A stretch of 64,000 bases of DNA from Peristeroidobacter soli. Its GTDB lineage: Bacteria > Pseudomonadota > Gammaproteobacteria > Steroidobacterales > Steroidobacteraceae. The DNA lies in NCBI RefSeq assembly GCF_004138485.1, contig NZ_RYEV01000004.1, positions 990,803-1,054,802 of the forward strand, in the 5' to 3' direction. Below, one piece after another: positions 1-64,000 of this stretch; position 1 is the stretch's first letter, and every line of letters begins with the position of its first letter. Position numbers and translations under genes: made by a program. Below the pieces are notes generated by a model. It searched no databases. It was not told where the DNA came from and was given only the letters and a program-made list of their open reading frames with translations.

Positions 1-2037
1 AGCGACCGTCCCCGATTGCGGCGTGAACAGCTCGCCGATGTTGGGCGCGCGCACCGACTCGGCGTACATGCCACGAAAACGAATATCTCGAACCGGCGCC
101 CATTCGGCACCGACCCGCCAGGAGTTCGCACCGCCGGTCACACTGTAGTCCGACGTACGAAAGCCACCCTCGATCGCGAGCAGCTCGGCGAACGGCTTGT
201 CCTTCAACAAGGGCACGCGGGATTCGATGTATGCCTCGGACACATCGTATTTGCCGATCACAGCGGGCGTCGCGCCGGTGTAGGTCTGTCCCGTGACCTG
301 CGCGCTGTCCGGCAGCGTCTCGCTCTTCTCCTGCCGATACTCGAGTCCGGCGGCAAAGCTGACTGGACCCGCGGGCAACTCGAACACGGTGCCGTTCAAG
401 GACGCGGCACCAACCATTTGTTCGACACTGCGCTCGGTCAACAGGTCGATCAGGAAATAGTTGTACGCGTCGCGGCTGATGCCGCCGGCACCGAACAGAT
501 CGGCGGGCCGGCAAGCGACGACATCCGGATCCTTGGGACCTCCCGCCAATGCCGCGTTGAGCGTGGCTCGGCACACGGGGCTACCTGGCGCCACACCTGT
601 CACGCCCGCCACATCCGTGACCGGATCGGTTGCCAGTTGCCACCGGCGCGGATCGCGATTGTTGTGCTCGCGGTACTCCTCCGAAGTGCGGCCGTACTGA
701 CCGTAGACTTCGAACCGCCAGTCGCGAAAGCCGGTCTCGCCTTCGACACCGGCCACGAACCGATTCAGGTTTCGATGGATATCCGCGTAACGCTGCGGAA
801 AGTCGCCGTTCGAGCGCGACATGGTGACCAGGCCGAAATTATCGGTGAACAACTGATCGAGCATCGCGCTCTGCGGCAGGAACGGATTGTCCGGGTAGAC
901 CAGGAACAGATCGCCGGTTTCCGGGTACGTGATGGCATCGAGCATCGGCGTCGACAGCACGGTCGTATCGGTCAGATAGGACTTCGCCTCGAAAAAGAAA
1001 GTGGTCTTCTCGGTCAGCTGATAGTTGAGGCTGGCGAACATCGACTTGCGTTCCATCGGCGTCGAGATGGCCAGGTATTTGCTCATGTCGATACCGTCGC
1101 CGCCGATCACATTCAGGAAGTCGCCCGCGCCGACGCCATTCGCGAAGGGGCGAATGGTGCCGTGGTCGAACACCAGATTGCCGCCATCGAGCAGGCCGAA
1201 AACGCTGCTCAGATCGCTGACGACGTTGGTCAGTCGACCGTTCGTGGCGAGCACCTCCGCCGGGATGCCGTCGTTCGGTCCGGTGTCGGCCGGATTGCCC
1301 ACGAATGCGTAGCGCTTGCGCATCCATTCGCGTTGATTCGACGTGATGCCCCCGAGGGAGTTGTATGAGGCGCTCAGCACCGCGTTACCGCGTCCGTCGG
1401 CGAAGTTCGAGCCGACCGTCAACGCCATATATTTATTCTCGCCACCGCCCTCATCCGTGTCGCCGTAGCGCGTGTCGATCTGCACGCCTTCGAAGTTCTT
1501 TTTCATGATGAAGTTGACGACACCGGCGATGGCGTCCGCGCCATACGCCGTCGATGCGCCACCCGTGCTGATCTCGACGCGCTCGATCAACGCGGTTGGA
1601 ATCGAGCCCACGTCGACTGCGGTCGAACCGGCCGTCGAACCGACGTGACGTCGACCGTCGACCACCACCAGTGTGCGATCCACGCCGAGATCGCGCAGAT
1701 TCAAGCGTTCGGTGCCGGCGGTTGCCAGCGGCTTCGCGGAGTCGGCGCCCGACACTTCGGTGACGCGGCCGCTGTTGATACCGAACACCGGCAACTCCCG
1801 GATGTAATCCGAGATCATGGTGGCGCCGGAAGTATCGATATCGTCGGAGTTGACCGAAGTCACTGGAATGGGCGCGCTGGCATCGGGTCGAAGCAACTTC
1901 GAGCCGGTGACAACCACCTCTTCCAGCTCGACATCCGCGGTGCGCTGCGAGCGTTGTTGGGCAAGTGCTGAACCAGGTGCCACGGCCGCGCTGCCGAGTA
2001 CCGAGAAAATCACTAGGTTTGAGAATCGCACGATCAT
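1..2037 (-). CDS. TonB-dependent outer-membrane receptor, 3' end cut by window edge
   Basis: Open reading frame of 679 codons that runs off the left edge, so the C-terminal barrel end is missing. The ATG at 2037 follows a GGGGAGGG ribosome site. A signal peptide precedes a TonB-box-like ELEEVVVTGSK near residue 40, then a plug domain (TLVVVDGRRHVG, ERVEISTGGASTAYGADAIAGVVNFIMKK in two pieces), then beta-barrel strands; the last visible residues (NIGELFTPQSG) match the conserved strand motif of the family. It would import a bulky substrate across the outer membrane with TonB energy. It is transcribed away from the peptidase/ABC operon and has regulon element G about 170 bp upstream, which ties it to the peptidase and mutase genes. 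Substrate unknown. Confidence 0.93.
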   Translation of the reverse strand, partial: MIVRFSNLVIFSVLGSAAVAPGSALAQQRSQRTADVELEEVVVTGSKLLRPDASAPIPVTSVNSDDIDTSGATMISDYIRELPVFGINSGRVTEVSGADSAKPLATAGTERLNLRDLGVDRTLVVVDGRRHVGSTAGSTAVDVGSIPTALIERVEISTGGASTAYGADAIAGVVNFIMKKNFEGVQIDTRYGDTDEGGGENKYMALTVGSNFADGRGNAVLSASYNSLGGITSNQREWMRKRYAFVGNPADTGPNDGIPAEVLATNGRLTNVVSDLSSVFGLLDGGNLVFDHGTIRPFANGVGAGDFLNVIGGDGIDMSKYLAISTPMERKSMFASLNYQLTEKTTFFFEAKSYLTDTTVLSTPMLDAITYPETGDLFLVYPDNPFLPQSAMLDQLFTDNFGLVTMSRSNGDFPQRYADIHRNLNRFVAGVEGETGFRDWRFEVYGQYGRTSEEYREHNNRDPRRWQLATDPVTDVAGVTGVAPGSPVCRATLNAALAGGPKDPDVVACRPADLFGAGGISRDAYNYFLIDLLTERSVEQMVGAASLNGTVFELPAGPVSFAAGLEYRQEKSETLPDSAQVTGQTYTGATPAVIGKYDVSEAYIESRVPLLKDKPFAELLAIEGGFRTSDYSVTGGANSWRVGAEWAPVRDIRFRGMYAESVRAPNIGELFTPQSGTVA

Positions 2038-2204
2038 GTCGTCCCTCCCCTGTCGTTACATTTTTAATTACGCGATGGGGACAGCTGTTGGTTTGTTACG
2101 CCGTCCCGGAATTGGAATGCAGTTTCCCCGCCCGGCGCCAAAGCGCACCGGGCCCCTGCAATGGAACATTTCAAATAATGGGCACGCCGCCCAGGGAGCG
2201 GAAC

Positions 2205-2230
2205 CAAATTCTGGTAATGAGCTCCATAAG
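2205..2230 (-). promoter_or_regulatory. 26-bp regulon element, copy G (TonB receptor promoter)
   Basis: On the minus strand it reads CTTAT-GGAGCTC-ATTAC-CAGA-ATTTG, matching the CTTAT-N7-ATTAG-N4-ATTWG pattern found in six other intergenic regions. A CATTAT -10-like hexamer lies at 2175-2180, 24 bp downstream. The leader to the ATG at 2037 would be about 130 nt. The rest of 2038-2243 shows nothing else I recognise. Confidence 0.65.
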
Positions 2231-2243
2231 ACAGCCTTAACGG

Positions 2244-5200
2244 TCAGCCACCGGACTCCGTGACTCGCACGATGTTGTCGTTCGAGTTACGGTCGATGAA
2301 GTTGATATAGGGATCGATGGCCGCGTACACCGGCTTGCGATCGGTAACGATCTTTATTTCCTGCTGGCCGGTGCGCACCGACAATCGTTGCATGGCCAGC
2401 ACATTGGCCGCACCGAAGTCCGAATCGCCGGGCCGGGCGCTGAAGACGCCGATATCGATCGACTCATCCAGGGGCGCAGCGGTGTCGTTGCCTTTGCCGT
2501 CCGAGTAGAACTTCGCAGCGTCGACCAGCAACGTCGTTTCGTACTGTCCGTTGGTAAGCTTGCGCACGTTCGCCTGCTTGGTCGCGAGGTCGTAGAGCGT
2601 GATGCGGTAGAACTGATCGAGGATCAGCTCGCGTTCCGCCGGCGTGCGAGCCAGTGCCAGCAAGCCGTCGACCAGGTCGCTCGACCTCGCATAGGGCGCG
2701 GTCTTGAAGTGATAGCGGTCGATCAAGCCGCGCAACACGGTATTCACGCGCTCCTCACCCAGACGATCCTGGATCAGGTACATCACGATCGAGCCCTTGT
2801 TGTAATGGATGTAGCCCTGCTTGTTCACGCGAGCGAGCGGCTTTTCCTCGGCAGCTTCCTGCCGGCGTCCCTGCAGGTAGTAATCGAGCTCGTACTTCAG
2901 GAACTGGCGGATCTGATCCGGCCCGTAGCGATGTTTCATCACCATCAGCGCCGAGTACTGCGACAGGGTCTCGGTGATGACTTCGGCACCCTGCACATCC
3001 GCGGGCATCACCTGATGGAACCAATACTGGTGCGCCAGTTCGTGGGCGGTGACGTAGCCCAGGAAGTCGAGCTTCTTCGGATCGCGGAAATCCATGGTGA
3101 AGCCGGCCTTCTCCGAATAGCCCACCGTGCCGGGCGCCGAGTTCGCGCCGCCACCGTAATCGGGCCGTTCGATGATCCGGGCATAGGAATATTGATACGG
3201 CCCGTAATTGGTGCGGTAGTAGTCGAGCGCATCCTTCATCACGCCGAGCATGCGATCGATGTTCATCGGATGCTTCGGGAAGTAGTAGACGCTGGTCTTC
3301 ACTCCGCCGGCGTCGGCGGTCTTCACGTCATAGCGCGCCGATTGGATGGTGATGAAGTTGAGCGTCGGGATGGGCGACACGAACCGAGCCGTGCGACGGC
3401 CGTTGGCGACGGTGTTCGACACCTCCGCCCCCGTCACGACCAGCGTCTGATCCTCATCCGTCGTCACCGTGATGTCCGTGTTCACCCGGTCGACGCCCAC
3501 ATAGCTCTTGGCCAACGCCGCCGTATCCTCCAGCTCCGGTGTCGGCAGCTCTGGCGCCAGGCCGTGCTTGCGACGCACGTTGTTCCCTTTCAGGAAGGAC
3601 GAACGGTCCATGCCCAGCATCGGCGCGAACCCGAGATTGGTGAGATAAGCGCCGTTGCGCGCCGGCTGCGCATCGATCTCGTACGCTTGACGATCGCTCG
3701 GCAAGGACGCCAGGCTAGGCTTTCCCATCATGGTCTGAAAGGTCAGCGTGCCGCTCGCGCCTGGCTGTAACGGCTGGTCGAACCGGTAGATACGATGCTG
3801 GTTGACCTTGTCATCGCTGATCAATTTCGCGCCGGGCACCGAGACCTCTCGCAGCGGAATCATCGGGATCGTCATGCGGACATGCAGTGTCTCGATGGGT
3901 ACTGCGGTCGCATTCACGAAGCGGTAGGTACCGTCGAACTGCACAAAGTGTTGCGCGGGCTGCAAATCGACCTCCAGCTTGATGTCGGTCAGCGTCGGCT
4001 GCGGCAGGTCGATGTACTTGGAGTACTCCTTCTCATAACGGGCAGTGCGGGTTTCCTCTTCGTCATCGCTGCCGAAATGATTCAGGACGTTCATGTTGTA
4101 GTAGATGAAGCCGCCCATGACGATCGTGACCAGCAGCGCGCTCGCCAGAACCGCCAGCGGCTCGCCATGCAATCGCGCCGGCAAGGTGCGCCACTGGGCC
4201 TTCAGCGTCACCGCCGTTCCACGACGCCACATCAGATGGCCGATCACGACCAGGATGACCGCAACCACCGTCCAGAAGATGCGCAGCCACCAGGACGCCG
4301 CGCCGTGATAGTTCGCCCCATTCATATCCGACAGCGGCATGGCCACTTCCGCGTAGTTGAGCAGCGGATGATTCAGGCCCAGGCCGGCAAAGACCGTCCC
4401 GGCGATCAGATACAGCAGCATGAGTCCCCAACCGACGAACTTGTTGGGGCTGATGGCCTGGATCACGATCGCCAGCACCGAAATCTGCAGCACATAAAGT
4501 GCGCTGGGACCGACGAACCACGCCAGCCACTGACCGAACTCGACGTCCGTGAGGCCGCGCGCGAACTGGAACAGGATCGATTCCAGCAACACGACCGCCA
4601 CACACAGCACCAGCAGCGCACCCAGCACACCGGCGAGCTTGGAGATGAGGAAGATCCAGTTGGGCAGCGGGGTCGCATCGACGATCTCGTTGAAGCGACG
4701 CTCGCGTTCGCGCCAGACGACTTCACCGGCGAAGTAGATCGCCATCAGCAGCGTGATCAGCGTCGACGTGGCGCGAACCGTGTCGACGATTGCGAAGGTG
4801 CGCGGCCACATCGGAATGTCGTAGGCACGCCCGGCCAGATTCAACGTCGAGAACAGATTGATCGAGGTAACGAACGCCAGCACCCAGAAGGCCGGGCTTT
4901 TGAAGATCAGCTTCATCTCGAACACGGCACGCGTGTACAGCTGATGCCAGCCTGCAATTGCGGGCGTTGTGGCCGGCAGCCGAGCGACGACGACCGGTTT
5001 GACCGCGGTCAGCTTCTGCTCGCGAGCCGCCTGCCGCCTGGCGCTGCTCTTCGACACGCCACGATCGGCGAAACTGAAGCGCCACACCGCGACGGAGACG
5101 ATAGCTGCGGAGATGCCCAGCCACACCAAGCGATGGCCGAGCAACAGCGAGGTGAGTTCCAGCGGCAGCGTGTTTGCCTGCGCCGGGCTCAGATAACGGA

Positions 5201-5855
5201 TGCCCAATCCATAGGCGACCGTGCCAAACGGCTCGAAATAAGCGGCGAGCGACAGGTCCGGCCATTTCTTCAACATCGCGGTCAACGCGAAGTAGACGAA
5301 CATGAACAGGATCACGGTCAGGTAGCTGTACGTCACCGACCGCGTCCAGCAGGCCACGGCGAAGAAAATCGCCGAGGTGATCAGCAGATTGGGCAGCGCC
5401 AGCACCAAATAACTGAACAGATAATCCTGCAGCCGGTTCGGCCCGAGGAAATCGGGATTGACCCAGGGCATGAATGTGCCGATCCAGATCGCCAGCGGCA
5501 CGGCCAGGAACGCGACGGCGGCGCCCAGGAAAGCACCGCTGAAACGACCGAACATGTAAGGCAGCTTGCCGACCTTGGTCGAGCGGATGATGCCGCCGAA
5601 ACCCGACTCGTCATCGCGCACCACCACGTTGCCGACGAACGCCGTCGTCACGAACATGAAGAACAGCGACATGATCAGCTGTATCTGCGCGATGGCGGTC
5701 GGCGCATTGGTGTGAATGTTTCCTCCGCTGCCGAGGCGGATCGACTCGGCGGTCGTCGCTCCGAAGGTCAGCAGAAAGAACATGATGGTGGCGACCCAGA
5801 ACACCGGGTTGCCTATCTGATAGCGCAGCTCGAAGCGCGCGATTGTGTAGAACAT
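2244..5855 (-). CDS. ABC-2 type permease fused to M1-family aminopeptidase
   Basis: A 1203-residue fusion. The N-terminal ~590 residues carry two ABC-2-type membrane halves (hydrophobic segments around residues 20-270 and 320-590). The C-terminal half is an M1 metallopeptidase domain with HELAH at residue 938 and the following conserved TETLSQY glutamate, so the zinc site looks intact. It starts 11 bp after the ATPase gene stop, so the two form one transporter unit, with the M20 peptidase upstream in the same operon. The family is found as permease/peptidase fusions in proteobacteria and Bacteroidetes; transport direction and substrate are not established. In this context peptide handling at the inner membrane is likely. 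A close paralogue lies at 28025-31648. Confidence 0.9.
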   Translation of the reverse strand: MFYTIARFELRYQIGNPVFWVATIMFFLLTFGATTAESIRLGSGGNIHTNAPTAIAQIQLIMSLFFMFVTTAFVGNVVVRDDESGFGGIIRSTKVGKLPYMFGRFSGAFLGAAVAFLAVPLAIWIGTFMPWVNPDFLGPNRLQDYLFSYLVLALPNLLITSAIFFAVACWTRSVTYSYLTVILFMFVYFALTAMLKKWPDLSLAAYFEPFGTVAYGLGIRYLSPAQANTLPLELTSLLLGHRLVWLGISAAIVSVAVWRFSFADRGVSKSSARRQAAREQKLTAVKPVVVARLPATTPAIAGWHQLYTRAVFEMKLIFKSPAFWVLAFVTSINLFSTLNLAGRAYDIPMWPRTFAIVDTVRATSTLITLLMAIYFAGEVVWRERERRFNEIVDATPLPNWIFLISKLAGVLGALLVLCVAVVLLESILFQFARGLTDVEFGQWLAWFVGPSALYVLQISVLAIVIQAISPNKFVGWGLMLLYLIAGTVFAGLGLNHPLLNYAEVAMPLSDMNGANYHGAASWWLRIFWTVVAVILVVIGHLMWRRGTAVTLKAQWRTLPARLHGEPLAVLASALLVTIVMGGFIYYNMNVLNHFGSDDEEETRTARYEKEYSKYIDLPQPTLTDIKLEVDLQPAQHFVQFDGTYRFVNATAVPIETLHVRMTIPMIPLREVSVPGAKLISDDKVNQHRIYRFDQPLQPGASGTLTFQTMMGKPSLASLPSDRQAYEIDAQPARNGAYLTNLGFAPMLGMDRSSFLKGNNVRRKHGLAPELPTPELEDTAALAKSYVGVDRVNTDITVTTDEDQTLVVTGAEVSNTVANGRRTARFVSPIPTLNFITIQSARYDVKTADAGGVKTSVYYFPKHPMNIDRMLGVMKDALDYYRTNYGPYQYSYARIIERPDYGGGANSAPGTVGYSEKAGFTMDFRDPKKLDFLGYVTAHELAHQYWFHQVMPADVQGAEVITETLSQYSALMVMKHRYGPDQIRQFLKYELDYYLQGRRQEAAEEKPLARVNKQGYIHYNKGSIVMYLIQDRLGEERVNTVLRGLIDRYHFKTAPYARSSDLVDGLLALARTPAERELILDQFYRITLYDLATKQANVRKLTNGQYETTLLVDAAKFYSDGKGNDTAAPLDESIDIGVFSARPGDSDFGAANVLAMQRLSVRTGQQEIKIVTDRKPVYAAIDPYINFIDRNSNDNIVRVTESGG

Positions 5856-5866
5856 CGTGCTGCCCC

Positions 5867-6760
5867 TTACGCGGCCTTACGCACGGCGCCGCGGCGGGCT
5901 CGCGTCAGGGTCGAGAGATAGACGTCTTCCAGGTCGCCCTCGACCAGCGAGAAACCGTTACCGGGATCGCGCTCCGAAAGCACGTGGACCACGGTTCGCC
6001 CGGCGAACAGACGGGTCGAGATCACTTCATACTTCGACTGCACTTCTTCGAGCGCGTCGTGCGGGATGGTCTTCGCCCAGACAGTGCCGCGGCTGCGCGC
6101 GATCAGTTCGCCCGGCGCTCCTTCCAACTGGAGGCGTCCCGCGGCCAGCACGGCCATGCGCGGGCATAGATCGGCGACGTCCTCGACGATGTGAGTCGAG
6201 AGGATGACCACCACGTTCTCGCCGATCTTCACCAGCAGGTTATAGAAACGATTGCGCTCCTCGGGATCGAGACCGGCGGTCGGCTCATCCACGATGATCA
6301 GTTGAGGATTGCCGATCAGCGCCTGCGCGATACCGAAGCGTTGCCGCATGCCACCCGAGAAACCGGCGATTGCCTTGGTGCGCACCGCCCACAGATTGGT
6401 TTGCACCAGCAATGTCTCCACCGTGGCGCGCCGATCGGCTGCCGACACGATGCCTTTCAGCGACGCCATGTGATCGAGCATGTCGTACGCCGAGACTCGC
6501 GGATACACACCGAAGTCCTGCGGCAGATAGCCCAGCGTTGCACGCAAACGATCGGGCTGCGCGAGCACGTCGATGTCGCCAAACTTGATCTCACCCGCCG
6601 TCGGCGTCTGCAACGTCGCGATGGTCCGCATCAGCGAGGACTTCCCCGCGCCGTTGGGCCCGAGCAATCCGAACATGCCCTTGCCGATGGCAAGCGTCAC
6701 CCCGTCCAGCGCCCGTGTCCCGTTGGGATACACGTGCTCCACACCTTTCAAATGCAACAA
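5867..6760 (-). CDS. ABC transporter ATP-binding protein
   Basis: A 297-residue ABC ATPase with Walker A GPNGAGKSS (~residue 35), the signature FSGGMRQR, Walker B LIIVDEPTAGLD and the switch histidine in LSTHIVEDV. The start is a TTG at 6760 behind GGGGAGAG; no ATG fits, and the paralogue at 31661 has the same N-terminal layout (hydrophobic Leu pair, then HVYPNGT). It energises the permease/M1 fusion encoded 11 bp downstream. The C-terminal ~80 residues are an extension typical of ABC-2 exporters of the CcmA type. The M20 peptidase gene ends 38 bp upstream, so the three genes probably share the promoter with element A. Confidence 0.93.
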   Translation of the reverse strand: MLHLKGVEHVYPNGTRALDGVTLAIGKGMFGLLGPNGAGKSSLMRTIATLQTPTAGEIKFGDIDVLAQPDRLRATLGYLPQDFGVYPRVSAYDMLDHMASLKGIVSAADRRATVETLLVQTNLWAVRTKAIAGFSGGMRQRFGIAQALIGNPQLIIVDEPTAGLDPEERNRFYNLLVKIGENVVVILSTHIVEDVADLCPRMAVLAAGRLQLEGAPGELIARSRGTVWAKTIPHDALEEVQSKYEVISTRLFAGRTVVHVLSERDPGNGFSLVEGDLEDVYLSTLTRARRGAVRKAA

Positions 6761-6798
6761 GATCGTCTCTCCCCTGTCTATTTATTCGAGTTCGACCG

Positions 6799-8307
6799 CT
6801 AAGCGATGGATGCCAGCGTGTACAGAAATTCCGCGTACCCCATCGTCGCCTCGCGCAGGCCCGCAATCCGAGGATTGTTACTTTCGATGAGATAGAACTC
6901 GTCCGGCGCGTGCGCTTTGCCGCCAAACCCGAGTCCGAATTGATTGAAGGGCTTGCGCAGAGGCTCGCCGGTATAGATGTACCCGGGATAGGAGCCTGCG
7001 ATGCGCGGCGTGATGGTGTGCTCTATCCCCCGGCGCCGGAGAAATTCCTGTTCGGCGAGTACCAGGCCGCTCCTTTCAGAAGTCTCGGTGGGATCGTAGT
7101 TGCCGATGACCTTGATCTCGATGTCATCGAAGCCGCGCTTCGACAGGTGCGCGCGCAGTTTCGCCAGACAGTCCGCGGCCTTCATGTCGGGCACGATCCG
7201 GAAATCCAGCTTGGCCGTGGCACGCGTGGGCAGAATGGTCTTGCCTCCCGGGCCAGTGTAACCCGCGACCAACCCTTCGATGTTCACGGTCGGCTCGGAG
7301 GTCATGCGCTCCATGGCCTCGGCCAGCGGCAGGTCGTCGATCCATTTCTTGACGCCGAGCGATGCCTTTACTTCCGCGTCGGTGCTGGTGCCGTTGAGCT
7401 TGGCGAGCATCACACGCTGCCGATCGGTGAGCGGACGATAGTGCTCGAACCAGCCATCGATGGCTGGCGTGTTGCCGCCATCCTTCACCAACGTCGACAG
7501 CGCTTCGACCAGTCGCCACACGGGACTATCCACGGCGGCCTTCATGCCCGAGTGGATGTCGTTCACGGAGCCTCGATCCCAGCGCTCACCGCTTGCGATC
7601 AGCTCCAACTCGATCATGCCCTTGGCACCGAGGCTGATCGCCAATTCGCCCTTCAGGCCTTGCAGGCCCGTCGGCATGAAGACCGCGTCGGTTCGCTGCA
7701 ATTCGGCGAGCACCTCCGCATCCTTCAGAGCATTTTTCAGGTTGGGCGAGCCGATCTCCTCTTCACCCTCGGCGAGCAACACCAGATTCACCGGCAATGG
7801 CACACCGGCGGAGCGGAATGCATGAATGGCGGCGAGAAAAGTTCCTTCAGGCCCCTTGTGATTGCACGCGCCCCGCCCGCGCAGCGCACGGCCCATGGGA
7901 TGATCGAACATCACGGGCTCGAGCGGCGGCGACGACCAGCCGGGCTCATCGTATTGCTTCACGTCGTACATGAAGTAGAGCCCGATCGTTCGCTTCGCGC
8001 CCGCATCGAGCACGCCGAACACCGCGGGATTGCCGCCCGTGGCAACTTTGCGCACACGAGTGAAGCCTGCGTCGGCTGCGAGCTTCGCCATGTAGTCGGC
8101 GCCCTGCTCGACGTTGAGCTTTTCGGCAGCGACGGTCGGCAAGCGCATCCAGTCCTTGATGCGAGTCAGCGAATGTTCGAAGTCGGCGTCCACCGCACGA
8201 CGGATCGCTTTCAGCTTGTTGGCAGGCGGCGCCGAGGCCAAGGCCGCAGCGGACGAGAGCGTCGCGGCGGAGGCGATGGCGCCTTTGATCAATGTGCGTC
8301 GATCCAT
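6799..8307 (-). CDS. Exported M20-family peptidase homologue with altered metal ligands
   Basis: 502 residues; the ATG at 8307 is chosen over one at 8325 because GGAAG sits 5 nt before it and the predicted -10 (8339-8344) would leave the upstream one almost no leader. The N-terminus has a Tat-like DRRTLIKGA signal. The fold is clearly M20 (EGEEEIGSPNL, the dimerisation-domain NDIHSGM, C-terminal KAHAPDEF). However, the usual GHYD zinc motif reads FMYD (His to Met), the usual RGASDDKG reads RGACNHKG, and the third ligand region (usually an Asp) reads FMPTG. Activity may depend on an unusual metal site or be lost. It heads the ABC/M1 operon and belongs to the 26-bp-element regulon. Confidence 0.85.
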   Translation of the reverse strand: MDRRTLIKGAIASAATLSSAAALASAPPANKLKAIRRAVDADFEHSLTRIKDWMRLPTVAAEKLNVEQGADYMAKLAADAGFTRVRKVATGGNPAVFGVLDAGAKRTIGLYFMYDVKQYDEPGWSSPPLEPVMFDHPMGRALRGRGACNHKGPEGTFLAAIHAFRSAGVPLPVNLVLLAEGEEEIGSPNLKNALKDAEVLAELQRTDAVFMPTGLQGLKGELAISLGAKGMIELELIASGERWDRGSVNDIHSGMKAAVDSPVWRLVEALSTLVKDGGNTPAIDGWFEHYRPLTDRQRVMLAKLNGTSTDAEVKASLGVKKWIDDLPLAEAMERMTSEPTVNIEGLVAGYTGPGGKTILPTRATAKLDFRIVPDMKAADCLAKLRAHLSKRGFDDIEIKVIGNYDPTETSERSGLVLAEQEFLRRRGIEHTITPRIAGSYPGYIYTGEPLRKPFNQFGLGFGGKAHAPDEFYLIESNNPRIAGLREATMGYAEFLYTLASIA

Positions 8308-8367
8308 TATTTCTTCCAGAGCCAACGCGCCTGAACCGATACTAGCCAGCCGGTCCGTTGCCGGTCA

Positions 8368-8393
8368 CTAATAGATCTAATGTGGAGGATTAG
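8368..8393 (-). promoter_or_regulatory. 26-bp regulon element, copy A (M20-ABC-M1 operon promoter)
   Basis: Minus strand reads CTAAT-CCTCCAC-ATTAG-ATCT-ATTAG; the outer pair CTAAT/ATTAG is a perfect inverted repeat with a 7-bp spacer. A TAGTAT -10 hexamer lies at 8339-8344, 23 bp away. The predicted transcription start is near 8332, giving a ~25 nt leader to the ATG at 8307. Confidence 0.75.
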
Positions 8394-8416
8394 CCGCGCT
8401 TATCGCGCTGGACGCC

Positions 8417-9970
8417 TCATTTCGGCAGCGACGCCATCACCCGCTCGCGCACCAGCCGACGCGCGATCTTGCCAATACCGGTGCGCGGCAGATCCGCGAC
8501 GATATGAAACTCTTTCGGTCGCTTGTAGCCCGTCAGCCGCTCCTGGCAGAACTGCTTGAGGTCGGCTTCGAGCAGCGCCGTGCCTGGGGCGAGCGTGACG
8601 ACGGCATGAACGGCCTCGCCCCAGCGCTCGTCGGGAACGCCGATGACCGCAGCTTCCTTGACAGCGGGATGTCCGAGCAGAATTCCCTCGACCTCGTTCG
8701 GGATCACCGTGAGGCCGCCCGTCTTGATCATCTCTTTGACGCGTCCGTCGAGTACCAGGAAGCCGTCCTGGTCGAAGCGGCCGAGATCGCCGGTTCGCAT
8801 GCCCTTGCTGGTGAGGATCTGGTGGGTCGCCGCTCCATCCTGCCAATAGCCGGCGAATACCGTGAGGCTGCGAGCGACGATCTCACCCGACTCGCCGGGC
8901 CCGACCGGCTCGCCATCCGAATTCAACAGGACGATCTGCGCGCCCAGCATCGGCCGGCCGACCGTACCGATCTTCCGAAGCTGATCGGCGGGACTGCAGA
9001 CGGTGAGACACAGCTGCTCCATCATTCCGTAGAACTGCACGAAGCCCACGTTGGGCATGCGTTCGATCAGTGCGGTGATCAGTGGCTCGGGCATCCGCTC
9101 CGACGCATAGGTGATCGAGCGCAGCGACGTGGGAATTCTCGCTGGCGCGGCGTCGAGAATGCGACGAAGGGTCGTCGGGACCGCGTCGAAATGGGTGATC
9201 TGATACGCCTCGATCGCCTCCCACACGGCGGCCGCATCGAAGTGCGGCATGATCACATGCGTGGCCCGCCGCAAAGTCAACGGCAGCAGATGCTCCATGC
9301 ACGATGAGAACAACGGCAGGAAGTGCAGCGTGCGCTCGCCATCGTGCAGATCGAATTCGAGCGCCGCGGTCGAGGCGGCCGCGAGCAGACTGCCATGGGT
9401 ATGCACGGCACCCTTGGAACGGCCGGTCGATCCTGAGGTAAAGAACACCACCGCCGGATCGCTTGGAACCACCGGCGTCAGACTGCGCAGCTTCGATGCC
9501 GACGCGACCAGCTCCGCATAGGAATGGAACATCTTCTCCGGCGGACACTCCTCCAGACAAAAGACCCGTTCGATGCCGGCGGCCTGCAAGGCTTCGCCCT
9601 GCCCGGCGACGGCTGCGGCTTGCGACGGGCCGACGATCAGAACCTTGGGGCGAATCTGTTCGAGCGCCGCGTACGCGTCCTTCCAGGTCCACCAATGATC
9701 CAGCGGCGAGGCCATCGCCCCGAGCATCGGCACACCGAAGATGATCTCGACGAACTCGGCGCGATTGCCGATCCAGAGCGCGACCCGGTCGCCCTTGACG
9801 ATTCCCAATCCGGCCAGCGCGCCGGCCAGCCGCCGGGCCCGGTCGTGAACCTCCGCATAGCTCCACGCTTTGCCCTGAAAAATCACTGCCGTGCGGCCCG
9901 GTTCGGAGACCGCCGCCCGGGCAAGGATCGCATCCAATCGAGGCTCGCTGCCGTATTCGTGCGTGCTCAT
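8417..9970 (-). CDS. AMP-forming acyl-CoA ligase
   Basis: 517-residue class I adenylate-forming enzyme. P-loop FFTSGSTGRSKG near residue 176, A5 motif QFYGMMEQ, A7 motif RTGDLGRFDQDG, and the C-terminal catalytic lysine motif PRTGIGKIARR. It activates a carboxylic acid to its CoA thioester. The ligase is divergent from the ThDP lyase-like gene, and each has its own copy of the 26-bp element (B and B'), the same arrangement in the same regulon as the mutase operon. Pairing of a CoA ligase with a 2-hydroxyacyl-CoA lyase-like enzyme suggests a short 2-hydroxy or 2-amino acid as substrate; this is inference, since specificity cannot be read reliably here. Confidence 0.92.
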   Translation of the reverse strand: MSTHEYGSEPRLDAILARAAVSEPGRTAVIFQGKAWSYAEVHDRARRLAGALAGLGIVKGDRVALWIGNRAEFVEIIFGVPMLGAMASPLDHWWTWKDAYAALEQIRPKVLIVGPSQAAAVAGQGEALQAAGIERVFCLEECPPEKMFHSYAELVASASKLRSLTPVVPSDPAVVFFTSGSTGRSKGAVHTHGSLLAAASTAALEFDLHDGERTLHFLPLFSSCMEHLLPLTLRRATHVIMPHFDAAAVWEAIEAYQITHFDAVPTTLRRILDAAPARIPTSLRSITYASERMPEPLITALIERMPNVGFVQFYGMMEQLCLTVCSPADQLRKIGTVGRPMLGAQIVLLNSDGEPVGPGESGEIVARSLTVFAGYWQDGAATHQILTSKGMRTGDLGRFDQDGFLVLDGRVKEMIKTGGLTVIPNEVEGILLGHPAVKEAAVIGVPDERWGEAVHAVVTLAPGTALLEADLKQFCQERLTGYKRPKEFHIVADLPRTGIGKIARRLVRERVMASLPK

Positions 9971-10031
9971 CTGTTATGGCGAGAGTTGTCTGATGTGCCC
10001 GGATCTTAGCCAGCCGCGCCCGCCGGCATCT

Positions 10032-10057
10032 CTAATAGCGCTAATACACGGCATAAG
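10032..10057 (-). promoter_or_regulatory. 26-bp regulon element, copy B (CoA ligase promoter)
   Basis: Minus strand reads CTTAT-GCCGTGT-ATTAG-CGCT-ATTAG, the best match to the consensus. The -10 hexamer TAAGAT at 10003-10008 is preceded by TGGC and sits 23 bp from the element. Leader to the ligase ATG at 9970 is about 26 nt. Confidence 0.75.
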
Positions 10058-10088
10058 CGCCCATTAATCCCGCCCGACATAAGAGGGA

Positions 10089-10114
10089 TTTATCCGCTCC
10101 ATTATTTCTATTCG
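10089..10114 (+). promoter_or_regulatory. 26-bp regulon element, copy B' (ThDP enzyme promoter)
   Basis: Plus strand reads TTTAT-CCGCTCC-ATTAT-TTCT-ATTCG, a weaker match. The -10 hexamer TAGAAT at 10139-10144 has the standard spacing. It ends only 9 bp before the ATG at 10154, so the transcript would be almost leaderless. Confidence 0.6.
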
Positions 10115-10153
10115 CTGTCGGCGGACCGGCCGCGCGCCTAGAATTTTCGGCCT

Positions 10154-11866
10154 ATGACATCCAAACATGGTCCGTCCACGGTCGCCGCGGCGATCGCCCA
10201 TTTCATCGCGGCACAAGGCGTCAGCCGCGTTTACACCTTGCCCGGCTCGCATGTGAAACCCATCTGCAGCGAACTGGCGCGCCTCGACATCCGTATCGTC
10301 TCGACGCGCCACGAATGTTCGGCGGTCCACATGGCGCATGCCGAAGCGGATCTCACTGGACGCATCGGTGTCGCCATCGTGACGACCGGCCCCGGCCTCA
10401 CCAATGCAGTCACCGGCATCGCGAGCGCCTATCTGTCGCGCACGCCACTGCTGGTCATGTCAGCGCGAGTCCCTGATCCGCAAGCTGGCATGGGCGCGCT
10501 CGAAGAAGTGCCGCAGGCGGCGCTGGTTCGTCCCGTGTGTCGTCACGTTCGTGAGATTTCCGATGCGCGCCACGTGCTGTCCGGCCTGCATCAGGCCGCG
10601 ACTTTGGCTTTGGGCAGTGACGGGCCGCCAGGCCCGGTGTATGTCGACTTCACGCCCAACCTGCTCAAGGAGTCCATCCCGCAGTGGTATCTGGATCCGC
10701 ACTGGTTCAATCCCGTCGTGCGTCCTGCTCGCGTACCGCATGACGAAAGCATCGAGCGTGCGGTGGCATTGATTCGTAACAGCCGTCGGCCGCTCGCAAT
10801 CGGCGGACGTGGCGTGCAGGGCGCTGGCGCGGCGTTGGAGAAATTCCTGCAGATGTCCGGCTGCCTGTATCTCGACACTCGCGAAAGTCGCGGCACGCTG
10901 TCACCAGACAATCCCTGCTCCATCCCTGCGCTGCGCGGTCGTGCGATTGCCGAGGCGGATCTGGTCATCACCCTCGGCCGGCGACTGGATTTCGAGCTCG
11001 CTTACGGTTCAGGCGCGGTGTTCTCTGAATCTGCGCGCTTCCTTCGTATCGGTCGTAGTGCGGAGGAGCTGTCGGAGAATCGCTGCGGCGACGTTGAGGT
11101 CTACGCCGATGTCGATGCGACGTTGGAAGCGCTCGTGAATGCCGGCGCCAAACCGGCGGATGCGGATGTCGCCTGGAGAGACGAGCTCACTCGTGCAAAC
11201 ACCGCGAAAACTCGCTCGAAAGCGCCGAGTAAACCTGCGGGCGCCGACGGCCGTATGCATCCGCTCACGCTCATCGATGCCATCAACCGCGTGACCGACG
11301 ACGAGACCATCAGTATCGTGGACGGCGGCGATATCCTGTCATTCGCTCGTATCGGCCTGCGCGCGAATACCTATCTCGATCTCGGACCGTTTGGATGTCT
11401 CGGCTCCGGCGCACCGTATGCCGTGGCCGCAGTCCTGACGTTTCCCTCTCGCAGAGTCGTTGCGCTCATCGGCGACGGGTCATTCGGATTTGGCGCGATG
11501 GAAATCGAAACGGCCGTGCGCACCGGCGCGCGCGCGCTGTTCGTGGTGGCGAATAACGATGCCTGGAACATCGAACGCCAGGATCAGCTGATCAAGTATC
11601 CGGAGCAGGAGCTCGGCACGACATTGTCGCCGTCCCGCTATGACCTGCTCGCTCGATCGTTAGGCGCCTATGGCGAACGCGTGGAGCGTGCCGAAGATCT
11701 CGCGGCCGCCTTCGAACGCGGCCTGGCCAACCTACCGGCGGTGATCGATGTCGCGGTGACACGCGATGCCGTGTCGCCGGACACGAAGAGCGGCCTGGCC
11801 AATGTGCCGCCGCTCCACGCGACTCAATCGTGGGAAGATGCCGAGCGCCGCATGCTGGCGCGCTGA
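10154..11866 (+). CDS. ThDP-dependent enzyme, 2-hydroxyacyl-CoA lyase / acetolactate synthase family
   Basis: 570 residues in the three-domain ThDP layout: N-terminal Pyr domain with the catalytic glutamate in RHECSAVHMAHAE (~residue 54), central domain, and a C-terminal PP domain with the Mg/ThDP motif GDGSFGFGAMEIET followed by NNDAW. The FGCLGSGAPYAV stretch and the NNDAWNIERQDQ end of the motif recall oxalyl-CoA decarboxylase/2-hydroxyacyl-CoA lyase relatives more than biosynthetic acetolactate synthase. The likely reaction is C-C cleavage of a 2-hydroxyacyl-CoA to formyl-CoA and an aldehyde or ketone, but a decarboxylase is possible. No Shine-Dalgarno sequence is seen before the ATG. Divergent from the CoA ligase. 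Confidence 0.82.
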   Translation: MTSKHGPSTVAAAIAHFIAAQGVSRVYTLPGSHVKPICSELARLDIRIVSTRHECSAVHMAHAEADLTGRIGVAIVTTGPGLTNAVTGIASAYLSRTPLLVMSARVPDPQAGMGALEEVPQAALVRPVCRHVREISDARHVLSGLHQAATLALGSDGPPGPVYVDFTPNLLKESIPQWYLDPHWFNPVVRPARVPHDESIERAVALIRNSRRPLAIGGRGVQGAGAALEKFLQMSGCLYLDTRESRGTLSPDNPCSIPALRGRAIAEADLVITLGRRLDFELAYGSGAVFSESARFLRIGRSAEELSENRCGDVEVYADVDATLEALVNAGAKPADADVAWRDELTRANTAKTRSKAPSKPAGADGRMHPLTLIDAINRVTDDETISIVDGGDILSFARIGLRANTYLDLGPFGCLGSGAPYAVAAVLTFPSRRVVALIGDGSFGFGAMEIETAVRTGARALFVVANNDAWNIERQDQLIKYPEQELGTTLSPSRYDLLARSLGAYGERVERAEDLAAAFERGLANLPAVIDVAVTRDAVSPDTKSGLANVPPLHATQSWEDAERRMLAR

Positions 11867-11992
11867 CTACCGCAGCCCCAGCACCTGATGAATAAATGCC
11901 TGCGCGCCGCAGGCGGTGGAGAACTCACCGCCGTACGCCGCAAGAGCGAGCGCAATCAACAATGTCGCAAACAGACAGTCTCGCTGACTCAC
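11867..11992 (-). CDS. Possible 41-residue small membrane or exported protein
   Basis: A GTG start at 11992 sits 4 nt after GAGGAG, 16 bp downstream of the 3-hydroxybutyryl-CoA dehydrogenase stop. The product has a short hydrophobic stretch (CLFATLLIALALAAYGG) and two cysteines, then ends exactly against the convergent ThDP gene. Good ribosome site and spacing argue for a real last gene of the mutase operon; the length gives no family recognition. Could be chance. Confidence 0.35.
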   Translation of the reverse strand: MSQRDCLFATLLIALALAAYGGEFSTACGAQAFIHQVLGLR

Positions 11993-12008
11993 GCTGCTCC
12001 TCGATTGC

Positions 12009-12860
12009 TCAGTAGCGATAGAACCCGCGGCCGGTCTTGCGGCCGAGCCAGCCGGCCGCAACGTGGTTACGGAGAATGGTCGCCGGACGATACTTATCGT
12101 CGCCCAGATCCCGATGTAACACTTCGGCGATGGCCAGACACGTATCGAGACCAATCAGGTCGGCCAGCTGCAGCGGTCCCATCGGATGATTCAGGCCAAG
12201 ACGCGCGCCGGCATCGATATCCTCGGCCGTGCCCACGCCTTCCTGCAGAACGAAGCACGCTTCGTTGATCAGCGGAATCAGAATGCGGTTGACCAGGAAG
12301 CCCGGCGCGTCGTTGCTGGTCACGACCGTCTTGCCCATGGCCTTGGCGAGCGCGACGGTCGACTCGTAAACGGCGTTGTCGGTCGCGAGGCCGCGAATGA
12401 TCTCGACCAGTTGCATGACCGGCACCGGGTTCATGAAGTGCATGCCCACCACGCGCTCCGGCCGCTTGGTCTGCGCGGCGATGGTGGTGATCGAAATGGA
12501 CGAGGTATTGGTCGCCAGGATCGACGCCTTCTCACAGGCCGCGTCCAGCTTGGCGAATAGCTGCTTCTTCAGCTCGACATTCTCGGTCGCCGCCTCGATG
12601 ACCACGTCGCAGTCCGCCAGGCCCGCAAGCTCGCCCACCGGCGTAATGCGCCCCAAAATCTCCGCGGACTTCGCCGCCTCGAGCTTGCCCTTCTCGACCA
12701 GCTTGGCGAGCCCCCTCTCGATCTTCTGCTTGCCGGCGGTCGCCGCGGCCAACGAGATGTCGGCCAGCGCCACCGAATAACCGCTCTGTGCCGCGACCTG
12801 CGCGATACCGCCGCCCATCTGACCGCTGCCGAGGACGCCGACTGACTTGATCTGACTCAT
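12009..12860 (-). CDS. 3-hydroxybutyryl-CoA dehydrogenase
   Basis: 283 residues, the usual Hbd/PaaH length. Rossmann motif GSGQMGGGIAQ at residues 11-21, catalytic-region HFMNPVPVMQLVEII, and the C-terminal helical domain NRILIPLINEA. It oxidises (S)-3-hydroxybutyryl-CoA to acetoacetyl-CoA with NAD(P). The gene follows the large mutase subunit by 62 bp on the same strand, as expected for the step that takes the rearranged C4-CoA ester into central metabolism: mutase or Kal products reach it directly or via crotonyl-CoA hydration by an enzyme encoded elsewhere. Confidence 0.93.
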   Translation of the reverse strand: MSQIKSVGVLGSGQMGGGIAQVAAQSGYSVALADISLAAATAGKQKIERGLAKLVEKGKLEAAKSAEILGRITPVGELAGLADCDVVIEAATENVELKKQLFAKLDAACEKASILATNTSSISITTIAAQTKRPERVVGMHFMNPVPVMQLVEIIRGLATDNAVYESTVALAKAMGKTVVTSNDAPGFLVNRILIPLINEACFVLQEGVGTAEDIDAGARLGLNHPMGPLQLADLIGLDTCLAIAEVLHRDLGDDKYRPATILRNHVAAGWLGRKTGRGFYRY

Positions 12861-12922
12861 GCTCTACTCCCGCGAAAAGCGCTTCAATACTAAATCTTAC
12901 AGCACTGAGCAATTTGCCACGG

Positions 12923-14614
12923 TTACACGATCATCGGCTCCTCGTACGCCCCCCAGACCTCGCGCAGAGCGCCGCAGATCTCGCCCAGCGTCGCCCTCGC
13001 CTTGGCCAGCTCGATGGTCTTGGGCAACAGGTTCACATCGGACGAGCGCGCCTGCTCCTTGAGCTCTTTCAGCAGCCGCTGGACCAACGCGGTGTCGCGC
13101 TTGGCACGCACGGCATTCAATCGGTCGATCTGCAGTTGCGTGCATTGCTCGTCGTACGGATGAATCTCGGCGTCGAGCGCGCGGGCATTTTCATCGACAT
13201 AGCGATTCACGCCCACGGAAATCTTCTCGCCGCTATCAATCTTCTTGAAGATGGCATAGGCCGAGTCCGCCAGCTTCTGCTGGAACCAGCCCTCCTCCAC
13301 CAGCTTGACCGCGCCGCCCAGCTGGTCCACTTCATCGAGCACTTTCCAGATCTCCTGCTCCATGTCCCAGGTCAGGCGCTCGACGAAGTACGAGCCGCCG
13401 AGCGGATCGACCACCGACGTCACATTGATCTCGTCGCGGATGATCTGCTGAGTGCGGATCGCAAGCTTCATCGCCTCTTCGGTGGGAATCGCAAAGGCTT
13501 CGTCGAGGCCGTTGGTGTGCATGCTCTGGCAACCACCGAGCACCGCGCCGAGCGCCTGGATGGCCGTGCGCATCAAGTTGTTGTGATACTCGACCTTGGT
13601 CAGGCTCATGGCCGCGGTCTGCACGTGCACGCGCAGGCGCATGGACTCCGGCTTTTTCGCTTTGAAACGCTCCGACATCACTTTCGCATAGACCCGTCGC
13701 GCCGCTCTGAACTTGCAGATCTGCTCGAAGAAGTCCTGGTGGCTGATGAAAAAGAACGACAGCCGGGGCGCGAAGTCGTCGATATCCATGCCGGCCGCGA
13801 TGACTTCCTCGCAATACGCGATGGTGAACGCCATGATGAACGCGATTTCCTGGATGGCATTGCCGCCGACATCGGACAGGTGATAGCCGCTCAAGCTGAT
13901 CGGATTGATCTTCGGCGTCACCCTGGTGCTGTAGACGATCATGTCTCGCAGCAGCCTCACCGCCTGTCGCACCGGATAGATCCATTCCTTCTGCGCCACG
14001 TACTCCTTCAACGGGTCGGCCTGCAAGGTGCCCGCGAGCCTGGTCAGATCGCAGCCACGCTGCTCGGCCACGCTGATGAACATCGCGTAGATCACCCACG
14101 CCGACGGATTGATGGTGAGCGAGACGGAGATTTTCTCCAGGTCGATGCCGTCGAACAGCCGCTCGATGTCTTCGATGGTGTCGATGGCCACCCCGACGCG
14201 CCCGACTTCGCCGAACGCCATCGGATCGTCCGAATCGAAGCCCAGCAGCGTCGGCAAGTCGAAGTCGGTGGACAGGCCGGTCTGGCCGGTCTCGATCATG
14301 TATTTGTAGCGACGGTTGGTGGCCTCGGGATTGCCGAAGCCCGCCACCTGACGAATGGTCCACGGGCGACCGCGATACATCGTCGGATAGACACCCCGAA
14401 CGAACGGATACGCGCCGGGAAAGCCCAGCTCGTCGGCCGGAATATCGGCAACGTCGGCCGCGGTGTAGACCCGCTTCAGAGGAATGCCGCACTCGGTTTG
14501 ATAGTCGGTTCGTTCCTCCGCCCGACCCTTGAGCGCGGCGGCGAGCTCGTTCTGCTCCCACTGCGTCTGTTGCTTGCGAAGGTCGGCGATCGCCGCGTCC
14601 GAGAAAAGCTTCAT
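12923..14614 (-). CDS. Adenosylcobalamin-dependent acyl-CoA mutase, large subunit (2-hydroxyisobutyryl-CoA mutase type)
   Basis: 563 residues: the TIM-barrel catalytic chain of the methylmalonyl-CoA mutase superfamily without a B12 domain, which is encoded separately at 15606. Counting from the ATG, residue 90 is Val (RQVAGFG), residue 117 Asp (STDFDLPT) and residue 208 Gln (VAQKEWIYP). Methylmalonyl-CoA mutases have Tyr and Arg at positions 90 and 208, isobutyryl-CoA mutases Phe and Gln; Asp117 is the hallmark of 2-hydroxyisobutyryl-CoA mutase, which has Ile90. So the substrate probably carries a polar group on C2 or C3, hydroxyl or amino. Given the Kal-like gene in the operon, 2-aminoisobutyryl-CoA to 3-aminobutyryl-CoA is a serious candidate. 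It starts 2 bp after the MeaB gene. Confidence 0.93.
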   Translation of the reverse strand: MKLFSDAAIADLRKQQTQWEQNELAAALKGRAEERTDYQTECGIPLKRVYTAADVADIPADELGFPGAYPFVRGVYPTMYRGRPWTIRQVAGFGNPEATNRRYKYMIETGQTGLSTDFDLPTLLGFDSDDPMAFGEVGRVGVAIDTIEDIERLFDGIDLEKISVSLTINPSAWVIYAMFISVAEQRGCDLTRLAGTLQADPLKEYVAQKEWIYPVRQAVRLLRDMIVYSTRVTPKINPISLSGYHLSDVGGNAIQEIAFIMAFTIAYCEEVIAAGMDIDDFAPRLSFFFISHQDFFEQICKFRAARRVYAKVMSERFKAKKPESMRLRVHVQTAAMSLTKVEYHNNLMRTAIQALGAVLGGCQSMHTNGLDEAFAIPTEEAMKLAIRTQQIIRDEINVTSVVDPLGGSYFVERLTWDMEQEIWKVLDEVDQLGGAVKLVEEGWFQQKLADSAYAIFKKIDSGEKISVGVNRYVDENARALDAEIHPYDEQCTQLQIDRLNAVRAKRDTALVQRLLKELKEQARSSDVNLLPKTIELAKARATLGEICGALREVWGAYEEPMIV

Positions 14615-14616
14615 CT

Positions 14617-15609
14617 CTATCTCTCTTGATTCCAGCCCAGCAACACGTTGGCGGCGGTGCGGGGATCGGATTCCCGCCTCACCACGGCTTGCAAGTGCTG
14701 CTCGAGATCGTTGGCGCCCGCATCGAACTGCTGCTGAAACAGATGCCGGGCCATGTTGAAGATGCGCGTCCTGCAGTTGTTACGCTCGCGAGCCGCGAAC
14801 TCGCCGCTGTCCTGCAGATGTTTCCAGTGATTGCGCAGCGTCGTCTGCAGGCTTTCCATGTGTTCGCCGGAGACCGAGCTCACCGCGAGGACGGGAGAAC
14901 TCCACGTCGAATGCGACGTGCCGCTGCCCAATGCGAGCATGCCTTTGATCGCTGCGACGGTCGCCGCGGCTTCGGGTTTATCGGCCTTGCTCACCACGTG
15001 GATGTCGGCGATTTCCAGAATGCCGGCCTTGATGGCCTGGATGTCATCCCCCAACCCGGGAGCCGACAGCACGACGACCGTGTGGGCGGCGGTCACGATC
15101 TCCACTTCATCCTGACCGACGCCGACAGTCTCGATGATGATGGGCGAATAACCGGCGGCGTCGAGCACATCGACCGCTTGCAGCGTCGAAGGCGCAAGGC
15201 CGCCAAGATGGCCGCGCGTCGCCATGCTTCGAACGAACGCCTGGTTTGCTTCGGCCGCATCGTTCATGCGCACTCGATCGCCGAGGATGGCGCCGCCTGA
15301 AAATGGACTGCTGGGATCGACCGCCACCACGCCCACCTTGTGACCTTCCAAGGTCAGCGCTTTGATCAAGGACGCCACGAGCGTCGACTTGCCGGCGCCC
15401 GGCACCCCCGTGATGCCGATGATGTGTGCCTTGCCCGTATGTTTGTAGATCTCAGCGAGCGCTGCCGATGCTTCGGCGTAGTTGCCTTCCGCTCGCGAGA
15501 TCATGCGAGCGATGGCCAGCCTGGAGCCGGCCAGCACCTCCGGCACCAGCTCGAGCGAAGCAACGTACGTCGGACGCTTCGCTTGGTCGAAGCGGGCAAC
15601 GCTAATCAT
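14617..15609 (-). CDS. MeaB/ArgK-family GTPase, mutase chaperone
   Basis: 330 residues from an ATG at 15609 that overlaps the small-subunit stop by 4 bp (ATGA). G1 loop GVPGAGKST, switch region DPSSPFSGGAILGDR, ETVGVGQDE, and VSKAD as the guanine-specificity motif. Proteins of this family load adenosylcobalamin into acyl-CoA mutases and protect or reactivate them. Sitting between the two mutase subunits, it is the dedicated chaperone of this enzyme. A longer upstream start is rejected because it would overlap the small subunit extensively. Confidence 0.95.
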   Translation of the reverse strand: MISVARFDQAKRPTYVASLELVPEVLAGSRLAIARMISRAEGNYAEASAALAEIYKHTGKAHIIGITGVPGAGKSTLVASLIKALTLEGHKVGVVAVDPSSPFSGGAILGDRVRMNDAAEANQAFVRSMATRGHLGGLAPSTLQAVDVLDAAGYSPIIIETVGVGQDEVEIVTAAHTVVVLSAPGLGDDIQAIKAGILEIADIHVVSKADKPEAAATVAAIKGMLALGSGTSHSTWSSPVLAVSSVSGEHMESLQTTLRNHWKHLQDSGEFAARERNNCRTRIFNMARHLFQQQFDAGANDLEQHLQAVVRRESDPRTAANVLLGWNQER

Positions 15610-16016
15610 ATGCGCCCACGAGCTTCGACCAGTTCCGTGATGGTCGTGACGATCAGATCGGCGCGTGCCTCCTGAGGAATGATCACATCCACGCCGCATT
15701 CCCGCAGCGGCTCATAGTCCTGCTCGGGAATCACACCGCCCGCGACGACGAAGATGTGCTCGGCCTTGTGATCCCGCAGGCATTTGCAGAGCTCGCGGAA
15801 CAACGGCACGTGCGATCCGGACAACAGACTGACGCCGATGACGTCCACGTCCTCCTGGATCGCTGCGTTGACCACCTGCGTCGGCGTTTTGTAGAGGCCG
15901 GTGTAAATGACTTCCATGCCCGCGTCACGGAGGATGCGGGATACGACCTTGGCGCCGCGGTCATGGCCATCGAGTCCCAGCTTGGCGACCAGGACGCGGA
16001 TCTTGTTGGTGCTCAT
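15606..16016 (-). CDS. Cobalamin-binding small subunit of the acyl-CoA mutase
   Basis: 136 residues forming a stand-alone B12-binding Rossmann domain: LDGHDRG with the cobalt-coordinating His18, SLLSGSH, and VAGGVIPEQD. The length equals that of small subunits of 2-hydroxyisobutyryl- and isobutyryl-CoA mutases. The start at 16016 overlaps the stop of the Kal-like gene by 4 bp, so translation is coupled; a longer start upstream would run through that gene in another frame. Partner of the chain at 12923-14614. Confidence 0.95.
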   Translation of the reverse strand: MSTNKIRVLVAKLGLDGHDRGAKVVSRILRDAGMEVIYTGLYKTPTQVVNAAIQEDVDVIGVSLLSGSHVPLFRELCKCLRDHKAEHIFVVAGGVIPEQDYEPLRECGVDVIIPQEARADLIVTTITELVEARGRI

Positions 16017-16405
16017 TTGACGTTTCGTTGTTTGTCGAGGGGAACGACGGCGACATCCGTCATCCTGGCGACCAGCAAGGGCTCGGCCAGCACATTGGCC
16101 GCCGAATCGTTCGGATCGACCAGCTCGATGAGCTTGTGCGCCGTGCACTCGATGGTTCGCGACGATTTGCCCACGGCGACGATCTTCGCGCGAATCTCCA
16201 GAAAGTCGCCGCTGCGGACCGGCGCGAGGAATTCGGCGTTCATCACGCGCGACAGGCCTTCGTCACCGTCGTGTCGGATGAGAAGCTCGGTAACGGCATC
16301 GCCGAACAATTGCACGACGCGCGCCCCATCCACCAAGCCGCCCGCGTAGTGACCATCCGCCGTGGACATGCGCACGCGGATGACCCCTTCCAATGATCCG
16401 GACAT
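16013..16405 (-). CDS. Kal-like hotdog protein, probable 3-aminobutyryl-CoA ammonia-lyase
   Basis: 130 residues with the single-hotdog pattern and family motifs of 3-aminobutyryl-CoA ammonia-lyase from lysine fermenters: ADGHYAGGLVDGA, LFGDAVTELLIRHDGDEG, EFLAPVRSGDFLE, and a VVPLDKQR end. That enzyme releases ammonia from 3-aminobutyryl-CoA to give crotonyl-CoA. It is the first gene of the B12 mutase operon, with a CAGGGGAG ribosome site and element C 57 bp upstream. No lysine-fermentation genes (Kce, KamDE) are nearby, so its substrate here would have to come from the mutase. A MaoC-type hydratase or thioesterase is the alternative, but the residue match favours Kal. Confidence 0.75.
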   Translation of the reverse strand: MSGSLEGVIRVRMSTADGHYAGGLVDGARVVQLFGDAVTELLIRHDGDEGLSRVMNAEFLAPVRSGDFLEIRAKIVAVGKSSRTIECTAHKLIELVDPNDSAANVLAEPLLVARMTDVAVVPLDKQRNVK

Positions 16406-16461
16406 TCGTACTCCCCTGGCAGTCGAGCAAAGATCTTAGCCGTGCCCCGGATCGCTCATCG

Positions 16462-16487
16462 CTAATAGCTCTAATACGCGAGATAAG
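16462..16487 (-). promoter_or_regulatory. 26-bp regulon element, copy C (Kal-mutase operon promoter)
   Basis: Minus strand reads CTTAT-CTCGCGT-ATTAG-AGCT-ATTAG. The -10 hexamer TAAGAT at 16433-16438, preceded by GGC, is 23 bp away; predicted leader to 16405 is about 20 nt. Confidence 0.75.
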
Positions 16488-16516
16488 GCGGCGTAATAGC
16501 GGCGGCATAACGCGCT

Positions 16517-16542
16517 CTTATGAGCGCCATTACCGCAATTTT
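16517..16542 (+). promoter_or_regulatory. 26-bp regulon element, copy C' (M19 dipeptidase promoter)
   Basis: Plus strand reads CTTAT-GAGCGCC-ATTAC-CGCA-ATTTT, facing the M19 gene. The -10-like TACGAT at 16567-16572 has 24 bp spacing. This places transcription start near 16579, downstream of a possible start codon at 16520, and supports the ATG at 16610. Confidence 0.65.
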
Positions 16543-16609
16543 CTTCCGCTGCCGGCGCCGCTTACCTACGATGCCCGCTGAGAAAACCAACAGTCGCAGG
16601 GGACGGATC

Positions 16610-17758
16610 ATGACTATCAGCAGACGCGGATTCATGCAGGCGGGCGGTGCGCTGGCGTCCGGCGCGGCGCTGGGCTGGGCGCTGCCGGCCCTGGGCAAGG
16701 CTCAGGACGTTCCGGTCCTGATGAAAGAAGCCGAAGATCTATACGCGCGCTCCATCATCGTCGACATGCTGTGCGACGAGTTCCGCGACCAGGAAGGCTT
16801 GAAGTTCATCAAGGACAGCGCCGTCACTTGCATGAGCACCACGCTCGGCGTTCGCAAGCCGGAGCGGGACAATGCCAAGGGCTCCTACATGCTCAACGCG
16901 TTCCCGCTGGAAGCCGCCGTCGAGGATTGCGCCGCCTGGAACCGGTTCATCAAGGAGAACAGCTCCGTCCTGGCACCGGCCCGCTCCGTTGGTGACATCC
17001 GTCGCGCCAAGCAGGAAGGCAAGCGCTCGGTGATGCTCAACTTCCAGAACTGCCCGATCGAGGGCCGGCTGGAAAACCTGGAGATGTTCCAGGCGCTCGG
17101 CGTCCGCACCATGCAGCTCACGTACAACGAGCGCAACGACATCGGCGACGGCTCGACCGAACGCACCGACGCGGGCATCAGCACCTTCGGCTTGTCGGTG
17201 ATCGAACGCATGAACGAGCTGGGCCTCATGGTGGACAGCTCGCACTCGGGCCACCAGACCAGCTTCGACGCCATCGAGTTCAGCAAGAAGCCCTCGATCT
17301 TCTCCCACACCAATTGCGCGTCGCTCAATCAGCATCCTCGTAACAAGACCGACGAACATATTCGCAAGCTCGCTGCTAAAGGTGGCGTGATGGGCCTGAC
17401 GACGGTCAATGTCATGGTCAAGCGCGATCTGCCGGTGACCATGAGCGACTTCATCGATCACATCGACCACATCGTGAAGCTGGTGGGCATCGATCACGTC
17501 GGCCTGGGCAGCGACACCCTGGTGCGCGGCTGGCCCACCGACCCGAAAGACAAGGAAGCCTTCCTGCAAGCCTACGGCGAGCCCTACTTCAAGGACACCT
17601 ATCGCTTCCGGTATCCGCTGGGGACGGAAGGCTTGAACGACGAGCACAAATGGAAATATCTGACCGCCGGGCTGATCAAGCGCGGTTACAAAGAGGAGGC
17701 CATCGTGAAGATCCTGGGCGGCAACTGGCTCAGGGTGTTCGGTGAGGTCATCGGCTGA
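16610..17758 (+). CDS. Tat-exported M19 membrane dipeptidase homologue
   Basis: 382 residues from the ATG at 16610 (AGGGGACG ribosome site). Twin-arginine signal SRRGFMQAGGALA. The renal dipeptidase fold is clear: NFQNCPIEGRLENL, VDSSHSGHQT, FSHTNCASLNQHPRNKTDE, DFIDHIDHIVKLVGIDHVGLGSD. The usual first zinc motif D-x-H-x-D reads DMLCD, so the first histidine ligand is a leucine; the remaining histidines and the bridging-Glu region (IEG) are present. M19 enzymes cleave dipeptides, often with D- or unusual C-terminal residues. It shares the divergent regulatory region with the Kal-mutase operon. Its last 11 bp overlap the convergent S8 peptidase gene. Confidence 0.88.
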   Translation: MTISRRGFMQAGGALASGAALGWALPALGKAQDVPVLMKEAEDLYARSIIVDMLCDEFRDQEGLKFIKDSAVTCMSTTLGVRKPERDNAKGSYMLNAFPLEAAVEDCAAWNRFIKENSSVLAPARSVGDIRRAKQEGKRSVMLNFQNCPIEGRLENLEMFQALGVRTMQLTYNERNDIGDGSTERTDAGISTFGLSVIERMNELGLMVDSSHSGHQTSFDAIEFSKKPSIFSHTNCASLNQHPRNKTDEHIRKLAAKGGVMGLTTVNVMVKRDLPVTMSDFIDHIDHIVKLVGIDHVGLGSDTLVRGWPTDPKDKEAFLQAYGEPYFKDTYRFRYPLGTEGLNDEHKWKYLTAGLIKRGYKEEAIVKILGGNWLRVFGEVIG

Positions 17759-20700
17759 CGACCTCATCTCGTACGGGCACCCACATCAACAGCGCCACGG
17801 CATCAGAGCCATTTGCCGCGGCCACGGCTCGCGCCTGCGGAAATCTCACGCCCTGCACGCCAACCCGAAACATCGCAGCCAGCTCGAAGCCTGCAGGCGC
17901 TGGCTGCCTCGGCCACAGATTCAGATCCACGGACCAGGCATCGCCAGGTCGACGCTGAATCATGCCATCGGTCGTCGCTAGCGAACCATACGAAGGATGG
18001 GCCATTGCCTCGGTGAGTCGAACGCTCGCCGCTCCCCTGCCTCGCGCAACACTCACCACTTTCCATCGACCCGCCGATGGGTTCGCCACCACGATCTGTC
18101 TGTCACGAGCGTAGCTGTCGTGATTTTTGGCGGGCAGGCACGTAGCGCCGCTGCAATCGTAGAGATGAATGTCGACCGTCGCGGCATCCCGATTCGTTAC
18201 CTCAGTCCCGACCATCAGCCAGGACGCGCCGGCGATCACCTCGATCTCACGCTCCACCCGCTCGCCGGCGCGCAGCTGCAGATTGGTTTCTCTCCGTGCC
18301 GCAAGCGGCGCGGACATCAGGCCGCCGACGAAAGATGCATAACGATTGCTGAGCGTCGCCTGCCCGTTTTGCTGCTTTAGATCGACGGAGTAGATCGAAG
18401 CAGTGGTCGTCACTGCGGCCGCCGGCAGCACCTCGTTGGCCGGCACCGACCAGTCGTGCTCGGTCGCATCGGCGGAATCGACCAGAGTCACCTGCCAGAC
18501 ACCGGGCATGGGGCGGAACACCGACAGTCCACCGGACGCCGACAGCGTCTCGATGGTGCCGTACTCGACCATCTGGTAGTTGTCGGGCGCGTGCAGAAAC
18601 ACGCTGATCTTCGGGCGTTTCGAACCCGCGCTGAACCGGAACAGCTCGACCCCCTCAGGCACGTCGAAGAAGAGATTGTGGCGACCCGGCCGATCCAGCG
18701 AGACCTCTTCGCTGACCTCGAAGCGATTCTCGGCCGTGAACGCGTGCGGCACGACGATGGTCACAGGCACCGTTGCAATCTCGACACCTGCGCGCTCCAG
18801 CCGAAGCAGATCGCTGTAGACCCGCGGCTCATTCACCGCGATCTGAATCTGCAGAGTCACCGCCTGGCCGAGTGGCAACTCCACGGATGCACGAGTCTCG
18901 AATGCATGCTGACCGGCTCCTTCCCAGGACAGCGCGTACTGAACGGGCGTGCGCGGTCCGGTCTTCCGCTTCAACGTGATCTCACGCGTGCCTCGCATGC
19001 CCGGCTTCCAGCCGTCGCGCTCGAACAAGCCACTGCCGACGTTCGGCACAGGCAACCGATCGCTCACCGCCGTTCGAACCGGCGCGGAGACTTCGATGAT
19101 TTCGACAGTCTCGCGAGCCGCCGCCTGCAGATGGCGCCAGGCTGCATCGACCTGAACCAGCCCGCGCCCTTGTTTATAAGTATCGATGTCCGGCAGGCGG
19201 CGCGCGGACTCGCGCATGGCCCGGTGTACACGATTGCCATCGACCGCCAGTCGCTCACGCTTGGCGGCGCCAACCAGCAGCGCCGCTGCTCCCGCCGCTA
19301 CAGGCGTTGCACATGAAGTGCCGCCGCAAATGTCATAGCCGGGCGGCAGCTGGTAGACGCCACTGCGTCGCGCGCGATCGCGATCCCATCTGAATCCTAC
19401 GGCAAGCGACATCGGCGTCGCCGGCGCAATCAGGTCCGGCTTCAACGCGCCCGTTCCGGCGGGCCCCTCGGAGCCGACCCAATGCAGGCTGTCCGCATTG
19501 CGGCTGTGAATGCCGAGATTGACGTAGCTGTTCTCGGCGCTCTGATACGCGCCAACGGCAATCACAGACTCCGCCAGCGCCGTGTCCATGACGTTGCCCA
19601 TGCCGATCACGTTGTCCGCCGTGACGAACGCAGGCTTCGAATGTCGTGCCTGCAGCCTCTCGATGATCGTTGCCGGCACGGAACGGCCGTCCCGCGCCAG
19701 ATGATAGACGCCCGAAAGATACAAATTGCCCTCGATCAGCACCACATCGACCTGAGGATGCGTGAAGGCCGTGATGAGCCCGCGAACGAACGTCGCGATG
19801 GAATCGTTGCCGTGCGCGGAGATCGCCAGCAACTGCGCCCCCGGCGCAACGCCATCGATGCGGCCGGCCGGCGCCCGGTTCGCAGCCGCGGCACCGGCCA
19901 CCGCGCTCGCATGGTTGCCGACCCCGAAGTTGAACGACAGCCGATCGCCTTCCCTCTGCAGCGCGTACGCAACCGTATCCCGCACCGGCGTTTTCGGATC
20001 GTCGCGGCCGACGATGCCGAATTGGTGCGTGCGACGATATTCGCCCACCGCAAGCTCATCCGAAAAATCGCCGTCGAGATCGGTATCGAGCCAGGCTTGC
20101 TGGCTGCGCTCGGACCACAACACAGGATAGGAGATCAACACTCCCGCGGCCGTCTCCTGTTCGGTGGCCGGCACTGCATTCTGCGACCAGACCTTGTGGC
20201 CGATCTCATAAATGCGCTGTACGCCGCCGTCAGTGGACAGCACCGCCAGACGCGCCATGCGAAACGCGCCGTCGAAGGGCACCGAATACGTCTGACCTCG
20301 ATGCGTGATCTGCCGAGAACGCGACGTGAGCGACGCCGAGAAGCGCGAAGTCCAGAATTCACCCATGCCCTCGGACTTCGCATCTAGCGTCGGTAGCGTC
20401 GCGGGCAGATTGATCACATCCAGAAACTTCGGAATCCGCTCGCCGCTGGCGGACCACGCGGTCTGCAACTCGGGCAGCAGGAAATCCGGGAACCATTCCA
20501 CGTGCGCAATCACGACACCGCGAGCGTCGTTGCCACCGAGACGTTTACGAAAAGCGACGCCGTCCATGTCTTTCAGAATGTCGTACGGATGTTCGAGGTT
20601 CGGCGCTCCGAGCTGCGGCGGCCAATCCGCACGCACGTCCCGCACAGGCGTCGCGGGTTTGTCGACCACGGCCTCAGCCGGCGCTTTCGGTGGCGACCAC

Positions 20701-21047
20701 GGCGGCGACTCCCAACCGAACAGCGCCTCGCCATAGCGCCCCCGAAAATTGTCCAGCTCGGCCGCGGCGATCGACGAATGATCCAGAAACTTCCGAATGC
20801 GCACTGTCGGCAGCACGGCCGTGAGGTAGTCGACGTCCTTGCGAACATAGTCGACGCGACCGCCCTCCTTGCGGACGCGATCGATCACTTCCCCGGTCTT
20901 GCCCTGCGCAGCAGCGATGGCAATGACCACATAGGGCTCGCCATTCGCTTCATACAGCGCCAGCTTGCTGGATTCGACCGCGTCGAGGCTCCATGCGCGC
21001 GAGGTCAGCAGCGCCAACCACGGCGCCAGCCATAGCAGATTCTTCAT
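17748..21047 (-). CDS. Secreted S8 (subtilisin-like) serine peptidase with Asp-to-Glu in the triad
   Basis: 1099 residues from the ATG at 21047 (GAGGG ribosome site), with signal peptide MKNLLWLAPWLALLTSRAWS. An N-terminal prodomain-like region is followed by the catalytic domain: the position of the usual Asp is Glu184 (VVIAHVEWFPD), His379 lies in VGNHASAVAG, oxyanion Asn479 in VTADN, and Ser578 in GGTSCATP. A ~190-residue insertion lies between the first two triad positions and includes a DTDLDGDFSDE acidic loop. The C-terminal ~450 residues are beta-rich and probably accessory domains. It follows the S9 peptidase gene in a receptor-peptidase operon. Probably secreted or periplasmic. Confidence 0.9.
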   Translation of the reverse strand: MKNLLWLAPWLALLTSRAWSLDAVESSKLALYEANGEPYVVIAIAAAQGKTGEVIDRVRKEGGRVDYVRKDVDYLTAVLPTVRIRKFLDHSSIAAAELDNFRGRYGEALFGWESPPWSPPKAPAEAVVDKPATPVRDVRADWPPQLGAPNLEHPYDILKDMDGVAFRKRLGGNDARGVVIAHVEWFPDFLLPELQTAWSASGERIPKFLDVINLPATLPTLDAKSEGMGEFWTSRFSASLTSRSRQITHRGQTYSVPFDGAFRMARLAVLSTDGGVQRIYEIGHKVWSQNAVPATEQETAAGVLISYPVLWSERSQQAWLDTDLDGDFSDELAVGEYRRTHQFGIVGRDDPKTPVRDTVAYALQREGDRLSFNFGVGNHASAVAGAAAANRAPAGRIDGVAPGAQLLAISAHGNDSIATFVRGLITAFTHPQVDVVLIEGNLYLSGVYHLARDGRSVPATIIERLQARHSKPAFVTADNVIGMGNVMDTALAESVIAVGAYQSAENSYVNLGIHSRNADSLHWVGSEGPAGTGALKPDLIAPATPMSLAVGFRWDRDRARRSGVYQLPPGYDICGGTSCATPVAAGAAALLVGAAKRERLAVDGNRVHRAMRESARRLPDIDTYKQGRGLVQVDAAWRHLQAAARETVEIIEVSAPVRTAVSDRLPVPNVGSGLFERDGWKPGMRGTREITLKRKTGPRTPVQYALSWEGAGQHAFETRASVELPLGQAVTLQIQIAVNEPRVYSDLLRLERAGVEIATVPVTIVVPHAFTAENRFEVSEEVSLDRPGRHNLFFDVPEGVELFRFSAGSKRPKISVFLHAPDNYQMVEYGTIETLSASGGLSVFRPMPGVWQVTLVDSADATEHDWSVPANEVLPAAAVTTTASIYSVDLKQQNGQATLSNRYASFVGGLMSAPLAARRETNLQLRAGERVEREIEVIAGASWLMVGTEVTNRDAATVDIHLYDCSGATCLPAKNHDSYARDRQIVVANPSAGRWKVVSVARGRGAASVRLTEAMAHPSYGSLATTDGMIQRRPGDAWSVDLNLWPRQPAPAGFELAAMFRVGVQGVRFPQARAVAAANGSDAVALLMWVPVRDEVVSR

Positions 21048-21073
21048 CGTGTGCCCTCGAGGCCGAACGGGAG

Positions 21074-23725
21074 TTATTTGTTCTGTGTCGTCAGGTTCGC
21101 GTCGAGCCACGCGATGATCTCATCGACCACGTTGCGCACGTTCGCCGGCGACTGGCGCAGCCCGTGATCTTCGCCCCAGTACCGCAGCAGCTTGGCCCGC
21201 TTGCCTTGATGGTACAGCGCGTAGAAGAACTCTTCCGCCTGCGTCATCGGACCGCGAATGTCCTGCTCACCGTGAATCATCAGCAGCGGCGTCTGCACTC
21301 GATCGACAAAATACAGCGGCGAGTTCCTCAAGTAGTGCCACAAGTCTTCCCACGGCGGCACGCCCATGCTGACCTGGCCGTGCTCCAGCAGCCCCCAGTT
21401 GGCCGACTTCTGATGCTCGATGCCGCCATAGCCACGCGCAGTGGGATCGAACTGTCCGTACAAGCTCACCAGCTCCGTGATGCCGGCCATCGCAATCGCC
21501 GCCTTGAAACGATTCGTGTAAGTCACCAGCGAATACGTGCTGTAGCCACCGTAACTCTGGCCCATCACGGCGAGCCGGTCGGGATCGGCGATGCCCAGCT
21601 CGATCAGCTTGTCGACGGCGGGCATCGCGCCCTTCGGCAGGTCGATGTAATCGTCGTTTTTCCCGCCATCGGGCGCGAGCGGCATGCTCGGCATCATCAC
21701 GACGTAGCCCTTCGCGGCGTACAGCCGCATGTTGTACATGCCGGCGTAATAGGCATTGAAGAAGTCGCTGTCGAAGCCGCGCACGGTCGCGCCGGCATAC
21801 ACCCACATCAGCATCGGATACTTGCGACCCGGCACATAGTCCGGCGGCAGAATCACGCCGGCCTTCAACGACTGGCCTTCGATGCCGCGATACTCGATGA
21901 GTCGGGTCTCGCCCATCGCCACCTCGGCCATGTGCTCATTGATGGACAGCAACTTCCTGGCGTCCGCGCCAGCCGCGTTCGTCGCCCACAGGAACGTGCC
22001 CGTCGGTGCCCGATCTTTGAACAGCAGTCGCGTGCGTGCCGCGTCGTACGATTCGAATCGGGCGGTCGAGCTCGGCAGCTCGATGGACGTCACCGTTGCA
22101 GCGTTGTCCTGAATCTGTGCCCGCACCCAGGGCCGCACTCCGTCCTTGCCTTTGCCCGCGATCAACAGCTCGAATGTCGCGCTTCGTTGCGGGCCGGCCC
22201 ACATGACTTCGGCCCCTTCCGGCAGCGGTGCCGACGCAAGTCGCGTTGCCTCGCCGCTGGTTGCATCGAGCGTCCACAGCGCATTGCCGGCGACTCCCAC
22301 CAACCGGCCGTTCGATGCGACCCGATGCAAGCTTGCCGGCACGTGCTCCATCTTCGAGCTGAGATTGACAGGTTCGGCATCGTCCCGGAGCAGCCACCAG
22401 TCGGCGCGAGGGACGCTGCGCGAACGAGCCTGACGGATCCACCACTCCAGCGGCGACAGCTCCTCATCGGCACGCACCGCCTTCGCAATCAGCCCGCCGG
22501 TATCGGTCCAGATCACACTCGACGTGTCCGGGATGTCGGCGCCCGACGCCGCTGCCGCCACCGACAGCGTTTCGGGGCTCACGCGCGTGATGGAAAGATC
22601 GCGAGCGGACGCGACGAACATTGTCAGTGACAGCGTCGATATCCTGGGACGCGCACGAACCGCCACCGTGCTGCCATCGTTCGACCAGGACAACAGGTCC
22701 AGCAGATATTTGCCGGTGGCGGGCAACGGTGCCCAGCGCACCGACGAGCCGGCGACGAGATCGACGAACCCGAGCTGCTTGTCCACCGCCCAGGACCCGA
22801 ACGGATAAGAGAACTTCTCGCCGCCGCCCGGCGCAGTCGCACGAATGGTCGCCAGCAGCGCCGCCGATTTCGCATCCGGCGCGACCACCATCTGCAGGTC
22901 GCCGTCCAGTGGAAACACGGGCACCGACGCGATCTCCTCCGATCGGGCATTACGAGCGTTGATCCGCAGCAGCGAGACGTTCAATGGCGCGGCAGACTCC
23001 GTGCCCGCGCTCTCAACCGGCGATACGGTTGGCTCGTCACCTCGCTCGAGCGACTTCAATGTCGCGGACGCATGCTTCAAGCTGCGCGAGTACGCATCGA
23101 GCAACCCGGAAACATTTCCTTGTGGAAGTGCCACTGCGAGCAGCGAGCTGTCGTCGACCCACACAAACGGCGCGTTCTCCTCGTCGCTGCAGCGACCGGC
23201 GTTGTGAGCCTGGTTGAACTGATTGCGCAGATCGACGCGATACAGCGCCGAGCCTCCCATGGTCTGCGTCATCATCGCCCGTGAGCTCAGCCGCTTGATT
23301 GCCCCGCTCGACTTCTCCCACACGTGCAGGCGGATATTGTCGCCACCGCGCGGCTCCTTGCCCGCGGGTTTGGTCGAGAGCATGGCAAGCCGTTGCCCGT
23401 CAGGTGACCAGGTGGCGCACCAGAATCCACTCGCCTCGCGCGCGCCTTGCGTGAGATTGCGTCGCTCGCCGGTCTTGGTGGAAATCAACCAGACATCGGC
23501 GCGCGTCACATCCGCTTCATAGTAGGTCCGGCCATACATCTCGCCCGGCGTCACCGGGCGGATGATCACCGCCGCGATCCACTCGCCGTCCGGTGAGACG
23601 GCGGTGTGATTGACGACGCTGAGCTTGAACAGATCGTCGAGCGTGATCGGGTGCTGCGCGAACGCGCTGCCCGCCACGCACAGCGATACCAACAGTCCCC
23701 ACAACTTGGCCAGGCAGGTGCGCAT
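21074..23725 (-). CDS. Exported S9-family prolyl oligopeptidase-like peptidase
   Basis: 883 residues from the ATG at 23725, preceded by GGTGAT and starting just after the receptor stop. Signal peptide ends at AGSAFAQ. An N-terminal beta-propeller-like half (repeated SPDG blades such as TWSPDGQRLA) leads into an alpha/beta-hydrolase domain with nucleophile Ser in GQSYGGYST (~724), Asp in HGEQD (~822) and His in WGEDHG (~854). It would cut oligopeptides in the periplasm. Lying between the TonB receptor and the S8 peptidase, it implies co-expression of import and cleavage. Confidence 0.93.
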   Translation of the reverse strand: MRTCLAKLWGLLVSLCVAGSAFAQHPITLDDLFKLSVVNHTAVSPDGEWIAAVIIRPVTPGEMYGRTYYEADVTRADVWLISTKTGERRNLTQGAREASGFWCATWSPDGQRLAMLSTKPAGKEPRGGDNIRLHVWEKSSGAIKRLSSRAMMTQTMGGSALYRVDLRNQFNQAHNAGRCSDEENAPFVWVDDSSLLAVALPQGNVSGLLDAYSRSLKHASATLKSLERGDEPTVSPVESAGTESAAPLNVSLLRINARNARSEEIASVPVFPLDGDLQMVVAPDAKSAALLATIRATAPGGGEKFSYPFGSWAVDKQLGFVDLVAGSSVRWAPLPATGKYLLDLLSWSNDGSTVAVRARPRISTLSLTMFVASARDLSITRVSPETLSVAAAASGADIPDTSSVIWTDTGGLIAKAVRADEELSPLEWWIRQARSRSVPRADWWLLRDDAEPVNLSSKMEHVPASLHRVASNGRLVGVAGNALWTLDATSGEATRLASAPLPEGAEVMWAGPQRSATFELLIAGKGKDGVRPWVRAQIQDNAATVTSIELPSSTARFESYDAARTRLLFKDRAPTGTFLWATNAAGADARKLLSINEHMAEVAMGETRLIEYRGIEGQSLKAGVILPPDYVPGRKYPMLMWVYAGATVRGFDSDFFNAYYAGMYNMRLYAAKGYVVMMPSMPLAPDGGKNDDYIDLPKGAMPAVDKLIELGIADPDRLAVMGQSYGGYSTYSLVTYTNRFKAAIAMAGITELVSLYGQFDPTARGYGGIEHQKSANWGLLEHGQVSMGVPPWEDLWHYLRNSPLYFVDRVQTPLLMIHGEQDIRGPMTQAEEFFYALYHQGKRAKLLRYWGEDHGLRQSPANVRNVVDEIIAWLDANLTTQNK

Positions 23726-23730
23726 CACGA

Positions 23731-26367
23731 TCACCACCGCTTGGACACGCCGAAGGTCACCATCCGCCCGAGCGGACTGGCGTTGGCGCCGTCGTAGTGC
23801 GAGTTGCGGCCGGATGCGGCGACGTACGGGGGCTGTTCGTCGAGCAGATTGATCACGCTGAGCGACAGAAACAGATTCTTGTTCGCCTCCGCCGCGTTGC
23901 CGAGCTCATAGCGAAAGTTCGCGTCGACCGTCACATAAGAGCGGATCGGCGCATCGATCGCACCCGACGTATCCACATAGGAGTCGGCGTAGTTCACCGC
24001 CAGCGCCGCATCGTACTTGCCGCGCGACCACCAGGCAGTGGTGCGAATCCGCCAGTCGAGCGGATTGCCGGTGGTGTCCACCAGATCCAGCGCCGGCAGG
24101 CCGGGCGCGAACGAGCTCATGATTTCCTGCAGGTGGCTGGCGTTGAAGCCGAAGCGAAACTGGTTGTCGCGCCACTCGAAACCATAGTCGAGCGTCAGGT
24201 CGAAGCCGCTGATGTCGACCTTGCCGGCGTTGATCCAGCGACTCTCGTAGGTGTAGCGCGTACTGTTCTCCGGGTTGGGACCGAAGAAGCCGCCGGCATA
24301 GCTGGGCCCCGAGACGTCGTAGTAGCTCACCGGTCCGTTCACCAGCTGTGCCAGGGCGGCCTGCAGGGCTGCCGCCGACGCATATTCGGTGACGAATGCC
24401 TGCAATGTCGGATCCAGCAGCGCGCCGCTGTCGAAAGGCGGCGCGATGATGCGATCGGTGTACTTGATGTCGAAGTACGTCAGCCCGATCTCCAGCCCCG
24501 CCACCGATTCGGGACGAAACGTGAGCCCCACCGTCCAGTTCTTGGACTCCTCCGGGACCAGCGGCGATGAGCCGAACAGCTGGATCACGGGCACGTAGCC
24601 CACGCCATCGGGCGCCGTGAACGAGTAGATGAACATCAGCGGATCGATGCCTTCGTTGCTGTCGGCGAGCTCGCGCCCCGCCGAGGGCGCGCGAAAGGAA
24701 GTGCTGTAGCTGCTGCGCAGCTCGAGCGAATCGATGGGCGACCACGAAATGCCGATCTTGGGATTGGTGGTGTCGCCGAAATCCGAGTAGTCGTCGTAGC
24801 GCGCCGCCAGCGACATCTCCAGTCTGCGAATGCCCGTCATCGCATTGTCGTGCCCGACCAGTGGCACGTGCAGTTCCGCGAACATGGATTCGACGGTGCG
24901 GTCCGCCGCCTCGACGTAGTTCTGCGATGGAACCTTGCGAAAGTAGTCTTCCGAACGCTTGGAGGCACCGAGCGCGAGCCCGACGCTGCCGCCCGGCAAT
25001 TTGAACAGCGGGCCCGTGACCTTGATGCCCGAGCTCCACTGGTCCTGCCGCTGATCCTGCACGTACGACTGCGCCGCATTCGGCGCGCCGGTGGCCACGT
25101 TCCTGGCGTCGAACCGCAGGTCGATGTCTTCCCGGCTCACCACGCCATCGAGAGAAACTTCCCAGTCGCGACCGAGCTCGTAGGTCAGACCCAGCGCCGC
25201 ATTGATGCGATCGATGGTGTTGGGCTGCGCGGCGGTCAGCGTGCCGCCGCTGAATGTGAGATGGCCGAAGCGCTCCGAATGCGAGAACTGCACGTCGGCC
25301 TGGGCGGATAACTTCTCGGCGAGCCGCTGCCGGCCCGAGAACACGAACGCGATTTGTTTGTTCTCGGGAAAGATCGAGGTGGGATTGCGCACGGTGGACG
25401 TGACAGCGCGATCCGCGGCCAACAGCTCGCTCTGGTTCTTGTAGTCGATCACGAACAGCGCATTGCCGCTGCCCCAATTCGAGCCCACCGTGTGAGTGAG
25501 CTGCCATTCGTCGAGACCGTCTTCGGTGGTGAAGCCGTACCGAGCCTGGCTCTCCGCCCCCTCGAAATCCTGCTTGAGGATGAAATTCACCACGCCGCCG
25601 ACCGCGTCGGCACCGTAGATCGCCGACGCACCGTCGCTCAGGATCTCGATGCGCTCGATGGCGCTCAGCGGGATCAATGAAATGTCGGTGAACGTGCCGG
25701 AGCTCGATGCCGCGATCCGGCGGCCGTTGATCAGCGTGAGTGTTGCAACCGAGCCGAGACCGCGAAGATTCACGCCCGTGCCCTTGGTGCTGTTGACCCC
25801 GGCCAGCGAGCCCGCGCTCAATTCGCCGTCGGCCGTCGCGCCTTCGGAGCCGCTGCGCACGTTCTGTGGCAAGGACTGCAGCAGCTGTTCGGTGGTGCTG
25901 TAGCCGCTGCGCCGGATCGTCTCCTTGTCGATCACGATCACCGGCGAGCCGGCCGGCGCCACGCCTTTGATGTTGGTGCCGGTGACGACCACTTCGTCCA
26001 CGTACAGCGACTGCGCCGGGTCGCGCAGCGCCCCTTCCCTCGATGTTTCTTTCGGCTTCACCACCACCGTCGCCTTGCCGTCGAAGCTGACGCTCAGGCG
26101 CGTGCCTTCGGTCAGCTTGGTGATGGCATCGACGGTGGTGAACTGCCCTTTGAGCGCAGGCGCGGCGATACCCGCCACATCTGCACTAACATAGACGATC
26201 TGTAAATTGTCACGCTCCGCAATGGCGCGCAGCGACGCTTCCAACGATTGAGCGGGCAAGTCGAATTCGAGACGGCTGGTCTGGCCCCAGGCCAGCGAGG
26301 TGGCGAGCACGCACGCGGCGAGCTGTGCACGGACGGCCAGGCAAACGGAACGGCGCGGTTGACCCAT
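23731..26367 (-). CDS. TonB-dependent receptor with STN signalling domain
   Basis: 878 residues. The signal peptide ends near LAWGQ, then an STN (secretin/TonB N-terminal) domain spans about residues 30-105 (FDLPAQSLEASLRAIAERDNL, split by me for brevity), followed by a plug (VDEVVVTGTNIKG, LTLINGRRIAA, ERIEILSDGASAIYGADAVGG) and a 22-strand-type barrel ending in MVTFGVSKRW. An STN domain means the receptor signals to a FecR-type anti-sigma factor. The divergent sigma/FecR pair at 26499-28018 is the obvious partner. It is followed by S9 and S8 peptidases, so an oligopeptide or peptide-bound ligand is likely. Confidence 0.95.
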   Translation of the reverse strand: MGQPRRSVCLAVRAQLAACVLATSLAWGQTSRLEFDLPAQSLEASLRAIAERDNLQIVYVSADVAGIAAPALKGQFTTVDAITKLTEGTRLSVSFDGKATVVVKPKETSREGALRDPAQSLYVDEVVVTGTNIKGVAPAGSPVIVIDKETIRRSGYSTTEQLLQSLPQNVRSGSEGATADGELSAGSLAGVNSTKGTGVNLRGLGSVATLTLINGRRIAASSSGTFTDISLIPLSAIERIEILSDGASAIYGADAVGGVVNFILKQDFEGAESQARYGFTTEDGLDEWQLTHTVGSNWGSGNALFVIDYKNQSELLAADRAVTSTVRNPTSIFPENKQIAFVFSGRQRLAEKLSAQADVQFSHSERFGHLTFSGGTLTAAQPNTIDRINAALGLTYELGRDWEVSLDGVVSREDIDLRFDARNVATGAPNAAQSYVQDQRQDQWSSGIKVTGPLFKLPGGSVGLALGASKRSEDYFRKVPSQNYVEAADRTVESMFAELHVPLVGHDNAMTGIRRLEMSLAARYDDYSDFGDTTNPKIGISWSPIDSLELRSSYSTSFRAPSAGRELADSNEGIDPLMFIYSFTAPDGVGYVPVIQLFGSSPLVPEESKNWTVGLTFRPESVAGLEIGLTYFDIKYTDRIIAPPFDSGALLDPTLQAFVTEYASAAALQAALAQLVNGPVSYYDVSGPSYAGGFFGPNPENSTRYTYESRWINAGKVDISGFDLTLDYGFEWRDNQFRFGFNASHLQEIMSSFAPGLPALDLVDTTGNPLDWRIRTTAWWSRGKYDAALAVNYADSYVDTSGAIDAPIRSYVTVDANFRYELGNAAEANKNLFLSLSVINLLDEQPPYVAASGRNSHYDGANASPLGRMVTFGVSKRW

Positions 26368-26498
26368 GATGTTGACCCTTCAAGCGCATTGTTATGATCG
26401 GACGCTCCCCTGTGAAGTACTTACGGCGCGCTCGCGAGAACCCGACAGCCGGCGAAGATATTTTCCGTGGGCCTGAAATTCGTGGCAGTCTTGGTCTC

Positions 26499-27008
26499 AT
26501 GTCCGAATCGCCCGTCGCCCGGCTCTTCAAGTCGCAGGGGAAACGCGTCCGCAGTTTCCTGCGACGGCGGCTGCGCAACGACGACGATGCGCAGGACGCG
26601 ACCCAGAATGTGTTCCTGGGCCTGGTCAAACGCGAACAGGCGGGGGCATTGGAAGAAGACGCACGCGCCTATATGGTGAAAGCGGCCTACAACGCCGCCA
26701 CCGATGTCCAGCGCTCGCGTGCCACTCACCACGCCGACGATCACTGCACGCTCGACGAAAACACGCCGGCGGGCAGCAAGGCCGAAGCCAGCGAAATTCT
26801 TTATTGGCGCGAAGGCTTGCGCCGGGTCGTCGACGCGCTGAATGAGCTGCCCGATCTGACTCAACAGGTCTTCGCGCTCTATTATGTCGAAGGGCTGCCG
26901 CACGCGGGCATCGCTCGCCGGCTGCACATCTCGATCCGCAGCGTCGAGCGGCACATGGCGAAAGCACTCGCCCATAGTCAGGAACGACTCAAGGACTACC
27001 TGCGATGA
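26499..27008 (+). CDS. ECF sigma factor, FecI type
   Basis: 169 residues from the ATG at 26499; an upstream in-frame ATG at 26394 would add 35 residues unlike the family. Sigma region 2 (RSFLRRRLRNDDDAQD, QNVFLGLVKRE) and region 4 helix-turn-helix (LPDLTQQVFALYYVEG, GIARRLHISIRSVERHMAKAL). Overlaps the fecR-like gene by 4 bp. Divergent from the STN receptor operon, which it is expected to activate. No strong ribosome site is seen before 26499, so the start is the less certain part. Confidence 0.9.
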   Translation: MSESPVARLFKSQGKRVRSFLRRRLRNDDDAQDATQNVFLGLVKREQAGALEEDARAYMVKAAYNAATDVQRSRATHHADDHCTLDENTPAGSKAEASEILYWREGLRRVVDALNELPDLTQQVFALYYVEGLPHAGIARRLHISIRSVERHMAKALAHSQERLKDYLR

Positions 27009-28018
27009 ACACCCCCTCGATATGGACTCACCTGCGGCACGTGTTGGGCGGCTATCCCAACACCGCGGCCGAATGGGCGGTGCGCGTTCAATGTCCCGAC
27101 GTGACGCGCCAGGAATTGCTGGTGCTGGATCAATGGCTCAAGGCCGATCCGCGCAACGCGCAGGCGTATGCCGAGATCAACAAGATCAGCTATCTCGGGC
27201 TGCAGCTGCGGGAACATCGCGCCGAGCTGCCCCGCCTGGAAGGTTATCGACGACTGCGCGCAACCGAGCGAGAGAGCGGAAGATTGGTTCCGGCGCGCCT
27301 GTCCCGACTGACTCCGTCACTGGCCGGCGGCTGTGCCCTGCTGTTGCTCACCGTCATGGTTGGCTGGTTCTGGTACGCGAGCAATCGCTATTCCGTGGGC
27401 CACGGCGAGCAGCAGCGAGTCACGCTCTCCGACGGCTCGAGCGTCATCGTCAACACCGACTCGGAAGTGAAGGTGCTCTACAGCGATAGCTCGCGGGTAG
27501 TGGCCTTACCGCGCGGCGAGGCTTTTTTCGAAGTTGCCAAGAATCCCGAGCGGCCATTCATCGTTCGCACCGACGATCTCGAAGTTCGCGCCATCGGCAC
27601 CCGGTTCAGCGTCCGCCGCACCGAGGGCGGCACGCAGGTCGTAGTTACGGAAGGCCGCGTACGAGTCTCGCGCATCGACACTGTGCGTACGCCACCGGTC
27701 GATCTGATCGCGAACATGCAGCTGAACGTGGCGCCGGAAGTGCCGATTCCCGCACCTATCGCGATCGATGCCGCCGCCGCCACCAGTTGGACCGGCGGCA
27801 TGGTTCAATTCGACGATGAGCCGCTGCTCGATGTGCTCCGGGAAGTGAATCGCTACACTCTCAAGCCGTTCGTCATCGCCGACCCGGCGTTGCAATCGGT
27901 CCATCTGTCCGGCCGCTTCCGGATCGGCGACATGGAATCGGTCACCTTCGCATTGACCAACCGTTTCGACATCGCAGTGACGGAGGAACAGAAAGAGATA
28001 CGAGTGCACCGGCGATAG
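27005..28018 (+). CDS. FecR-type transmembrane anti-sigma factor
   Basis: 337 residues: N-terminal DUF4880-type segment (AAEWAVRVQCPDVTRQELLVLDQWL around residue 20-45, interrupted here), one transmembrane helix near residues 105-125 (CALLLLTVMVGWFWYA), a periplasmic FecR domain (VTLSDGSSVIVNTDSE, LPRGEAFFEVAKNPERPF) and a C-terminal DUF4974-like region (FDDEPLLDVLREVNRY, LSGRF). It would hold the sigma factor until the STN domain of the loaded receptor signals. Translation is coupled to the sigma gene (ATGA). The convergent permease/M1 gene ends 6 bp beyond. Confidence 0.93.
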   Translation: MNTPSIWTHLRHVLGGYPNTAAEWAVRVQCPDVTRQELLVLDQWLKADPRNAQAYAEINKISYLGLQLREHRAELPRLEGYRRLRATERESGRLVPARLSRLTPSLAGGCALLLLTVMVGWFWYASNRYSVGHGEQQRVTLSDGSSVIVNTDSEVKVLYSDSSRVVALPRGEAFFEVAKNPERPFIVRTDDLEVRAIGTRFSVRRTEGGTQVVVTEGRVRVSRIDTVRTPPVDLIANMQLNVAPEVPIPAPIAIDAAAATSWTGGMVQFDDEPLLDVLREVNRYTLKPFVIADPALQSVHLSGRFRIGDMESVTFALTNRFDIAVTEEQKEIRVHRR

Positions 28019-28024
28019 CCGACT

Positions 28025-31000
28025 CTACGACTCGGCTCCGAGCGGCACCAGGTTGTCGTCCGAGTTCCGGTCGACATACTTGTTATAGGGATCGAACCCG
28101 ACGAACTTCGGCTCCTGATCCACCACCACCGTCACCGTATGCTTGCCGCCGCTCACATGCTGGCGCTGCATGAACAGCACACTGCTGTCCTTGAACCCCG
28201 GCTTGCCCGGCTCAGCCGTGAACACGCCGATGTCGAACTCCCCTTCCAGCGGCGCTTCCGTTTCCTCGCCCTTCGCATCCGCGTACAGCTTGCGAGCATT
28301 CAAATCGATGGCGACGCTCCACTTCCCATCGGCCTGCCGGGTCGCGCGACTGCCAGTGACCTTGAGGTCGTACAGCGTGATGTTCTCGAACAGATCCGTG
28401 ATGAGATCCTGCAGTTCAGGCTTCGCTTCCGCCCGCAACCGTGCGATCAAGTCGCGCGAAGTGGGATACGGCGCCGGCTTGAACGCATAATCCCGGATCA
28501 ACGCCCGCAACGCCCGGTTCACGGCGTCTTCGCCCATCAGATCCTTGAGCAGATACATCACCATGCCGCCCTTCTGATAACGGATGTGCGCCTGATTCTC
28601 GACCCGCTCCAGCGGCACTTCGCCAATGAGATCGCTGGCACGGCCCCGCAGGTAGCTATCCAGCGATCCCTTGAGGAACTTGCGGATCTCTTCAGCTCCA
28701 TACATCCGCTCCATCACCATGAGCGCCGCATACTGCGCCAGCGTCTCAGACAGCACAGTCTGACCCTGCATATCCGCGCCGATCACCTGATGCGCCCACC
28801 ACTGGTGCCCGGCTTCGTGGGCTGTGACATAGGTGATGAAATCGATCCGGTCGCGATGCGTGGCGTCGAAGATGAAGCCCGCCGCTTCCGAGTACGGAAT
28901 GGTGCCCGGGAACGCCTGTGCGAAGTTGGAGTACGCCGGAAACTCCACGATCCGGAATTGATTGAACTGATACGGGCTGAAGTTGGTCGAGTAGTAGTCC
29001 ATCGACGCCTTCATCGCCGTGATCATGCGGTCGACGTTATATGGGTGCGTGGGATGGTAGTAGACCGCCAGATTCACGTCGTTCCACTTGTCCTCCTTCA
29101 CCGCGTAACGCGCCGACTGAATCGAGAAGAAGTTCTGAATCGGCGCCTCGGTGCGGAAGTGCGAGACGCGCCGGTCGCCTTCAATCCTCGTGTCGAGCTG
29201 ATGACCCGGCGCCACGACGACGTGATCCGCGGTGCTGGTCACCGTCACGTCGGCGTTGATCCAGTCACTGTCGTGCCTGAAGTAATGGTGGGCGCGACCG
29301 CTTTCGTCTTCGAGCGCGGGCGGGCGAATTTCATCGGGCAGGCCGAACTTGCGACGCTGCGTCCGGTCCGCCAGCAACACGAAACGATTCGGTCCGAGGA
29401 TGGGCGCGATCTGCCAGTTGTCGATGAACACCCCGTTCTCGACCACGCGCATTTCGTTGTTGGTGTTCTTGAAGCCGCGCTGCTCGCGCACGGTTTCGAA
29501 ACGCACCTCGGCGCGCTGACCGGGCGCCAGTGGCTGATCGAACGTAAAGATTCGGTAGTGCAGATCCGGGAACTCGCGCGTCATCTTCGCGCCCGGCACT
29601 TCGAGCGAACGCATCTGCACCTCGGCCGTCACGATCGGCCCGAGGAACGATTTCAACTCGAGCTGACGCGGCCACGACACGTGCACCTCATTCAGCGGTC
29701 CATTCGTCCGGTTCTCGACGACATAGGTACCACGCGTCACCACTCGCGGCTCGGTGGGATAGATGTCGACGTTCAAGTTCACATCGACGATACGGGGCTG
29801 AGTGACCTTCTCGAACGGCAGCACCGTCTTCTCGTACTCCGCCGCCCAGCGCGTGCTGTCGATGAACGTCCGGTACTCGTTGAGAACGTTGGTGTTGTAG
29901 TAGATGTAGCCGCCGACCGCGACCATGACCGCTGCACCACCCGCCGCCATCAATCCAGCGGGCCCCTTCAATCGCGACGGCAGACGCTGCATGCGGCCTT
30001 TCAGTGGCGACGAAGCACCTCGACGCCACAAACCGTACGCGAGCACAGCGAGGATGGCCGAGAACGCCGCCCAGTACAGACGGAACCACGCCGCATGCTT
30101 TGCGAACTCGCCCTGCCCGTTCATATCGGACAGCGGCACCGGCGAGGAGCTGGCGAAGTGATACAGGTTGTGCTCGAAGCCCAGCTTGGACAGCGACATC
30201 TGCGCCACCAGCACCAGTAACGTGATCAGCAGACCGCCGAACTTGTGTGGCACCAGCATCTGGACGAACACCGCCAGCACGGCGTACATCACCATGTTGA
30301 GCAGCCACGGCAGCACATACCAGACCACGTAGTGGCCGAGCTCGAAATCGAAATAGCCCTTGACCGCCTGCACGCACAATGCCGCGCCCACGCTGATCAG
30401 CGCCATGCTGAACAGCACGATGGCAATCGCGATGATCTTCGGCAGCACGAACGCCCAGTCGGCCGAGGGCGTGGCGTCCACGATTTCGTTGACGCGACGT
30501 TCGCGATCCCGCCACACCAGCTCGCCCGCGTAGTACGCGGCGATGATCAAGGGAATCAGCGTGAACTGATCGATCAGCGTCTTGATCATGATGCGCGTGA
30601 CCGGCAACGTGATGCTCACGTTGTCTTCGCCCGCGTACCACAGGCCGACCACCGTGTTCATGAAGCCGATGCCGAGCAACACGATGTACGCGGGGCTGCG
30701 TAGCACGCTGAGCACGTCGAACTTCGTCAACGCGACCAGCGGCCCCCAACCGAGAGCCTGCGTGTCCATCGACGGCGGCGGTAACGGGCCTGCGGTAGGC
30801 GCCTGCTTATCGGCTTTTTCTTCAGTTGGACGCTTCGCTGCCTTGGTTGCGGAGTTCGACTGGTTCTTGAACGTCCGCCACGTCACCGCGAGCAACGCGA
30901 ACCCAATCGCCCCCCACAGGAGGCGATTCTGCAGAAAGCGCCCGACGATAGGCGTCAGCAACGAATTGCGCTCGCTCGCCGTCCAATGCTGAGTCACGCT

Positions 31001-31648
31001 CCTGAAGCCCGACATGCCGAACGGATCGAGCAGCGCCGCGATATCCGCGAATTCCTTGCGCGCAAAGTACGTGGTGGTGAGCAGATACGCCATCAACACC
31101 ACCAGCGCCACGATGTACGTGGCGATCATCGAGCGCGTCACCGTCGCCAGGCTGAAGAAGCTGGCGGACAGCACGAACAGAGTCGGCACACACAGCACGA
31201 GGTACGCATATAGATAGGCGCCGGGACGGAACGGCCCGACGGTGCCCGGATCGAGCCAGGGCATCGCCGACGCGATCAGCACGCCCAGCGGCACGCTCAG
31301 AAACACCAGGCACGTGGTCAGGAACCCGCCAGTGAACCGGCCGAACAGATAGTCGAATCTCGTCAGCCGCGTGGCATGCACGATGGGCCCGAAGCCGCTT
31401 TCATCGTCGCGCAGGATCACGTTGGAAACGAACGTGGTGACGATGAAGATGGCGAAGATCACCATGATCATGCACATGGTGGCGATGGCGAACGGCGAGT
31501 TGCGAGCCACATAGCCGCCCCAGCCGATGCGCAGGTCGTCGGAAGTCACCAGCGTGAAGGTCAACGCCAGAAAGATGAAGCTGGTGATCCAGAAAATGGG
31601 CGAGCGGATCTGATATCGCAGCTCGAAACGCGCGACTTGAGTCAGCAT
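28025..31648 (-). CDS. Second ABC-2 permease/M1 aminopeptidase fusion
   Basis: 1207 residues with the same two-part layout as the fusion at 2244-5855: two ABC-2 membrane halves in the first ~600 residues and an M1 domain with HEAGH at residue 944 and the later SETLAQY glutamate. Zinc ligands look intact. It lies 12 bp after its own ATPase gene. The pair duplicates the first ABC/M1 unit but without an M20 peptidase gene, and its upstream region also carries a 26-bp regulon element (D). Two divergent copies in one regulon suggest two related substrates or two subunit types of one complex. Confidence 0.9.
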   Translation of the reverse strand: MLTQVARFELRYQIRSPIFWITSFIFLALTFTLVTSDDLRIGWGGYVARNSPFAIATMCMIMVIFAIFIVTTFVSNVILRDDESGFGPIVHATRLTRFDYLFGRFTGGFLTTCLVFLSVPLGVLIASAMPWLDPGTVGPFRPGAYLYAYLVLCVPTLFVLSASFFSLATVTRSMIATYIVALVVLMAYLLTTTYFARKEFADIAALLDPFGMSGFRSVTQHWTASERNSLLTPIVGRFLQNRLLWGAIGFALLAVTWRTFKNQSNSATKAAKRPTEEKADKQAPTAGPLPPPSMDTQALGWGPLVALTKFDVLSVLRSPAYIVLLGIGFMNTVVGLWYAGEDNVSITLPVTRIMIKTLIDQFTLIPLIIAAYYAGELVWRDRERRVNEIVDATPSADWAFVLPKIIAIAIVLFSMALISVGAALCVQAVKGYFDFELGHYVVWYVLPWLLNMVMYAVLAVFVQMLVPHKFGGLLITLLVLVAQMSLSKLGFEHNLYHFASSSPVPLSDMNGQGEFAKHAAWFRLYWAAFSAILAVLAYGLWRRGASSPLKGRMQRLPSRLKGPAGLMAAGGAAVMVAVGGYIYYNTNVLNEYRTFIDSTRWAAEYEKTVLPFEKVTQPRIVDVNLNVDIYPTEPRVVTRGTYVVENRTNGPLNEVHVSWPRQLELKSFLGPIVTAEVQMRSLEVPGAKMTREFPDLHYRIFTFDQPLAPGQRAEVRFETVREQRGFKNTNNEMRVVENGVFIDNWQIAPILGPNRFVLLADRTQRRKFGLPDEIRPPALEDESGRAHHYFRHDSDWINADVTVTSTADHVVVAPGHQLDTRIEGDRRVSHFRTEAPIQNFFSIQSARYAVKEDKWNDVNLAVYYHPTHPYNVDRMITAMKASMDYYSTNFSPYQFNQFRIVEFPAYSNFAQAFPGTIPYSEAAGFIFDATHRDRIDFITYVTAHEAGHQWWAHQVIGADMQGQTVLSETLAQYAALMVMERMYGAEEIRKFLKGSLDSYLRGRASDLIGEVPLERVENQAHIRYQKGGMVMYLLKDLMGEDAVNRALRALIRDYAFKPAPYPTSRDLIARLRAEAKPELQDLITDLFENITLYDLKVTGSRATRQADGKWSVAIDLNARKLYADAKGEETEAPLEGEFDIGVFTAEPGKPGFKDSSVLFMQRQHVSGGKHTVTVVVDQEPKFVGFDPYNKYVDRNSDDNLVPLGAES

Positions 31649-31660
31649 GCTTGCATCTCC

Positions 31661-32539
31661 TCAGGCCGCGCGACGCAGCGACGACAGCGTCGAGAAATAC
31701 ACGTCCTCGAGACTGCCTTCCGCGGTATCGAATCCCGGCCCCGGTTGCCTGTCGGCCAGCACGTGGATCACGGTACGGCCGCTCGACAGTCGGGTCGCGA
31801 TGACCTCGTGCGCCTTTCGATGCGCTTCGAGCTCACGCTTGTCGATGACCTTTTGCCAGATGCGACCGCGCAGTTCGCCGATGAGATCCAGCGGTGCGCC
31901 GACCCGCACGATCTTGCCGCCGACCAGCATGGCCGTGCGCGGACACAGGTTCGCAACGTCCTGCACGATGTGCGTCGAGAGGATGACGACGGTGCTCTCG
32001 GCGATCTCCGCCAACAGATTCAGGAATCGATTGCTTTCCTCCGGATCCAGACCCGCGGTGGGCTCATCGACGATGACCAGTCGCGGCTGACCGATCAGCG
32101 CCTGCGCGATACCGAAGCGCTGACGCATGCCGCCGGAGAATCCAGCCAGCGCCTTGTGTCGCACCGGCCAGAGATTGACCTGATTCAACAGCGCTTCGAC
32201 CACCGTGCGCCGCTCGCCACTGGCTGCATAACCCTTGAGCACGGCGATGTGATCGAGCATTTCATAGGCGGACACTCGCGGATACACACCGAAATCCTGC
32301 GGCAGGTAACCGAGCGTCCGGCGCAACGCTTCGGGATCGGCGAGCACATCGATGGCGCCGAAACGAATGCTGCCGGAGGTCGGCGTCTGCAAGGTGGCGA
32401 TGGAACGCATCAACGACGACTTGCCGGCGCCATTCGGCCCCAGCAGCCCGAACATGCCGGGCGGCACCTGCAGCGATACCGAGTCCAGAGCGCGCGTCCC
32501 GTTGGGGTACACGTGAGAGAGATTGTCGATTTGGAGCAC
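31661..32539 (-). CDS. ABC transporter ATP-binding protein (second set)
   Basis: 292 residues from a GTG at 32539 behind GAGGA; this start reproduces the N-terminus of the paralogue at 5867 (hydrophobic-Gln-Ile, then HVYPNGT), whereas an ATG at 32596 adds 19 unrelated residues. Walker A GPNGAGKSS, signature FSGGMRQR, Walker B LVIVDEPTAGLD, LSTHIVQDV. Powers the permease/M1 fusion immediately downstream. The predicted mRNA leader is ~170 nt and contains two hairpins. Confidence 0.93.
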   Translation of the reverse strand: MLQIDNLSHVYPNGTRALDSVSLQVPPGMFGLLGPNGAGKSSLMRSIATLQTPTSGSIRFGAIDVLADPEALRRTLGYLPQDFGVYPRVSAYEMLDHIAVLKGYAASGERRTVVEALLNQVNLWPVRHKALAGFSGGMRQRFGIAQALIGQPRLVIVDEPTAGLDPEESNRFLNLLAEIAESTVVILSTHIVQDVANLCPRTAMLVGGKIVRVGAPLDLIGELRGRIWQKVIDKRELEAHRKAHEVIATRLSSGRTVIHVLADRQPGPGFDTAEGSLEDVYFSTLSSLRRAA

Positions 32540-32642
32540 GGCAGTCCTCGCTGTACAGCGCGGCCTCCCTGGGCCGCAATCGTTATTTGCAGGCACCGCG
32601 CGGCATCAAGACGCGGGGCGTCCCCATTCATTCTCGGGTCGA

Positions 32643-32697
32643 AAGCGGCCAAGGCCGTTTCGACACGCCCGGCAAAAGATGTGACTTTCGCCGGGCC
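32643..32697 (-). other. Two hairpins in the leader of the second ABC ATPase gene
   Basis: Two inverted repeats lie between the predicted promoter (element D, -10 at 32716-32721) and the GTG at 32539: a GAAASGGCC-type stem near 32640-32661 and a CCCGGC/GCCGGG stem extended by AAAG/CTTT near 32668-32697. Neither is followed by a clear T-run in the direction of the gene. They could act as an attenuator or as mRNA stabilisers; no known riboswitch is recognised. Confidence 0.4.
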
Positions 32698-32745
32698 GTC
32701 TTTTATCGCCTCTGAATCTTAGCCAAGGGCGTCGGTGCGACGCCC

Positions 32746-32771
32746 CTAATATCTCTAATGCGCGCCATAAG
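32746..32771 (-). promoter_or_regulatory. 26-bp regulon element, copy D (second ABC/M1 operon promoter)
   Basis: Minus strand reads CTTAT-GGCGCGC-ATTAG-AGAT-ATTAG. A TAAGAT -10 hexamer preceded by TGGC lies at 32716-32721, 24 bp away. It sits just after the stop of the upstream S15-type gene and next to a GGAGGTG/CACCTCC hairpin (32771-32788). Confidence 0.72.
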
Positions 32772-32788
32772 GAGGTGTTATCACCTCC
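32771..32788 (-). terminator. Hairpin after the S15 hydrolase gene, possible terminator
   Basis: Perfect 7-bp stem GGAGGTG/CACCTCC with a 4-base loop, 14 bp downstream of the stop of the gene at 32802. No T-run follows. It overlaps the edge of element D by one base. Confidence 0.4.
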
Positions 32789-32801
32789 TGCGCGCCATGC
32801 G

Positions 32802-34721
32802 TTACTTCACCACCGGCAACAGAATCGCGGTCGGCTGCGCCTTGGAGCGCAGGATGGTGACCTCCGCCTTCTTGTAGTCCGTCGGCCTGGCTTTGAAGAT
32901 ATTCGCCACGAACGTCTGCGGATTCCGGTCGTACAGCGGGAACAGCGTCGACTGGATCTGCACCATGATGCGATGGCCCGGCTGGAACACGTGGTTCACG
33001 TTGGGCAGCTCGAAGCGATACTGCTGCGGCTTGTTGGCCGGAATCGCGGTCGGATGTTCGAAGCTCTCGCGATAGCGGCCTCGGAAGATGTCGGTCGCGA
33101 TCGGCAGCTGATAACCGCTGGCGCCGGGGTTGCTGTAATCCTTGGACGGATACACGTCGATGAGCTTCACGACGAAGTCGCCATCGGTGCCCGTGGTCGA
33201 CGCACGAATGTCGGCGATGGGAATGCCTTGCACTCGTACCGCCTCGGTCAGCACTTCGGTTTCATACACCAACACGTCGGGCCGGCCGGCCACGAAGCGC
33301 TGATCCGTCGACAGCCATTTGCTCCAGGGCTCGTAGGCGCTACCCAACCCTCCGGTGGCGCCGAACTCACCGAACGGATCGACCACCGGCCGTGGCAGGA
33401 ACGGCACCGGCGTGGCCGGATCGCTGGTGTAGGTGTCCCCCCCGCTGGCTTGCGCCGCTTGCTCAAATGACAGACTGAAATCCGGCGTCAGATACAGCGG
33501 CTGCAATTTCGTGCCGCAGCCCCGATCGCAAGCCGTCGGCCAGGTCGTGAATTTGTCCCAACGCTTCTCGCCCGTGTTGTACACCGTGACGCGCGGCAGG
33601 TTGGCTGGCGGTCCATTGCGAAGATGCTCGTTCAAGAACGGCAACAGCATCTCATTGGTCCATTGATACGACGTGTCCGTGGGCCACTTCATCGGGCCGA
33701 TGGACGTGCCGCCACCCCACGGCTGAATGTGATTCCACGGGCCCAGCACCAGCCAGTTGTTGGCTTCGTGACCGGCGGCTTGCAACGCCCGCCAGACATG
33801 ATTCGAGCCCCACATGTCTTCCTGGTCCCACAGGCCCTGCGTCCACAAGGTCGGCACTTTCGACGGACGCTGGACGATGAGCTTGTCGACGGCCATTCCC
33901 TGCCAGAACGCGTCGTACGCAGGATGTTCGAGCAACCGTTGCACGAACGGCAACTTGTCCAACCCGTTGCTGGCGGCGTAGCCGGCCACCGAGCCGGCAC
34001 GAAGGAACTCTTCGTACTTGTCGTAGATCTCGCTCGGCGCGATCACCCCCTCGCCACGCTGCCCGGTCTGCATGTGGACGTAGCCCAGCATCATCTGGCG
34101 GAAGGCGCCGTAGTGGAACCAGTCATCGCCCATCCACGCGTCCAGCAGCGGCCCCACCGGTACGGCCGCCTTGAGCGCCGGGTGTGGATCGAGCAACGCC
34201 ATCGCCGCGGTAAACCCGTCGTATGAGTTTCCGATGATGGCCACACGGCCGTTGGACTCCGACACGTTCTTTACCAGCCAATCGACGGTGTCCCAGGTAT
34301 CGGTGACGTGATCCGTGCTGGTGGGATTGAGGGGCCCACGCACCGGCATCGTGACGACGTAGTTGCCTTCGGAACCATACTTGCCGCGAATGTCCTGATA
34401 AACGCGGATGAAACCCTGCCGCAGGAACTGGTCGGCTTGCATGCTCGATTCGTAGCGCGCGGCGTTGTAAGGCGTGCGCCCCATCAGCATGGGCGCATCC
34501 TTCGCGCCCTTGGGAATGAAAATCAACGTATGCAACTTCACCCCATCGCGCATCGGAATCATCTCCACGCGCTTGATGAAGTTCTGCTCGAAGACCTTGG
34601 CGGTGAATTCCTGGGGAACATCGTTGAAGGGCGGCGGCGATTGCCGGTCCGTATCCGCCTGCGCGGTCGCGGTGACGATCGACAGGGACAGCGCCAGCAA
34701 GCCGAAAGTTCGAAGTCTCAC
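32802..34721 (-). CDS. Exported CocE/S15 hydrolase, alpha-amino acid ester hydrolase-like
   Basis: 639 residues, the length of bacterial alpha-amino acid ester hydrolases. A signal peptide ends at ATAQA. The alpha/beta-hydrolase nucleophile is Ser166 in GNSYDGF, with later acid (GLWDQED) and histidine (GPWNH) motifs; GDDWFHYGAFRQ is a stretch I associate with the amino-ester hydrolases rather than cocaine esterase. A C-terminal jelly-roll (PNVNHVFQPGHRIM) completes the X-Pro dipeptidyl-peptidase C-terminal domain. It would hydrolyse esters or amides whose acyl part is an alpha-amino acid. Divergent from the TonB receptor at 34941, with regulon elements E and E' between them. Confidence 0.85.
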   Translation of the reverse strand: MRLRTFGLLALSLSIVTATAQADTDRQSPPPFNDVPQEFTAKVFEQNFIKRVEMIPMRDGVKLHTLIFIPKGAKDAPMLMGRTPYNAARYESSMQADQFLRQGFIRVYQDIRGKYGSEGNYVVTMPVRGPLNPTSTDHVTDTWDTVDWLVKNVSESNGRVAIIGNSYDGFTAAMALLDPHPALKAAVPVGPLLDAWMGDDWFHYGAFRQMMLGYVHMQTGQRGEGVIAPSEIYDKYEEFLRAGSVAGYAASNGLDKLPFVQRLLEHPAYDAFWQGMAVDKLIVQRPSKVPTLWTQGLWDQEDMWGSNHVWRALQAAGHEANNWLVLGPWNHIQPWGGGTSIGPMKWPTDTSYQWTNEMLLPFLNEHLRNGPPANLPRVTVYNTGEKRWDKFTTWPTACDRGCGTKLQPLYLTPDFSLSFEQAAQASGGDTYTSDPATPVPFLPRPVVDPFGEFGATGGLGSAYEPWSKWLSTDQRFVAGRPDVLVYETEVLTEAVRVQGIPIADIRASTTGTDGDFVVKLIDVYPSKDYSNPGASGYQLPIATDIFRGRYRESFEHPTAIPANKPQQYRFELPNVNHVFQPGHRIMVQIQSTLFPLYDRNPQTFVANIFKARPTDYKKAEVTILRSKAQPTAILLPVVK

Positions 34722-34785
34722 GATGGTTCGCTCTCTTGACGGAGGTAACGCCCGATTCTAGGCACCGGCCTCCGGCCGGCGATAT

Positions 34786-34811
34786 CAAATCATTTTGATG
34801 GCGGCCATAAG
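34786..34811 (-). promoter_or_regulatory. 26-bp regulon element, copy E (S15 hydrolase promoter)
   Basis: Minus strand reads CTTAT-GGCCGCC-ATCAA-AATG-ATTTG; the outer half-site is perfect, the two inner ones are degenerate. The -10 hexamer TAGAAT at 34755-34760 has 25 bp spacing; leader to 34721 about 27 nt. Confidence 0.6.
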
Positions 34812-34835
34812 CGCCACTGACAGACCTAACGCGGG

Positions 34836-34861
34836 CTTATGACGAGCATTAGAACGATTTG
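34836..34861 (+). promoter_or_regulatory. 26-bp regulon element, copy E' (TonB receptor promoter)
   Basis: Plus strand reads CTTAT-GACGAGC-ATTAG-AACG-ATTTG, a strong match. TCAAAT at 34885-34890 is the -10-like hexamer (23 bp spacing). Transcription start near 34897 excludes a start codon at 34839 and supports 34941. Confidence 0.7.
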
Positions 34862-34940
34862 CTACCGCTGCGCGCCGGTCTGTTTCAAATTAAGAGAAGA
34901 ATCTTTCCGGGCCTTACAACTGCACCAACATGGGGACACT

Positions 34941-37367
34941 ATGAAGATTCATGCAACATCACAGATCACAGGAGCTGTGCTGATAGCACTGTACGGACTG
35001 CCGCAGCCGGCCAGCGCGCAACAGCAGTCCGATGCGAAGCTGGATTCGCTCACCGAAGTCATCGTAACCGCGAGCCGCCGCCAGCAGACAACGGAAGAAG
35101 TCCCCTACAGCATCTCGGTCGTGAATCCGGTGCAGCTGTCGAACGCGGGCGTCACGGATCTCGCCTCGCTGGCCCGCCAGGTGCCTGGCGTCAGCATGTC
35201 GGATCGTGGCGCGCGCTCCAGCTCCACTTCATTTCCAATCATCCGCGGCTTGAATGCGAGCCCGGGTGCCGGTGGATTCCGCACGTTCGAGCAGGCTCCG
35301 GTGGGAACATACATCGGCAACTCGCCCATCGATGGCTATTTCCAGCTCAACGACATCGAGCGCGTGGAAGTGTTGCGTGGTCCACAAGGCACGCTGTACG
35401 GCGCGGGTGCGCTGGGCGGCGCGCTGCGAATCATCCCGGCTTCGCCCAAGCTCGGTGAGTTCTCGGGCAACGCCGAAGCCCGCATCGGCATGATCGATAA
35501 CGCCAGCGATCCCAGCTACGCGACGACGGCGACCGTCAATCTTCCCATGGGCGATACGTTCGCGTTCCGCGCTTCGGCGAACTACGAAGATCTGCCGGGC
35601 TTCATCGATGCCTACGGCCTGATGAAACTCGACGGCAACGGTGCGCCGATCCTGGCGAATCCCGCCGATCCGGTGGACAGCCCCGCCGTGTACACGTCCA
35701 AGAAAGATTGGAACGAACAGAAAACATTCACCGGCCGCGCCAGCCTGCTGTGGCAGCCGACTGACACGTTCAACGCGCAGATCGCGTACATGTACTCCGA
35801 TCTGGAAGGCATGTCTGGCCGCACCACCACCTCCTACTTCCCCGGCGGCCCCTTCGCTGGCGATCCGCGCATCATTTTCCCGGCGGGCGGCGACTATCGC
35901 CGGTTTGCCGGCGCCGAAGAGCCTTACGATCGCAAAACCGATCTCGCGAGCCTGGATCTGAGCTACGACGCCGGCTTCGCGACGCTGTCCTCGACGACTT
36001 CGTACTTCACTACCGAAGGCCAGACTCAGAGCGAAACCAGTTACTCGCTGTATCGGCTGCCGCAGTACATCGGCTACTACACCGGCACGACGCTGAGCCC
36101 GCGCTTCATCCTGCCGCAGGTCTATGGCGACCGTGCACACACCTTCTCTCAGGAAGTTCGCTTGGTGTCGAACAGTCACCCCGATAATAAATTCGATTAC
36201 GTGGTGGGCTTGTTCTATCAGAAACAAACCCGCAACGGCACCTGGATCGTCACCAATCCCGGCTCGGTCGATCGCGCGCTCGCGCAAGGCTGTACCGGCG
36301 GTTATTACTTCGGCGCGGAGTTCCCCGACTGTATTCCGCTCACCGCCCCCGGCGGCGTCATCATCGATCAGACCGACAAACAGAAGTTCGAAGACAAGTC
36401 GGTGTTCGGCGAGTTGACCTGGCACTTCACCGAACGCGGCCAGCTCACTGCCGGCTTCCGGCACTTCAAGCAGGACTTCGACGACAGTCAGTACCTGGAG
36501 CTGTACGCCTACGGCCTCTCGGTACCGGCGGAAACACGCACGTCGTCGGCTTCGAAGACCACCTGGAAGATCAACCCTTCCTATGAGTACGCCGACAATC
36601 ATCGCGTATATGCGGTCTGGTCACAGGGCTTCCGCCGCGGTGGCTCGAACGCGCTGCCCCTGGTCGGTCCGTTCGCCGACAATCCGGAGCTCGTCACCTA
36701 TCGTCCCGACACGGCGGACAACTACGAGATCGGCCTGAAAGGTCATTTCGCGAATGGCCTCGCGTACACGCTGGCGGCATTCGACATCATTTGGGAGAAC
36801 CCGCAGATCGGCGGCACCACACCGACCACGAACTTCGCGGTCTGGAACGCCAAGGAAGCGGAGTCGCAAGGCGTCGAGCTCGATATCAGCACCCCGCTGT
36901 GGGTCGACGGCCTGAGCGTCATGGTGAGCGGTGCTTACGCCGACGCCACGTTCTCGAAGGATTATCGAATCGCCTCTACATTCGGCGACATCGTCGGCAT
37001 GGAAGGTCAGCAGCTGCCCGGCAGCCCCAAAGTGAGCGCGGCCGCCACGCTCAACTATGAGTTCGAGTTGAGCAACGGCTACCGGATGGCGATGTCATTG
37101 AACGACACGTATCGCTCGAAGGTGCTGCTGTCAAACTTCGGCATCCTGGGCAACGCCCCGCTCGCCTCGGCGCCGATGAACATCATGAATGCGTCGGTGG
37201 CGCTCAACAACGACAAGTGGCTGGTCGGCCTGTACGCCACCAACCTGACCAATAAGCGCGCGTTGCTGTCGCCGGGCAATCTGGATCCCGTCACCAGCAA
37301 CCTGGCCACGCAGAGCCTGATCAATCAGCCGCGTGAGGTTTATGTTCGGCTCCGCTATAACTTCTGA
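34941..37367 (+). CDS. TonB-dependent receptor
   Basis: 808 residues from the ATG at 34941 (GGGGACACT ribosome site). A signal peptide ends near QPASAQQ, followed by a TonB-box-like LTEVIVTASRR, plug motifs (VTDLASLARQVPGVS, IERVEVLRGPQGTLYGAGALGG) and a barrel ending in EVYVRLRYNF. No STN domain, so it does not signal through FecR itself. The plug resembles the general TonB receptors used for organic substrates rather than classic siderophore receptors, but the substrate cannot be read. Shares its control region with the amino-ester hydrolase-like gene. Confidence 0.94.
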   Translation: MKIHATSQITGAVLIALYGLPQPASAQQQSDAKLDSLTEVIVTASRRQQTTEEVPYSISVVNPVQLSNAGVTDLASLARQVPGVSMSDRGARSSSTSFPIIRGLNASPGAGGFRTFEQAPVGTYIGNSPIDGYFQLNDIERVEVLRGPQGTLYGAGALGGALRIIPASPKLGEFSGNAEARIGMIDNASDPSYATTATVNLPMGDTFAFRASANYEDLPGFIDAYGLMKLDGNGAPILANPADPVDSPAVYTSKKDWNEQKTFTGRASLLWQPTDTFNAQIAYMYSDLEGMSGRTTTSYFPGGPFAGDPRIIFPAGGDYRRFAGAEEPYDRKTDLASLDLSYDAGFATLSSTTSYFTTEGQTQSETSYSLYRLPQYIGYYTGTTLSPRFILPQVYGDRAHTFSQEVRLVSNSHPDNKFDYVVGLFYQKQTRNGTWIVTNPGSVDRALAQGCTGGYYFGAEFPDCIPLTAPGGVIIDQTDKQKFEDKSVFGELTWHFTERGQLTAGFRHFKQDFDDSQYLELYAYGLSVPAETRTSSASKTTWKINPSYEYADNHRVYAVWSQGFRRGGSNALPLVGPFADNPELVTYRPDTADNYEIGLKGHFANGLAYTLAAFDIIWENPQIGGTTPTTNFAVWNAKEAESQGVELDISTPLWVDGLSVMVSGAYADATFSKDYRIASTFGDIVGMEGQQLPGSPKVSAAATLNYEFELSNGYRMAMSLNDTYRSKVLLSNFGILGNAPLASAPMNIMNASVALNNDKWLVGLYATNLTNKRALLSPGNLDPVTSNLATQSLINQPREVYVRLRYNF

Positions 37368-37413
37368 ATGAACCGCCGGCGCTACGCGCCCGGCGTTTAG
37401 CATCCCGCCCAGC

Positions 37414-37441
37414 ATCGGCCCCGGCATTTGCCGGGGCCGAT
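37414..37441. terminator. Strong hairpin between convergent genes
   Basis: Perfect 12-bp stem ATCGGCCCCGGC / GCCGGGGCCGAT with a 4-base ATTT loop, between the TonB receptor stop (37367) and the convergent sulfotransferase stop (37444). Likely a bidirectional terminator although no T-run follows. Confidence 0.6.
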
Positions 37442-37443
37442 CG

Positions 37444-39282
37444 TTAGATGACCCGCTCTCTCCGCAGCGCTTGAATCAGCGGCTCGAGATGTTTCTCATA
37501 GCGCCGCCATCGTCCTGACGACGAACCGTAAATAGGCCGCCGAACCTGCGCCGCGCTCGCGGTCAGCGAGACACTCGATCGCTTGTGTACCTCGACGGCT
37601 GCGTCGTTCCATTCCAGCCCGCAATAGGCCGCGACGCTTGCACCTACACGGGACGGTTCCTTCACGAGATCTTCGTATGTGACCTCGTATAGCGCTTCGC
37701 CGAGGCTGGCGCGCCAGTGGTCCATCAGACGCTCGTAGGCGGCGTAGTATTTCGCCAGATCGTCGAAGGCGTAGCTGAAGGGATAGGCTTCGCCGAACAG
37801 GATTCGATACATCGCGAAACAGCTGTCGACGGGATCGCGATTGACCAGGATGAGCCTGGCGCCCGGCAAGGCGCGGTGGATGGCGCCGAGGTACAGATAG
37901 TTCATCGGCAGCTTTTCGATGACCCGCACCGCCGTCGCCTCGCCGTTGGCTCGCTCCTCGTGTCCTCTCGCAGCGCCCGCGGGATTAGTGGCCGTTGTCT
38001 CGACGTGAGCTCGTTCCTCGTATCCTCTCGCAACGCCAGCCGGATTAGCGGCGTTTGTCTCGACGTGAGCTCGCTCCTCGTATCCTCTCGCAACGCCAGC
38101 TGGATTAGCGGCGTTTGTCTCGACGTGAGCTCGTTCCTCGTATCCTCGCGCAACGCCAGCTGAACTAACGGCCGTCGCTTCGCCGCCGGCTCGCTCCTCG
38201 TATCCTCTCGCAACGTCGGCTGGATTGGCGGCCGCCGCGCCGGCGAATACGTCGCCTCGGTCCCGCGGGGCCGCCGCTAACAAAGCCTGGCTGAAGTTTT
38301 CAGTCTCGCCGTTGGAACGGACACCAGCCAGACCGAGCAGCATATGTTCGAGCAGCGTCGTGCCCGAGCGAGGTAGGCCCACGATAAAGATGTGGTGGCT
38401 GCCGCGCGGACTGCCACGAATAAGCCCCTTGGGACGCGCCACCGCGCCGTCGGGAACGGCCAGGTTGGAACGTCGCGCTACGTCGTTACGAATGAACTCC
38501 TTCGGAAACACCGTCGCGATCCGTTCCAGCTTTCGCTGATCCATCGCGACGTCGTACGCGAGATTGCGTCTGCGAATCGCGGATGCCTCCGCGAGATGCG
38601 GGAACGCCTCATCATACCGCTGCAGATCGTCCAGCTCTTTCGCCAGCGCGTAGCCAAGAAACATGCGCGCACGATCGTCAGTCCCGTTGCGCGACAGCTC
38701 CCGCTGTAACTCGTCCACGTGATTCGCATCGGCGGTCTGCACGCGCAGCTCGGAGCGCAACAGATAGGTTGCATAGCGCGTCCGATCGCCAGCAGGAATT
38801 CGCCGGCCATGCTCATCGGGTCGCGCCGCGCCCGGGCCTCGCGCGAAGTCCGCTTGGCCGTACGCATCGGGCGCCGCTTCCTGGTCCAGCGCGATGGTCC
38901 GATCGCACGCTTCCTCTGCCTCGCGTAACCGACCCAAGCTGCGTTCACTGGACGCGAGGTTATGCCAGAACCTCGGATCATTCGGCGCCAACTCAACGAT
39001 ACGCCGATACAACGTATTCGCCCGCTCATGCTGCCCGAGCAGCGCCGATACATGCGCCAGCGCGTCGTACGCGTCCGCAGATCCCTGCGGATACTCCAAC
39101 GCCTGCTGAATCACCAACTCCGCATCGTGACGCCGACCCAGCCGCACCAGTATCGTCGCAAGCATCCCATGCGTCGGCGTGCACAGACGCAACCCAGCGA
39201 CGACACTCCGCGCCAGCGGTAGAGCTTCAGCTAGCCGGCCCGCAGCCATCAATCTATAAGCCTGGACCTCAACGTCGCTCAT
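37444..39282 (-). CDS. TPR-sulfotransferase with an internal tandem-repeat insertion
   Basis: 612 residues. TPR repeats fill about residues 5-260, then a sulfotransferase domain with the 5'-phosphosulfate loop GLPRSGTTLLEH (~302-313) and a 3'-phosphate motif NRDPVDSCFAMYR. Between these, residues ~350-453 consist of a 20-residue unit (like ANPAGVARGYEERAHVETNA) repeated five times with a partial sixth, in the place where the family normally has a short link to the KLPMNYLYLGAIH motif. A second odd stretch, rich in Arg/Gly/Pro (~145-168), interrupts the TPR region. The reading frame stays open throughout. Possibly active; the repeats may form a surface loop. Substrate unknown. Confidence 0.85.
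   Translation of the reverse strand: MSDVEVQAYRLMAAGRLAEALPLARSVVAGLRLCTPTHGMLATILVRLGRRHDAELVIQQALEYPQGSADAYDALAHVSALLGQHERANTLYRRIVELAPNDPRFWHNLASSERSLGRLREAEEACDRTIALDQEAAPDAYGQADFARGPGAARPDEHGRRIPAGDRTRYATYLLRSELRVQTADANHVDELQRELSRNGTDDRARMFLGYALAKELDDLQRYDEAFPHLAEASAIRRRNLAYDVAMDQRKLERIATVFPKEFIRNDVARRSNLAVPDGAVARPKGLIRGSPRGSHHIFIVGLPRSGTTLLEHMLLGLAGVRSNGETENFSQALLAAAPRDRGDVFAGAAAANPADVARGYEERAGGEATAVSSAGVARGYEERAHVETNAANPAGVARGYEERAHVETNAANPAGVARGYEERAHVETTATNPAGAARGHEERANGEATAVRVIEKLPMNYLYLGAIHRALPGARLILVNRDPVDSCFAMYRILFGEAYPFSYAFDDLAKYYAAYERLMDHWRASLGEALYEVTYEDLVKEPSRVGASVAAYCGLEWNDAAVEVHKRSSVSLTASAAQVRRPIYGSSSGRWRRYEKHLEPLIQALRRERVI
37922..38234 (-). repeat. Tandem array of a 60-bp unit inside the sulfotransferase gene
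   Basis: Five full copies with exact 60-bp periodicity plus part of a sixth; the copies at 37981, 38041 and 38101 are nearly identical and the outer ones are more diverged. The unit length is a multiple of three, so copy-number change keeps the frame. Not CRISPR: no spacers. Confidence 0.9.
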
Positions 39283-39339
39283 GACCTCGCCACCAGGCAG
39301 AACACCATCGACATGCCTATGAGCAGCACGCTGATGCCG

Positions 39340-40761
39340 CTACACACGAGAACGCCCGAGCGATCCCTCTCCCGCAGGTAAACCGCCCCTGGCCTTCGAA
39401 CGAAAGAAATACGCCACGACAACCACCGCCGCCGCCAGCAAACTCGCATACAACTGCGTCGCCAGACTCCCGGTGAACAACATCGCCACCATCACAGCCA
39501 CGATCGCGCCGATCGCCGCATAACTGAGCCAAGGGAACAACCACACCCGGTTCGTGAGCCGCTCCGGCTGCTCCCGCTCCATCCGACGCCTGAGCCTGAT
39601 CTGCGCCATGCACACCAGCGAATAGACCATCAGCATGATCGCCCCGGACGCATTCACCAGAAACGCGAACAACACCTCCGGCGCAATCACCGACGTCATC
39701 ACCGTGGCATAGCCAAACACGCTGCCGATCAGAATAGCCCGCGCCGGCACCTGGCGCTTGTTGAGCGCCACCAGCGACTGAGGCGCATCCCCTCGCGCCG
39801 CCAGCACGAACAACGTACGCGAAGTGACGTACAAACCCGAGTTGAGACACGACAGCACCGCCGTGAGCACGATCAAATTCATGATCGTCGCCGCCCCGGG
39901 AATATGAGTCTTCGTCAGCGCCGCCGCGAACGGCGACGAGCCCGGCACGACCTCGGTCCAGGGCACGATCGACACGACCAGCAACACGGACAGCACATAA
40001 AACAGCAGGATTCGAATGATGATCGTGCCCGTCAGTCGCGACATGGTGCGCGACGACTCGCTGGACTCCGCAGCTGCAATGGTCACGATCTCGGCACCGC
40101 ACAGAGAAAAGATAACCGTCGTCACACCGGCCAGAATGGACACGGCCCCGAACGGCGCAAAACCATCATGCGCCGTGAGATTGGCGAACGTCGGGCCGTC
40201 GGGCGACGTGAGGCCGCACGCATAGGCGCCGGCGATGAGAATGAAGACGACGATGGCCGCGACTTTGATCGAGGAGAACCAGAACTCGAACTCGCCATAA
40301 GAGCGCGAGGACATGAGGTTCACCGCCGTGAGCGCCAGCATCAACGCCAGCCCGATCTGCCAGACCGGCAAGTCGATCCACTCGTGCAGCAACGCCGCGC
40401 CGGCGATCGCTTCGATCGCGACCACCACCACCCAGAAATACCAATACAGCCAGCCGCTGACGAAGCCCGCCCAGTCGCCGAGCCCCAACCGAATGTATTC
40501 GATGAACGAACCGAGCCCCGGCGACCCCGACGCCATTTCGCTCAACATACGCATGATGACCAGCACCACCAGACCGGCGAGCGCATAGCTCGCGACGACG
40601 GCCGGCCCGATTGTCGCAATCGCCGAGCTGCTGCCGACGAACAGGCCCGCGCCGATGATGCCGCCGATGGAAATCATCGCGACATGGCGCGAGCGCAGGC
40701 TCTTCGCCAACTCGGGCGCCTCGGGCCCGGCGCCCTCTGCCGTATTTCGATTCAGGATCAC
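39340..40761 (-). CDS. APC-family amino acid permease
   Basis: 473 residues with 12 hydrophobic segments and the AAT-subfamily start SLRSRHVAMISIGGIIGAGLF, SYALAGLVVLVIMRMLSEMA, as in GABA/proline/alanine permeases. A soluble-to-membrane boundary near residue 25 and a C-terminal basic tail are visible. Its ATG lies within the stop of the P1 peptidase gene (4-bp overlap), so peptidase and permease are co-translated. Together they would release amino acids outside the inner membrane and import them. Exact substrate not readable; small neutral or beta-amino acids fit the context. Confidence 0.9.
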   Translation of the reverse strand: MILNRNTAEGAGPEAPELAKSLRSRHVAMISIGGIIGAGLFVGSSSAIATIGPAVVASYALAGLVVLVIMRMLSEMASGSPGLGSFIEYIRLGLGDWAGFVSGWLYWYFWVVVVAIEAIAGAALLHEWIDLPVWQIGLALMLALTAVNLMSSRSYGEFEFWFSSIKVAAIVVFILIAGAYACGLTSPDGPTFANLTAHDGFAPFGAVSILAGVTTVIFSLCGAEIVTIAAAESSESSRTMSRLTGTIIIRILLFYVLSVLLVVSIVPWTEVVPGSSPFAAALTKTHIPGAATIMNLIVLTAVLSCLNSGLYVTSRTLFVLAARGDAPQSLVALNKRQVPARAILIGSVFGYATVMTSVIAPEVLFAFLVNASGAIMLMVYSLVCMAQIRLRRRMEREQPERLTNRVWLFPWLSYAAIGAIVAVMVAMLFTGSLATQLYASLLAAAVVVVAYFFRSKARGGLPAGEGSLGRSRV

Positions 40762-41960
40762 TGCGGCCTGGCTCCATTTCTGGAAACGATGGCGCGAACT
40801 TCATCGTGCGGCAATCCATACACCCGGTGACCATCCCGACCGGTCATGGTCCTGGCAGCCACCATGGCATTGAGAATGGCTTCCTCGGTGGCCTGAACCA
40901 CGCCCTCGAACAGCGGATTCAACAGCGGGTTCGGATAGGTCTCGACCGAGATCTTCTCCATCTGCATGCTATTCAGTTGCGGATTCGCCGTCGAAAACGC
41001 CATGAAAATATCGCCGGAGCTTTCGCGGCTGATATCGCCGAGGCGGCCCATCGCGTGGCCCGGGCGCTTGGCCAAGCGCTTGAGTTGATGCGGTAACAAC
41101 GGCGCATCGGTGGCGACCACGACGATCATCGAGCCATCGCCCGGTTTGTCGTCGGGCTTGGCCTTGCACGCGGGAACTTTGTCGTTGGGCGCAGGAGTTG
41201 CCGTGCACGGGGCGTAATTCTTGTTCAATTCCTGACCGACCGCCGCGCCGGCAATGCGCAGATCGGTCTGGACACCGAAGTTGCATTGGACCAGCACGCC
41301 GACCGTGTACTGCCCGATGGGCGTCGTGACGATGCGCGACGAAGTACCGATGCCGCCTTTGAAGCCGAAGCAGATCATGCCGGTACCACCGCCGACCGCG
41401 CCTTCGGGCACCGGCCCCGGCTTGGCGATCTTCAACGCCTCCAGCGCGTGCTCGCTCTTCACATGGAAGCCGTCGGTATCGTTGAGGAAGCCGTCGTAGG
41501 TCTCCGCCACCATCGGCGTGAACCACGAGCCCGGCCATTTGTGATCGACGATCCAGCCAACCACCGCGTCGCGCACCACACCGACGCTATGAGTGTTGGT
41601 GATCATGATCGGGCCATCCAGATAACCGCGCTCTTCCAGCCAGACGGTGCCGGTCATCTCGCCGGCGGCGTTGCTGGTATTCCAGGCGGCATACACCGGC
41701 GCGGTCGAATCCTTGCCGCGAGGAATGATCGCTGTGACGCCGGTACGCACCGGTCCCTTGCCACGTTGAAGCGCACCGTCGCCTTTGATCAGCGTCACGT
41801 GCCCCACTTCCACACCCTGCACGTCGGTGATCGCGTTGAGTGCACCGGGCTTGCCCTGCAACGGTATTCCTATGTCCCGAGCGCGCGGACTCTCCGCGAT
41901 CGCGATGCTTGAAACGGCGAACAAACAAACGGACGTCAGAGTCAGCGCGCGTCGAATCAT
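40758..41960 (-). CDS. P1-family (DmpA-type) aminopeptidase, exported
   Basis: 400 residues; signal peptide ends at SIAIAE. N-terminal-nucleophile fold of the DmpA/BapA family: TDVQGVEVGH, RTGVTAIIPRG, THSVGVVRDAVV, GGGTGMICFGFKGGIG, and the autoprocessing/catalytic serine Ser277 in GDGSMIVVVATDAPL. Family members release N-terminal D-amino acids or beta-amino acids from peptides and amides. All core residues look intact. The gene carries element F 58 bp upstream and is co-translated with the permease at 39340. Confidence 0.94.
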   Translation of the reverse strand: MIRRALTLTSVCLFAVSSIAIAESPRARDIGIPLQGKPGALNAITDVQGVEVGHVTLIKGDGALQRGKGPVRTGVTAIIPRGKDSTAPVYAAWNTSNAAGEMTGTVWLEERGYLDGPIMITNTHSVGVVRDAVVGWIVDHKWPGSWFTPMVAETYDGFLNDTDGFHVKSEHALEALKIAKPGPVPEGAVGGGTGMICFGFKGGIGTSSRIVTTPIGQYTVGVLVQCNFGVQTDLRIAGAAVGQELNKNYAPCTATPAPNDKVPACKAKPDDKPGDGSMIVVVATDAPLLPHQLKRLAKRPGHAMGRLGDISRESSGDIFMAFSTANPQLNSMQMEKISVETYPNPLLNPLFEGVVQATEEAILNAMVAARTMTGRDGHRVYGLPHDEVRAIVSRNGARPQ

Positions 41961-42017
41961 CTTGTTCTCCCCTGTCGTTGGACGATGGATTGTGCTCGGT
42001 CCCCGCCGCCCTGCCCA

Positions 42018-42043
42018 TAAATTCTTGTAATACCCGGCATACG
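42018..42043 (-). promoter_or_regulatory. 26-bp regulon element, copy F (P1 peptidase-permease promoter)
   Basis: Minus strand reads CGTAT-GCCGGGT-ATTAC-AAGA-ATTTA; moderately degenerate. A CACAAT -10-like hexamer at 41989-41994 has 23 bp spacing, and the leader to 41960 is about 22 nt. Shares AATTCTNGTAAT (plus strand) with copy G. Confidence 0.6.
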
Positions 42044-42089
42044 GATTCGTTGCTTGACCTCAGGCGCGGTTCGCCCGCATCCTTTACCT

Positions 42090-42250
42090 CGCGTCGAGTT
42101 CCCACTGCGGTGGGATTAAAACGGGAACCGGGATAGACCCGGGCTGCCCCCGCAACTGTAAACGGTGTTGGCCGCGCTAAAAACCACTGAGCCCTCGAGG
42201 CTTGGGAAGGTAGCGACGGCAGTAAGCCGAAAGCCAGGAGACCTGCTCGC
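42090..42250 (+). promoter_or_regulatory. Cobalamin riboswitch
   Basis: Conserved B12-box core in order: GGTGGGATTAAAACGGGAA, GCTGCCCCCGCAACTGTAAACGG, CCACTG, GGGAAGGT and GCCGAAAGCCAGGAGACCTGC (each given in part). It lies in the 416-bp gap between the divergent P1 peptidase and cobC genes and precedes cobC by ~127 bp. Cobalamin binding normally represses the downstream gene. The stretch 42251-42376 presumably holds the expression platform (a GGGAGTTCCC hairpin near 42290-42300 is visible). Confidence 0.93.
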
Positions 42251-42376
42251 CGCCGTCGTCCATTCATCGGCCGGGGTGCGCCGAGTGAACGGGAGTTCCC
42301 GAGTGACGACCGGTAGGGGTCGCGCTCGCCTGCGAGACGATCCCCTGTGTCTTCGCCTTGCATGGGAACTCGTCAC

Positions 42377-43408
42377 ATGAGCGCTGCCATTACAGATCCT
42401 TTCACTCATCACGGTGCGCACTTAGGACTGGCGCGCAGCCTATGGCCGGACGCGCCCAAACCGTGGATCGACTTGTCGACCGCCATCAATCCCAGCCCCT
42501 ATCCGGCGCCTCATCCCAGCGTGCAAGCTCGCGCGCGGTTGCCTGATCCACAAGAGCTCCAGAATCTGGAAGCCGCCGCGGCGCGTGCCTTTGGCGTCGA
42601 CGATCCCGATCGCATCCTGGCCACGGCCGGCTCCGAAACCGTCGTGAGATTCCTGCCCCACGTTCTGCCGGCCGTGACTGCGGCCTGCATCGTCTGGCCC
42701 ACCTATTCTTCGCACACCGATATCTGGCAAAGCCTCGGCGTGCCGGTCGGCCGTGTCTCCGGCATCGAACGAGCGTCATTGGCCGAAGGCACTGTCGTCA
42801 CGCTGGTCAATCCCAACAGCCCGGACGGCACGATGACGCCGCGTGAGCAGTTGCTCGCGGCTCACGACAGGATCGCCGACCTTGATGGCTTTCTGGTGAT
42901 CGACGAAGCCTTCGCCGACGCGGATGCTTCCTGCAGCGTCGCTTCGTTGGCCGGTACCGAACGTTATCCGCGCATGATCGTGCTTCGGTCGTTCGGCAAG
43001 TTCTACGGACTGGCCGGCGTCCGTCTGGGCTTCATGATCGGCGCACCGGCGCTGGTCAAACGGATTCGAACGGCGCTGGGCGACTGGCCGGTGGCCGCCG
43101 ACGCCATCACCGCCGGGCTCGCGGCATACAACGATCCGTTGTGGGCCGAACGCACTCGCATTCGTTTGCGAAGCGCGACTCGTAAGCTCGATGCGCTATT
43201 GATTCGCAGTGGTTTCGACATCGTCGGCGGCACCCCGCTGTTTCGACTGGCACACAGCGATCTCGCCCAGGCACGCTTCAATCAATTGCTCCGCGCGGGC
43301 ATTCTGGTCCGCCCTTTCACTCACGATACGAAACTCCTGCGCTTCGGCCTGCCACATGGAGACGCAGCTTGGCGACGCCTGCGCGAGACGTTGAGAGCGC
43401 GACCGTGA
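42377..43408 (+). CDS. cobC: L-threonine-O-3-phosphate decarboxylase, cobalamin biosynthesis
   Basis: 343 residues from the ATG at 42377. Fold-type I PLP enzyme of the histidinol-phosphate aminotransferase group: DLSTAINPSPYP near the start, NPNSPDG, VIDEAFADAD, and the PLP lysine in LRSFGKFYGLAGVRLGF. The LSTAINPSPYP substrate loop and location behind a B12 riboswitch identify the aminopropanol-arm enzyme (CobC in Pseudomonas nomenclature, CobD in Salmonella). No other cobalamin gene is in the window, so it is an isolated member. It would support the cofactor need of the mutase at 12923-16016. Confidence 0.9.
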   Translation: MSAAITDPFTHHGAHLGLARSLWPDAPKPWIDLSTAINPSPYPAPHPSVQARARLPDPQELQNLEAAAARAFGVDDPDRILATAGSETVVRFLPHVLPAVTAACIVWPTYSSHTDIWQSLGVPVGRVSGIERASLAEGTVVTLVNPNSPDGTMTPREQLLAAHDRIADLDGFLVIDEAFADADASCSVASLAGTERYPRMIVLRSFGKFYGLAGVRLGFMIGAPALVKRIRTALGDWPVAADAITAGLAAYNDPLWAERTRIRLRSATRKLDALLIRSGFDIVGGTPLFRLAHSDLAQARFNQLLRAGILVRPFTHDTKLLRFGLPHGDAAWRRLRETLRARP

Positions 43409-43469
43409 GAAATTGGAGCGCCCTGCCTACGCTATGGATCTCCGCCCAGGGTCGAGGCAACTTGCACTC

Positions 43470-44105
43470 ATGAGCTGGAACACCTGGTGGCTGTACTTCG
43501 TCACCGTCTTTCTGCTGTCGGGCGCGCCCGGCCCCAACATGCTCCACATCTTGTCGCGGAGTGTGTCGCTTGGCGTGAACCGCGCCATTCCCGCGATGCT
43601 CGGCTGCCTGGCGGCGCTGGTCGTGATGCTGGTGGGCTCGGCCCTGGGGCTCGGCGCCGTGCTGCTGGCATCGCCGAAGGTCTTCGAAGTCCTGCAATAC
43701 GTCGGCGCCGCCTATCTCATCTGGCTCGGAATCAAAGCATGGCGCGAGGAGACTCCCGATGCAGACAACGGCACGGCGATGGCGTCATCCGTCGTGTTGA
43801 CCAATCGACAGATCTTCCAGACCGCCTTCGTCATCTCCATCAGCAATCCCAAACTGCTGCTGTTTGCGGCCGCGTTCCTGCCGCAGTTCGTGAACCCGAC
43901 CAGCCCGAAGATTCCCCAATTCGCGGTCCTGGTGGCAACCTTCTCGCTGTGCGAACTGTTCTGGTACGCGGTGTATGGTCTGGGCGGCAACCGCCTGCGC
44001 CACTACCTGTTACGACCCGCGTTGCGACGGATGTTCGATCGACTGACCGGCGTGATGTTCGTCGGCTTCGGGATCATGCTGCTGCGGTTTCGTCCTCAGT
44101 CGTGA
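43470..44105 (+). CDS. LysE/RhtB-family amino acid exporter
   Basis: 211 residues from the ATG at 43470, which starts directly with a membrane helix; an upstream in-frame ATG at 43413 would add 19 polar residues. LysE signature GAPGPNMLHILSRSVSLG near residue 15-35 and six predicted membrane segments. The gene follows cobC by 61 bp on the same strand and may share the riboswitch-controlled transcript. Exports an amino acid or a related metabolite; which one is unknown. Its stop lies 4 bp from the convergent phoD-like gene. Confidence 0.9.
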   Translation: MSWNTWWLYFVTVFLLSGAPGPNMLHILSRSVSLGVNRAIPAMLGCLAALVVMLVGSALGLGAVLLASPKVFEVLQYVGAAYLIWLGIKAWREETPDADNGTAMASSVVLTNRQIFQTAFVISISNPKLLLFAAAFLPQFVNPTSPKIPQFAVLVATFSLCELFWYAVYGLGGNRLRHYLLRPALRRMFDRLTGVMFVGFGIMLLRFRPQS

Positions 44106-44109
44106 GCCG

Positions 44110-45603
44110 CTAGCACCGCTCCGGTCCCGGCCGATCCGGCATCACCGCGAATCGAGCGAGCCTGCTCAACGTCCCGCCGGGCGAGCTCACGCGATCCATC
44201 ACATTCAGATCCGCTCTCAGCTCAGCAGGCGTGATGTCGAATGTGAAATAACCGCGCTGCGCATTATTGAGCGCGATGTTGGGATTGTCGGCGAGCAACG
44301 TTTCCGAGCCCGGCAACACGGGCATGCCATCGCCCCCCGAGCTGATCGACGTGCCCAGGAATTCGCTCGCCATCGCCTCACCGTCGGGCCGGTGGCGATC
44401 TGCCGGCACCCGGCCGACGAAATACTGATGCGAATCGCCCGAAGCCACGACGACGTTGGTCAGTTGCCGTTCGCCGATCGCACGGACCAGGCGCTCACGG
44501 GACTCGGGGAAGCCGCCCCAATGATCCTTATAAGTAGAGACCAGCCGGCCGGAGTCGGCTGCGCGACGAAGTAAAGGCATGAGCAGGACCTGCTGAGCGA
44601 TCAGGTTCCAGCGCGCATCATTGCTCAATCCGCGATAGAGCCAGCCTTCCTGCGCATACCCCAGCATGGTCTCGCCTGAAACACGATAGCTTCGAGTATC
44701 GAGTACATGCATCCGGAACAAACGACCGTAGTCGAGCCGGCGAAACATTCGCAAACCGCCCGGGCTCGGAAACTGTTCGCGGCGCACCGGCATGTGCTCG
44801 TACCACGCCTGCATCGCCGCCAGCTTGCGCAACTCGAACAACTCGGGCGGCGTGTCGTCCTGGGCGTGCTCACCGCCCCAGTTATTGTCCACTTCGTGAT
44901 CGTCGAAGGAAGAAATGAATGCGACGGCCTGATGCGCAGCCTGTAAGTCGGGGTCGGTTTTGTACTGTGCGTATCGTCGCCGATAGTCATCGAGGCTGTA
45001 GAGCTCGTCGCCCAGATGGCGCCGGCCCGCCATCGGGTCAGCAGTGATGCCAGATCCTTCATAGATGTAATCACCGTAGTGAAACACCGCGGCCAACTCC
45101 GGCTCCTGGCTCAGGTAGCGCCACGCGCCGTACCACCCGCTCTCATAGTGCTGACAGCCAGCGACCGCCAAACGCACCCGTTGCGACAATTGGCCAGCTG
45201 CGGGCGCCGTTCGTACTCGACCGACCGGACTCGCCTCTCCGCCGCCGATATAGAATCGATACCAGTAGGGACGATCCGGCTGCAATCCCGCAACGTCCAC
45301 GTGCGCCGCATGTGCCAGCTCGGGATGAGCAAGCACCTCGCCCGCGCGAGCAATACGACGAAACCGCTCGTCCTCCGCCACCTCCCAATGCAACGAGACG
45401 CTGCGCGCCGGCATGCCGCCGTGAGGCTGCAAAGGTTGCGGCGCCAATCTAGTCCAGATCACGAAGCCATCGGGCGTTGGATCGCCCGATGCAACGCCGA
45501 GCGTGAATGGATATTCCGCGAGCGCAGGTTTGCTCCACACCCGGGCTGCCGACCCAGACAGCAGCAGCCCACCCATCCCTCGCAACAGAGATCGACGATC
45601 CAC
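44110..45603 (-). CDS. PhoD-family alkaline phosphatase/phosphodiesterase, Tat-exported
   Basis: 497 residues; N-terminus MDRRSLLRGMGGLLLSG is a twin-arginine-type signal. PhoD N-terminal beta domain (FTLGVASGDPTPDGFVIWTRL in parts) then the metallophosphatase core: HYGDYIYEG, SFDDHEVDNNW and VASGDSHQYFVG, which carry the Ca/Fe ligands of the family. It hydrolyses phosphate mono- or diesters in the periplasm or outside. The gene begins 3 bp after the stop of a TonB receptor gene and is the last of the operon, so receptor and phosphatase likely work on the same phosphorylated ligand. Confidence 0.93.
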   Translation of the reverse strand: MDRRSLLRGMGGLLLSGSAARVWSKPALAEYPFTLGVASGDPTPDGFVIWTRLAPQPLQPHGGMPARSVSLHWEVAEDERFRRIARAGEVLAHPELAHAAHVDVAGLQPDRPYWYRFYIGGGEASPVGRVRTAPAAGQLSQRVRLAVAGCQHYESGWYGAWRYLSQEPELAAVFHYGDYIYEGSGITADPMAGRRHLGDELYSLDDYRRRYAQYKTDPDLQAAHQAVAFISSFDDHEVDNNWGGEHAQDDTPPELFELRKLAAMQAWYEHMPVRREQFPSPGGLRMFRRLDYGRLFRMHVLDTRSYRVSGETMLGYAQEGWLYRGLSNDARWNLIAQQVLLMPLLRRAADSGRLVSTYKDHWGGFPESRERLVRAIGERQLTNVVVASGDSHQYFVGRVPADRHRPDGEAMASEFLGTSISSGGDGMPVLPGSETLLADNPNIALNNAQRGYFTFDITPAELRADLNVMDRVSSPGGTLSRLARFAVMPDRPGPERC

Positions 45604-45606
45604 GGA

Positions 45607-48600
45607 TCAAAACACCGCGCGGAAACCGAGCGTGCTGGTGCGACCGAACTTCTGATAGTACGTGTTGAGCGTGGGAACACTCTCTTGCGCCGGCACCGTC
45701 CGACTGTACGGCGAATCGAGCAGATTGCGCACCGAGAAGAACACCTGCCACTGCCGGCTCAATTGATAGCTGCCAGAGAGATTCGCCTCGACGCGATCGT
45801 CCACCACGACGCCGGTGGAGTCATACGGCTTGTCATCTGCCCACACCGTATTGAGATTCAGACCGAATCCGCCGCGCGAATACGACAAGGCCGCGGTCAC
45901 CATGTGCTTGGCCATGCCGAGCATGGTTTCCTCGGCTTCGCTGAAAGTGTATGAGCTGCGCAGACTCAGGCCACGAAACGGATCGGGCAGGAAGTCGAAC
46001 GACTGCTGATACTCGATCTCGGCGCCACGCACGGTGATGGTCTCGTCCGACACAGAACGCGTGGTGCGGAAGGTGTAGTCGTCGTAGATGCCACCGGCGT
46101 AGCCATATTCCGCCGCCGTCAGGTCCACGGTCTGGAACAGGCCTTGAATCTCGTTCTGAAACAGATTGACCGCAAACAAGCCGGTGGGCTCGAAGTAATG
46201 CACGGCGCGGATCGACACGTTGTCCGAAAGCTCCGGCTCGAGTCCCGGATTGGGCACGCTGACGATGCGCTCTGCCTCGTCCACCGTCTGCACACCGGCG
46301 AGCACGTTGACCTGCGGACGACGAATGGTCTTGCTGTAGCCCAGCTGCAGCTCGGTCTGATCGTCGAAAGCGTATTTCAGCGACGCGCTCGGAAAGAAGT
46401 AGTCGTACTTGCCAGTGCGATCCACCTTGGGCCGCGATTCATATTGATACTTCAGTCCATCGATGGTCGTCGCGCGGCCCGTGGCAGCCGAAGCGGCATA
46501 GCCCGCAGCCACGACCTCCGAGTAAGTCAGCGGATCGGTCTGTCTCGCGCGCGTTTCGGTCTGTTCCCATCGCCAGCCCGCACGCAAACTCACGCGCTCG
46601 CTGAAGTCGACCGTGCCCATCAGATAGGCCGCGTTCTGATCTTCCTCGAAGTGCCGGACGTTCGCGATATACGCTGTGTAGTAATTGGCAGCGGTCAGCG
46701 TGCGAGTGAAGTACTCCGGATGACTGAGCAGCAGTTGCCCGATTTGATAGTTGCTCGGCATGAACAGGCTCGAGGCGCCGCTGGTCGTGCTCAGATGAAA
46801 ATCGTTGTCGTCGAACGACAGCTGCACCGGGCTGCCGTAGTTCTGCCAGAACTGCCCCACCGACAGCGGACCGACATAGGTGTACTGATGCGCTTCGCGC
46901 TCGTTGCCGAAGTCATACGTGTTGCGCGCCAGCTTGAATCCGGTCTTGAACGTGACGGCCGTGGGCGCAAGCCACGCCTTGAACGTGAGATTCATTGCCG
47001 CGGAGTTCAACTCGCTCTCGGCGTAGCGACCATCTTCCGCCTGAATCACCGGCCGGCTGTAACTCGACGGGTTGCTCCAATCGTTGCCGCTGAGCTGCGT
47101 GATGTTCCAGTTCGGCTCGCCGAGGCCGGAACGCTCGGCCGAGAATGCACCGGATGCTTGCAGCGAGCCCACGGAAAACACCGAGCCGTGCCAGTCGAGC
47201 GGATCGTAGCGGCTGGTCGAGCTGGAATGAGCAAGGCGTCCGTCGAGCGTGACTCGATCGCCGGTCCACTCGAAGCTGGGAATGGCGCTCACGATACGTC
47301 CCCGCTTCGCCACCGCCAGCGCCTCCGAGTTCGCGCGGGCGCTCGAATGTCGCGTCGTGAAATCCGTGAGCACATCGCCCGTCACCGACATCGAGCGATC
47401 ACCCGTGGTGAACAGCCAGGAGCGCTGGCCCGACCACAGATCCGATTCGTTGTACATGGTCAGCAGCGACAGGATCAGTCGATCCGTCGCCTTGAAATCC
47501 ACCGTCAGCGAAGTCGCGAAGCGCTCCACGGTCTGATTGATCTGTTGGGCGCGCATCGCAGTCAGCGCAGTCGCGTTGCCGTTGGCTGCAGTCGGCGTGA
47601 AATCCCATCCCAGGGTCATGCGCTCCTGCTGGATGTAGGTTTCCGAGTTGCTGAGGCTGAGCAGCACGCCGAGGCGGTTGTCGAAAAACACATCCGAGTA
47701 TTCGAGCTGCGCCCCCGGCAGGAATCGATCCTGATCGCCGTCGCCCGGCCCGCCGTCATGATCATCCCAAAGGTCGGACTGGGTGCTCGCGCTGATCTGC
47801 CCCGCGATGCGCCGGCCGTTGCGGTCGAAGGCGCGCTTGGTGCGCAAATTGATGGTGCCCGCCGGCGCATTCGCATCGACGTCCGCGCTCACCGTCTTGG
47901 AAATTTCGATGGCATCGATGCTGCTCAAGGACACCTGCTCGAAGCTGAACGTGCGAGAGGCGCTCGATCCGAGATTGGCATCCGCCGATGCCAGCTCCAC
48001 GCCGTTGATCGTGACCGACGTGTACTCCGGCGGCAAACCTCGCAAGCGCACGGTGCGCACCGTGCCGTCGACGCCATCGGTATCCACGCCTGGCATGTAC
48101 TTGATGAACTCGCCGACATTGCCCTCGGCAATGTCGCCAAACGCTTCCGAGGACAGGCTGTTCTTGATATCCATCGATTCGCGCTGGCTCATGATGGCCC
48201 GCGCATCGCCGTCGAGCATGCCGGCGCTCACGGTGATCTCTTCGAGAATGTCCTCGGTGCTGCCCAGGCGTAGCAGATCGAAATCCAGTTGCGCCGACTC
48301 GCCCGCCTGCAAAGTGACCGTGGCGTTTCTATCGCTGCGCCCGGTGAAGCTCACCGACACTTCGAACGTGCCGGCCGGCAAGCCGACGAATCGATATTCG
48401 CCGCGTTCGCCCGTGGTCGTAGTCTGCCGCATGCCCGAATCGGACGTCGCACGCACGATGGCATTGCGCAGATATTCGCCAGTCGCCACATCGAGAACGC
48501 GGCCTTCGATGACGCCTGTTCTGATTTCTCCCGCACCACCGGTGCGCGCAGCCGCGGAGGCATTGATCAGGGTGAAAATGCCGCCCTCTTCGGAATCGAT

Positions 48601-48861
48601 CGTGAGCTGAGTGCCTTCCAGCAACTGCGTCAGCGCGGCGCGCACTTCCATTTCGCCAACGACCGCAGGCGTCTGAATGCCTCGCAGCTGACCCGCGGGC
48701 GCGACGATCTGCACACCCGCCTGGCGAGCGAATTCCGGTATCGCCATTACCGCCGATTGCGCTGGCACGTTGAATGATTTCGGCTCGGCATGAGCACGCG
48801 CGCCGGCCACGAGCAAAACGGCCGCCACGCAACGCGCCAGCAGGGACTTCGAAGGAAACAT
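45607..48861 (-). CDS. TonB-dependent receptor with STN and carboxypeptidase-regulatory-like domains
   Basis: 1084 residues. After a signal peptide (ARAHAEP) comes an STN domain (residues ~25-105), then a carboxypeptidase-regulatory-like beta-sandwich (~115-200, GVIEGRVLDVATGEYLRNA), a plug (YTSVTINGVELASADA, DAIEISKTVSADVDANAPAGT) and a barrel ending in RTSTLGFRAVF. This oar-like layout with STN is seen in receptors for carbohydrates, peptides or phosphorylated compounds. Upstream on the same strand, 102 bp away, lies a sigma/FecR pair that should respond to its STN domain; phoD follows directly. The 48862-48963 gap shows no recognised site. Confidence 0.94.
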   Translation of the reverse strand: MFPSKSLLARCVAAVLLVAGARAHAEPKSFNVPAQSAVMAIPEFARQAGVQIVAPAGQLRGIQTPAVVGEMEVRAALTQLLEGTQLTIDSEEGGIFTLINASAAARTGGAGEIRTGVIEGRVLDVATGEYLRNAIVRATSDSGMRQTTTTGERGEYRFVGLPAGTFEVSVSFTGRSDRNATVTLQAGESAQLDFDLLRLGSTEDILEEITVSAGMLDGDARAIMSQRESMDIKNSLSSEAFGDIAEGNVGEFIKYMPGVDTDGVDGTVRTVRLRGLPPEYTSVTINGVELASADANLGSSASRTFSFEQVSLSSIDAIEISKTVSADVDANAPAGTINLRTKRAFDRNGRRIAGQISASTQSDLWDDHDGGPGDGDQDRFLPGAQLEYSDVFFDNRLGVLLSLSNSETYIQQERMTLGWDFTPTAANGNATALTAMRAQQINQTVERFATSLTVDFKATDRLILSLLTMYNESDLWSGQRSWLFTTGDRSMSVTGDVLTDFTTRHSSARANSEALAVAKRGRIVSAIPSFEWTGDRVTLDGRLAHSSSTSRYDPLDWHGSVFSVGSLQASGAFSAERSGLGEPNWNITQLSGNDWSNPSSYSRPVIQAEDGRYAESELNSAAMNLTFKAWLAPTAVTFKTGFKLARNTYDFGNEREAHQYTYVGPLSVGQFWQNYGSPVQLSFDDNDFHLSTTSGASSLFMPSNYQIGQLLLSHPEYFTRTLTAANYYTAYIANVRHFEEDQNAAYLMGTVDFSERVSLRAGWRWEQTETRARQTDPLTYSEVVAAGYAASAATGRATTIDGLKYQYESRPKVDRTGKYDYFFPSASLKYAFDDQTELQLGYSKTIRRPQVNVLAGVQTVDEAERIVSVPNPGLEPELSDNVSIRAVHYFEPTGLFAVNLFQNEIQGLFQTVDLTAAEYGYAGGIYDDYTFRTTRSVSDETITVRGAEIEYQQSFDFLPDPFRGLSLRSSYTFSEAEETMLGMAKHMVTAALSYSRGGFGLNLNTVWADDKPYDSTGVVVDDRVEANLSGSYQLSRQWQVFFSVRNLLDSPYSRTVPAQESVPTLNTYYQKFGRTSTLGFRAVF

Positions 48862-48963
48862 CTCGAGCTACGCTCCACGACCGCGTGTAGCGCAGTCTTC
48901 TGACGCGTAAGAGCCGCCGGCGCGGCTCAACCCCTATGTGTCACCAAACTTTAATATGGCGAG

Positions 48964-49944
48964 TCAGCGCGACAGCACGATCGCATCCGGCTGTACCGAA
49001 AGGTTGGCGCCGAAGATGCGGGCGACGGAGCGGCTGAACCCCACCGGGTCGTTGGCGGAGAACAGGCCGGTGATGGACTCGTTCGCCAGAGCGGGATCGG
49101 TGATCTGAATGTGAACATCGCTGTAGCGCGCGAACGCCTGAGAAGCGAAGGCGAGCGTCTCGCCATGCAGCGCAATCTTGCCCTCCCGCCAAGCGAGCTG
49201 GCGTGACAGAACCTCCGGCGCGACGGCAGCGGCTTCGGCACTCGTCAGCACAGAGTCGTCACGAACGGTCATCGCCAGATGAGTATTGGCGGTCAGGCTG
49301 GTCGCGCGGCCCGGTTTCAACAGCTCGATGTTTCCAGAGCGCACCAGCACGTCGACCGGGCCGCCTTCCAGACGGCGCACCATGAACGCCGACGCCGACG
49401 CGCCGAGCTGCTGGCCGCCGACCTCGACGACAAACGGTCGTCGCGCATCGGCGGTCACTTCGAAATACGTCTCCCCCTCCAACACCCGCACCAGCCGGCG
49501 CTCCGATCCAAACTCCACCTCGACACTGGTGGCCGTGTTCAACAACATCGTCGAACCATCGCCGAGGGGGATCAGACGCATCTCGCCTCGCGCGGTCGCA
49601 TAGGCCTGCGAGCTGCTCAGCGACAGTCCGACGCCAACGGTCACCGCCAGACTCGCAGCCAGGCCACCGCCCCACGCAAGCATTGTTCTGCGCGACAGCC
49701 GGGGGGCGGCAGCGGGTGTTTCAGTGAAGTCGTCGGGGTTGTAGTGCGGCCCGAGCGCACGCGCCGATTCGCTATACATCGAGACAGCTCGTGCACGAAA
49801 CAACGCGCCCGGCCGACGAGAATCGCCCTCCAGCCAGTCCTTCAAGGCCGCGGTTTCCTGCGGGGTCAGCGGCCCGTTATCGATTTTCGCGGCCCACTCC
49901 GAGGCCGCGATATCAACGCTTTGACTTGTTTCCCGTGATTTCAT
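48964..49944 (-). CDS. FecR-type anti-sigma factor
   Basis: 326 residues: DUF4880-type start (ASEWAAKIDNGPLTPQETAALKDWLE in parts), a membrane helix at ~88-108 (LAWGGGLAASLAVTVGVGL), the FecR domain (MRLIPLGDGSTMLLNTATS, LEGETYFEVTADARRPF) and a DUF4974-like end (FSANDPVGFSRSVARIFG). Its start overlaps the sigma factor gene by 32 bp. Expected to transmit the signal from the STN receptor at 45607 to the sigma factor. Confidence 0.93.
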   Translation of the reverse strand: MKSRETSQSVDIAASEWAAKIDNGPLTPQETAALKDWLEGDSRRPGALFRARAVSMYSESARALGPHYNPDDFTETPAAAPRLSRRTMLAWGGGLAASLAVTVGVGLSLSSSQAYATARGEMRLIPLGDGSTMLLNTATSVEVEFGSERRLVRVLEGETYFEVTADARRPFVVEVGGQQLGASASAFMVRRLEGGPVDVLVRSGNIELLKPGRATSLTANTHLAMTVRDDSVLTSAEAAAVAPEVLSRQLAWREGKIALHGETLAFASQAFARYSDVHIQITDPALANESITGLFSANDPVGFSRSVARIFGANLSVQPDAIVLSR

Positions 49945-50509
49945 CTCGGGCTGCGCCTTGCGATTGATCGTCGGAGCCTGGGGACACGGTCACATCACGA
50001 GTGAAGCGCTCTGCCAGCAGCCGCAGTCCCCGTGCGATGTGTTTCTCGACCGTGCTCTCCGAAATTTTCATCTGTCGCGCGATATCCCGGTGCGACAGCC
50101 CACGGACGCGGCGAAGAATGAATGCCTCGCGCGTCTTCTCCGGCATCACCGCGATCGTTTCGGCCAGATAGCGCAGCTCGTCGCGAGCAATCGCGCCCTG
50201 CTCGAGCGACGGCGCGGCGCCAGCCGTGTCCCATTGATCCAGATCTTCCACCGCCTGGATATCGACGATGCGCGCCCGCCGGATGTGACGAACGACCAGC
50301 GAGTGCGCGATCTGGAACAGATAACCGCGAGGATGACGGATGGCTTGATAAGCCGGCTGCGAGGCCAGGATGGTATAGGCCTCCTGGACGATGTCGTCGA
50401 CATTGATACCGGAGCGCTGCTTCCGGCCGAGCCAGGCGCGCAGCGCCGGCTCATGCGGCAGGATGTTACGGAGGAACCAGCGGGTTCGCTCGGGATCGCT
50501 CACGGTCAT
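49913..50509 (-). CDS. ECF sigma factor, FecI type
   Basis: 198 residues with region 2 (VDDIVQEAYTILASQ, HPRGYLFQIAHSLVVRHIRR) and region 4 (MPEKTREAFILRRVRGLSHRDIARQMKISESTVEKHI in parts). Same-strand order sigma, FecR, receptor, PhoD indicates one control unit. The 30-residue polar tail after region 4 is longer than usual and overlaps the FecR start. Confidence 0.93.
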   Translation of the reverse strand: MTVSDPERTRWFLRNILPHEPALRAWLGRKQRSGINVDDIVQEAYTILASQPAYQAIRHPRGYLFQIAHSLVVRHIRRARIVDIQAVEDLDQWDTAGAAPSLEQGAIARDELRYLAETIAVMPEKTREAFILRRVRGLSHRDIARQMKISESTVEKHIARGLRLLAERFTRDVTVSPGSDDQSQGAARDEITGNKSKR

Positions 50510-50597
50510 CGGAACATGTCATCACGGTCCGCCGGGATTCGCCGGCAGCCAGCTGTCTAAGTGACATTCGTTACAGCTTGATGACAGCAACCGCCCG

Positions 50598-52277
50598 TCA
50601 GCGCGGGAAATCCTCTTCCCAGAATTCGCCCGCGGCACGTTCGCTGCCAGCGCGCAGCTCTACTTCTGCCGCACGCAACTCCCCACGGCGAATTTTTCCG
50701 GAGATGGTTTTAGGAAGCGCGGCGAACTGCAATCGACGAATGCGTTTGTAAGGAGACACGCGGGCGCGCACATGCTCCAGAATCGATCGTGCGGTCTGCG
50801 CATCGGGCGTGCCCGTCGCGCCGAGCACGATGAAGGCCTTGGGCACCGAGAGTCGCGTCGGATCCGGGCTCGGCACGACCGCCGCTTCCGCGACTGCCGC
50901 GTGTTCGATGAGCACGCTTTCCAGCTCGAACGGACTGATTCGATAGTCGGACGATTTGAAAACATCGTCCATGCGCCCCACGTACGTGAGATATCCGTCC
51001 GAATCGCGGCTCGCGACGTCGCCGGTGTGATAGAAGCCGTCGCGCATGACGGCGTCGGTCCGCTCCGGATCGTCGAGATACTGTTGCATCAGTCCCAACG
51101 GACGTTGCGACAGGTCGATACAGATCTCGCCTTCGTCGCCGATGCGCCTTTCGGCATCGATGAGCTCGATGCGATAGCCCGGCAGCGGCCGTCCCATGGA
51201 GCCGGGCTTGAGCGGCAATCCCGGGGAGTTGCCGACCTGCGCGGTCGTCTCGGTCTGGCCATAGCCATCCCGAATCGTGACACCCCACGCCTGCTCGACC
51301 GCCGCGATCACTTCCGGATTCAACGGCTCACCGGCGCTCATTGCCTCGCGCAGCACCGGCCTCCAACGCTTCAAGTCCTGCTGAATGAGCATGCGCCACA
51401 CGGTCGGTGGCGCGCAAAACACTGTAACTGCACAGCGCTCGATGACATTCAACAGCGCGACTGGATCGAAACGATCGTACTGATACGCAAGCACCGTGCT
51501 TTGCGCATTCCAGGGCGCGAAGAAACACGACCAGGCGTGCTTCGCCCACCCCGGCGAGCTCAGGTTCAAATGCACGTCGCCCGGCTTCAATCCGAGCCAG
51601 TACATGGTCGAGAGATGACCGACCGGGTAGCTCGTATGGGTGTGCGCGACGAGCTTGGGCTTGGCCGTCGTCCCCGATGTGAAGTACAACAGCAGCAGAT
51701 CGTCGGCACGGCTCTGCGCGGCGTCGATCTGTGTGGGCTGCGCGAACGTCGCTTCGTAGTTGAGCCAGCCCTTCACGGCCGGCCCGACGACGATCTGTAC
51801 GGCCGCCGCGCGAAGCTTCGTAAACCGTTCCGCGAGATGAGAGTGCGTGATCACTGCCTTGACGCGACCACGCTCCATGCGATCCTCGAGATCGGTGCCC
51901 TCCAGCAGCGTCGTCGCCGGAATCATCACGGCACCCAGCTTGATCGCCGCCAGCATCGTCTCCCATAAGGGCACGACGTTGCCGAGCATGACGAGCACAC
52001 GATCGCCCTGCCCCACGCCCTGCGACGCCAGGAAGTTGGCGACTTGATTACAGCGTAGGCGGAGCGACTCGTACGAGTACGCATCGTCGCGTCCCGAATC
52101 GTCCACGACTCGTAGCGCCGCCCGCGCGTTGCCGACGGCGATACGATCGAAGTAGTCCGCCACCCAGTTGAAGTTGGCGAATGCCGGACGCCGGAACGCA
52201 CGACATGCGGCCGCCAGATCTTCTCTGGCGGCCAGCAATGCATCGCGGGTGGCAATGAACTCTCGCGCTGCTGACAT
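50598..52277 (-). CDS. AMP-forming acyl-CoA synthetase, medium-chain/aryl type
   Basis: 559 residues. P-loop YFTSGTTAKPKLVAHTH, the MACS-like SPGWAKHAWSCFFAPW stretch, A5 motif DGYGQTETT, A7 motif FYHTGDVASRDSDGYL, and A10 motif LPKTISGKIRR. This layout matches acetyl/medium-chain acyl-CoA and benzoate-CoA-type ligases. It starts 6 bp after the stop of the TonB receptor gene, so it activates the imported acid or a product of it. Second CoA ligase of the island besides the PaaK-like enzyme at 58704. Confidence 0.92.
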   Translation of the reverse strand: MSAAREFIATRDALLAAREDLAAACRAFRRPAFANFNWVADYFDRIAVGNARAALRVVDDSGRDDAYSYESLRLRCNQVANFLASQGVGQGDRVLVMLGNVVPLWETMLAAIKLGAVMIPATTLLEGTDLEDRMERGRVKAVITHSHLAERFTKLRAAAVQIVVGPAVKGWLNYEATFAQPTQIDAAQSRADDLLLLYFTSGTTAKPKLVAHTHTSYPVGHLSTMYWLGLKPGDVHLNLSSPGWAKHAWSCFFAPWNAQSTVLAYQYDRFDPVALLNVIERCAVTVFCAPPTVWRMLIQQDLKRWRPVLREAMSAGEPLNPEVIAAVEQAWGVTIRDGYGQTETTAQVGNSPGLPLKPGSMGRPLPGYRIELIDAERRIGDEGEICIDLSQRPLGLMQQYLDDPERTDAVMRDGFYHTGDVASRDSDGYLTYVGRMDDVFKSSDYRISPFELESVLIEHAAVAEAAVVPSPDPTRLSVPKAFIVLGATGTPDAQTARSILEHVRARVSPYKRIRRLQFAALPKTISGKIRRGELRAAEVELRAGSERAAGEFWEEDFPR

Positions 52278-52283
52278 AGGCGC

Positions 52284-54491
52284 TCAGAACTTGATGCGAG
52301 TCTGCACGCCGTACCAGCGCGGTTCGCCGTACGTCGTGTAGGTTCCTCCGAGCGGCGCGCCGGAAACGTCGAAGGCAAACGTCTCGCGCTCCTCGTCGAG
52401 CAGATTGTTCGCGAACACGGCAACCGACAGCCGATCGTCCATCAACGAGAGCGTGACGCGCGCGTTGACCAGCCAGCTGGCCGGGATCTTGGTCACCGGC
52501 GCGTTGGTCAGCTGAGCGTAGAAATCGTCGCCGTAGCTCGCGGTCACATTCACGTTCAAGCCGCCGAACTGGAAGTGCGTGTCCTTGCTGGCGGAAAGGT
52601 TGGCAGTGTAGCGCGGCGACTGCGGAGCTTCACGGCTGACCCGTCGATTGCCGATGGGCACATCGTCCACTTTCGTGCGCAGGTACGCACCGCCGACAGA
52701 GAACAAGTAGCCGTCTCCGGCGCTGAGCGACAGCTCCGCGTCCGCGCCGTACATCGAGGCCGTGGTATTGAACAGCGTGAAGTTGAAGCCGCGCTGGTCG
52801 AAGGCCTGATAGTCGTCGTAGTCGTAGTAGAACACCGCGCCGTTGAGTCGCGCACGATTGTTCAGGAACTGGAACTTCTCGCCGATCTCGTAGGCGAGCA
52901 AGCTCTCGCCCTTGAAGCGGAACATGGACAGCGGCGCCTGGCCGACGAAGCCGGCGTTGTAGTTGAACGCTTTGTAGCCCAGGCTCACGCTGGAATACAG
53001 CAACAGATCGTCGGTCGCCGACCAATTGAGCTGCACGCGACCCGACGTTCCCGTTTCGGCATGCTCGTCGCTCGTGGTGCCGTTGGCCGCCAACGTTCCA
53101 GGCTGGATGAACAGCGGGCACAGCGCGCCTTCGCACACTTCAGTGTAGTTGTACTTCTTTTCGTCGCGCGTCACGCGCACGCCGGTCGTCAGGCGCACCG
53201 AGTCGGAGATGTCATATTCGCTTTGTGCGAACGCCGACGCCGACCGCGTGTCCACGCTGTAATTCGCTCGCGGATACGACGCGAAGGCCGGCAGATTGAA
53301 GCCCTGGAAGTAATCGCCGTCGATATACAAATAGTAAACACCCGCCGTCCAGCGAAAAGCGCCGTCGGCATCGATCAGGCGCAACTCCTGAGTCAGGTGG
53401 GTCGCTGCCGCATTCTGCTGGAAGATGCCGATGGGATACGGCGAGAAGTCGTTGTCCGAATCGTAAGTGCTGTCGAGCTTCTGATAGCTCGTGATCGACG
53501 CCAGCGTGAGCGTGTCGAACTGATACTGAACCTTCGCGCCCGCGGACCAGGTGCGTCGCTCCAACTGGCCGGGATAGTCGAGCGCGCCGGTGTACGGATC
53601 GCCGTCGGCGTCGACATAACCGAAGCCCGTCGGTGAGCCGGGCGGCAACCGAATGCCCAAGCCGTCCGCGTCCGGAGCTGCGCCGGTGATCATACTCGCA
53701 CCGGTATAGATGGGACGGATCTCGTAGTAGTCGGCAAACAGCGAGATATCGAGCTGATCGGACGGCTCGATCTTGACCTGCACGCGACCGGCGACGGTAT
53801 CGTCGTTGGCGTAATCGGGGCCGATCGCATTCTTGAAGTAACCGTCATTCCGGTTGTAGAGCACGGCGGCTCGCGCCGAGACCGTGTCGCTCAACGGTCC
53901 GCCCACGGCGCCTTCGAATCCGAGTTGATCGAAGCTGCCGACCGTCAGTTCAGCAAAGCCGTCGAGCGACTGCGTCGGCTGACGGGTGATCACATGTAAC
54001 AAACCGCCAGTGGCGTTGCGGCCGAACAGCGTGCCCTGCGGTCCTTTCAGGACTTCGACGCGCTCCACGTCGTACAGCCGCTGCACGCTGGTGGCGTTGG
54101 AGGGCTGATACACCTCGTCGATGTAGTAAGCATTGGCGGGTTCGATGTGGCCGGCGAAATCGTTCTGCGACACGCCGCGAATCGAGATCAGGCCGGCGAT
54201 CGGCGAGCCACCCGGATCGGCGAATTGCAGGCCCGGCGTGAGCAGGGCCAGATCGGTCGAATCCCGCACGCCGCGCTGGACCAGATCGTCCGAGCTGAAC
54301 GCGCTCAGGCTGATGCCCACGTCCTGAAGATTGGCGCTGCTGCGAGTGGCGGTAACGACGATTTCAGTGAGGCCGCCGAGCTGTTCCGACGTTTCGCTCG
54401 ACTGTGAGTACGCAGGCATGACCGCCGCGCACGCAAGAATGGAATGAAGGCCGCAGGCGACACGCACAGCGGCAGACGTGCGATTGGACAT
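52284..54491 (-). CDS. TonB-dependent receptor
   Basis: 735 residues; signal peptide then LTEIVVTATRSS, plug motifs (DSTDLALLTPGLQFAD, VERVEVLKGPQGTLFGRNATGG) and a barrel ending in WYGVQTRIKF. No STN domain. The FGRNATGG plug type is common in receptors of sphingomonads and related groups for organic compounds. It forms an operon with the acyl-CoA synthetase downstream. Upstream (54567-54588) lies one of two copies of a 22-bp motif also found in the promoter region of the cupin/SDR genes. Confidence 0.94.
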   Translation of the reverse strand: MSNRTSAAVRVACGLHSILACAAVMPAYSQSSETSEQLGGLTEIVVTATRSSANLQDVGISLSAFSSDDLVQRGVRDSTDLALLTPGLQFADPGGSPIAGLISIRGVSQNDFAGHIEPANAYYIDEVYQPSNATSVQRLYDVERVEVLKGPQGTLFGRNATGGLLHVITRQPTQSLDGFAELTVGSFDQLGFEGAVGGPLSDTVSARAAVLYNRNDGYFKNAIGPDYANDDTVAGRVQVKIEPSDQLDISLFADYYEIRPIYTGASMITGAAPDADGLGIRLPPGSPTGFGYVDADGDPYTGALDYPGQLERRTWSAGAKVQYQFDTLTLASITSYQKLDSTYDSDNDFSPYPIGIFQQNAAATHLTQELRLIDADGAFRWTAGVYYLYIDGDYFQGFNLPAFASYPRANYSVDTRSASAFAQSEYDISDSVRLTTGVRVTRDEKKYNYTEVCEGALCPLFIQPGTLAANGTTSDEHAETGTSGRVQLNWSATDDLLLYSSVSLGYKAFNYNAGFVGQAPLSMFRFKGESLLAYEIGEKFQFLNNRARLNGAVFYYDYDDYQAFDQRGFNFTLFNTTASMYGADAELSLSAGDGYLFSVGGAYLRTKVDDVPIGNRRVSREAPQSPRYTANLSASKDTHFQFGGLNVNVTASYGDDFYAQLTNAPVTKIPASWLVNARVTLSLMDDRLSVAVFANNLLDEERETFAFDVSGAPLGGTYTTYGEPRWYGVQTRIKF

Positions 54492-54566
54492 GATCCCCCC
54501 GTTTTGAGCGCCACTCGGATGTGGCGTCTGTTCGGGGAGGACTGTGACAGAAGGGTCAAACGGCCC

Positions 54567-54588
54567 ACATGACGTGAACCACTCATAT
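54567..54588 (-). promoter_or_regulatory. Putative LuxR-regulator site, copy 1
   Basis: Plus strand reads ACATGACGTGAACCACTCAT plus AT; imperfect dyad ATGA(C)GTG / CAC-TCAT. Matches copy 2 at 58144-58164 in about 19 of 21 bases. It lies 76 bp upstream of the receptor ATG and in the same orientation to it as copy 2 is to the cupin gene. The 54492-54704 gap otherwise contains only the hairpin below. Confidence 0.6.
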
Positions 54589-54623
54589 CAACGACCGATC
54601 GGACCTCCTGTCACGACGGTCGT

Positions 54624-54661
54624 GGCTCCTTGGAAAAAAGCGTGGTGTTTTTCCAGGAGCC
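54624..54661 (-). terminator. Hairpin downstream of the LuxR gene, probable terminator
   Basis: GGCTCCTTGGAAAAA pairs with TTTTTCCAGGAGCC around a 10-base loop (one bulge); it lies 44 bp beyond the LuxR gene stop, between it and the receptor operon. The A/T part of the stem is internal, so termination efficiency is uncertain. Confidence 0.45.
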
Positions 54662-54704
54662 CGCCACCTGCGGCGGCGAGGCACATCCATGTACCCGAGG
54701 GTTG

Positions 54705-55802
54705 CTATTGCAGGCGTAGTAACTTCGACACCAGCTGCGTACGGCTCGAAACATCCGCCTTGGCGTAGATGGAACGCAGATGATTCTCGACCGTCCGCAG
54801 GGCAATGCGCAGCTCGGTCGCGATGCCGGCGTTGCATAGACCGGCGGCGACCAGCCGGGCAATTTCACCTTCTCGTTCGGTCAAAGCGAACAGCCGCGTC
54901 GATGCATTCAGCAAGCGCGCCGTCAGCGGCTCGCTGGTGATCAACAAATATCGCTCACGCCCGCCGGGACTGCGCAACCGGGACACTGAAATCTCCAGCG
55001 GCCGGATGCCACCGGTCGTGAACACGTTGCGTCCATCGCCACCGTGGCCCGAGACCTCGCCGGAAATCAGCAATCGACGCACCTCGCCGAGCAGCGCCGC
55101 GGTCCCGTTCGCAGGACTCACATCGAGATCCGCCAGACCGCGAGCGTTGGCATTCTCGATGGCGAGATCGTGGTCGAGGATCACGTACCCCACGCCACCG
55201 CTCATGCTCAAGGAATTCAGCACATCGTGCGACAGACGCTCGGCATCCTGATAGGCCAGCAGCCGCATGGCCGAGGTGATCGCCGGCGCCAGTCGTTCAA
55301 AGGTGCGGACCTCATGCGACTGGAACGGCCGGTCATCGACACAGCGATGAAAGCCGATGCACATGAGCTGCGGGCCGGACGCGATCGGACACGGCACGAT
55401 CAACGCCATGACGTGCCCGATGTTGTACCGATACAGAAAGGCATCGCGATACGCATGGTCGTGCAGATCCACCGCGCTCGCCGACAGCCCCGACACCAGT
55501 TCAATCGGTGCCTGCGGGTGATGCAGCCAGCGCAGGCCCGAACGCACCACCGGGTCGAGGCGGAAATAGTGATCCAGGTAGACCTCGGCTGCCTCCGGCG
55601 TGTCGCCGGCGTACGAATAGCTCGCCGCGTAGCAATCCGCCCGGGGCGCGCTGGCAAACCGGAAATAGACACCGCTGGTCGCAGCGATGCGGGCCGCGAC
55701 CGGGCGCAACAGCTGCGCGTCTACAGTGCTGTGATCGGTGCAGGCAAGAATCTTCGCAACGGCTGACTCGATCGAGTCGTCAGCCACTTCCACGCCGTGC
55801 AT
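54705..55802 (-). CDS. LuxR-family transcriptional regulator
   Basis: 365 residues from the second ATG at 55802, which follows a G-rich ribosome site; an ATG at 55814 is possible. The N-terminal ~270 residues form a sensor region of two PAS/GAF-like parts with no phosphoacceptor or autoinducer-domain motifs that I recognise. The C-terminal GerE/LuxR HTH is clear: LTEREGEIARLVAAGLCNAGIATELRIALRTVENHLRSIYAK (in parts). Last gene of the SDR-SDR-VOC group on the same strand. The most likely local regulator of the 22-bp motif pair; the ligand may be an intermediate of the pathway. Confidence 0.9.
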   Translation of the reverse strand: MHGVEVADDSIESAVAKILACTDHSTVDAQLLRPVAARIAATSGVYFRFASAPRADCYAASYSYAGDTPEAAEVYLDHYFRLDPVVRSGLRWLHHPQAPIELVSGLSASAVDLHDHAYRDAFLYRYNIGHVMALIVPCPIASGPQLMCIGFHRCVDDRPFQSHEVRTFERLAPAITSAMRLLAYQDAERLSHDVLNSLSMSGGVGYVILDHDLAIENANARGLADLDVSPANGTAALLGEVRRLLISGEVSGHGGDGRNVFTTGGIRPLEISVSRLRSPGGRERYLLITSEPLTARLLNASTRLFALTEREGEIARLVAAGLCNAGIATELRIALRTVENHLRSIYAKADVSSRTQLVSKLLRLQ

Positions 55803-55889
55803 GGAGCCCCCCATTGGCGCCGAGCCAGGAAAGGGGACGGATACAATCTGCCCCCGTCCCGCAAACCTACACCAGGCGGCCCGGGCGAC

Positions 55890-56405
55890 TCAACCGAGGC
55901 GTCGAATCGGGTCGGCACCGTCCCAACGCTGGCCCGACTCCCGGATCATCGCGAACAGCTCGATGACCGGCGCGGTCATCTCGATCACCTCGATCATGCC
56001 CTGCAAATCCCGACGCGCATCGACATAGGCGGCCTGGGCGCCGATCGAGACCCGGGCATCCAGCACCTTGTCATAACCGCGCGCCACATAATCGTCCACG
56101 GTACGCTGATAGTCCGCCGGCGCCACGCCGACGGCATAGTGATGAAAGCCCCAGCCCCGCTCGCGCTGTACTTCTTTATAGACGCTGGGCAGATCGTCCC
56201 GCTGCTGAATCAACTCGTACATCATGCCGCCCGACATGCCCAGACACAGCGACAGCTTCGCCTGCGACGGCACGCCGCGATACTCGAGCCGCTCGAACGG
56301 AAAGTTGTCGAAGTAGAACCAGGGACCGATGCCGAGCGCCTGCGCAAAGCGCGGCATCGCCGCTTCGATGTTCTCGACGAAGTAGGCCATCTGAATGACT
56401 TGCAT
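55890..56405 (-). CDS. VOC/glyoxalase-superfamily protein
   Basis: 171 residues with the paired beta-alpha-beta-beta-beta pattern of the vicinal-oxygen-chelate fold: IQMAYFVENIEAAMPRFAQALG at the start, then MMYELIQQRDDLPS and GWGFHHYAVGV. A metal-binding His-Glu set typical of these proteins is plausible (HH of FHHYAV, E of MYELIQ) but cannot be assigned safely. Possible roles: isomerase, epimerase or ring-cleaving dioxygenase of the local pathway. 9 bp after the SDR gene. Confidence 0.8.
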   Translation of the reverse strand: MQVIQMAYFVENIEAAMPRFAQALGIGPWFYFDNFPFERLEYRGVPSQAKLSLCLGMSGGMMYELIQQRDDLPSVYKEVQRERGWGFHHYAVGVAPADYQRTVDDYVARGYDKVLDARVSIGAQAAYVDARRDLQGMIEVIEMTAPVIELFAMIRESGQRWDGADPIRRLG

Positions 56406-56414
56406 GATGTTATC

Positions 56415-57200
56415 TCAATGAGCCAGCACGTAGCCGCCGTCGCAGGCAATGGCTTGCCCGGTGATGTAACGCGCCTCCTCCGAGGCTAGAAACAGCACCA
56501 GGTTCGCCACATCCTCGGGCTCCTGCAACGAGCCCATCGGGATCTGCGCCACAAACGCCGCTGTGAACTGCTCGACCGACGCGCCGGCTTGACGCGCCAT
56601 GCGCTCGAACAATGCTTCGAGCATCGGCGTACGCGCCTGGCCCGGATGCACGGAGTTGCAGCGAATGCGGTAACCGGAGGTCGCACAATGCAGCGCCACC
56701 GACTGAGTGAGGTGCTGCACGGACGCCTTGGCCGCGCCATAGGCAGTCAGAAACGGCGTGGGCACCAGCGACGCGATGGAAGAAACATTCACGATCGAGC
56801 CGCCGCCCGATTCCGACATCAGTGCAATCGCGTGCTTGCACGCGAGGAACACGCCGGCGCTGTTGACGGTGAAGATCTTGTTCCAGTCGGTCAGCGGCGC
56901 GCCCTGCGGATCCTTGGGCGCGCTGGGATCGCCTTCGATGCCCGCGTTGTTGACCAGGATGTGCAAGGCTCCATGCGCCTTGCGGATCGACTGCAAGATA
57001 TCGATCCAGCCCTGTTCGGAGGCGACATCCTGCACGATCGCGTCCGCATTCAGACGCCCCGCGGCCTCCTGCAACACAGCCGCGTTGAGATCCGACATCA
57101 CCACGATCGCGCCCTCTTCCTTCAAGCGCTTTGCTGCCGCGAATCCGATGCCTTGCGCGGCTCCTGTGACCAGTGCCACCCGACCTTCGACTCGTTTCAT
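56415..57200 (-). CDS. Short-chain dehydrogenase/reductase
   Basis: 261 residues from the ATG at 57200 behind GGAGCGA. Classical SDR: TGAAQGIGFA cofactor loop, NNAGIEG, catalytic Ser in VNVSSIAS, YGAAKAS as the Tyr-x-x-x-Lys motif, and PGQARTP. The Asp in VVMSDLNAAV after beta-2 suggests NAD preference. Oxidises or reduces a hydroxyl/keto intermediate; substrate unknown. 16 bp after the second SDR gene, same operon. Confidence 0.93.
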   Translation of the reverse strand: MKRVEGRVALVTGAAQGIGFAAAKRLKEEGAIVVMSDLNAAVLQEAAGRLNADAIVQDVASEQGWIDILQSIRKAHGALHILVNNAGIEGDPSAPKDPQGAPLTDWNKIFTVNSAGVFLACKHAIALMSESGGGSIVNVSSIASLVPTPFLTAYGAAKASVQHLTQSVALHCATSGYRIRCNSVHPGQARTPMLEALFERMARQAGASVEQFTAAFVAQIPMGSLQEPEDVANLVLFLASEEARYITGQAIACDGGYVLAH

Positions 57201-57216
57201 AGATCGCTCCAAACCT

Positions 57217-58002
57217 TTATTCGAAATGCGCGGACGGCGGACCCGCGAGCTGCGCGCCATCGACGATCAAGGAAGAACCGTCGATCATGATCGCATCGTC
57301 GGAGGCCGCGAACGCAATGGTGCGAGCGATATCGTCCGCCGTCGCCACACGCCCCATCGGCACCTGACGCGCCATGCGCGCCAGCAACTCCGAACGACTG
57401 CCCATTGCCGCCGCGACTGGATCGAGCATCTCGGTGTCGACATAGGTGGGATGCACGGAGACGCAACGGATCGGATAGCCGCGTTGCGCGCAGTGTAGTG
57501 CTACCGACTTCGTGAGAATCGTGACGCCGCCCTTGGAGGCACAGTAGCCCGCGATATCGGCAATGCCGACCAATCCACCCACCGAGGAAACATTGACGAT
57601 GGCGCCACTGCCCCTGGTGCTCTTGATCGTGCGCACGCCATGCTTGCAACCGAGCATGGTGCCCGTCAGGTTGACGGCCAGCATCGCATTCCAGTCTTCG
57701 AGCGTGACATCCTCGATGGAGCCGCCGCGACCGATGCCGGCGATGTTACAAAGGATGTCGAGCCGTCCGAACCGGTCGACCGTCCGGCGCATCGCCTGTT
57801 CCCATTGCGATTCGTTCGCAACGTCGAGCGTCAACGCCAGCGCGTTCGCTCCGATCCGCGCCGCCGTCCGCTCGGCGCCGTCAGCGGAAATGTCGGCCGC
57901 CACGACGCGGGCGCCCTCCGATGCGAATAGCAACGCCGTGGCGCGCCCGATGCCGGACGCGGCACCGGTGATGAATGCCGTTTTACCTTCGAGCCTGCCC
58001 AT
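57217..58002 (-). CDS. Short-chain dehydrogenase/reductase
   Basis: 261 residues from the ATG at 58002; GGGGGATC precedes it. TGAASGIGRA loop, CNIAGIGRGG, VNVSSVGGL with the catalytic Ser, and YCASKGG as Tyr-x-x-x-Lys. VVAADISADGA also suggests NAD use. First gene of the minus-strand group SDR-SDR-VOC-LuxR, divergent from cupin-paaK. Homologous to the neighbouring SDR, so the two may act on consecutive or stereoisomeric intermediates. Confidence 0.93.
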   Translation of the reverse strand: MGRLEGKTAFITGAASGIGRATALLFASEGARVVAADISADGAERTAARIGANALALTLDVANESQWEQAMRRTVDRFGRLDILCNIAGIGRGGSIEDVTLEDWNAMLAVNLTGTMLGCKHGVRTIKSTRGSGAIVNVSSVGGLVGIADIAGYCASKGGVTILTKSVALHCAQRGYPIRCVSVHPTYVDTEMLDPVAAAMGSRSELLARMARQVPMGRVATADDIARTIAFAASDDAIMIDGSSLIVDGAQLAGPPSAHFE

Positions 58003-58143
58003 GATCCCCCGCTCGCAATCTGCCCGGCGAGGCTGAAGTCGGGCGCAGGCGGCGGCAATAGCGTATTCCACTCAGCCCCTCGGGGCTGCACCTCCCGCGG
58101 GATTTCCCCGGCCGCGCTCCTTGGAGTCACGCGGCCTAAGGGG

Positions 58144-58164
58144 TATGAGTGGTTCTCGTCATGT
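58144..58164 (+). promoter_or_regulatory. Putative LuxR-regulator site, copy 2
   Basis: Plus strand reads TATGAGTGGTTCTCGTCAT plus GT, the reverse complement of copy 1 apart from about two bases. It lies in the 219-bp divergent region, 58 bp before the cupin ATG and 142 bp before the SDR ATG. A TACCAT hexamer at 58186-58191 could be the -10 for cupin-paaK. The rest of the gap holds a CAGCCCCTCGGGGCTG hairpin near 58072-58088. Confidence 0.6.
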
Positions 58165-58221
58165 CCTGGCCCACGACGGCCCTCCTACCATCCGCCTCAC
58201 AACAGTTGACGGGGGATTGGC

Positions 58222-58707
58222 ATGTCGAGCGTATCCATCAAGCGCAGCGAGAACAGCACGGTCAAGGCGACCGCGACTCACAAGTCGGCGTTCTTCGATC
58301 CGTCCGGCCTGCCCTGGGCCGACTGGGTCATGCCCGGCACCTGGTTCAAACTGCTCAACGTCAACCCCTACACCGGCGGCTTCTCGATGTTGCTCAAGGT
58401 GTCGCCGGACAACGCCGCAGCGGTGCACGGCCATCTGGGCGCGGTCGAAGGCATCCTGCTCGAAGGCGGCTTCAGCTACGGCGAGGATCGCGGTCGGGCC
58501 GGACACTATGTCTACGAAGGCGCCGGCATTCGCCACGAGCCGACCACTCATCCGGACGGCATGATCATGTTCGCCGTCGTGCACGGCCCGTTGGCCGGCT
58601 ATCACGACGATGGCGCCGTCGCCGCCGTCGTCGATGCGCGCTTGATGTACGACCTCGCGGTCGCCGCCGGCGCAGCGGATCACATCGAACGGCCGTCGCA
58701 CTGGTGA
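58222..58707 (+). CDS. Cupin-domain protein, 2,4'-dihydroxyacetophenone dioxygenase-like
   Basis: 161 residues forming one cupin barrel: GTWFKLLNVNPYTGGFSMLL, HGHLGAVEGILLEG (metal His/Glu set), GHYVYEGAGIRHEP and MFAVVHGPLAGYHDDG. The pattern recalls the small cupin dioxygenases that cleave C-C bonds in aryl or diketone side chains. GGGGGAT precedes the ATG. The PaaK-like gene overlaps its stop codon, so an acid released by the dioxygenase could be activated directly to a CoA ester. Function as an oxygenase is inferred from family similarity only. Confidence 0.78.
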   Translation: MSSVSIKRSENSTVKATATHKSAFFDPSGLPWADWVMPGTWFKLLNVNPYTGGFSMLLKVSPDNAAAVHGHLGAVEGILLEGGFSYGEDRGRAGHYVYEGAGIRHEPTTHPDGMIMFAVVHGPLAGYHDDGAVAAVVDARLMYDLAVAAGAADHIERPSHW

Positions 58708-59990
58708 TCCGCGACGTGTCGTTGGAACCCATCGAACGCGCCAGCCAGGACGAACTGCGCGCCCTGCAACTGCACCGACTGCAATGGTCGGTGCGGCATG
58801 CTTACGAGAACGTACCGCACTATCGACGGATGTTCGCCGAGCGCGGCGTGCATCCGGACGAGTTGCGGACACTCGACGACCTGGCGAAGTTTCCGTTCAC
58901 GACCAAAGCCGATCTGCGCGCCAACTATCCGTTCGGCATGTTCGCCGTGCCTCGCGAACGCATCAGCCGGATTCATGCGTCGAGTGGCACGACCGGCCAA
59001 CCCACCGTCGTCGGCTACACCGCCAACGACCTCGACACCTGGGCCAATCTGGTCGCGCGCTCGATTCGTGCAGCGGGCGGCCGACCCGGCGACATCGTGC
59101 ACGTGGCGTATGGCTATGGATTGTTCACAGGCGGTCTCGGCGCTCACTACGGTGCCGAGCGTCTCGGTTGCACCGTGATTCCGATGTCCGGCGGGCAAAC
59201 TCAGAAACAAGTGCAGCTCATACGCGACTTCCGGCCCGACATCATCATGGTCACGCCCTCGTACATGCTGGCGATCGCCGATGAGTTCACCAGGCAAGGC
59301 CTCGATCCGCGCGAATCTTCGCTCAGCCTCGGCATCTTCGGCGCGGAGCCCTGGACGGAAGCCATGCGTGCCGAGATCGAAACGACCATGGACATCGACG
59401 CCGTCGATATCTACGGCCTGTCCGAAGTCATGGGCCCGGGCGTCGCCAACGAATGTATCGAGACCAAAGACGGCCCGGTCATCTGGGAAGATCATTTCTA
59501 TCCGGAAATCATCGATCCGGAGACCGGCGCGGTGCTGCCGGACGGTGAGCTGGGGGAGCTCGTATTCACCTCGCTCAGCAAGGAGGCGCTGCCCATCATT
59601 CGCTACCGGACGCGCGACATCACTCGATTGCTGCCACCGACCGCACGCTCCATGCGACGCATGGCGAAGATCATCGGCCGTTCCGACGACATGATGATCG
59701 TGCGCGGAGTCAACGTGTTCCCAACCCAGATCGAGGAGCTGATTCTGCGTCTGCCCGAGCTCACGCCTCACTATCTGCTCGAGCTGACTCGCGAGGGACG
59801 GCTCGACAATCTGACGATCCACGTCGAAGCCGAGACCTGCCCCACCGCCACCGCCGCTGCGAACACGCTCGGAGAAGCGGTGAAAGCGCACATCGGCATC
59901 AGCGCCGATGTGCGAATTGCGCCGAGAGGCTCCATCGAGCGATCGGTCGGCAAGGCGCAACGCATTCGCGACAATCGACAGCGCGGCTGA
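58704..59990 (+). CDS. Phenylacetate-CoA ligase family enzyme (PaaK-like)
   Basis: 428 residues from a GTG at 58704 that overlaps the cupin stop (GTGA), giving the standard PaaK length. LQWSVRHAYENVPHYRRMF start, P-loop SSGTTGQPTVVGYT, the PaaK-typical DIYGLSEVMGPGVANEC, EGEL-type hinge RYRTRDITRLL, SDDMMIVRGVNVFP, and a PaaK C-terminal domain ending SVGKAQRIRD. Activates an arylacetic or aryl carboxylic acid to CoA. No other phenylacetate-pathway genes are present here, so the substrate is probably a related acid from the cupin reaction. Confidence 0.92.
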   Translation: MIRDVSLEPIERASQDELRALQLHRLQWSVRHAYENVPHYRRMFAERGVHPDELRTLDDLAKFPFTTKADLRANYPFGMFAVPRERISRIHASSGTTGQPTVVGYTANDLDTWANLVARSIRAAGGRPGDIVHVAYGYGLFTGGLGAHYGAERLGCTVIPMSGGQTQKQVQLIRDFRPDIIMVTPSYMLAIADEFTRQGLDPRESSLSLGIFGAEPWTEAMRAEIETTMDIDAVDIYGLSEVMGPGVANECIETKDGPVIWEDHFYPEIIDPETGAVLPDGELGELVFTSLSKEALPIIRYRTRDITRLLPPTARSMRRMAKIIGRSDDMMIVRGVNVFPTQIEELILRLPELTPHYLLELTREGRLDNLTIHVEAETCPTATAAANTLGEAVKAHIGISADVRIAPRGSIERSVGKAQRIRDNRQRG

Positions 59991-59993
59991 CGC

Positions 59994-60374
59994 TCAGGTC
60001 TTGGGCGAGAAATCCTTGAACGTGCAGATCTGGCCGTTCACGCCGATGCCGGTGAAGCGGTCCATGTCATGGAAGCTCTCGGTCACCAGCGAGAAATCCT
60101 TCATGTCTTTCAGCGGTGCGCAGTCCTGCGTGAACTTCATGTTGAACTTGTGACCGGCCTCGTCCGTGACTTCGAGCTCGCGATCGTTGATGTAACGAAA
60201 GCTGGCTATCCGGTTCAGATCGATGGCCTGCGTCAATGCATCTTCGGCCGGCGGCGGAATCGGTCGCCACTTTGCGAAGTCGCGATCGCTGGCGGTGCCA
60301 AAGCCGACGATGGCAATGGCGCAAAAGGCGACGCCGGTGGCGGCCACGATCAGGCGGTTGAGCGGGATGTTCAT
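59994..60374 (-). CDS. DUF6491-like exported protein
   Basis: 126 residues from the ATG at 60374 (GGAGAC ribosome site); an upstream in-frame start at 60416 adds 14 non-family residues and overlaps its neighbour. N-terminal hydrophobic signal or anchor (LIVAATGVAFCAIAIVGF). The rest (SFRYINDRELEVTDEAG, MKFTQDCAPLKDMKDF, NGQICTFKDFSP) has the two-cysteine beta-rich pattern I associate with DUF6491. Function unknown. Forms a pair with the homologous gene 10 bp upstream. Confidence 0.7.
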   Translation of the reverse strand: MNIPLNRLIVAATGVAFCAIAIVGFGTASDRDFAKWRPIPPPAEDALTQAIDLNRIASFRYINDRELEVTDEAGHKFNMKFTQDCAPLKDMKDFSLVTESFHDMDRFTGIGVNGQICTFKDFSPKT

Positions 60375-60384
60375 GGCTGTCTCC

Positions 60385-60792
60385 TCACCCCTGTGCCGCG
60401 GCGGAGTCGTCAGCATCCGGGCTGCGCTTGGCCGGCGGGCCCTCGCTGACCGAGAAGCTGCCGAAGTAACAGCGGCCCCAACCGGGCAGGATCACAGAGC
60501 TGAAGCGATCCAGCGTGTCCATGGGCTGCGCGTCGAAAACGATGGAGTAGGCAAAATCCAGACCGACGCACGGTCCCACCAGCGACGCGTAAAACCATTG
60601 CCGATGCGCATCCTCGACCCACAAGCCCTTGTCGCCATCGGCCTGCCAGTCGCGGATGCCCCCAAAATTCACGAATGGGATGGAAGCCCGGGCTGGGGTG
60701 GGCTGCTGGTTGGCGGCCAGCACGCCGCTCACGGGCGCAAACGCCGCGGCCGTCAGCAAGCCGGCCGCCGCGGCCTTGACGATCTTGTTCAT
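60385..60792 (-). CDS. DUF6491-like exported protein
   Basis: 135 residues; a signal peptide ends at GVLAANQ. IPFVNFGGIRDWQADGDKGLWVED, WFYASLVGPCVGLDFAY and GRCYFGSFSVSEGPP give the same two-cysteine pattern as the downstream gene (shown here in parts). Divergent from the two-component system, which could control it; the 60793-60886 gap is too short to show a clear operator. Confidence 0.72.
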   Translation of the reverse strand: MNKIVKAAAAGLLTAAAFAPVSGVLAANQQPTPARASIPFVNFGGIRDWQADGDKGLWVEDAHRQWFYASLVGPCVGLDFAYSIVFDAQPMDTLDRFSSVILPGWGRCYFGSFSVSEGPPAKRSPDADDSAAAQG

Positions 60793-60886
60793 GACATTTT
60801 CCTCATCGAGCGTGACCGGATCGGATCACGGCTGCAGAATGCGAGCCGAGGCTGACGCGAATCTGACGTTCGGGGGCCAGGGGCCT

Positions 60887-61555
60887 ATGCGTGTGCTGAT
60901 CGTCGAAGACGATCCGTTGATTGCCGACGCCGTCCGCCAGGCGTTGCTCAAGTCGGGTTTTGCCGCGGATATCGTCACCAGCGCGGAGGCCGCCGCATCG
61001 GCATTGCAAGCTGAATCCTTCGACCTGGCCGTCGTCGATATCGGTCTGCCGCGCGAGGATGGATTGCACCTGGTCCGTCGATTGCGCGCGGGCGGCAAGT
61101 CCACGCCCATACTCATGCTCACAGCGCGTGACGGTTTGTCCGATCGCGTCAACGCGCTGGATCTCGGCGCAGACGACTACATGACCAAACCGTTCGAGGT
61201 CGCCGAGCTGGTCGCACGTTGTCGAGCGTTGATCCGGCGGGCGAACTCCGCAGCCAACAACCAGCTTTCGTTCGGCGGCTTGCAATTGGACATGACACAT
61301 CACGCGCTCAGCATCGGCAGCAGGCCTGTGGAGCTGACACAGCGTGAATGGTCCATTCTGGAATGTCTGGTGCTCAACGCCGGACGCATCGTATCGAAGG
61401 ACAGACTGATGAGCTCGGTCACCGACTGGACCGAGGAGCTCACCCCCAACGCCATCGAAGTTTATGTCTCGCGCCTGCGCGGCAAGCTGGGCGACGCGGC
61501 CCGGATTCGCGCCGTGCGCGGCATGGGATATCGCATCGATGAGAAAAACAAATGA
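60887..61555 (+). CDS. OmpR-family response regulator
   Basis: 222 residues from the ATG at 60887; longer upstream starts would lie in the divergent gene. Receiver domain with acidic pair VEDDP, phosphoacceptor Asp51 in VVDIGLP, Thr in MLTARD and Lys in MTKPFEV. Winged-helix output domain with LTQREWSILECLVLN and VYVSRLRGKLG. QseB/PmrA/TctD-like. Overlaps the kinase gene by 17 bp. A target cannot be named. Confidence 0.95.
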   Translation: MRVLIVEDDPLIADAVRQALLKSGFAADIVTSAEAAASALQAESFDLAVVDIGLPREDGLHLVRRLRAGGKSTPILMLTARDGLSDRVNALDLGADDYMTKPFEVAELVARCRALIRRANSAANNQLSFGGLQLDMTHHALSIGSRPVELTQREWSILECLVLNAGRIVSKDRLMSSVTDWTEELTPNAIEVYVSRLRGKLGDAARIRAVRGMGYRIDEKNK

Positions 61556-62924
61556 ACGCGGCCCCTCGATCCGCCGGCGGCTGTTCACGCTACTGCTCGT
61601 TCCCGCGGCGCTGGTGCTCGCAGCGGGCACGCTCACCGACTATCTCGCTTCACGCTCACCGCTGAGAGATGCCTACGATCAGGCGCTGATCGATGCAGCG
61701 ATCGCCATTGCCGCCTATGTCGAGCCGGATGCTCGAGGCAATGCAACGCTGACGCTGTCCCCTCATGCCATCGCGCTGCTTCGGTCGGATTCATCCGATT
61801 CAATTTATTTCCAGGTGAGTGGCGCCAACGGTCGATATGTCGCGGGCGACGCCGGTCTGCCGCAACTTCATCAAACCGTGAGCAATCCGGCGCGCGGCGA
61901 CGCCCACTATGGCGGCGAACGCATTCGCATGGTCGCGTATCGGGCGATGACGACGGCCGGCCCGATCATCGTCACCGTGGCAGAGACCATGCACAAACGC
62001 GACAACACGTTGAACCGCATTCTCTCCAGTGCGCTGCTGGTGGACGCCGCGCAGCTCAGCCTGGTGTTACTGCTGATCTGGCTCGGCGTGCGACTGGCGA
62101 TGGTCCCGCTGCATCAAGTTGAAAAGCAGATCGGCAGCCGTTCACCGCGCGACCTCGCAGCGTTACCGACGGCGGAGGTGCCGGTCGAAATACTCAGCCT
62201 CGTGAAGACGATCAACCGGCTGTTCAACGTCCTGCGCGATACCGGCTCGGCGCAACGGCGCTTTCTCGAAAGCGCTGCTCATCAACTGCGCACGCCATTG
62301 ACTGGCGTGCAGGCACAACTGGAATTGCTGGCGGCCGAAGCGACCGAGCCCAACCAGGAGCGGCTGGAGCGCGTGCTCGATGCGACCCGACGCCTCGCTC
62401 ACACCACACATCAACTGCTGACGCTGGCCCGCTCGGACGAAGCAGCAAACCTCAACTGGGATTTCACCTCCCTCGACCTGGCACAACTGGTGGAATCGAT
62501 CGTCACGCAACGCCTGGCCACGGCGGATCTCGCCGGCATCGACCTGGGCGCGCAGATCGAACCCGCGCGCGTTCGTGGAGTTGCGTGGTTGCTCGAAGAA
62601 GCATTGGGCAATCTGGTGAACAACGCCATCGCGCATACGCCGGGCGGCGGGAGCGTCACCGTCCAGTGCGGCAGCGAGCACGGCGCCGCGTTCCTGGAAG
62701 TCATCGATACAGGCGTCGGCATCCCACCCGCCGAACGTCAGCACGTGCAGGAACGTTTCTTCCGAGCCAGCAACGCGCGTGGCAACGGCACGGGCCTCGG
62801 CCTCGCCATCGTGAATGAAGTTGCGCAGTTGCATGGCGCCGGTCTCTCCATCGACGCAGGCCCCAATGAGCGCGGTACCGCGATCCGGCTGACATTTCCA
62901 CCCGAAGCTGGAACGTCAGTTTGA
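61539..62924 (+). CDS. Sensor histidine kinase, TctE/QseC type
   Basis: 461 residues from the ATG at 61539. Two membrane helices (~15-35 and ~170-190) flank a periplasmic 2CSK-type sensor region; then HisKA with AAHQLRTPLTG, and HATPase motifs N-box NLVNNAIAHTP, DTGVGIPP and GTGLGLAIVNEV. TctE relatives sense small carboxylates, but the ligand here is unknown. Translationally coupled to the response regulator gene. Confidence 0.95.
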   Translation: MRKTNERGPSIRRRLFTLLLVPAALVLAAGTLTDYLASRSPLRDAYDQALIDAAIAIAAYVEPDARGNATLTLSPHAIALLRSDSSDSIYFQVSGANGRYVAGDAGLPQLHQTVSNPARGDAHYGGERIRMVAYRAMTTAGPIIVTVAETMHKRDNTLNRILSSALLVDAAQLSLVLLLIWLGVRLAMVPLHQVEKQIGSRSPRDLAALPTAEVPVEILSLVKTINRLFNVLRDTGSAQRRFLESAAHQLRTPLTGVQAQLELLAAEATEPNQERLERVLDATRRLAHTTHQLLTLARSDEAANLNWDFTSLDLAQLVESIVTQRLATADLAGIDLGAQIEPARVRGVAWLLEEALGNLVNNAIAHTPGGGSVTVQCGSEHGAAFLEVIDTGVGIPPAERQHVQERFFRASNARGNGTGLGLAIVNEVAQLHGAGLSIDAGPNERGTAIRLTFPPEAGTSV

Positions 62925-62989
62925 TGTAAGGCTGCGGGCCTACTGTGAAGCTCCAAGGAAGAAAACCGAGCTTCCTGTAGGAGTCGAAA

Positions 62990-63808
62990 ATGAACGCTTC
63001 ATTAACAAATGTTCAGCGCCGCCTCACCGCCGCGATTGCGGTCGCCTGCACACTTGTAGCCGCTGCCTCGCCGGTGCTGGCGCAAGAGCCGGAGCATCTG
63101 CGCATGCATGGCTTGGCGCACGAAGACCGCATGCATGAAGACCGTGGCATGCCCGAACGTGGCTTCGATACGCAGCGCGAAGGAGCCCTGCCGGAACGTG
63201 GCTTCGATACGCCGCGTGAAGAAGCCCTGCCTCAACGTGGCTTCGATACGCTGCGTAACCCGCTGCCGCAATCGCCGGCACAGCGCTATGCGCCCGCTCG
63301 CTTCACGCCGCCTCATGGCGCCGTTGTTACGCACCTGCCGCCACAGACGATCGTCGTTCAACACGGGGGCGTGTCGTACAACGTTTACAACGGCGTGTGG
63401 TATCGCCCCTATGGCCCGCGTTTCACCGTAGTCGCAGCGCCCATCGGCGCGTTCGTTCCGATGCTGCCTTCGTTCTACACGACGGTGTGGTTCGGCGGCC
63501 TGCCCTACTACTTCGCCGACGATGTCTATTACTCGTGGCGCCCGGAGCAATCGGCCTATGAGATCGTCCAGCCGCCGCCGGGCGCACCGCAGCCGGTGGT
63601 CAACGGCGATCGGGTCTATGCCTATCCGCTCGAAGACCAGAGCCCGACGCAGCAGGCCCGCGATCGCTACGACTGCCACGTATGGGCGAGCGACGAAATC
63701 GGCCTCGCTTCGTCACAGACCACGAACTCCATGACAACCGCGCAATCGGCGGACTACGACCGCGCGCTGACCGCCTGTCTCACCGGCCGGGGTTACAGCG
63801 TGAAGTGA
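62990..63808 (+). CDS. Exported DUF6515-like protein with a short N-terminal repeat
   Basis: 272 residues; a signal peptide ends at SPVLAQEP. Residues ~55-95 hold three copies of a 13-residue unit (RGFDTxRExALPE type; DNA period 39 bp at 63155-63270). The C-terminal part (GVSYNVYNGVWYRPYGPRF, GGLPYYFADDVYYSWR in parts) is the Tyr/Pro/Gly-rich pattern of DUF6515 surface proteins, followed by a DCHVWASDEIG tail with two cysteines. TAGGAG precedes the ATG. Located just after the two-component system and perhaps controlled by it. Function unknown, likely envelope-associated. Confidence 0.8.
   Translation: MNASLTNVQRRLTAAIAVACTLVAAASPVLAQEPEHLRMHGLAHEDRMHEDRGMPERGFDTQREGALPERGFDTPREEALPQRGFDTLRNPLPQSPAQRYAPARFTPPHGAVVTHLPPQTIVVQHGGVSYNVYNGVWYRPYGPRFTVVAAPIGAFVPMLPSFYTTVWFGGLPYYFADDVYYSWRPEQSAYEIVQPPPGAPQPVVNGDRVYAYPLEDQSPTQQARDRYDCHVWASDEIGLASSQTTNSMTTAQSADYDRALTACLTGRGYSVK
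63155..63270 (+). repeat. Three 39-bp tandem repeats inside the DUF6515-like gene
   Basis: Units starting at 63155, 63194 and 63233 share ACGTGGCTTCGATACG; period 39 bp keeps the reading frame. The third unit is the most diverged. Confidence 0.75.
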
Positions 63809-63825
63809 GTGGCCACCGACGTCCG

Positions 63826-64000
63826 CTACGGTTTCGAATCCCGCGCTTGCAACGTGACGCGATACTCGTGCGCTGCTATCTCTCGCGTCGAGATTCTCTC
63901 GGGTTGAACTTGCACGACATCGAGTTGCAAGCCGCCGACCGCGGCGGGCTTACCCGCCGTCAGCTCGTGCTGAACGGCTTCGGCGCCGCCGCTCCGGGTC
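63826..64000 (-). CDS. C-terminal end of an unidentified protein, cut by window edge
   Basis: Open frame of 57 codons running in from the right edge to a TAG at 63826-63828, on the opposite strand to the preceding gene (17 bp gap). The peptide (LQLDVVQVQPERISTREIA, then HEYRVTLQARDSKP) has alternating hydrophobic residues like beta strands. Coding is supported by the open frame and GC-rich third positions; family not recognised. Confidence 0.6.
   Translation of the reverse strand, partial: TRSGGAEAVQHELTAGKPAAVGGLQLDVVQVQPERISTREIAAHEYRVTLQARDSKP

Follow-up and report, generated by a model that had tools for sequence, protein, structure and literature searches.

A B12-dependent acyl-CoA mutase operon of Peristeroidobacter soli as a candidate route for alpha-aminoisobutyrate

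Our analysis of a 64,000-nt stretch of Peristeroidobacter soli DNA (the window; contig NZ_RYEV01000004.1) identifies a five-gene operon that, together with a nearby acyl-CoA ligase gene, probably encodes the breakdown of an alpha,alpha-dialkyl amino acid (probability roughly 0.6). The route would run from 2-aminoisobutyryl-CoA through 3-aminobutyryl-CoA to crotonyl-CoA, with alpha-aminoisobutyrate (AIB) as the most likely substrate and isovaline following closely. The quaternary alpha carbon of AIB makes it refractory to ordinary transamination; 2,2-dialkylglycine decarboxylase (DGD) is a known AIB enzyme. The genes, the clades of their products, and the association with DGD and DgdR-type regulators are established at the level of sequence.

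Results

Organization of the operon and its neighbours

The operon occupies window positions 16405–12009 on the minus strand, with all five genes in the order given by the initial annotation: Kal-like protein, B12-binding small mutase subunit, MeaB, large mutase subunit, and 3-hydroxybutyryl-CoA dehydrogenase. The overlaps reported there among the first three genes are likewise present, at 16013–16016 and 15606–15609 (4 bp each, assuming ATG starts). The MeaB and mutase genes are separated by 2 bp, and the mutase and dehydrogenase genes by 62 bp. The operon genes are as follows, together with two neighbouring genes that the initial annotation did not mention.

16013..16405, minus strand: Kal-like CoA-dependent ammonia lyase of the hotdog superfamily, 130 aa (by homology; NF052388, 135.7 bits)
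15606..16016, minus strand: B12-binding small mutase subunit, 136 aa (TIGR00640, 142.1 bits, above cut-off; closest solved chain 4r3u_C)
14617..15609, minus strand: MeaB-type GTPase chaperone, 330 aa (TIGR00750, 318.5 bits, cut-off 240.75)
12923..14614, minus strand: large mutase subunit, type 1 (V90, Q208), 563 aa (TIGR00641, 662.8 bits, above cut-off)
12009..12860, minus strand: 3-hydroxybutyryl-CoA dehydrogenase, 283 aa (PRK05808, 418.4 bits, cut-off 408)
10154..11866, plus strand: ThDP-dependent 2-hydroxyacyl-CoA lyase, AcHACL type (NF058623, 658.2 bits, cut-off 600)
8417..9970, minus strand: AMP-forming acyl-CoA ligase, of the same family as the ligases within type-2 Kal-mutase clusters

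Promoter and terminator scans of positions 11800–16600 gave a yield not above that of shuffled sequences. Chance adjacency of the operon genes was rejected on the strength of conserved gene sets in two phyla. The window ligase is 67–73% identical to the ligases of three type-2 Kal-mutase clusters (L003, L008, and L027). No BLAST match at E ≤ 1e-5 relates it to the Methylibium ligase, and no PaaK-like 2-hydroxyisobutyrate ligase, of the kind that accompanies 2-hydroxyisobutyryl-CoA mutase (HCM), was found in the window cluster.

The Kal-like protein

Kal is the 3-aminobutyryl-CoA ammonia lyase of lysine fermentation. The first operon product shares 55% identity with a Fusobacterium Kal and 50% with an Acetoanaerobium Kal over nearly its full length, but it falls outside the Kal model in the strict sense: its NF052388 score lies below the curated cut-off of 160, compared with 196.6 bits for the Fusobacterium and 194.2 bits for the Acetoanaerobium protein, and below the 145–146 bits of two Streptomyces hotdog proteins that have other neighbours. 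The protein also matches beta-alanyl-CoA ammonia lyase (PDB 4mtu; E 2.3e-18). It retains 15 columns, including H19, Y20, D36, E49, F59, and E70, that are invariant among Kals and hotdog homologues in an alignment of 10 sequences comprising two Kals and no beta-alanyl-CoA lyase. A simple thioesterase was rejected (best non-Kal NCBIfam model, 21 bits; PDB thioesterases, E ≥ 0.1). A search of viral contigs with the Kal alignment returned no relatives.

The initial annotation had seen no other lysine-fermentation gene, and none occurs among the 27 window proteins scanned, up to position 54491; lysine fermentation was rejected on the absence of such neighbours among these proteins. D-lysine 5,6-aminomutase (PF09043) was found neither in the window's genome (0/1) nor in control genomes (0/14), and with silent controls the search is uninformative.

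The mutase belongs to a sister clade of 2-hydroxyisobutyryl-CoA mutase

The closest solved relative of the large subunit is HCM (715 bits, versus 460 bits for mitochondrial methylmalonyl-CoA mutase), and the closest solved chain to the small subunit is the HCM small subunit. A tree and pairwise identities place the window mutase outside the HcmA clade, in a sister clade (type 1) with 56% identity to HCM-type enzymes. Its large subunit is 83–86% identical to mutases encoded in DGD gene blocks.

The mutase differs from HCM at both specificity positions of the latter, I90 of the large subunit and Asp117 of the small subunit. Specifically, it carries V90, together with Q208, in the large subunit, and Glu116 in the small subunit where HcmB has Asp117. 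V90 is present in 8/8 aligned type-1 large subunits and I90 in 6/6 HCM-type ones, while the small-subunit residue is Glu in all 10 aligned type-1 proteins and Asp in all seven aligned HCM-type proteins. The acidic residue is absent from the three aligned type-2 small subunits, and a single binding mode therefore cannot account for both mutase types. The corresponding positions of methylmalonyl-CoA mutase are Tyr89 and Arg207; methylmalonyl-CoA as substrate was rejected on V90 and Q208 in place of Tyr and Arg. Isobutyryl-CoA was rejected as the likeliest substrate, two aligned isobutyryl-like enzymes having Phe at position 90; position 208 is not discriminating.

Type-1 mutases are linked to DGD and DgdR-type regulators

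We surveyed 297 genomes from the family of genome G903 (Rhizobiaceae, as inferred from Sinorhizobium and Shinella plasmid relatives). Strong mutase matches occur in 11 of them: seven are type 1 (83–86% identity) and four are HCM-type. All seven type-1 loci have the same order: a divergent DgdR-type LysR gene, DGD, small subunit, MeaB, mutase, crotonase, and ligase. By contrast, DGD, DgdR, or crotonase is present in none of the stretches read around the four HCM-type clusters, the ligases of which are 69–72% identical to the Methylibium one. Among plasmids, the 20 records with a mutase of at least 80% identity are the same 20 that have a DGD of at least 88% identity, with DGD no more than 2 kb away by coordinates, and the three records examined in detail have the gene order of the type-1 genome loci. 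A PDB search identifies the Shinella gene as DGD (664 bits, versus 220 bits for the next kind). Five further DGD loci, chosen from records or places lacking a type-1 mutase, list no mutase (5/5).

The window's genome contains a second Kal-ligase-mutase cluster (type 2), about 16 kb from the operon and just before the window start, which the initial annotation likewise did not mention. Type-2 clusters are also present in two Gemmatimonadota, one of which (L008) has DGD (751 versus 222 bits) 5.5 kb beyond Kal and in the same orientation. No DGD was found in the window's genome (best match 37%). A LysR query taken from beside a lone Agrobacterium DGD gave one DgdR-type match there (258 bits; next LysR, 113 bits), encoded about 4 kb away from the second cluster's MeaB and at a distance of about 24 kb from the operon in the window. 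In genome G698, the sole match to this query falls inside the Kal-mutase cluster.

The recurrence of Kal beside a mutase, which the initial annotation proposed to look for, was found in genomes but not at the plasmid loci examined. In the genome surveys, each of the five Kal copies has a B12 mutase no more than 7 kb away, and four of the copies sit in tight gene rows with gaps below 20 bp. Plasmid Kal homologues (10 records, 35–55% identity) lie mostly away from mutases: no B12 acyl-CoA mutase was recognised at the seven loci examined (all except H4, H6, and H8), judged by annotated features or, for two unannotated loci, by ORF list. At all five annotated loci, adenylate-forming or CoA ligases adjoin and no mutase is annotated. 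Most examined relatives of the window mutase have a crotonase-family enzyme nearby and no Kal; in the stretches read, Kal is absent from six of the seven type-1 loci among the 297 genomes and from all three plasmid loci examined.

Alternative substrates

The neighbouring lyase retains the catalytic Glu (E474, equivalent to AcHACL E493), and a lyase 83% identical adjoins the Kal-mutase cluster of G698. Its position fits a hydroxy-acid substrate and keeps alive a reading in which the mutase is an HCM variant that converts 2-hydroxyisobutyryl-CoA, supplied by 2-hydroxyisobutyrate or built by the lyase out of acetone and formyl-CoA, to 3-hydroxybutyryl-CoA for the dehydrogenase, leaving the Kal-like protein as a hydratase, thioesterase, or accessory protein. 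The closest solved relative of the mutase agrees with this, as do the Methylibium HCM cluster, in which a 3-hydroxybutyryl-CoA dehydrogenase (51% identity to that of the window) likewise accompanies a ThDP enzyme (46% identity), and the absence of a crotonase match in window positions 1–36000 (or in L003). A lyase acting with a mutase has been proposed for acetone use by Desulfococcus (PMC7176365). We nevertheless consider the HCM variant unlikely: the clade is separate, both specificity positions differ, and no match to an HCM-type ligase was obtained; crotonase, DGD, and DgdR accompany type-1 rather than HCM-type mutases; apart from the window itself, the type-1 loci read contain no match to the lyase, and neither do the genomes G566 and G903; and a mutase yielding 3-hydroxybutyryl-CoA has no need of Kal or crotonase.

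The occurrence of both DGD and the lyase beside these clusters, across the group as a whole, would also accommodate ketone salvage, in which DGD makes acetone from AIB, the lyase joins acetone to formyl-CoA, and the mutase isomerises the resulting 2-hydroxyisobutyryl-CoA. This we regard as very improbable. DGD and the lyase are not known to co-occur in any of the three genomes with a window-like Kal: G000 has the lyase but not DGD, G566 has DGD but not the lyase, and G698 carries the lyase, with DGD absent from the 19 kb examined there. Except in the window, the lyase is again without a match at the type-1 loci read, and a ligase accompanies every cluster, within it or nearby, although ketone salvage has no use for one. 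Hardly more probable is the possibility that the ligase activates free beta-amino acids (3-aminobutyrate or beta-peptides) for the Kal-like protein, the mutase having an unrelated substrate. The window does encode an S58-family peptidase (40758–41960), a family that includes beta-peptidyl aminopeptidases, the annotated plasmid Kal genes adjoin ligases and no listed mutase, and beta-valine breakdown employs a ligase together with a CoA ammonia lyase, with no mutase in the portion of PMC4619459 available; against this stand the five surveyed genomic Kal copies, each close to a mutase.

Proposed B12-dependent route for AIB

In the preferred route, the ligase would convert AIB to 2-aminoisobutyryl-CoA, and the adenosylcobalamin-dependent mutase, kept active by MeaB, would shift the carbonyl carbon of the thioester off C2 and onto a methyl group, yielding 3-aminobutyryl-CoA. 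The Kal-like protein is proposed, from homology, to release ammonia from this product and form crotonyl-CoA. A crotonase, which would then be encoded elsewhere in the window's genome, would hydrate crotonyl-CoA, and the dehydrogenase would oxidise the hydration product to acetoacetyl-CoA by standard chemistry. Where relatives lack Kal, the elimination probably falls to the crotonase-family protein encoded in the block, as it does to BvaB in the case of beta-valine. The initial annotation's proposal of 2-aminoisobutyryl-CoA as substrate is partly supported: it gains independent support from the DGD and DgdR-type linkage in other genomes, but the Kal-like protein is no strict Kal, Kal is mostly absent near the relatives examined, and the lyase adjoins. 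Where DGD lies in the same block, it already disposes of AIB, and a second route looks redundant.

Two bacterial AIB routes are described in PMC7782822, decarboxylation by DGD and an oxygenase. A third, in which a cobalamin-dependent mutase of 2-aminoisobutyryl-CoA (or 2-amino-2-methylbutyryl-CoA) arose in two separate lineages and is coupled to CoA-dependent ammonia elimination, is a claim that in our judgement could go either way. Such a route would be independent of oxygen and of decarboxylation, with substrates coming, for example, from peptaibols. It is apparently undescribed: in the open-access papers searched, the term aminoisobutyryl-CoA did not occur, and among the papers listed none was on topic for AIB with a cobalamin mutase or DGD with a mutase. 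If correct, it would add a new substrate class for acyl-CoA mutases, explain the block conserved across 20 plasmid records of Sinorhizobium and Shinella (the mutase, where annotated, being assigned only to the methylmalonyl-CoA mutase family), make AIB use testable in genetically tractable soil symbionts, and might offer an enzyme source for beta-amino acids from alpha-methyl amino acids.

Comparison with known systems

HcmAB of Methylibium and Aquincola (PDB 4r3u) is likewise a B12 acyl-CoA mutase of two subunits whose cluster includes MeaB, and, like the window mutase, it has Gln where methylmalonyl-CoA mutase has Arg207, and an acidic small-subunit residue. The window mutase differs in its 56% identity, in V90 for I90 and Glu for Asp117, in lacking an HCM-type ligase, and in the linkage of its relatives to DGD, DgdR, and crotonase. 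The window lyase retains H44, T88, L127, I492, and E493 of the actinobacterial AcHACL but has Glu117 in place of Q128, a change with which it might cleave amino instead of hydroxy acyl-CoA, and the ligase near it does not match the 2-hydroxyisobutyrate-type ligase of Methylibium. The Kal-like protein resembles Kal of lysine fermentation nearly throughout, but scores below the model cut-off and has no lysine-fermentation neighbours among the proteins scanned.

Two features resemble the DGD locus (dgdA-dgdR): a regulator of the DgdR type close to the second Kal-mutase cluster, and DGD in related blocks. The window's genome differs in that no DGD was found there and in the addition of a CoA ligase and a B12 mutase. 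The BvaA/BvaB beta-valine pathway also pairs a ligase with a CoA-dependent ammonia lyase acting on a beta-aminoacyl-CoA, but, in the portion of PMC4619459 available, BvaB is crotonase-like rather than hotdog and no mutase takes part. The AIB monooxygenase pathway of Rhodococcus wratislaviensis shares the proposed substrate and differs in its chemistry, proceeding, in the available portion of PMC7782822, by oxygen-dependent hydroxylation to alpha-methyl-D-serine with no B12 step.

Organization of the window operon and a second cluster

The window operon contains five genes whose content, order, strand and two 4-bp overlaps all match the description in the initial annotation. In family scans, both mutase subunits score above their model cut-offs, as do MeaB and the dehydrogenase. 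A whole-genome search revealed a second Kal (3-aminobutyryl-CoA ammonia lyase, 72% identical to the window Kal) and a second mutase (47% identical to the window mutase); the two mutase genes lie ~16 kb apart, the second just beyond the window.

16405-12009, minus strand: window operon (Kal-like, B12 small subunit, MeaB, large mutase subunit, 3-hydroxybutyryl-CoA dehydrogenase)
10154-11866, plus strand: 2-hydroxyacyl-CoA lyase (NF058623, 658.2 bits, cut-off 600; PDB 7pt1, 453 bits)
9970-8417, minus strand: acyl-CoA ligase, neighbour of the operon
G000:C3:971001-990802: second cluster (L003), immediately ahead of window position 1

On a single strand, L003 comprises mutase 2, small subunit 2, acyl-CoA ligase, Kal 2, MeaB 2, cobalamin adenosyltransferase, and an amino-acid permease (best model, the branched-chain amino acid transporter BcaP, score under cut-off); beyond the permease, on the opposite strand, lie an S15-type gene and then a DgdR-type LysR gene.

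The window mutase belongs to a clade apart from 2-hydroxyisobutyryl-CoA mutase

The closest solved relative of both the large and the small subunit is 2-hydroxyisobutyryl-CoA mutase (HCM; 715 bits for the large subunit, 460 for mitochondrial methylmalonyl-CoA mutase). The window mutase shares 56% identity with its Methylibium, Xanthobacter and Agrobacterium counterparts, a set whose members are 80-84% identical among themselves. Its identity to the mutases encoded on Sinorhizobium and Shinella plasmids is 84-85%. By sequence, the window and plasmid mutases form a clade of their own apart from HCM, here named type 1. The tree places this clade as sister to the HCM type, and the second mutase of the window's genome forms another lineage, type 2, with two Gemmatimonadota proteins. 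A search of 200 genomes from the window's family found no mutase close to type 1 beyond the window's own genome (best 513 bits, against 1271 within it).

The clades differ at three sites that we take to have functional meaning. Among aligned proteins, large-subunit position 90 is Val in type 1 (8/8) and type 2 (3/3), Ile in the HCM type (6/6), and Tyr in the methylmalonyl type (4/4); position 208 is Arg in the methylmalonyl type and Gln in all type-1, type-2 and HCM-type proteins; and the small-subunit site of HcmB Asp117 is Glu in type 1 (10/10), Asp in HCM (7/7), and Gly in type 2 (3/3).

Type-1 mutases of other genomes are linked to 2,2-dialkylglycine decarboxylase

At L008, a type-2 locus, a 446-aa gene on the same strand as Kal and 5.5 kb downstream of it matches 2,2-dialkylglycine decarboxylase (DGD) with 751 bits (next enzyme kind, 222). 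In Shinella, the gene immediately upstream of the type-1 small subunit also matches DGD (664 bits; next, 220). Across plasmids, the mutase matches 421 records and DGD 59; a type-1 mutase (≥80% identity) and DGD (≥88%) occur in exactly the same set of 20 records, within 2 kb of one another (sets and distances compared by eye, 3/20 records opened; only two genera, hence not independent). In Sinorhizobium sp. K101, DGD is split near its start across two reading frames (L031 6098-7539); the match is full-length in its relatives C101 and M103. Upstream of the Shinella DGD-mutase block lie carboxylase alpha subunit, methylmalonyl-CoA mutase and epimerase genes (L032 1-2628), which would suit propionyl-CoA derived from isovaline.

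A survey of 297 genomes of G903's family (inferred to be Rhizobiaceae) yielded 11 mutase matches at E ≤ 1e-200: seven of type 1 (83-86% identical to the window mutase) and four of HCM type (56-59%; 81-82% to Methylibium). All seven type-1 loci share the order DgdR-type LysR, DGD, small subunit, MeaB, mutase, crotonase, ligase. None of the four HCM-type loci matches DGD, DgdR or crotonase (16-20 kb read; tblastn, E ≤ 1e-12), and their ligases are 69-72% identical to the Methylibium ligase. G903 itself was originally found through a Kal-like gene (44-46% identical), which lies within its type-1 locus, past a thiolase and a branched-chain amino acid binding protein. About 4 kb past that gene is an ORF that is ThDP-type and IolD-like by its first residues (L036 2702-4579), with no match to the window lyase at E ≤ 1e-12.

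With the LysR beside a lone Agrobacterium DGD as query, the top match in the window's genome (258 bits; next, 113) is the LysR near the second cluster. The sole match in G698 at E ≤ 1e-15 is the LysR within its Kal-mutase cluster; in G566 the DgdR-type match is on a different contig from the cluster. In a 13-sequence tree, these three LysRs form a group (support 0.90) with the Caballeronia LysR that adjoins DGD, and together with 7/7 DGD-adjacent LysRs they split from three other LysRs (support 0.83). The presence of a DGD-type regulator near clusters in which no DGD was detected suggests that the inducer, hence the substrate, of the clusters is an alpha,alpha-dialkyl amino acid.

A candidate route from alpha-aminoisobutyrate to acetyl-CoA

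Most likely, the clusters take alpha-aminoisobutyrate (AIB) to acetyl-CoA. The ligase would form 2-aminoisobutyryl-CoA, the mutase with MeaB would convert it to 3-aminobutyryl-CoA, Kal would release crotonyl-CoA, and crotonase, dehydrogenase and thiolase would complete the path; isovaline would follow the same path via 3-aminopentanoyl-CoA, and the two substrates could be shared out between the two mutases of one genome. All support for this reading comes from linkage, trees and residues.

An enoyl-CoA product would require crotonase, which would be dispensable with a mutase that yields 3-hydroxybutyryl-CoA. Crotonase is present at 7/7 surveyed type-1 loci and 2/3 type-2 loci (L008 and L027); none lies near the window operon or in L003, and its source there would therefore be elsewhere in the genome. 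In loci lacking Kal, crotonase may itself perform the ammonia elimination, by analogy with BvaB, which, according to PMC4619459, carries out elimination on beta-valinyl-CoA.

PMC7782822 describes two AIB routes, DGD and a monooxygenase. The initial annotation knew of no description of a cobalamin route, and we likewise found none in the open-access full texts searched, none of which names aminoisobutyryl-CoA or joins alpha-aminoisobutyric acid, mutase and cobalamin.

Around the operon, peptidase families M20, M19, S8, S9, S15 and S58 (Pfam), TonB receptors and amino-acid permeases are abundant, a setting that, only as a suggestion, would suit feeding on peptides with many unusual residues, e.g. 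peptaibols. Two ABC ATPase-membrane protein pairs also occur; the second includes an M1 peptidase domain and is 63% identical to a pair between Kal-MeaB and DGD (L008 8900-13414).

Window 6799-8325, 16520-17758, 17748-21110, 21074-23737, 32802-34721, 40758-41960: peptidase, TonB and permease genes
L003 7765-9681, 16877-19291; L027 (type-2 locus) 9421-11331: further such genes, including S15-like by BLAST
Window 2244-6760 and 28025-32596: ABC ATPase with 1200-aa membrane protein

Distribution and assignment of Kal

A search of genome_contigs with the window Kal returned a single locus, L008, from a Gemmatimonadetes MAG. Kal was found in at least 1/200 genomes of the window's family (E ≤ 1e-5), at least 1/369 of its class and at least 2/398 of its phylum (both E ≤ 1e-10), the window's genome being counted in each of these three, and in at least 2/298 from the phylum of L008's genome (E ≤ 1e-10); these genome sets overlap, and in some genomes the first pass scored part of the candidates. 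The Kal-mutase adjacency held at all five Kal copies found in the surveys (at least five, in four genomes), each with a B12 mutase <7 kb away; of 10 plasmid homologues, 7 were opened, and no such mutase was recognised at any of these 7. Rhizobium and Streptomyces plasmid homologues (L018, L019, L022) have as neighbours carrier proteins and adenylating enzymes together with ectoine synthase or further ectoine genes, apparently a different, biosynthetic setting.

The putative Kal assignment is the weakest link of the AIB reading. The best model for the window protein is NF052388 (Kal), at 135.7 bits, below the cut-off of 160, and two Streptomyces proteins from ectoine-like clusters score slightly higher (145-146 bits); identity to Fusobacterium Kal is 55% for the window protein and 46-48% for the Streptomyces proteins.

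The neighbouring lyase and a possible hydroxy-acid substrate

A less likely alternative to AIB is that the substrate is a hydroxy acid. The adjoining lyase, which also adjoins the G698 cluster (83% identity), retains by alignment H44, T88, L127, I492 and E493 of the actinobacterial 2-hydroxyacyl-CoA lyase AcHACL, residues named in PMC8760513, and the substrate of AcHACL is 2-hydroxyisobutyryl-CoA. No match to the window lyase was found in G566 or G903, which also have Kal or Kal-like genes near B12 mutases, at E ≤ 1e-60. The Methylibium HCM cluster has a ThDP enzyme near its mutase genes (L033 10583-12343; 46% identical to the window lyase). AcHACL Q128 contacts the water bound to the substrate hydroxyl; the Methylibium ThDP protein likewise has Gln at this site, whereas the window lyase (residue 117) and the G698 lyase carry Glu, a difference that possibly marks a different lyase substrate.
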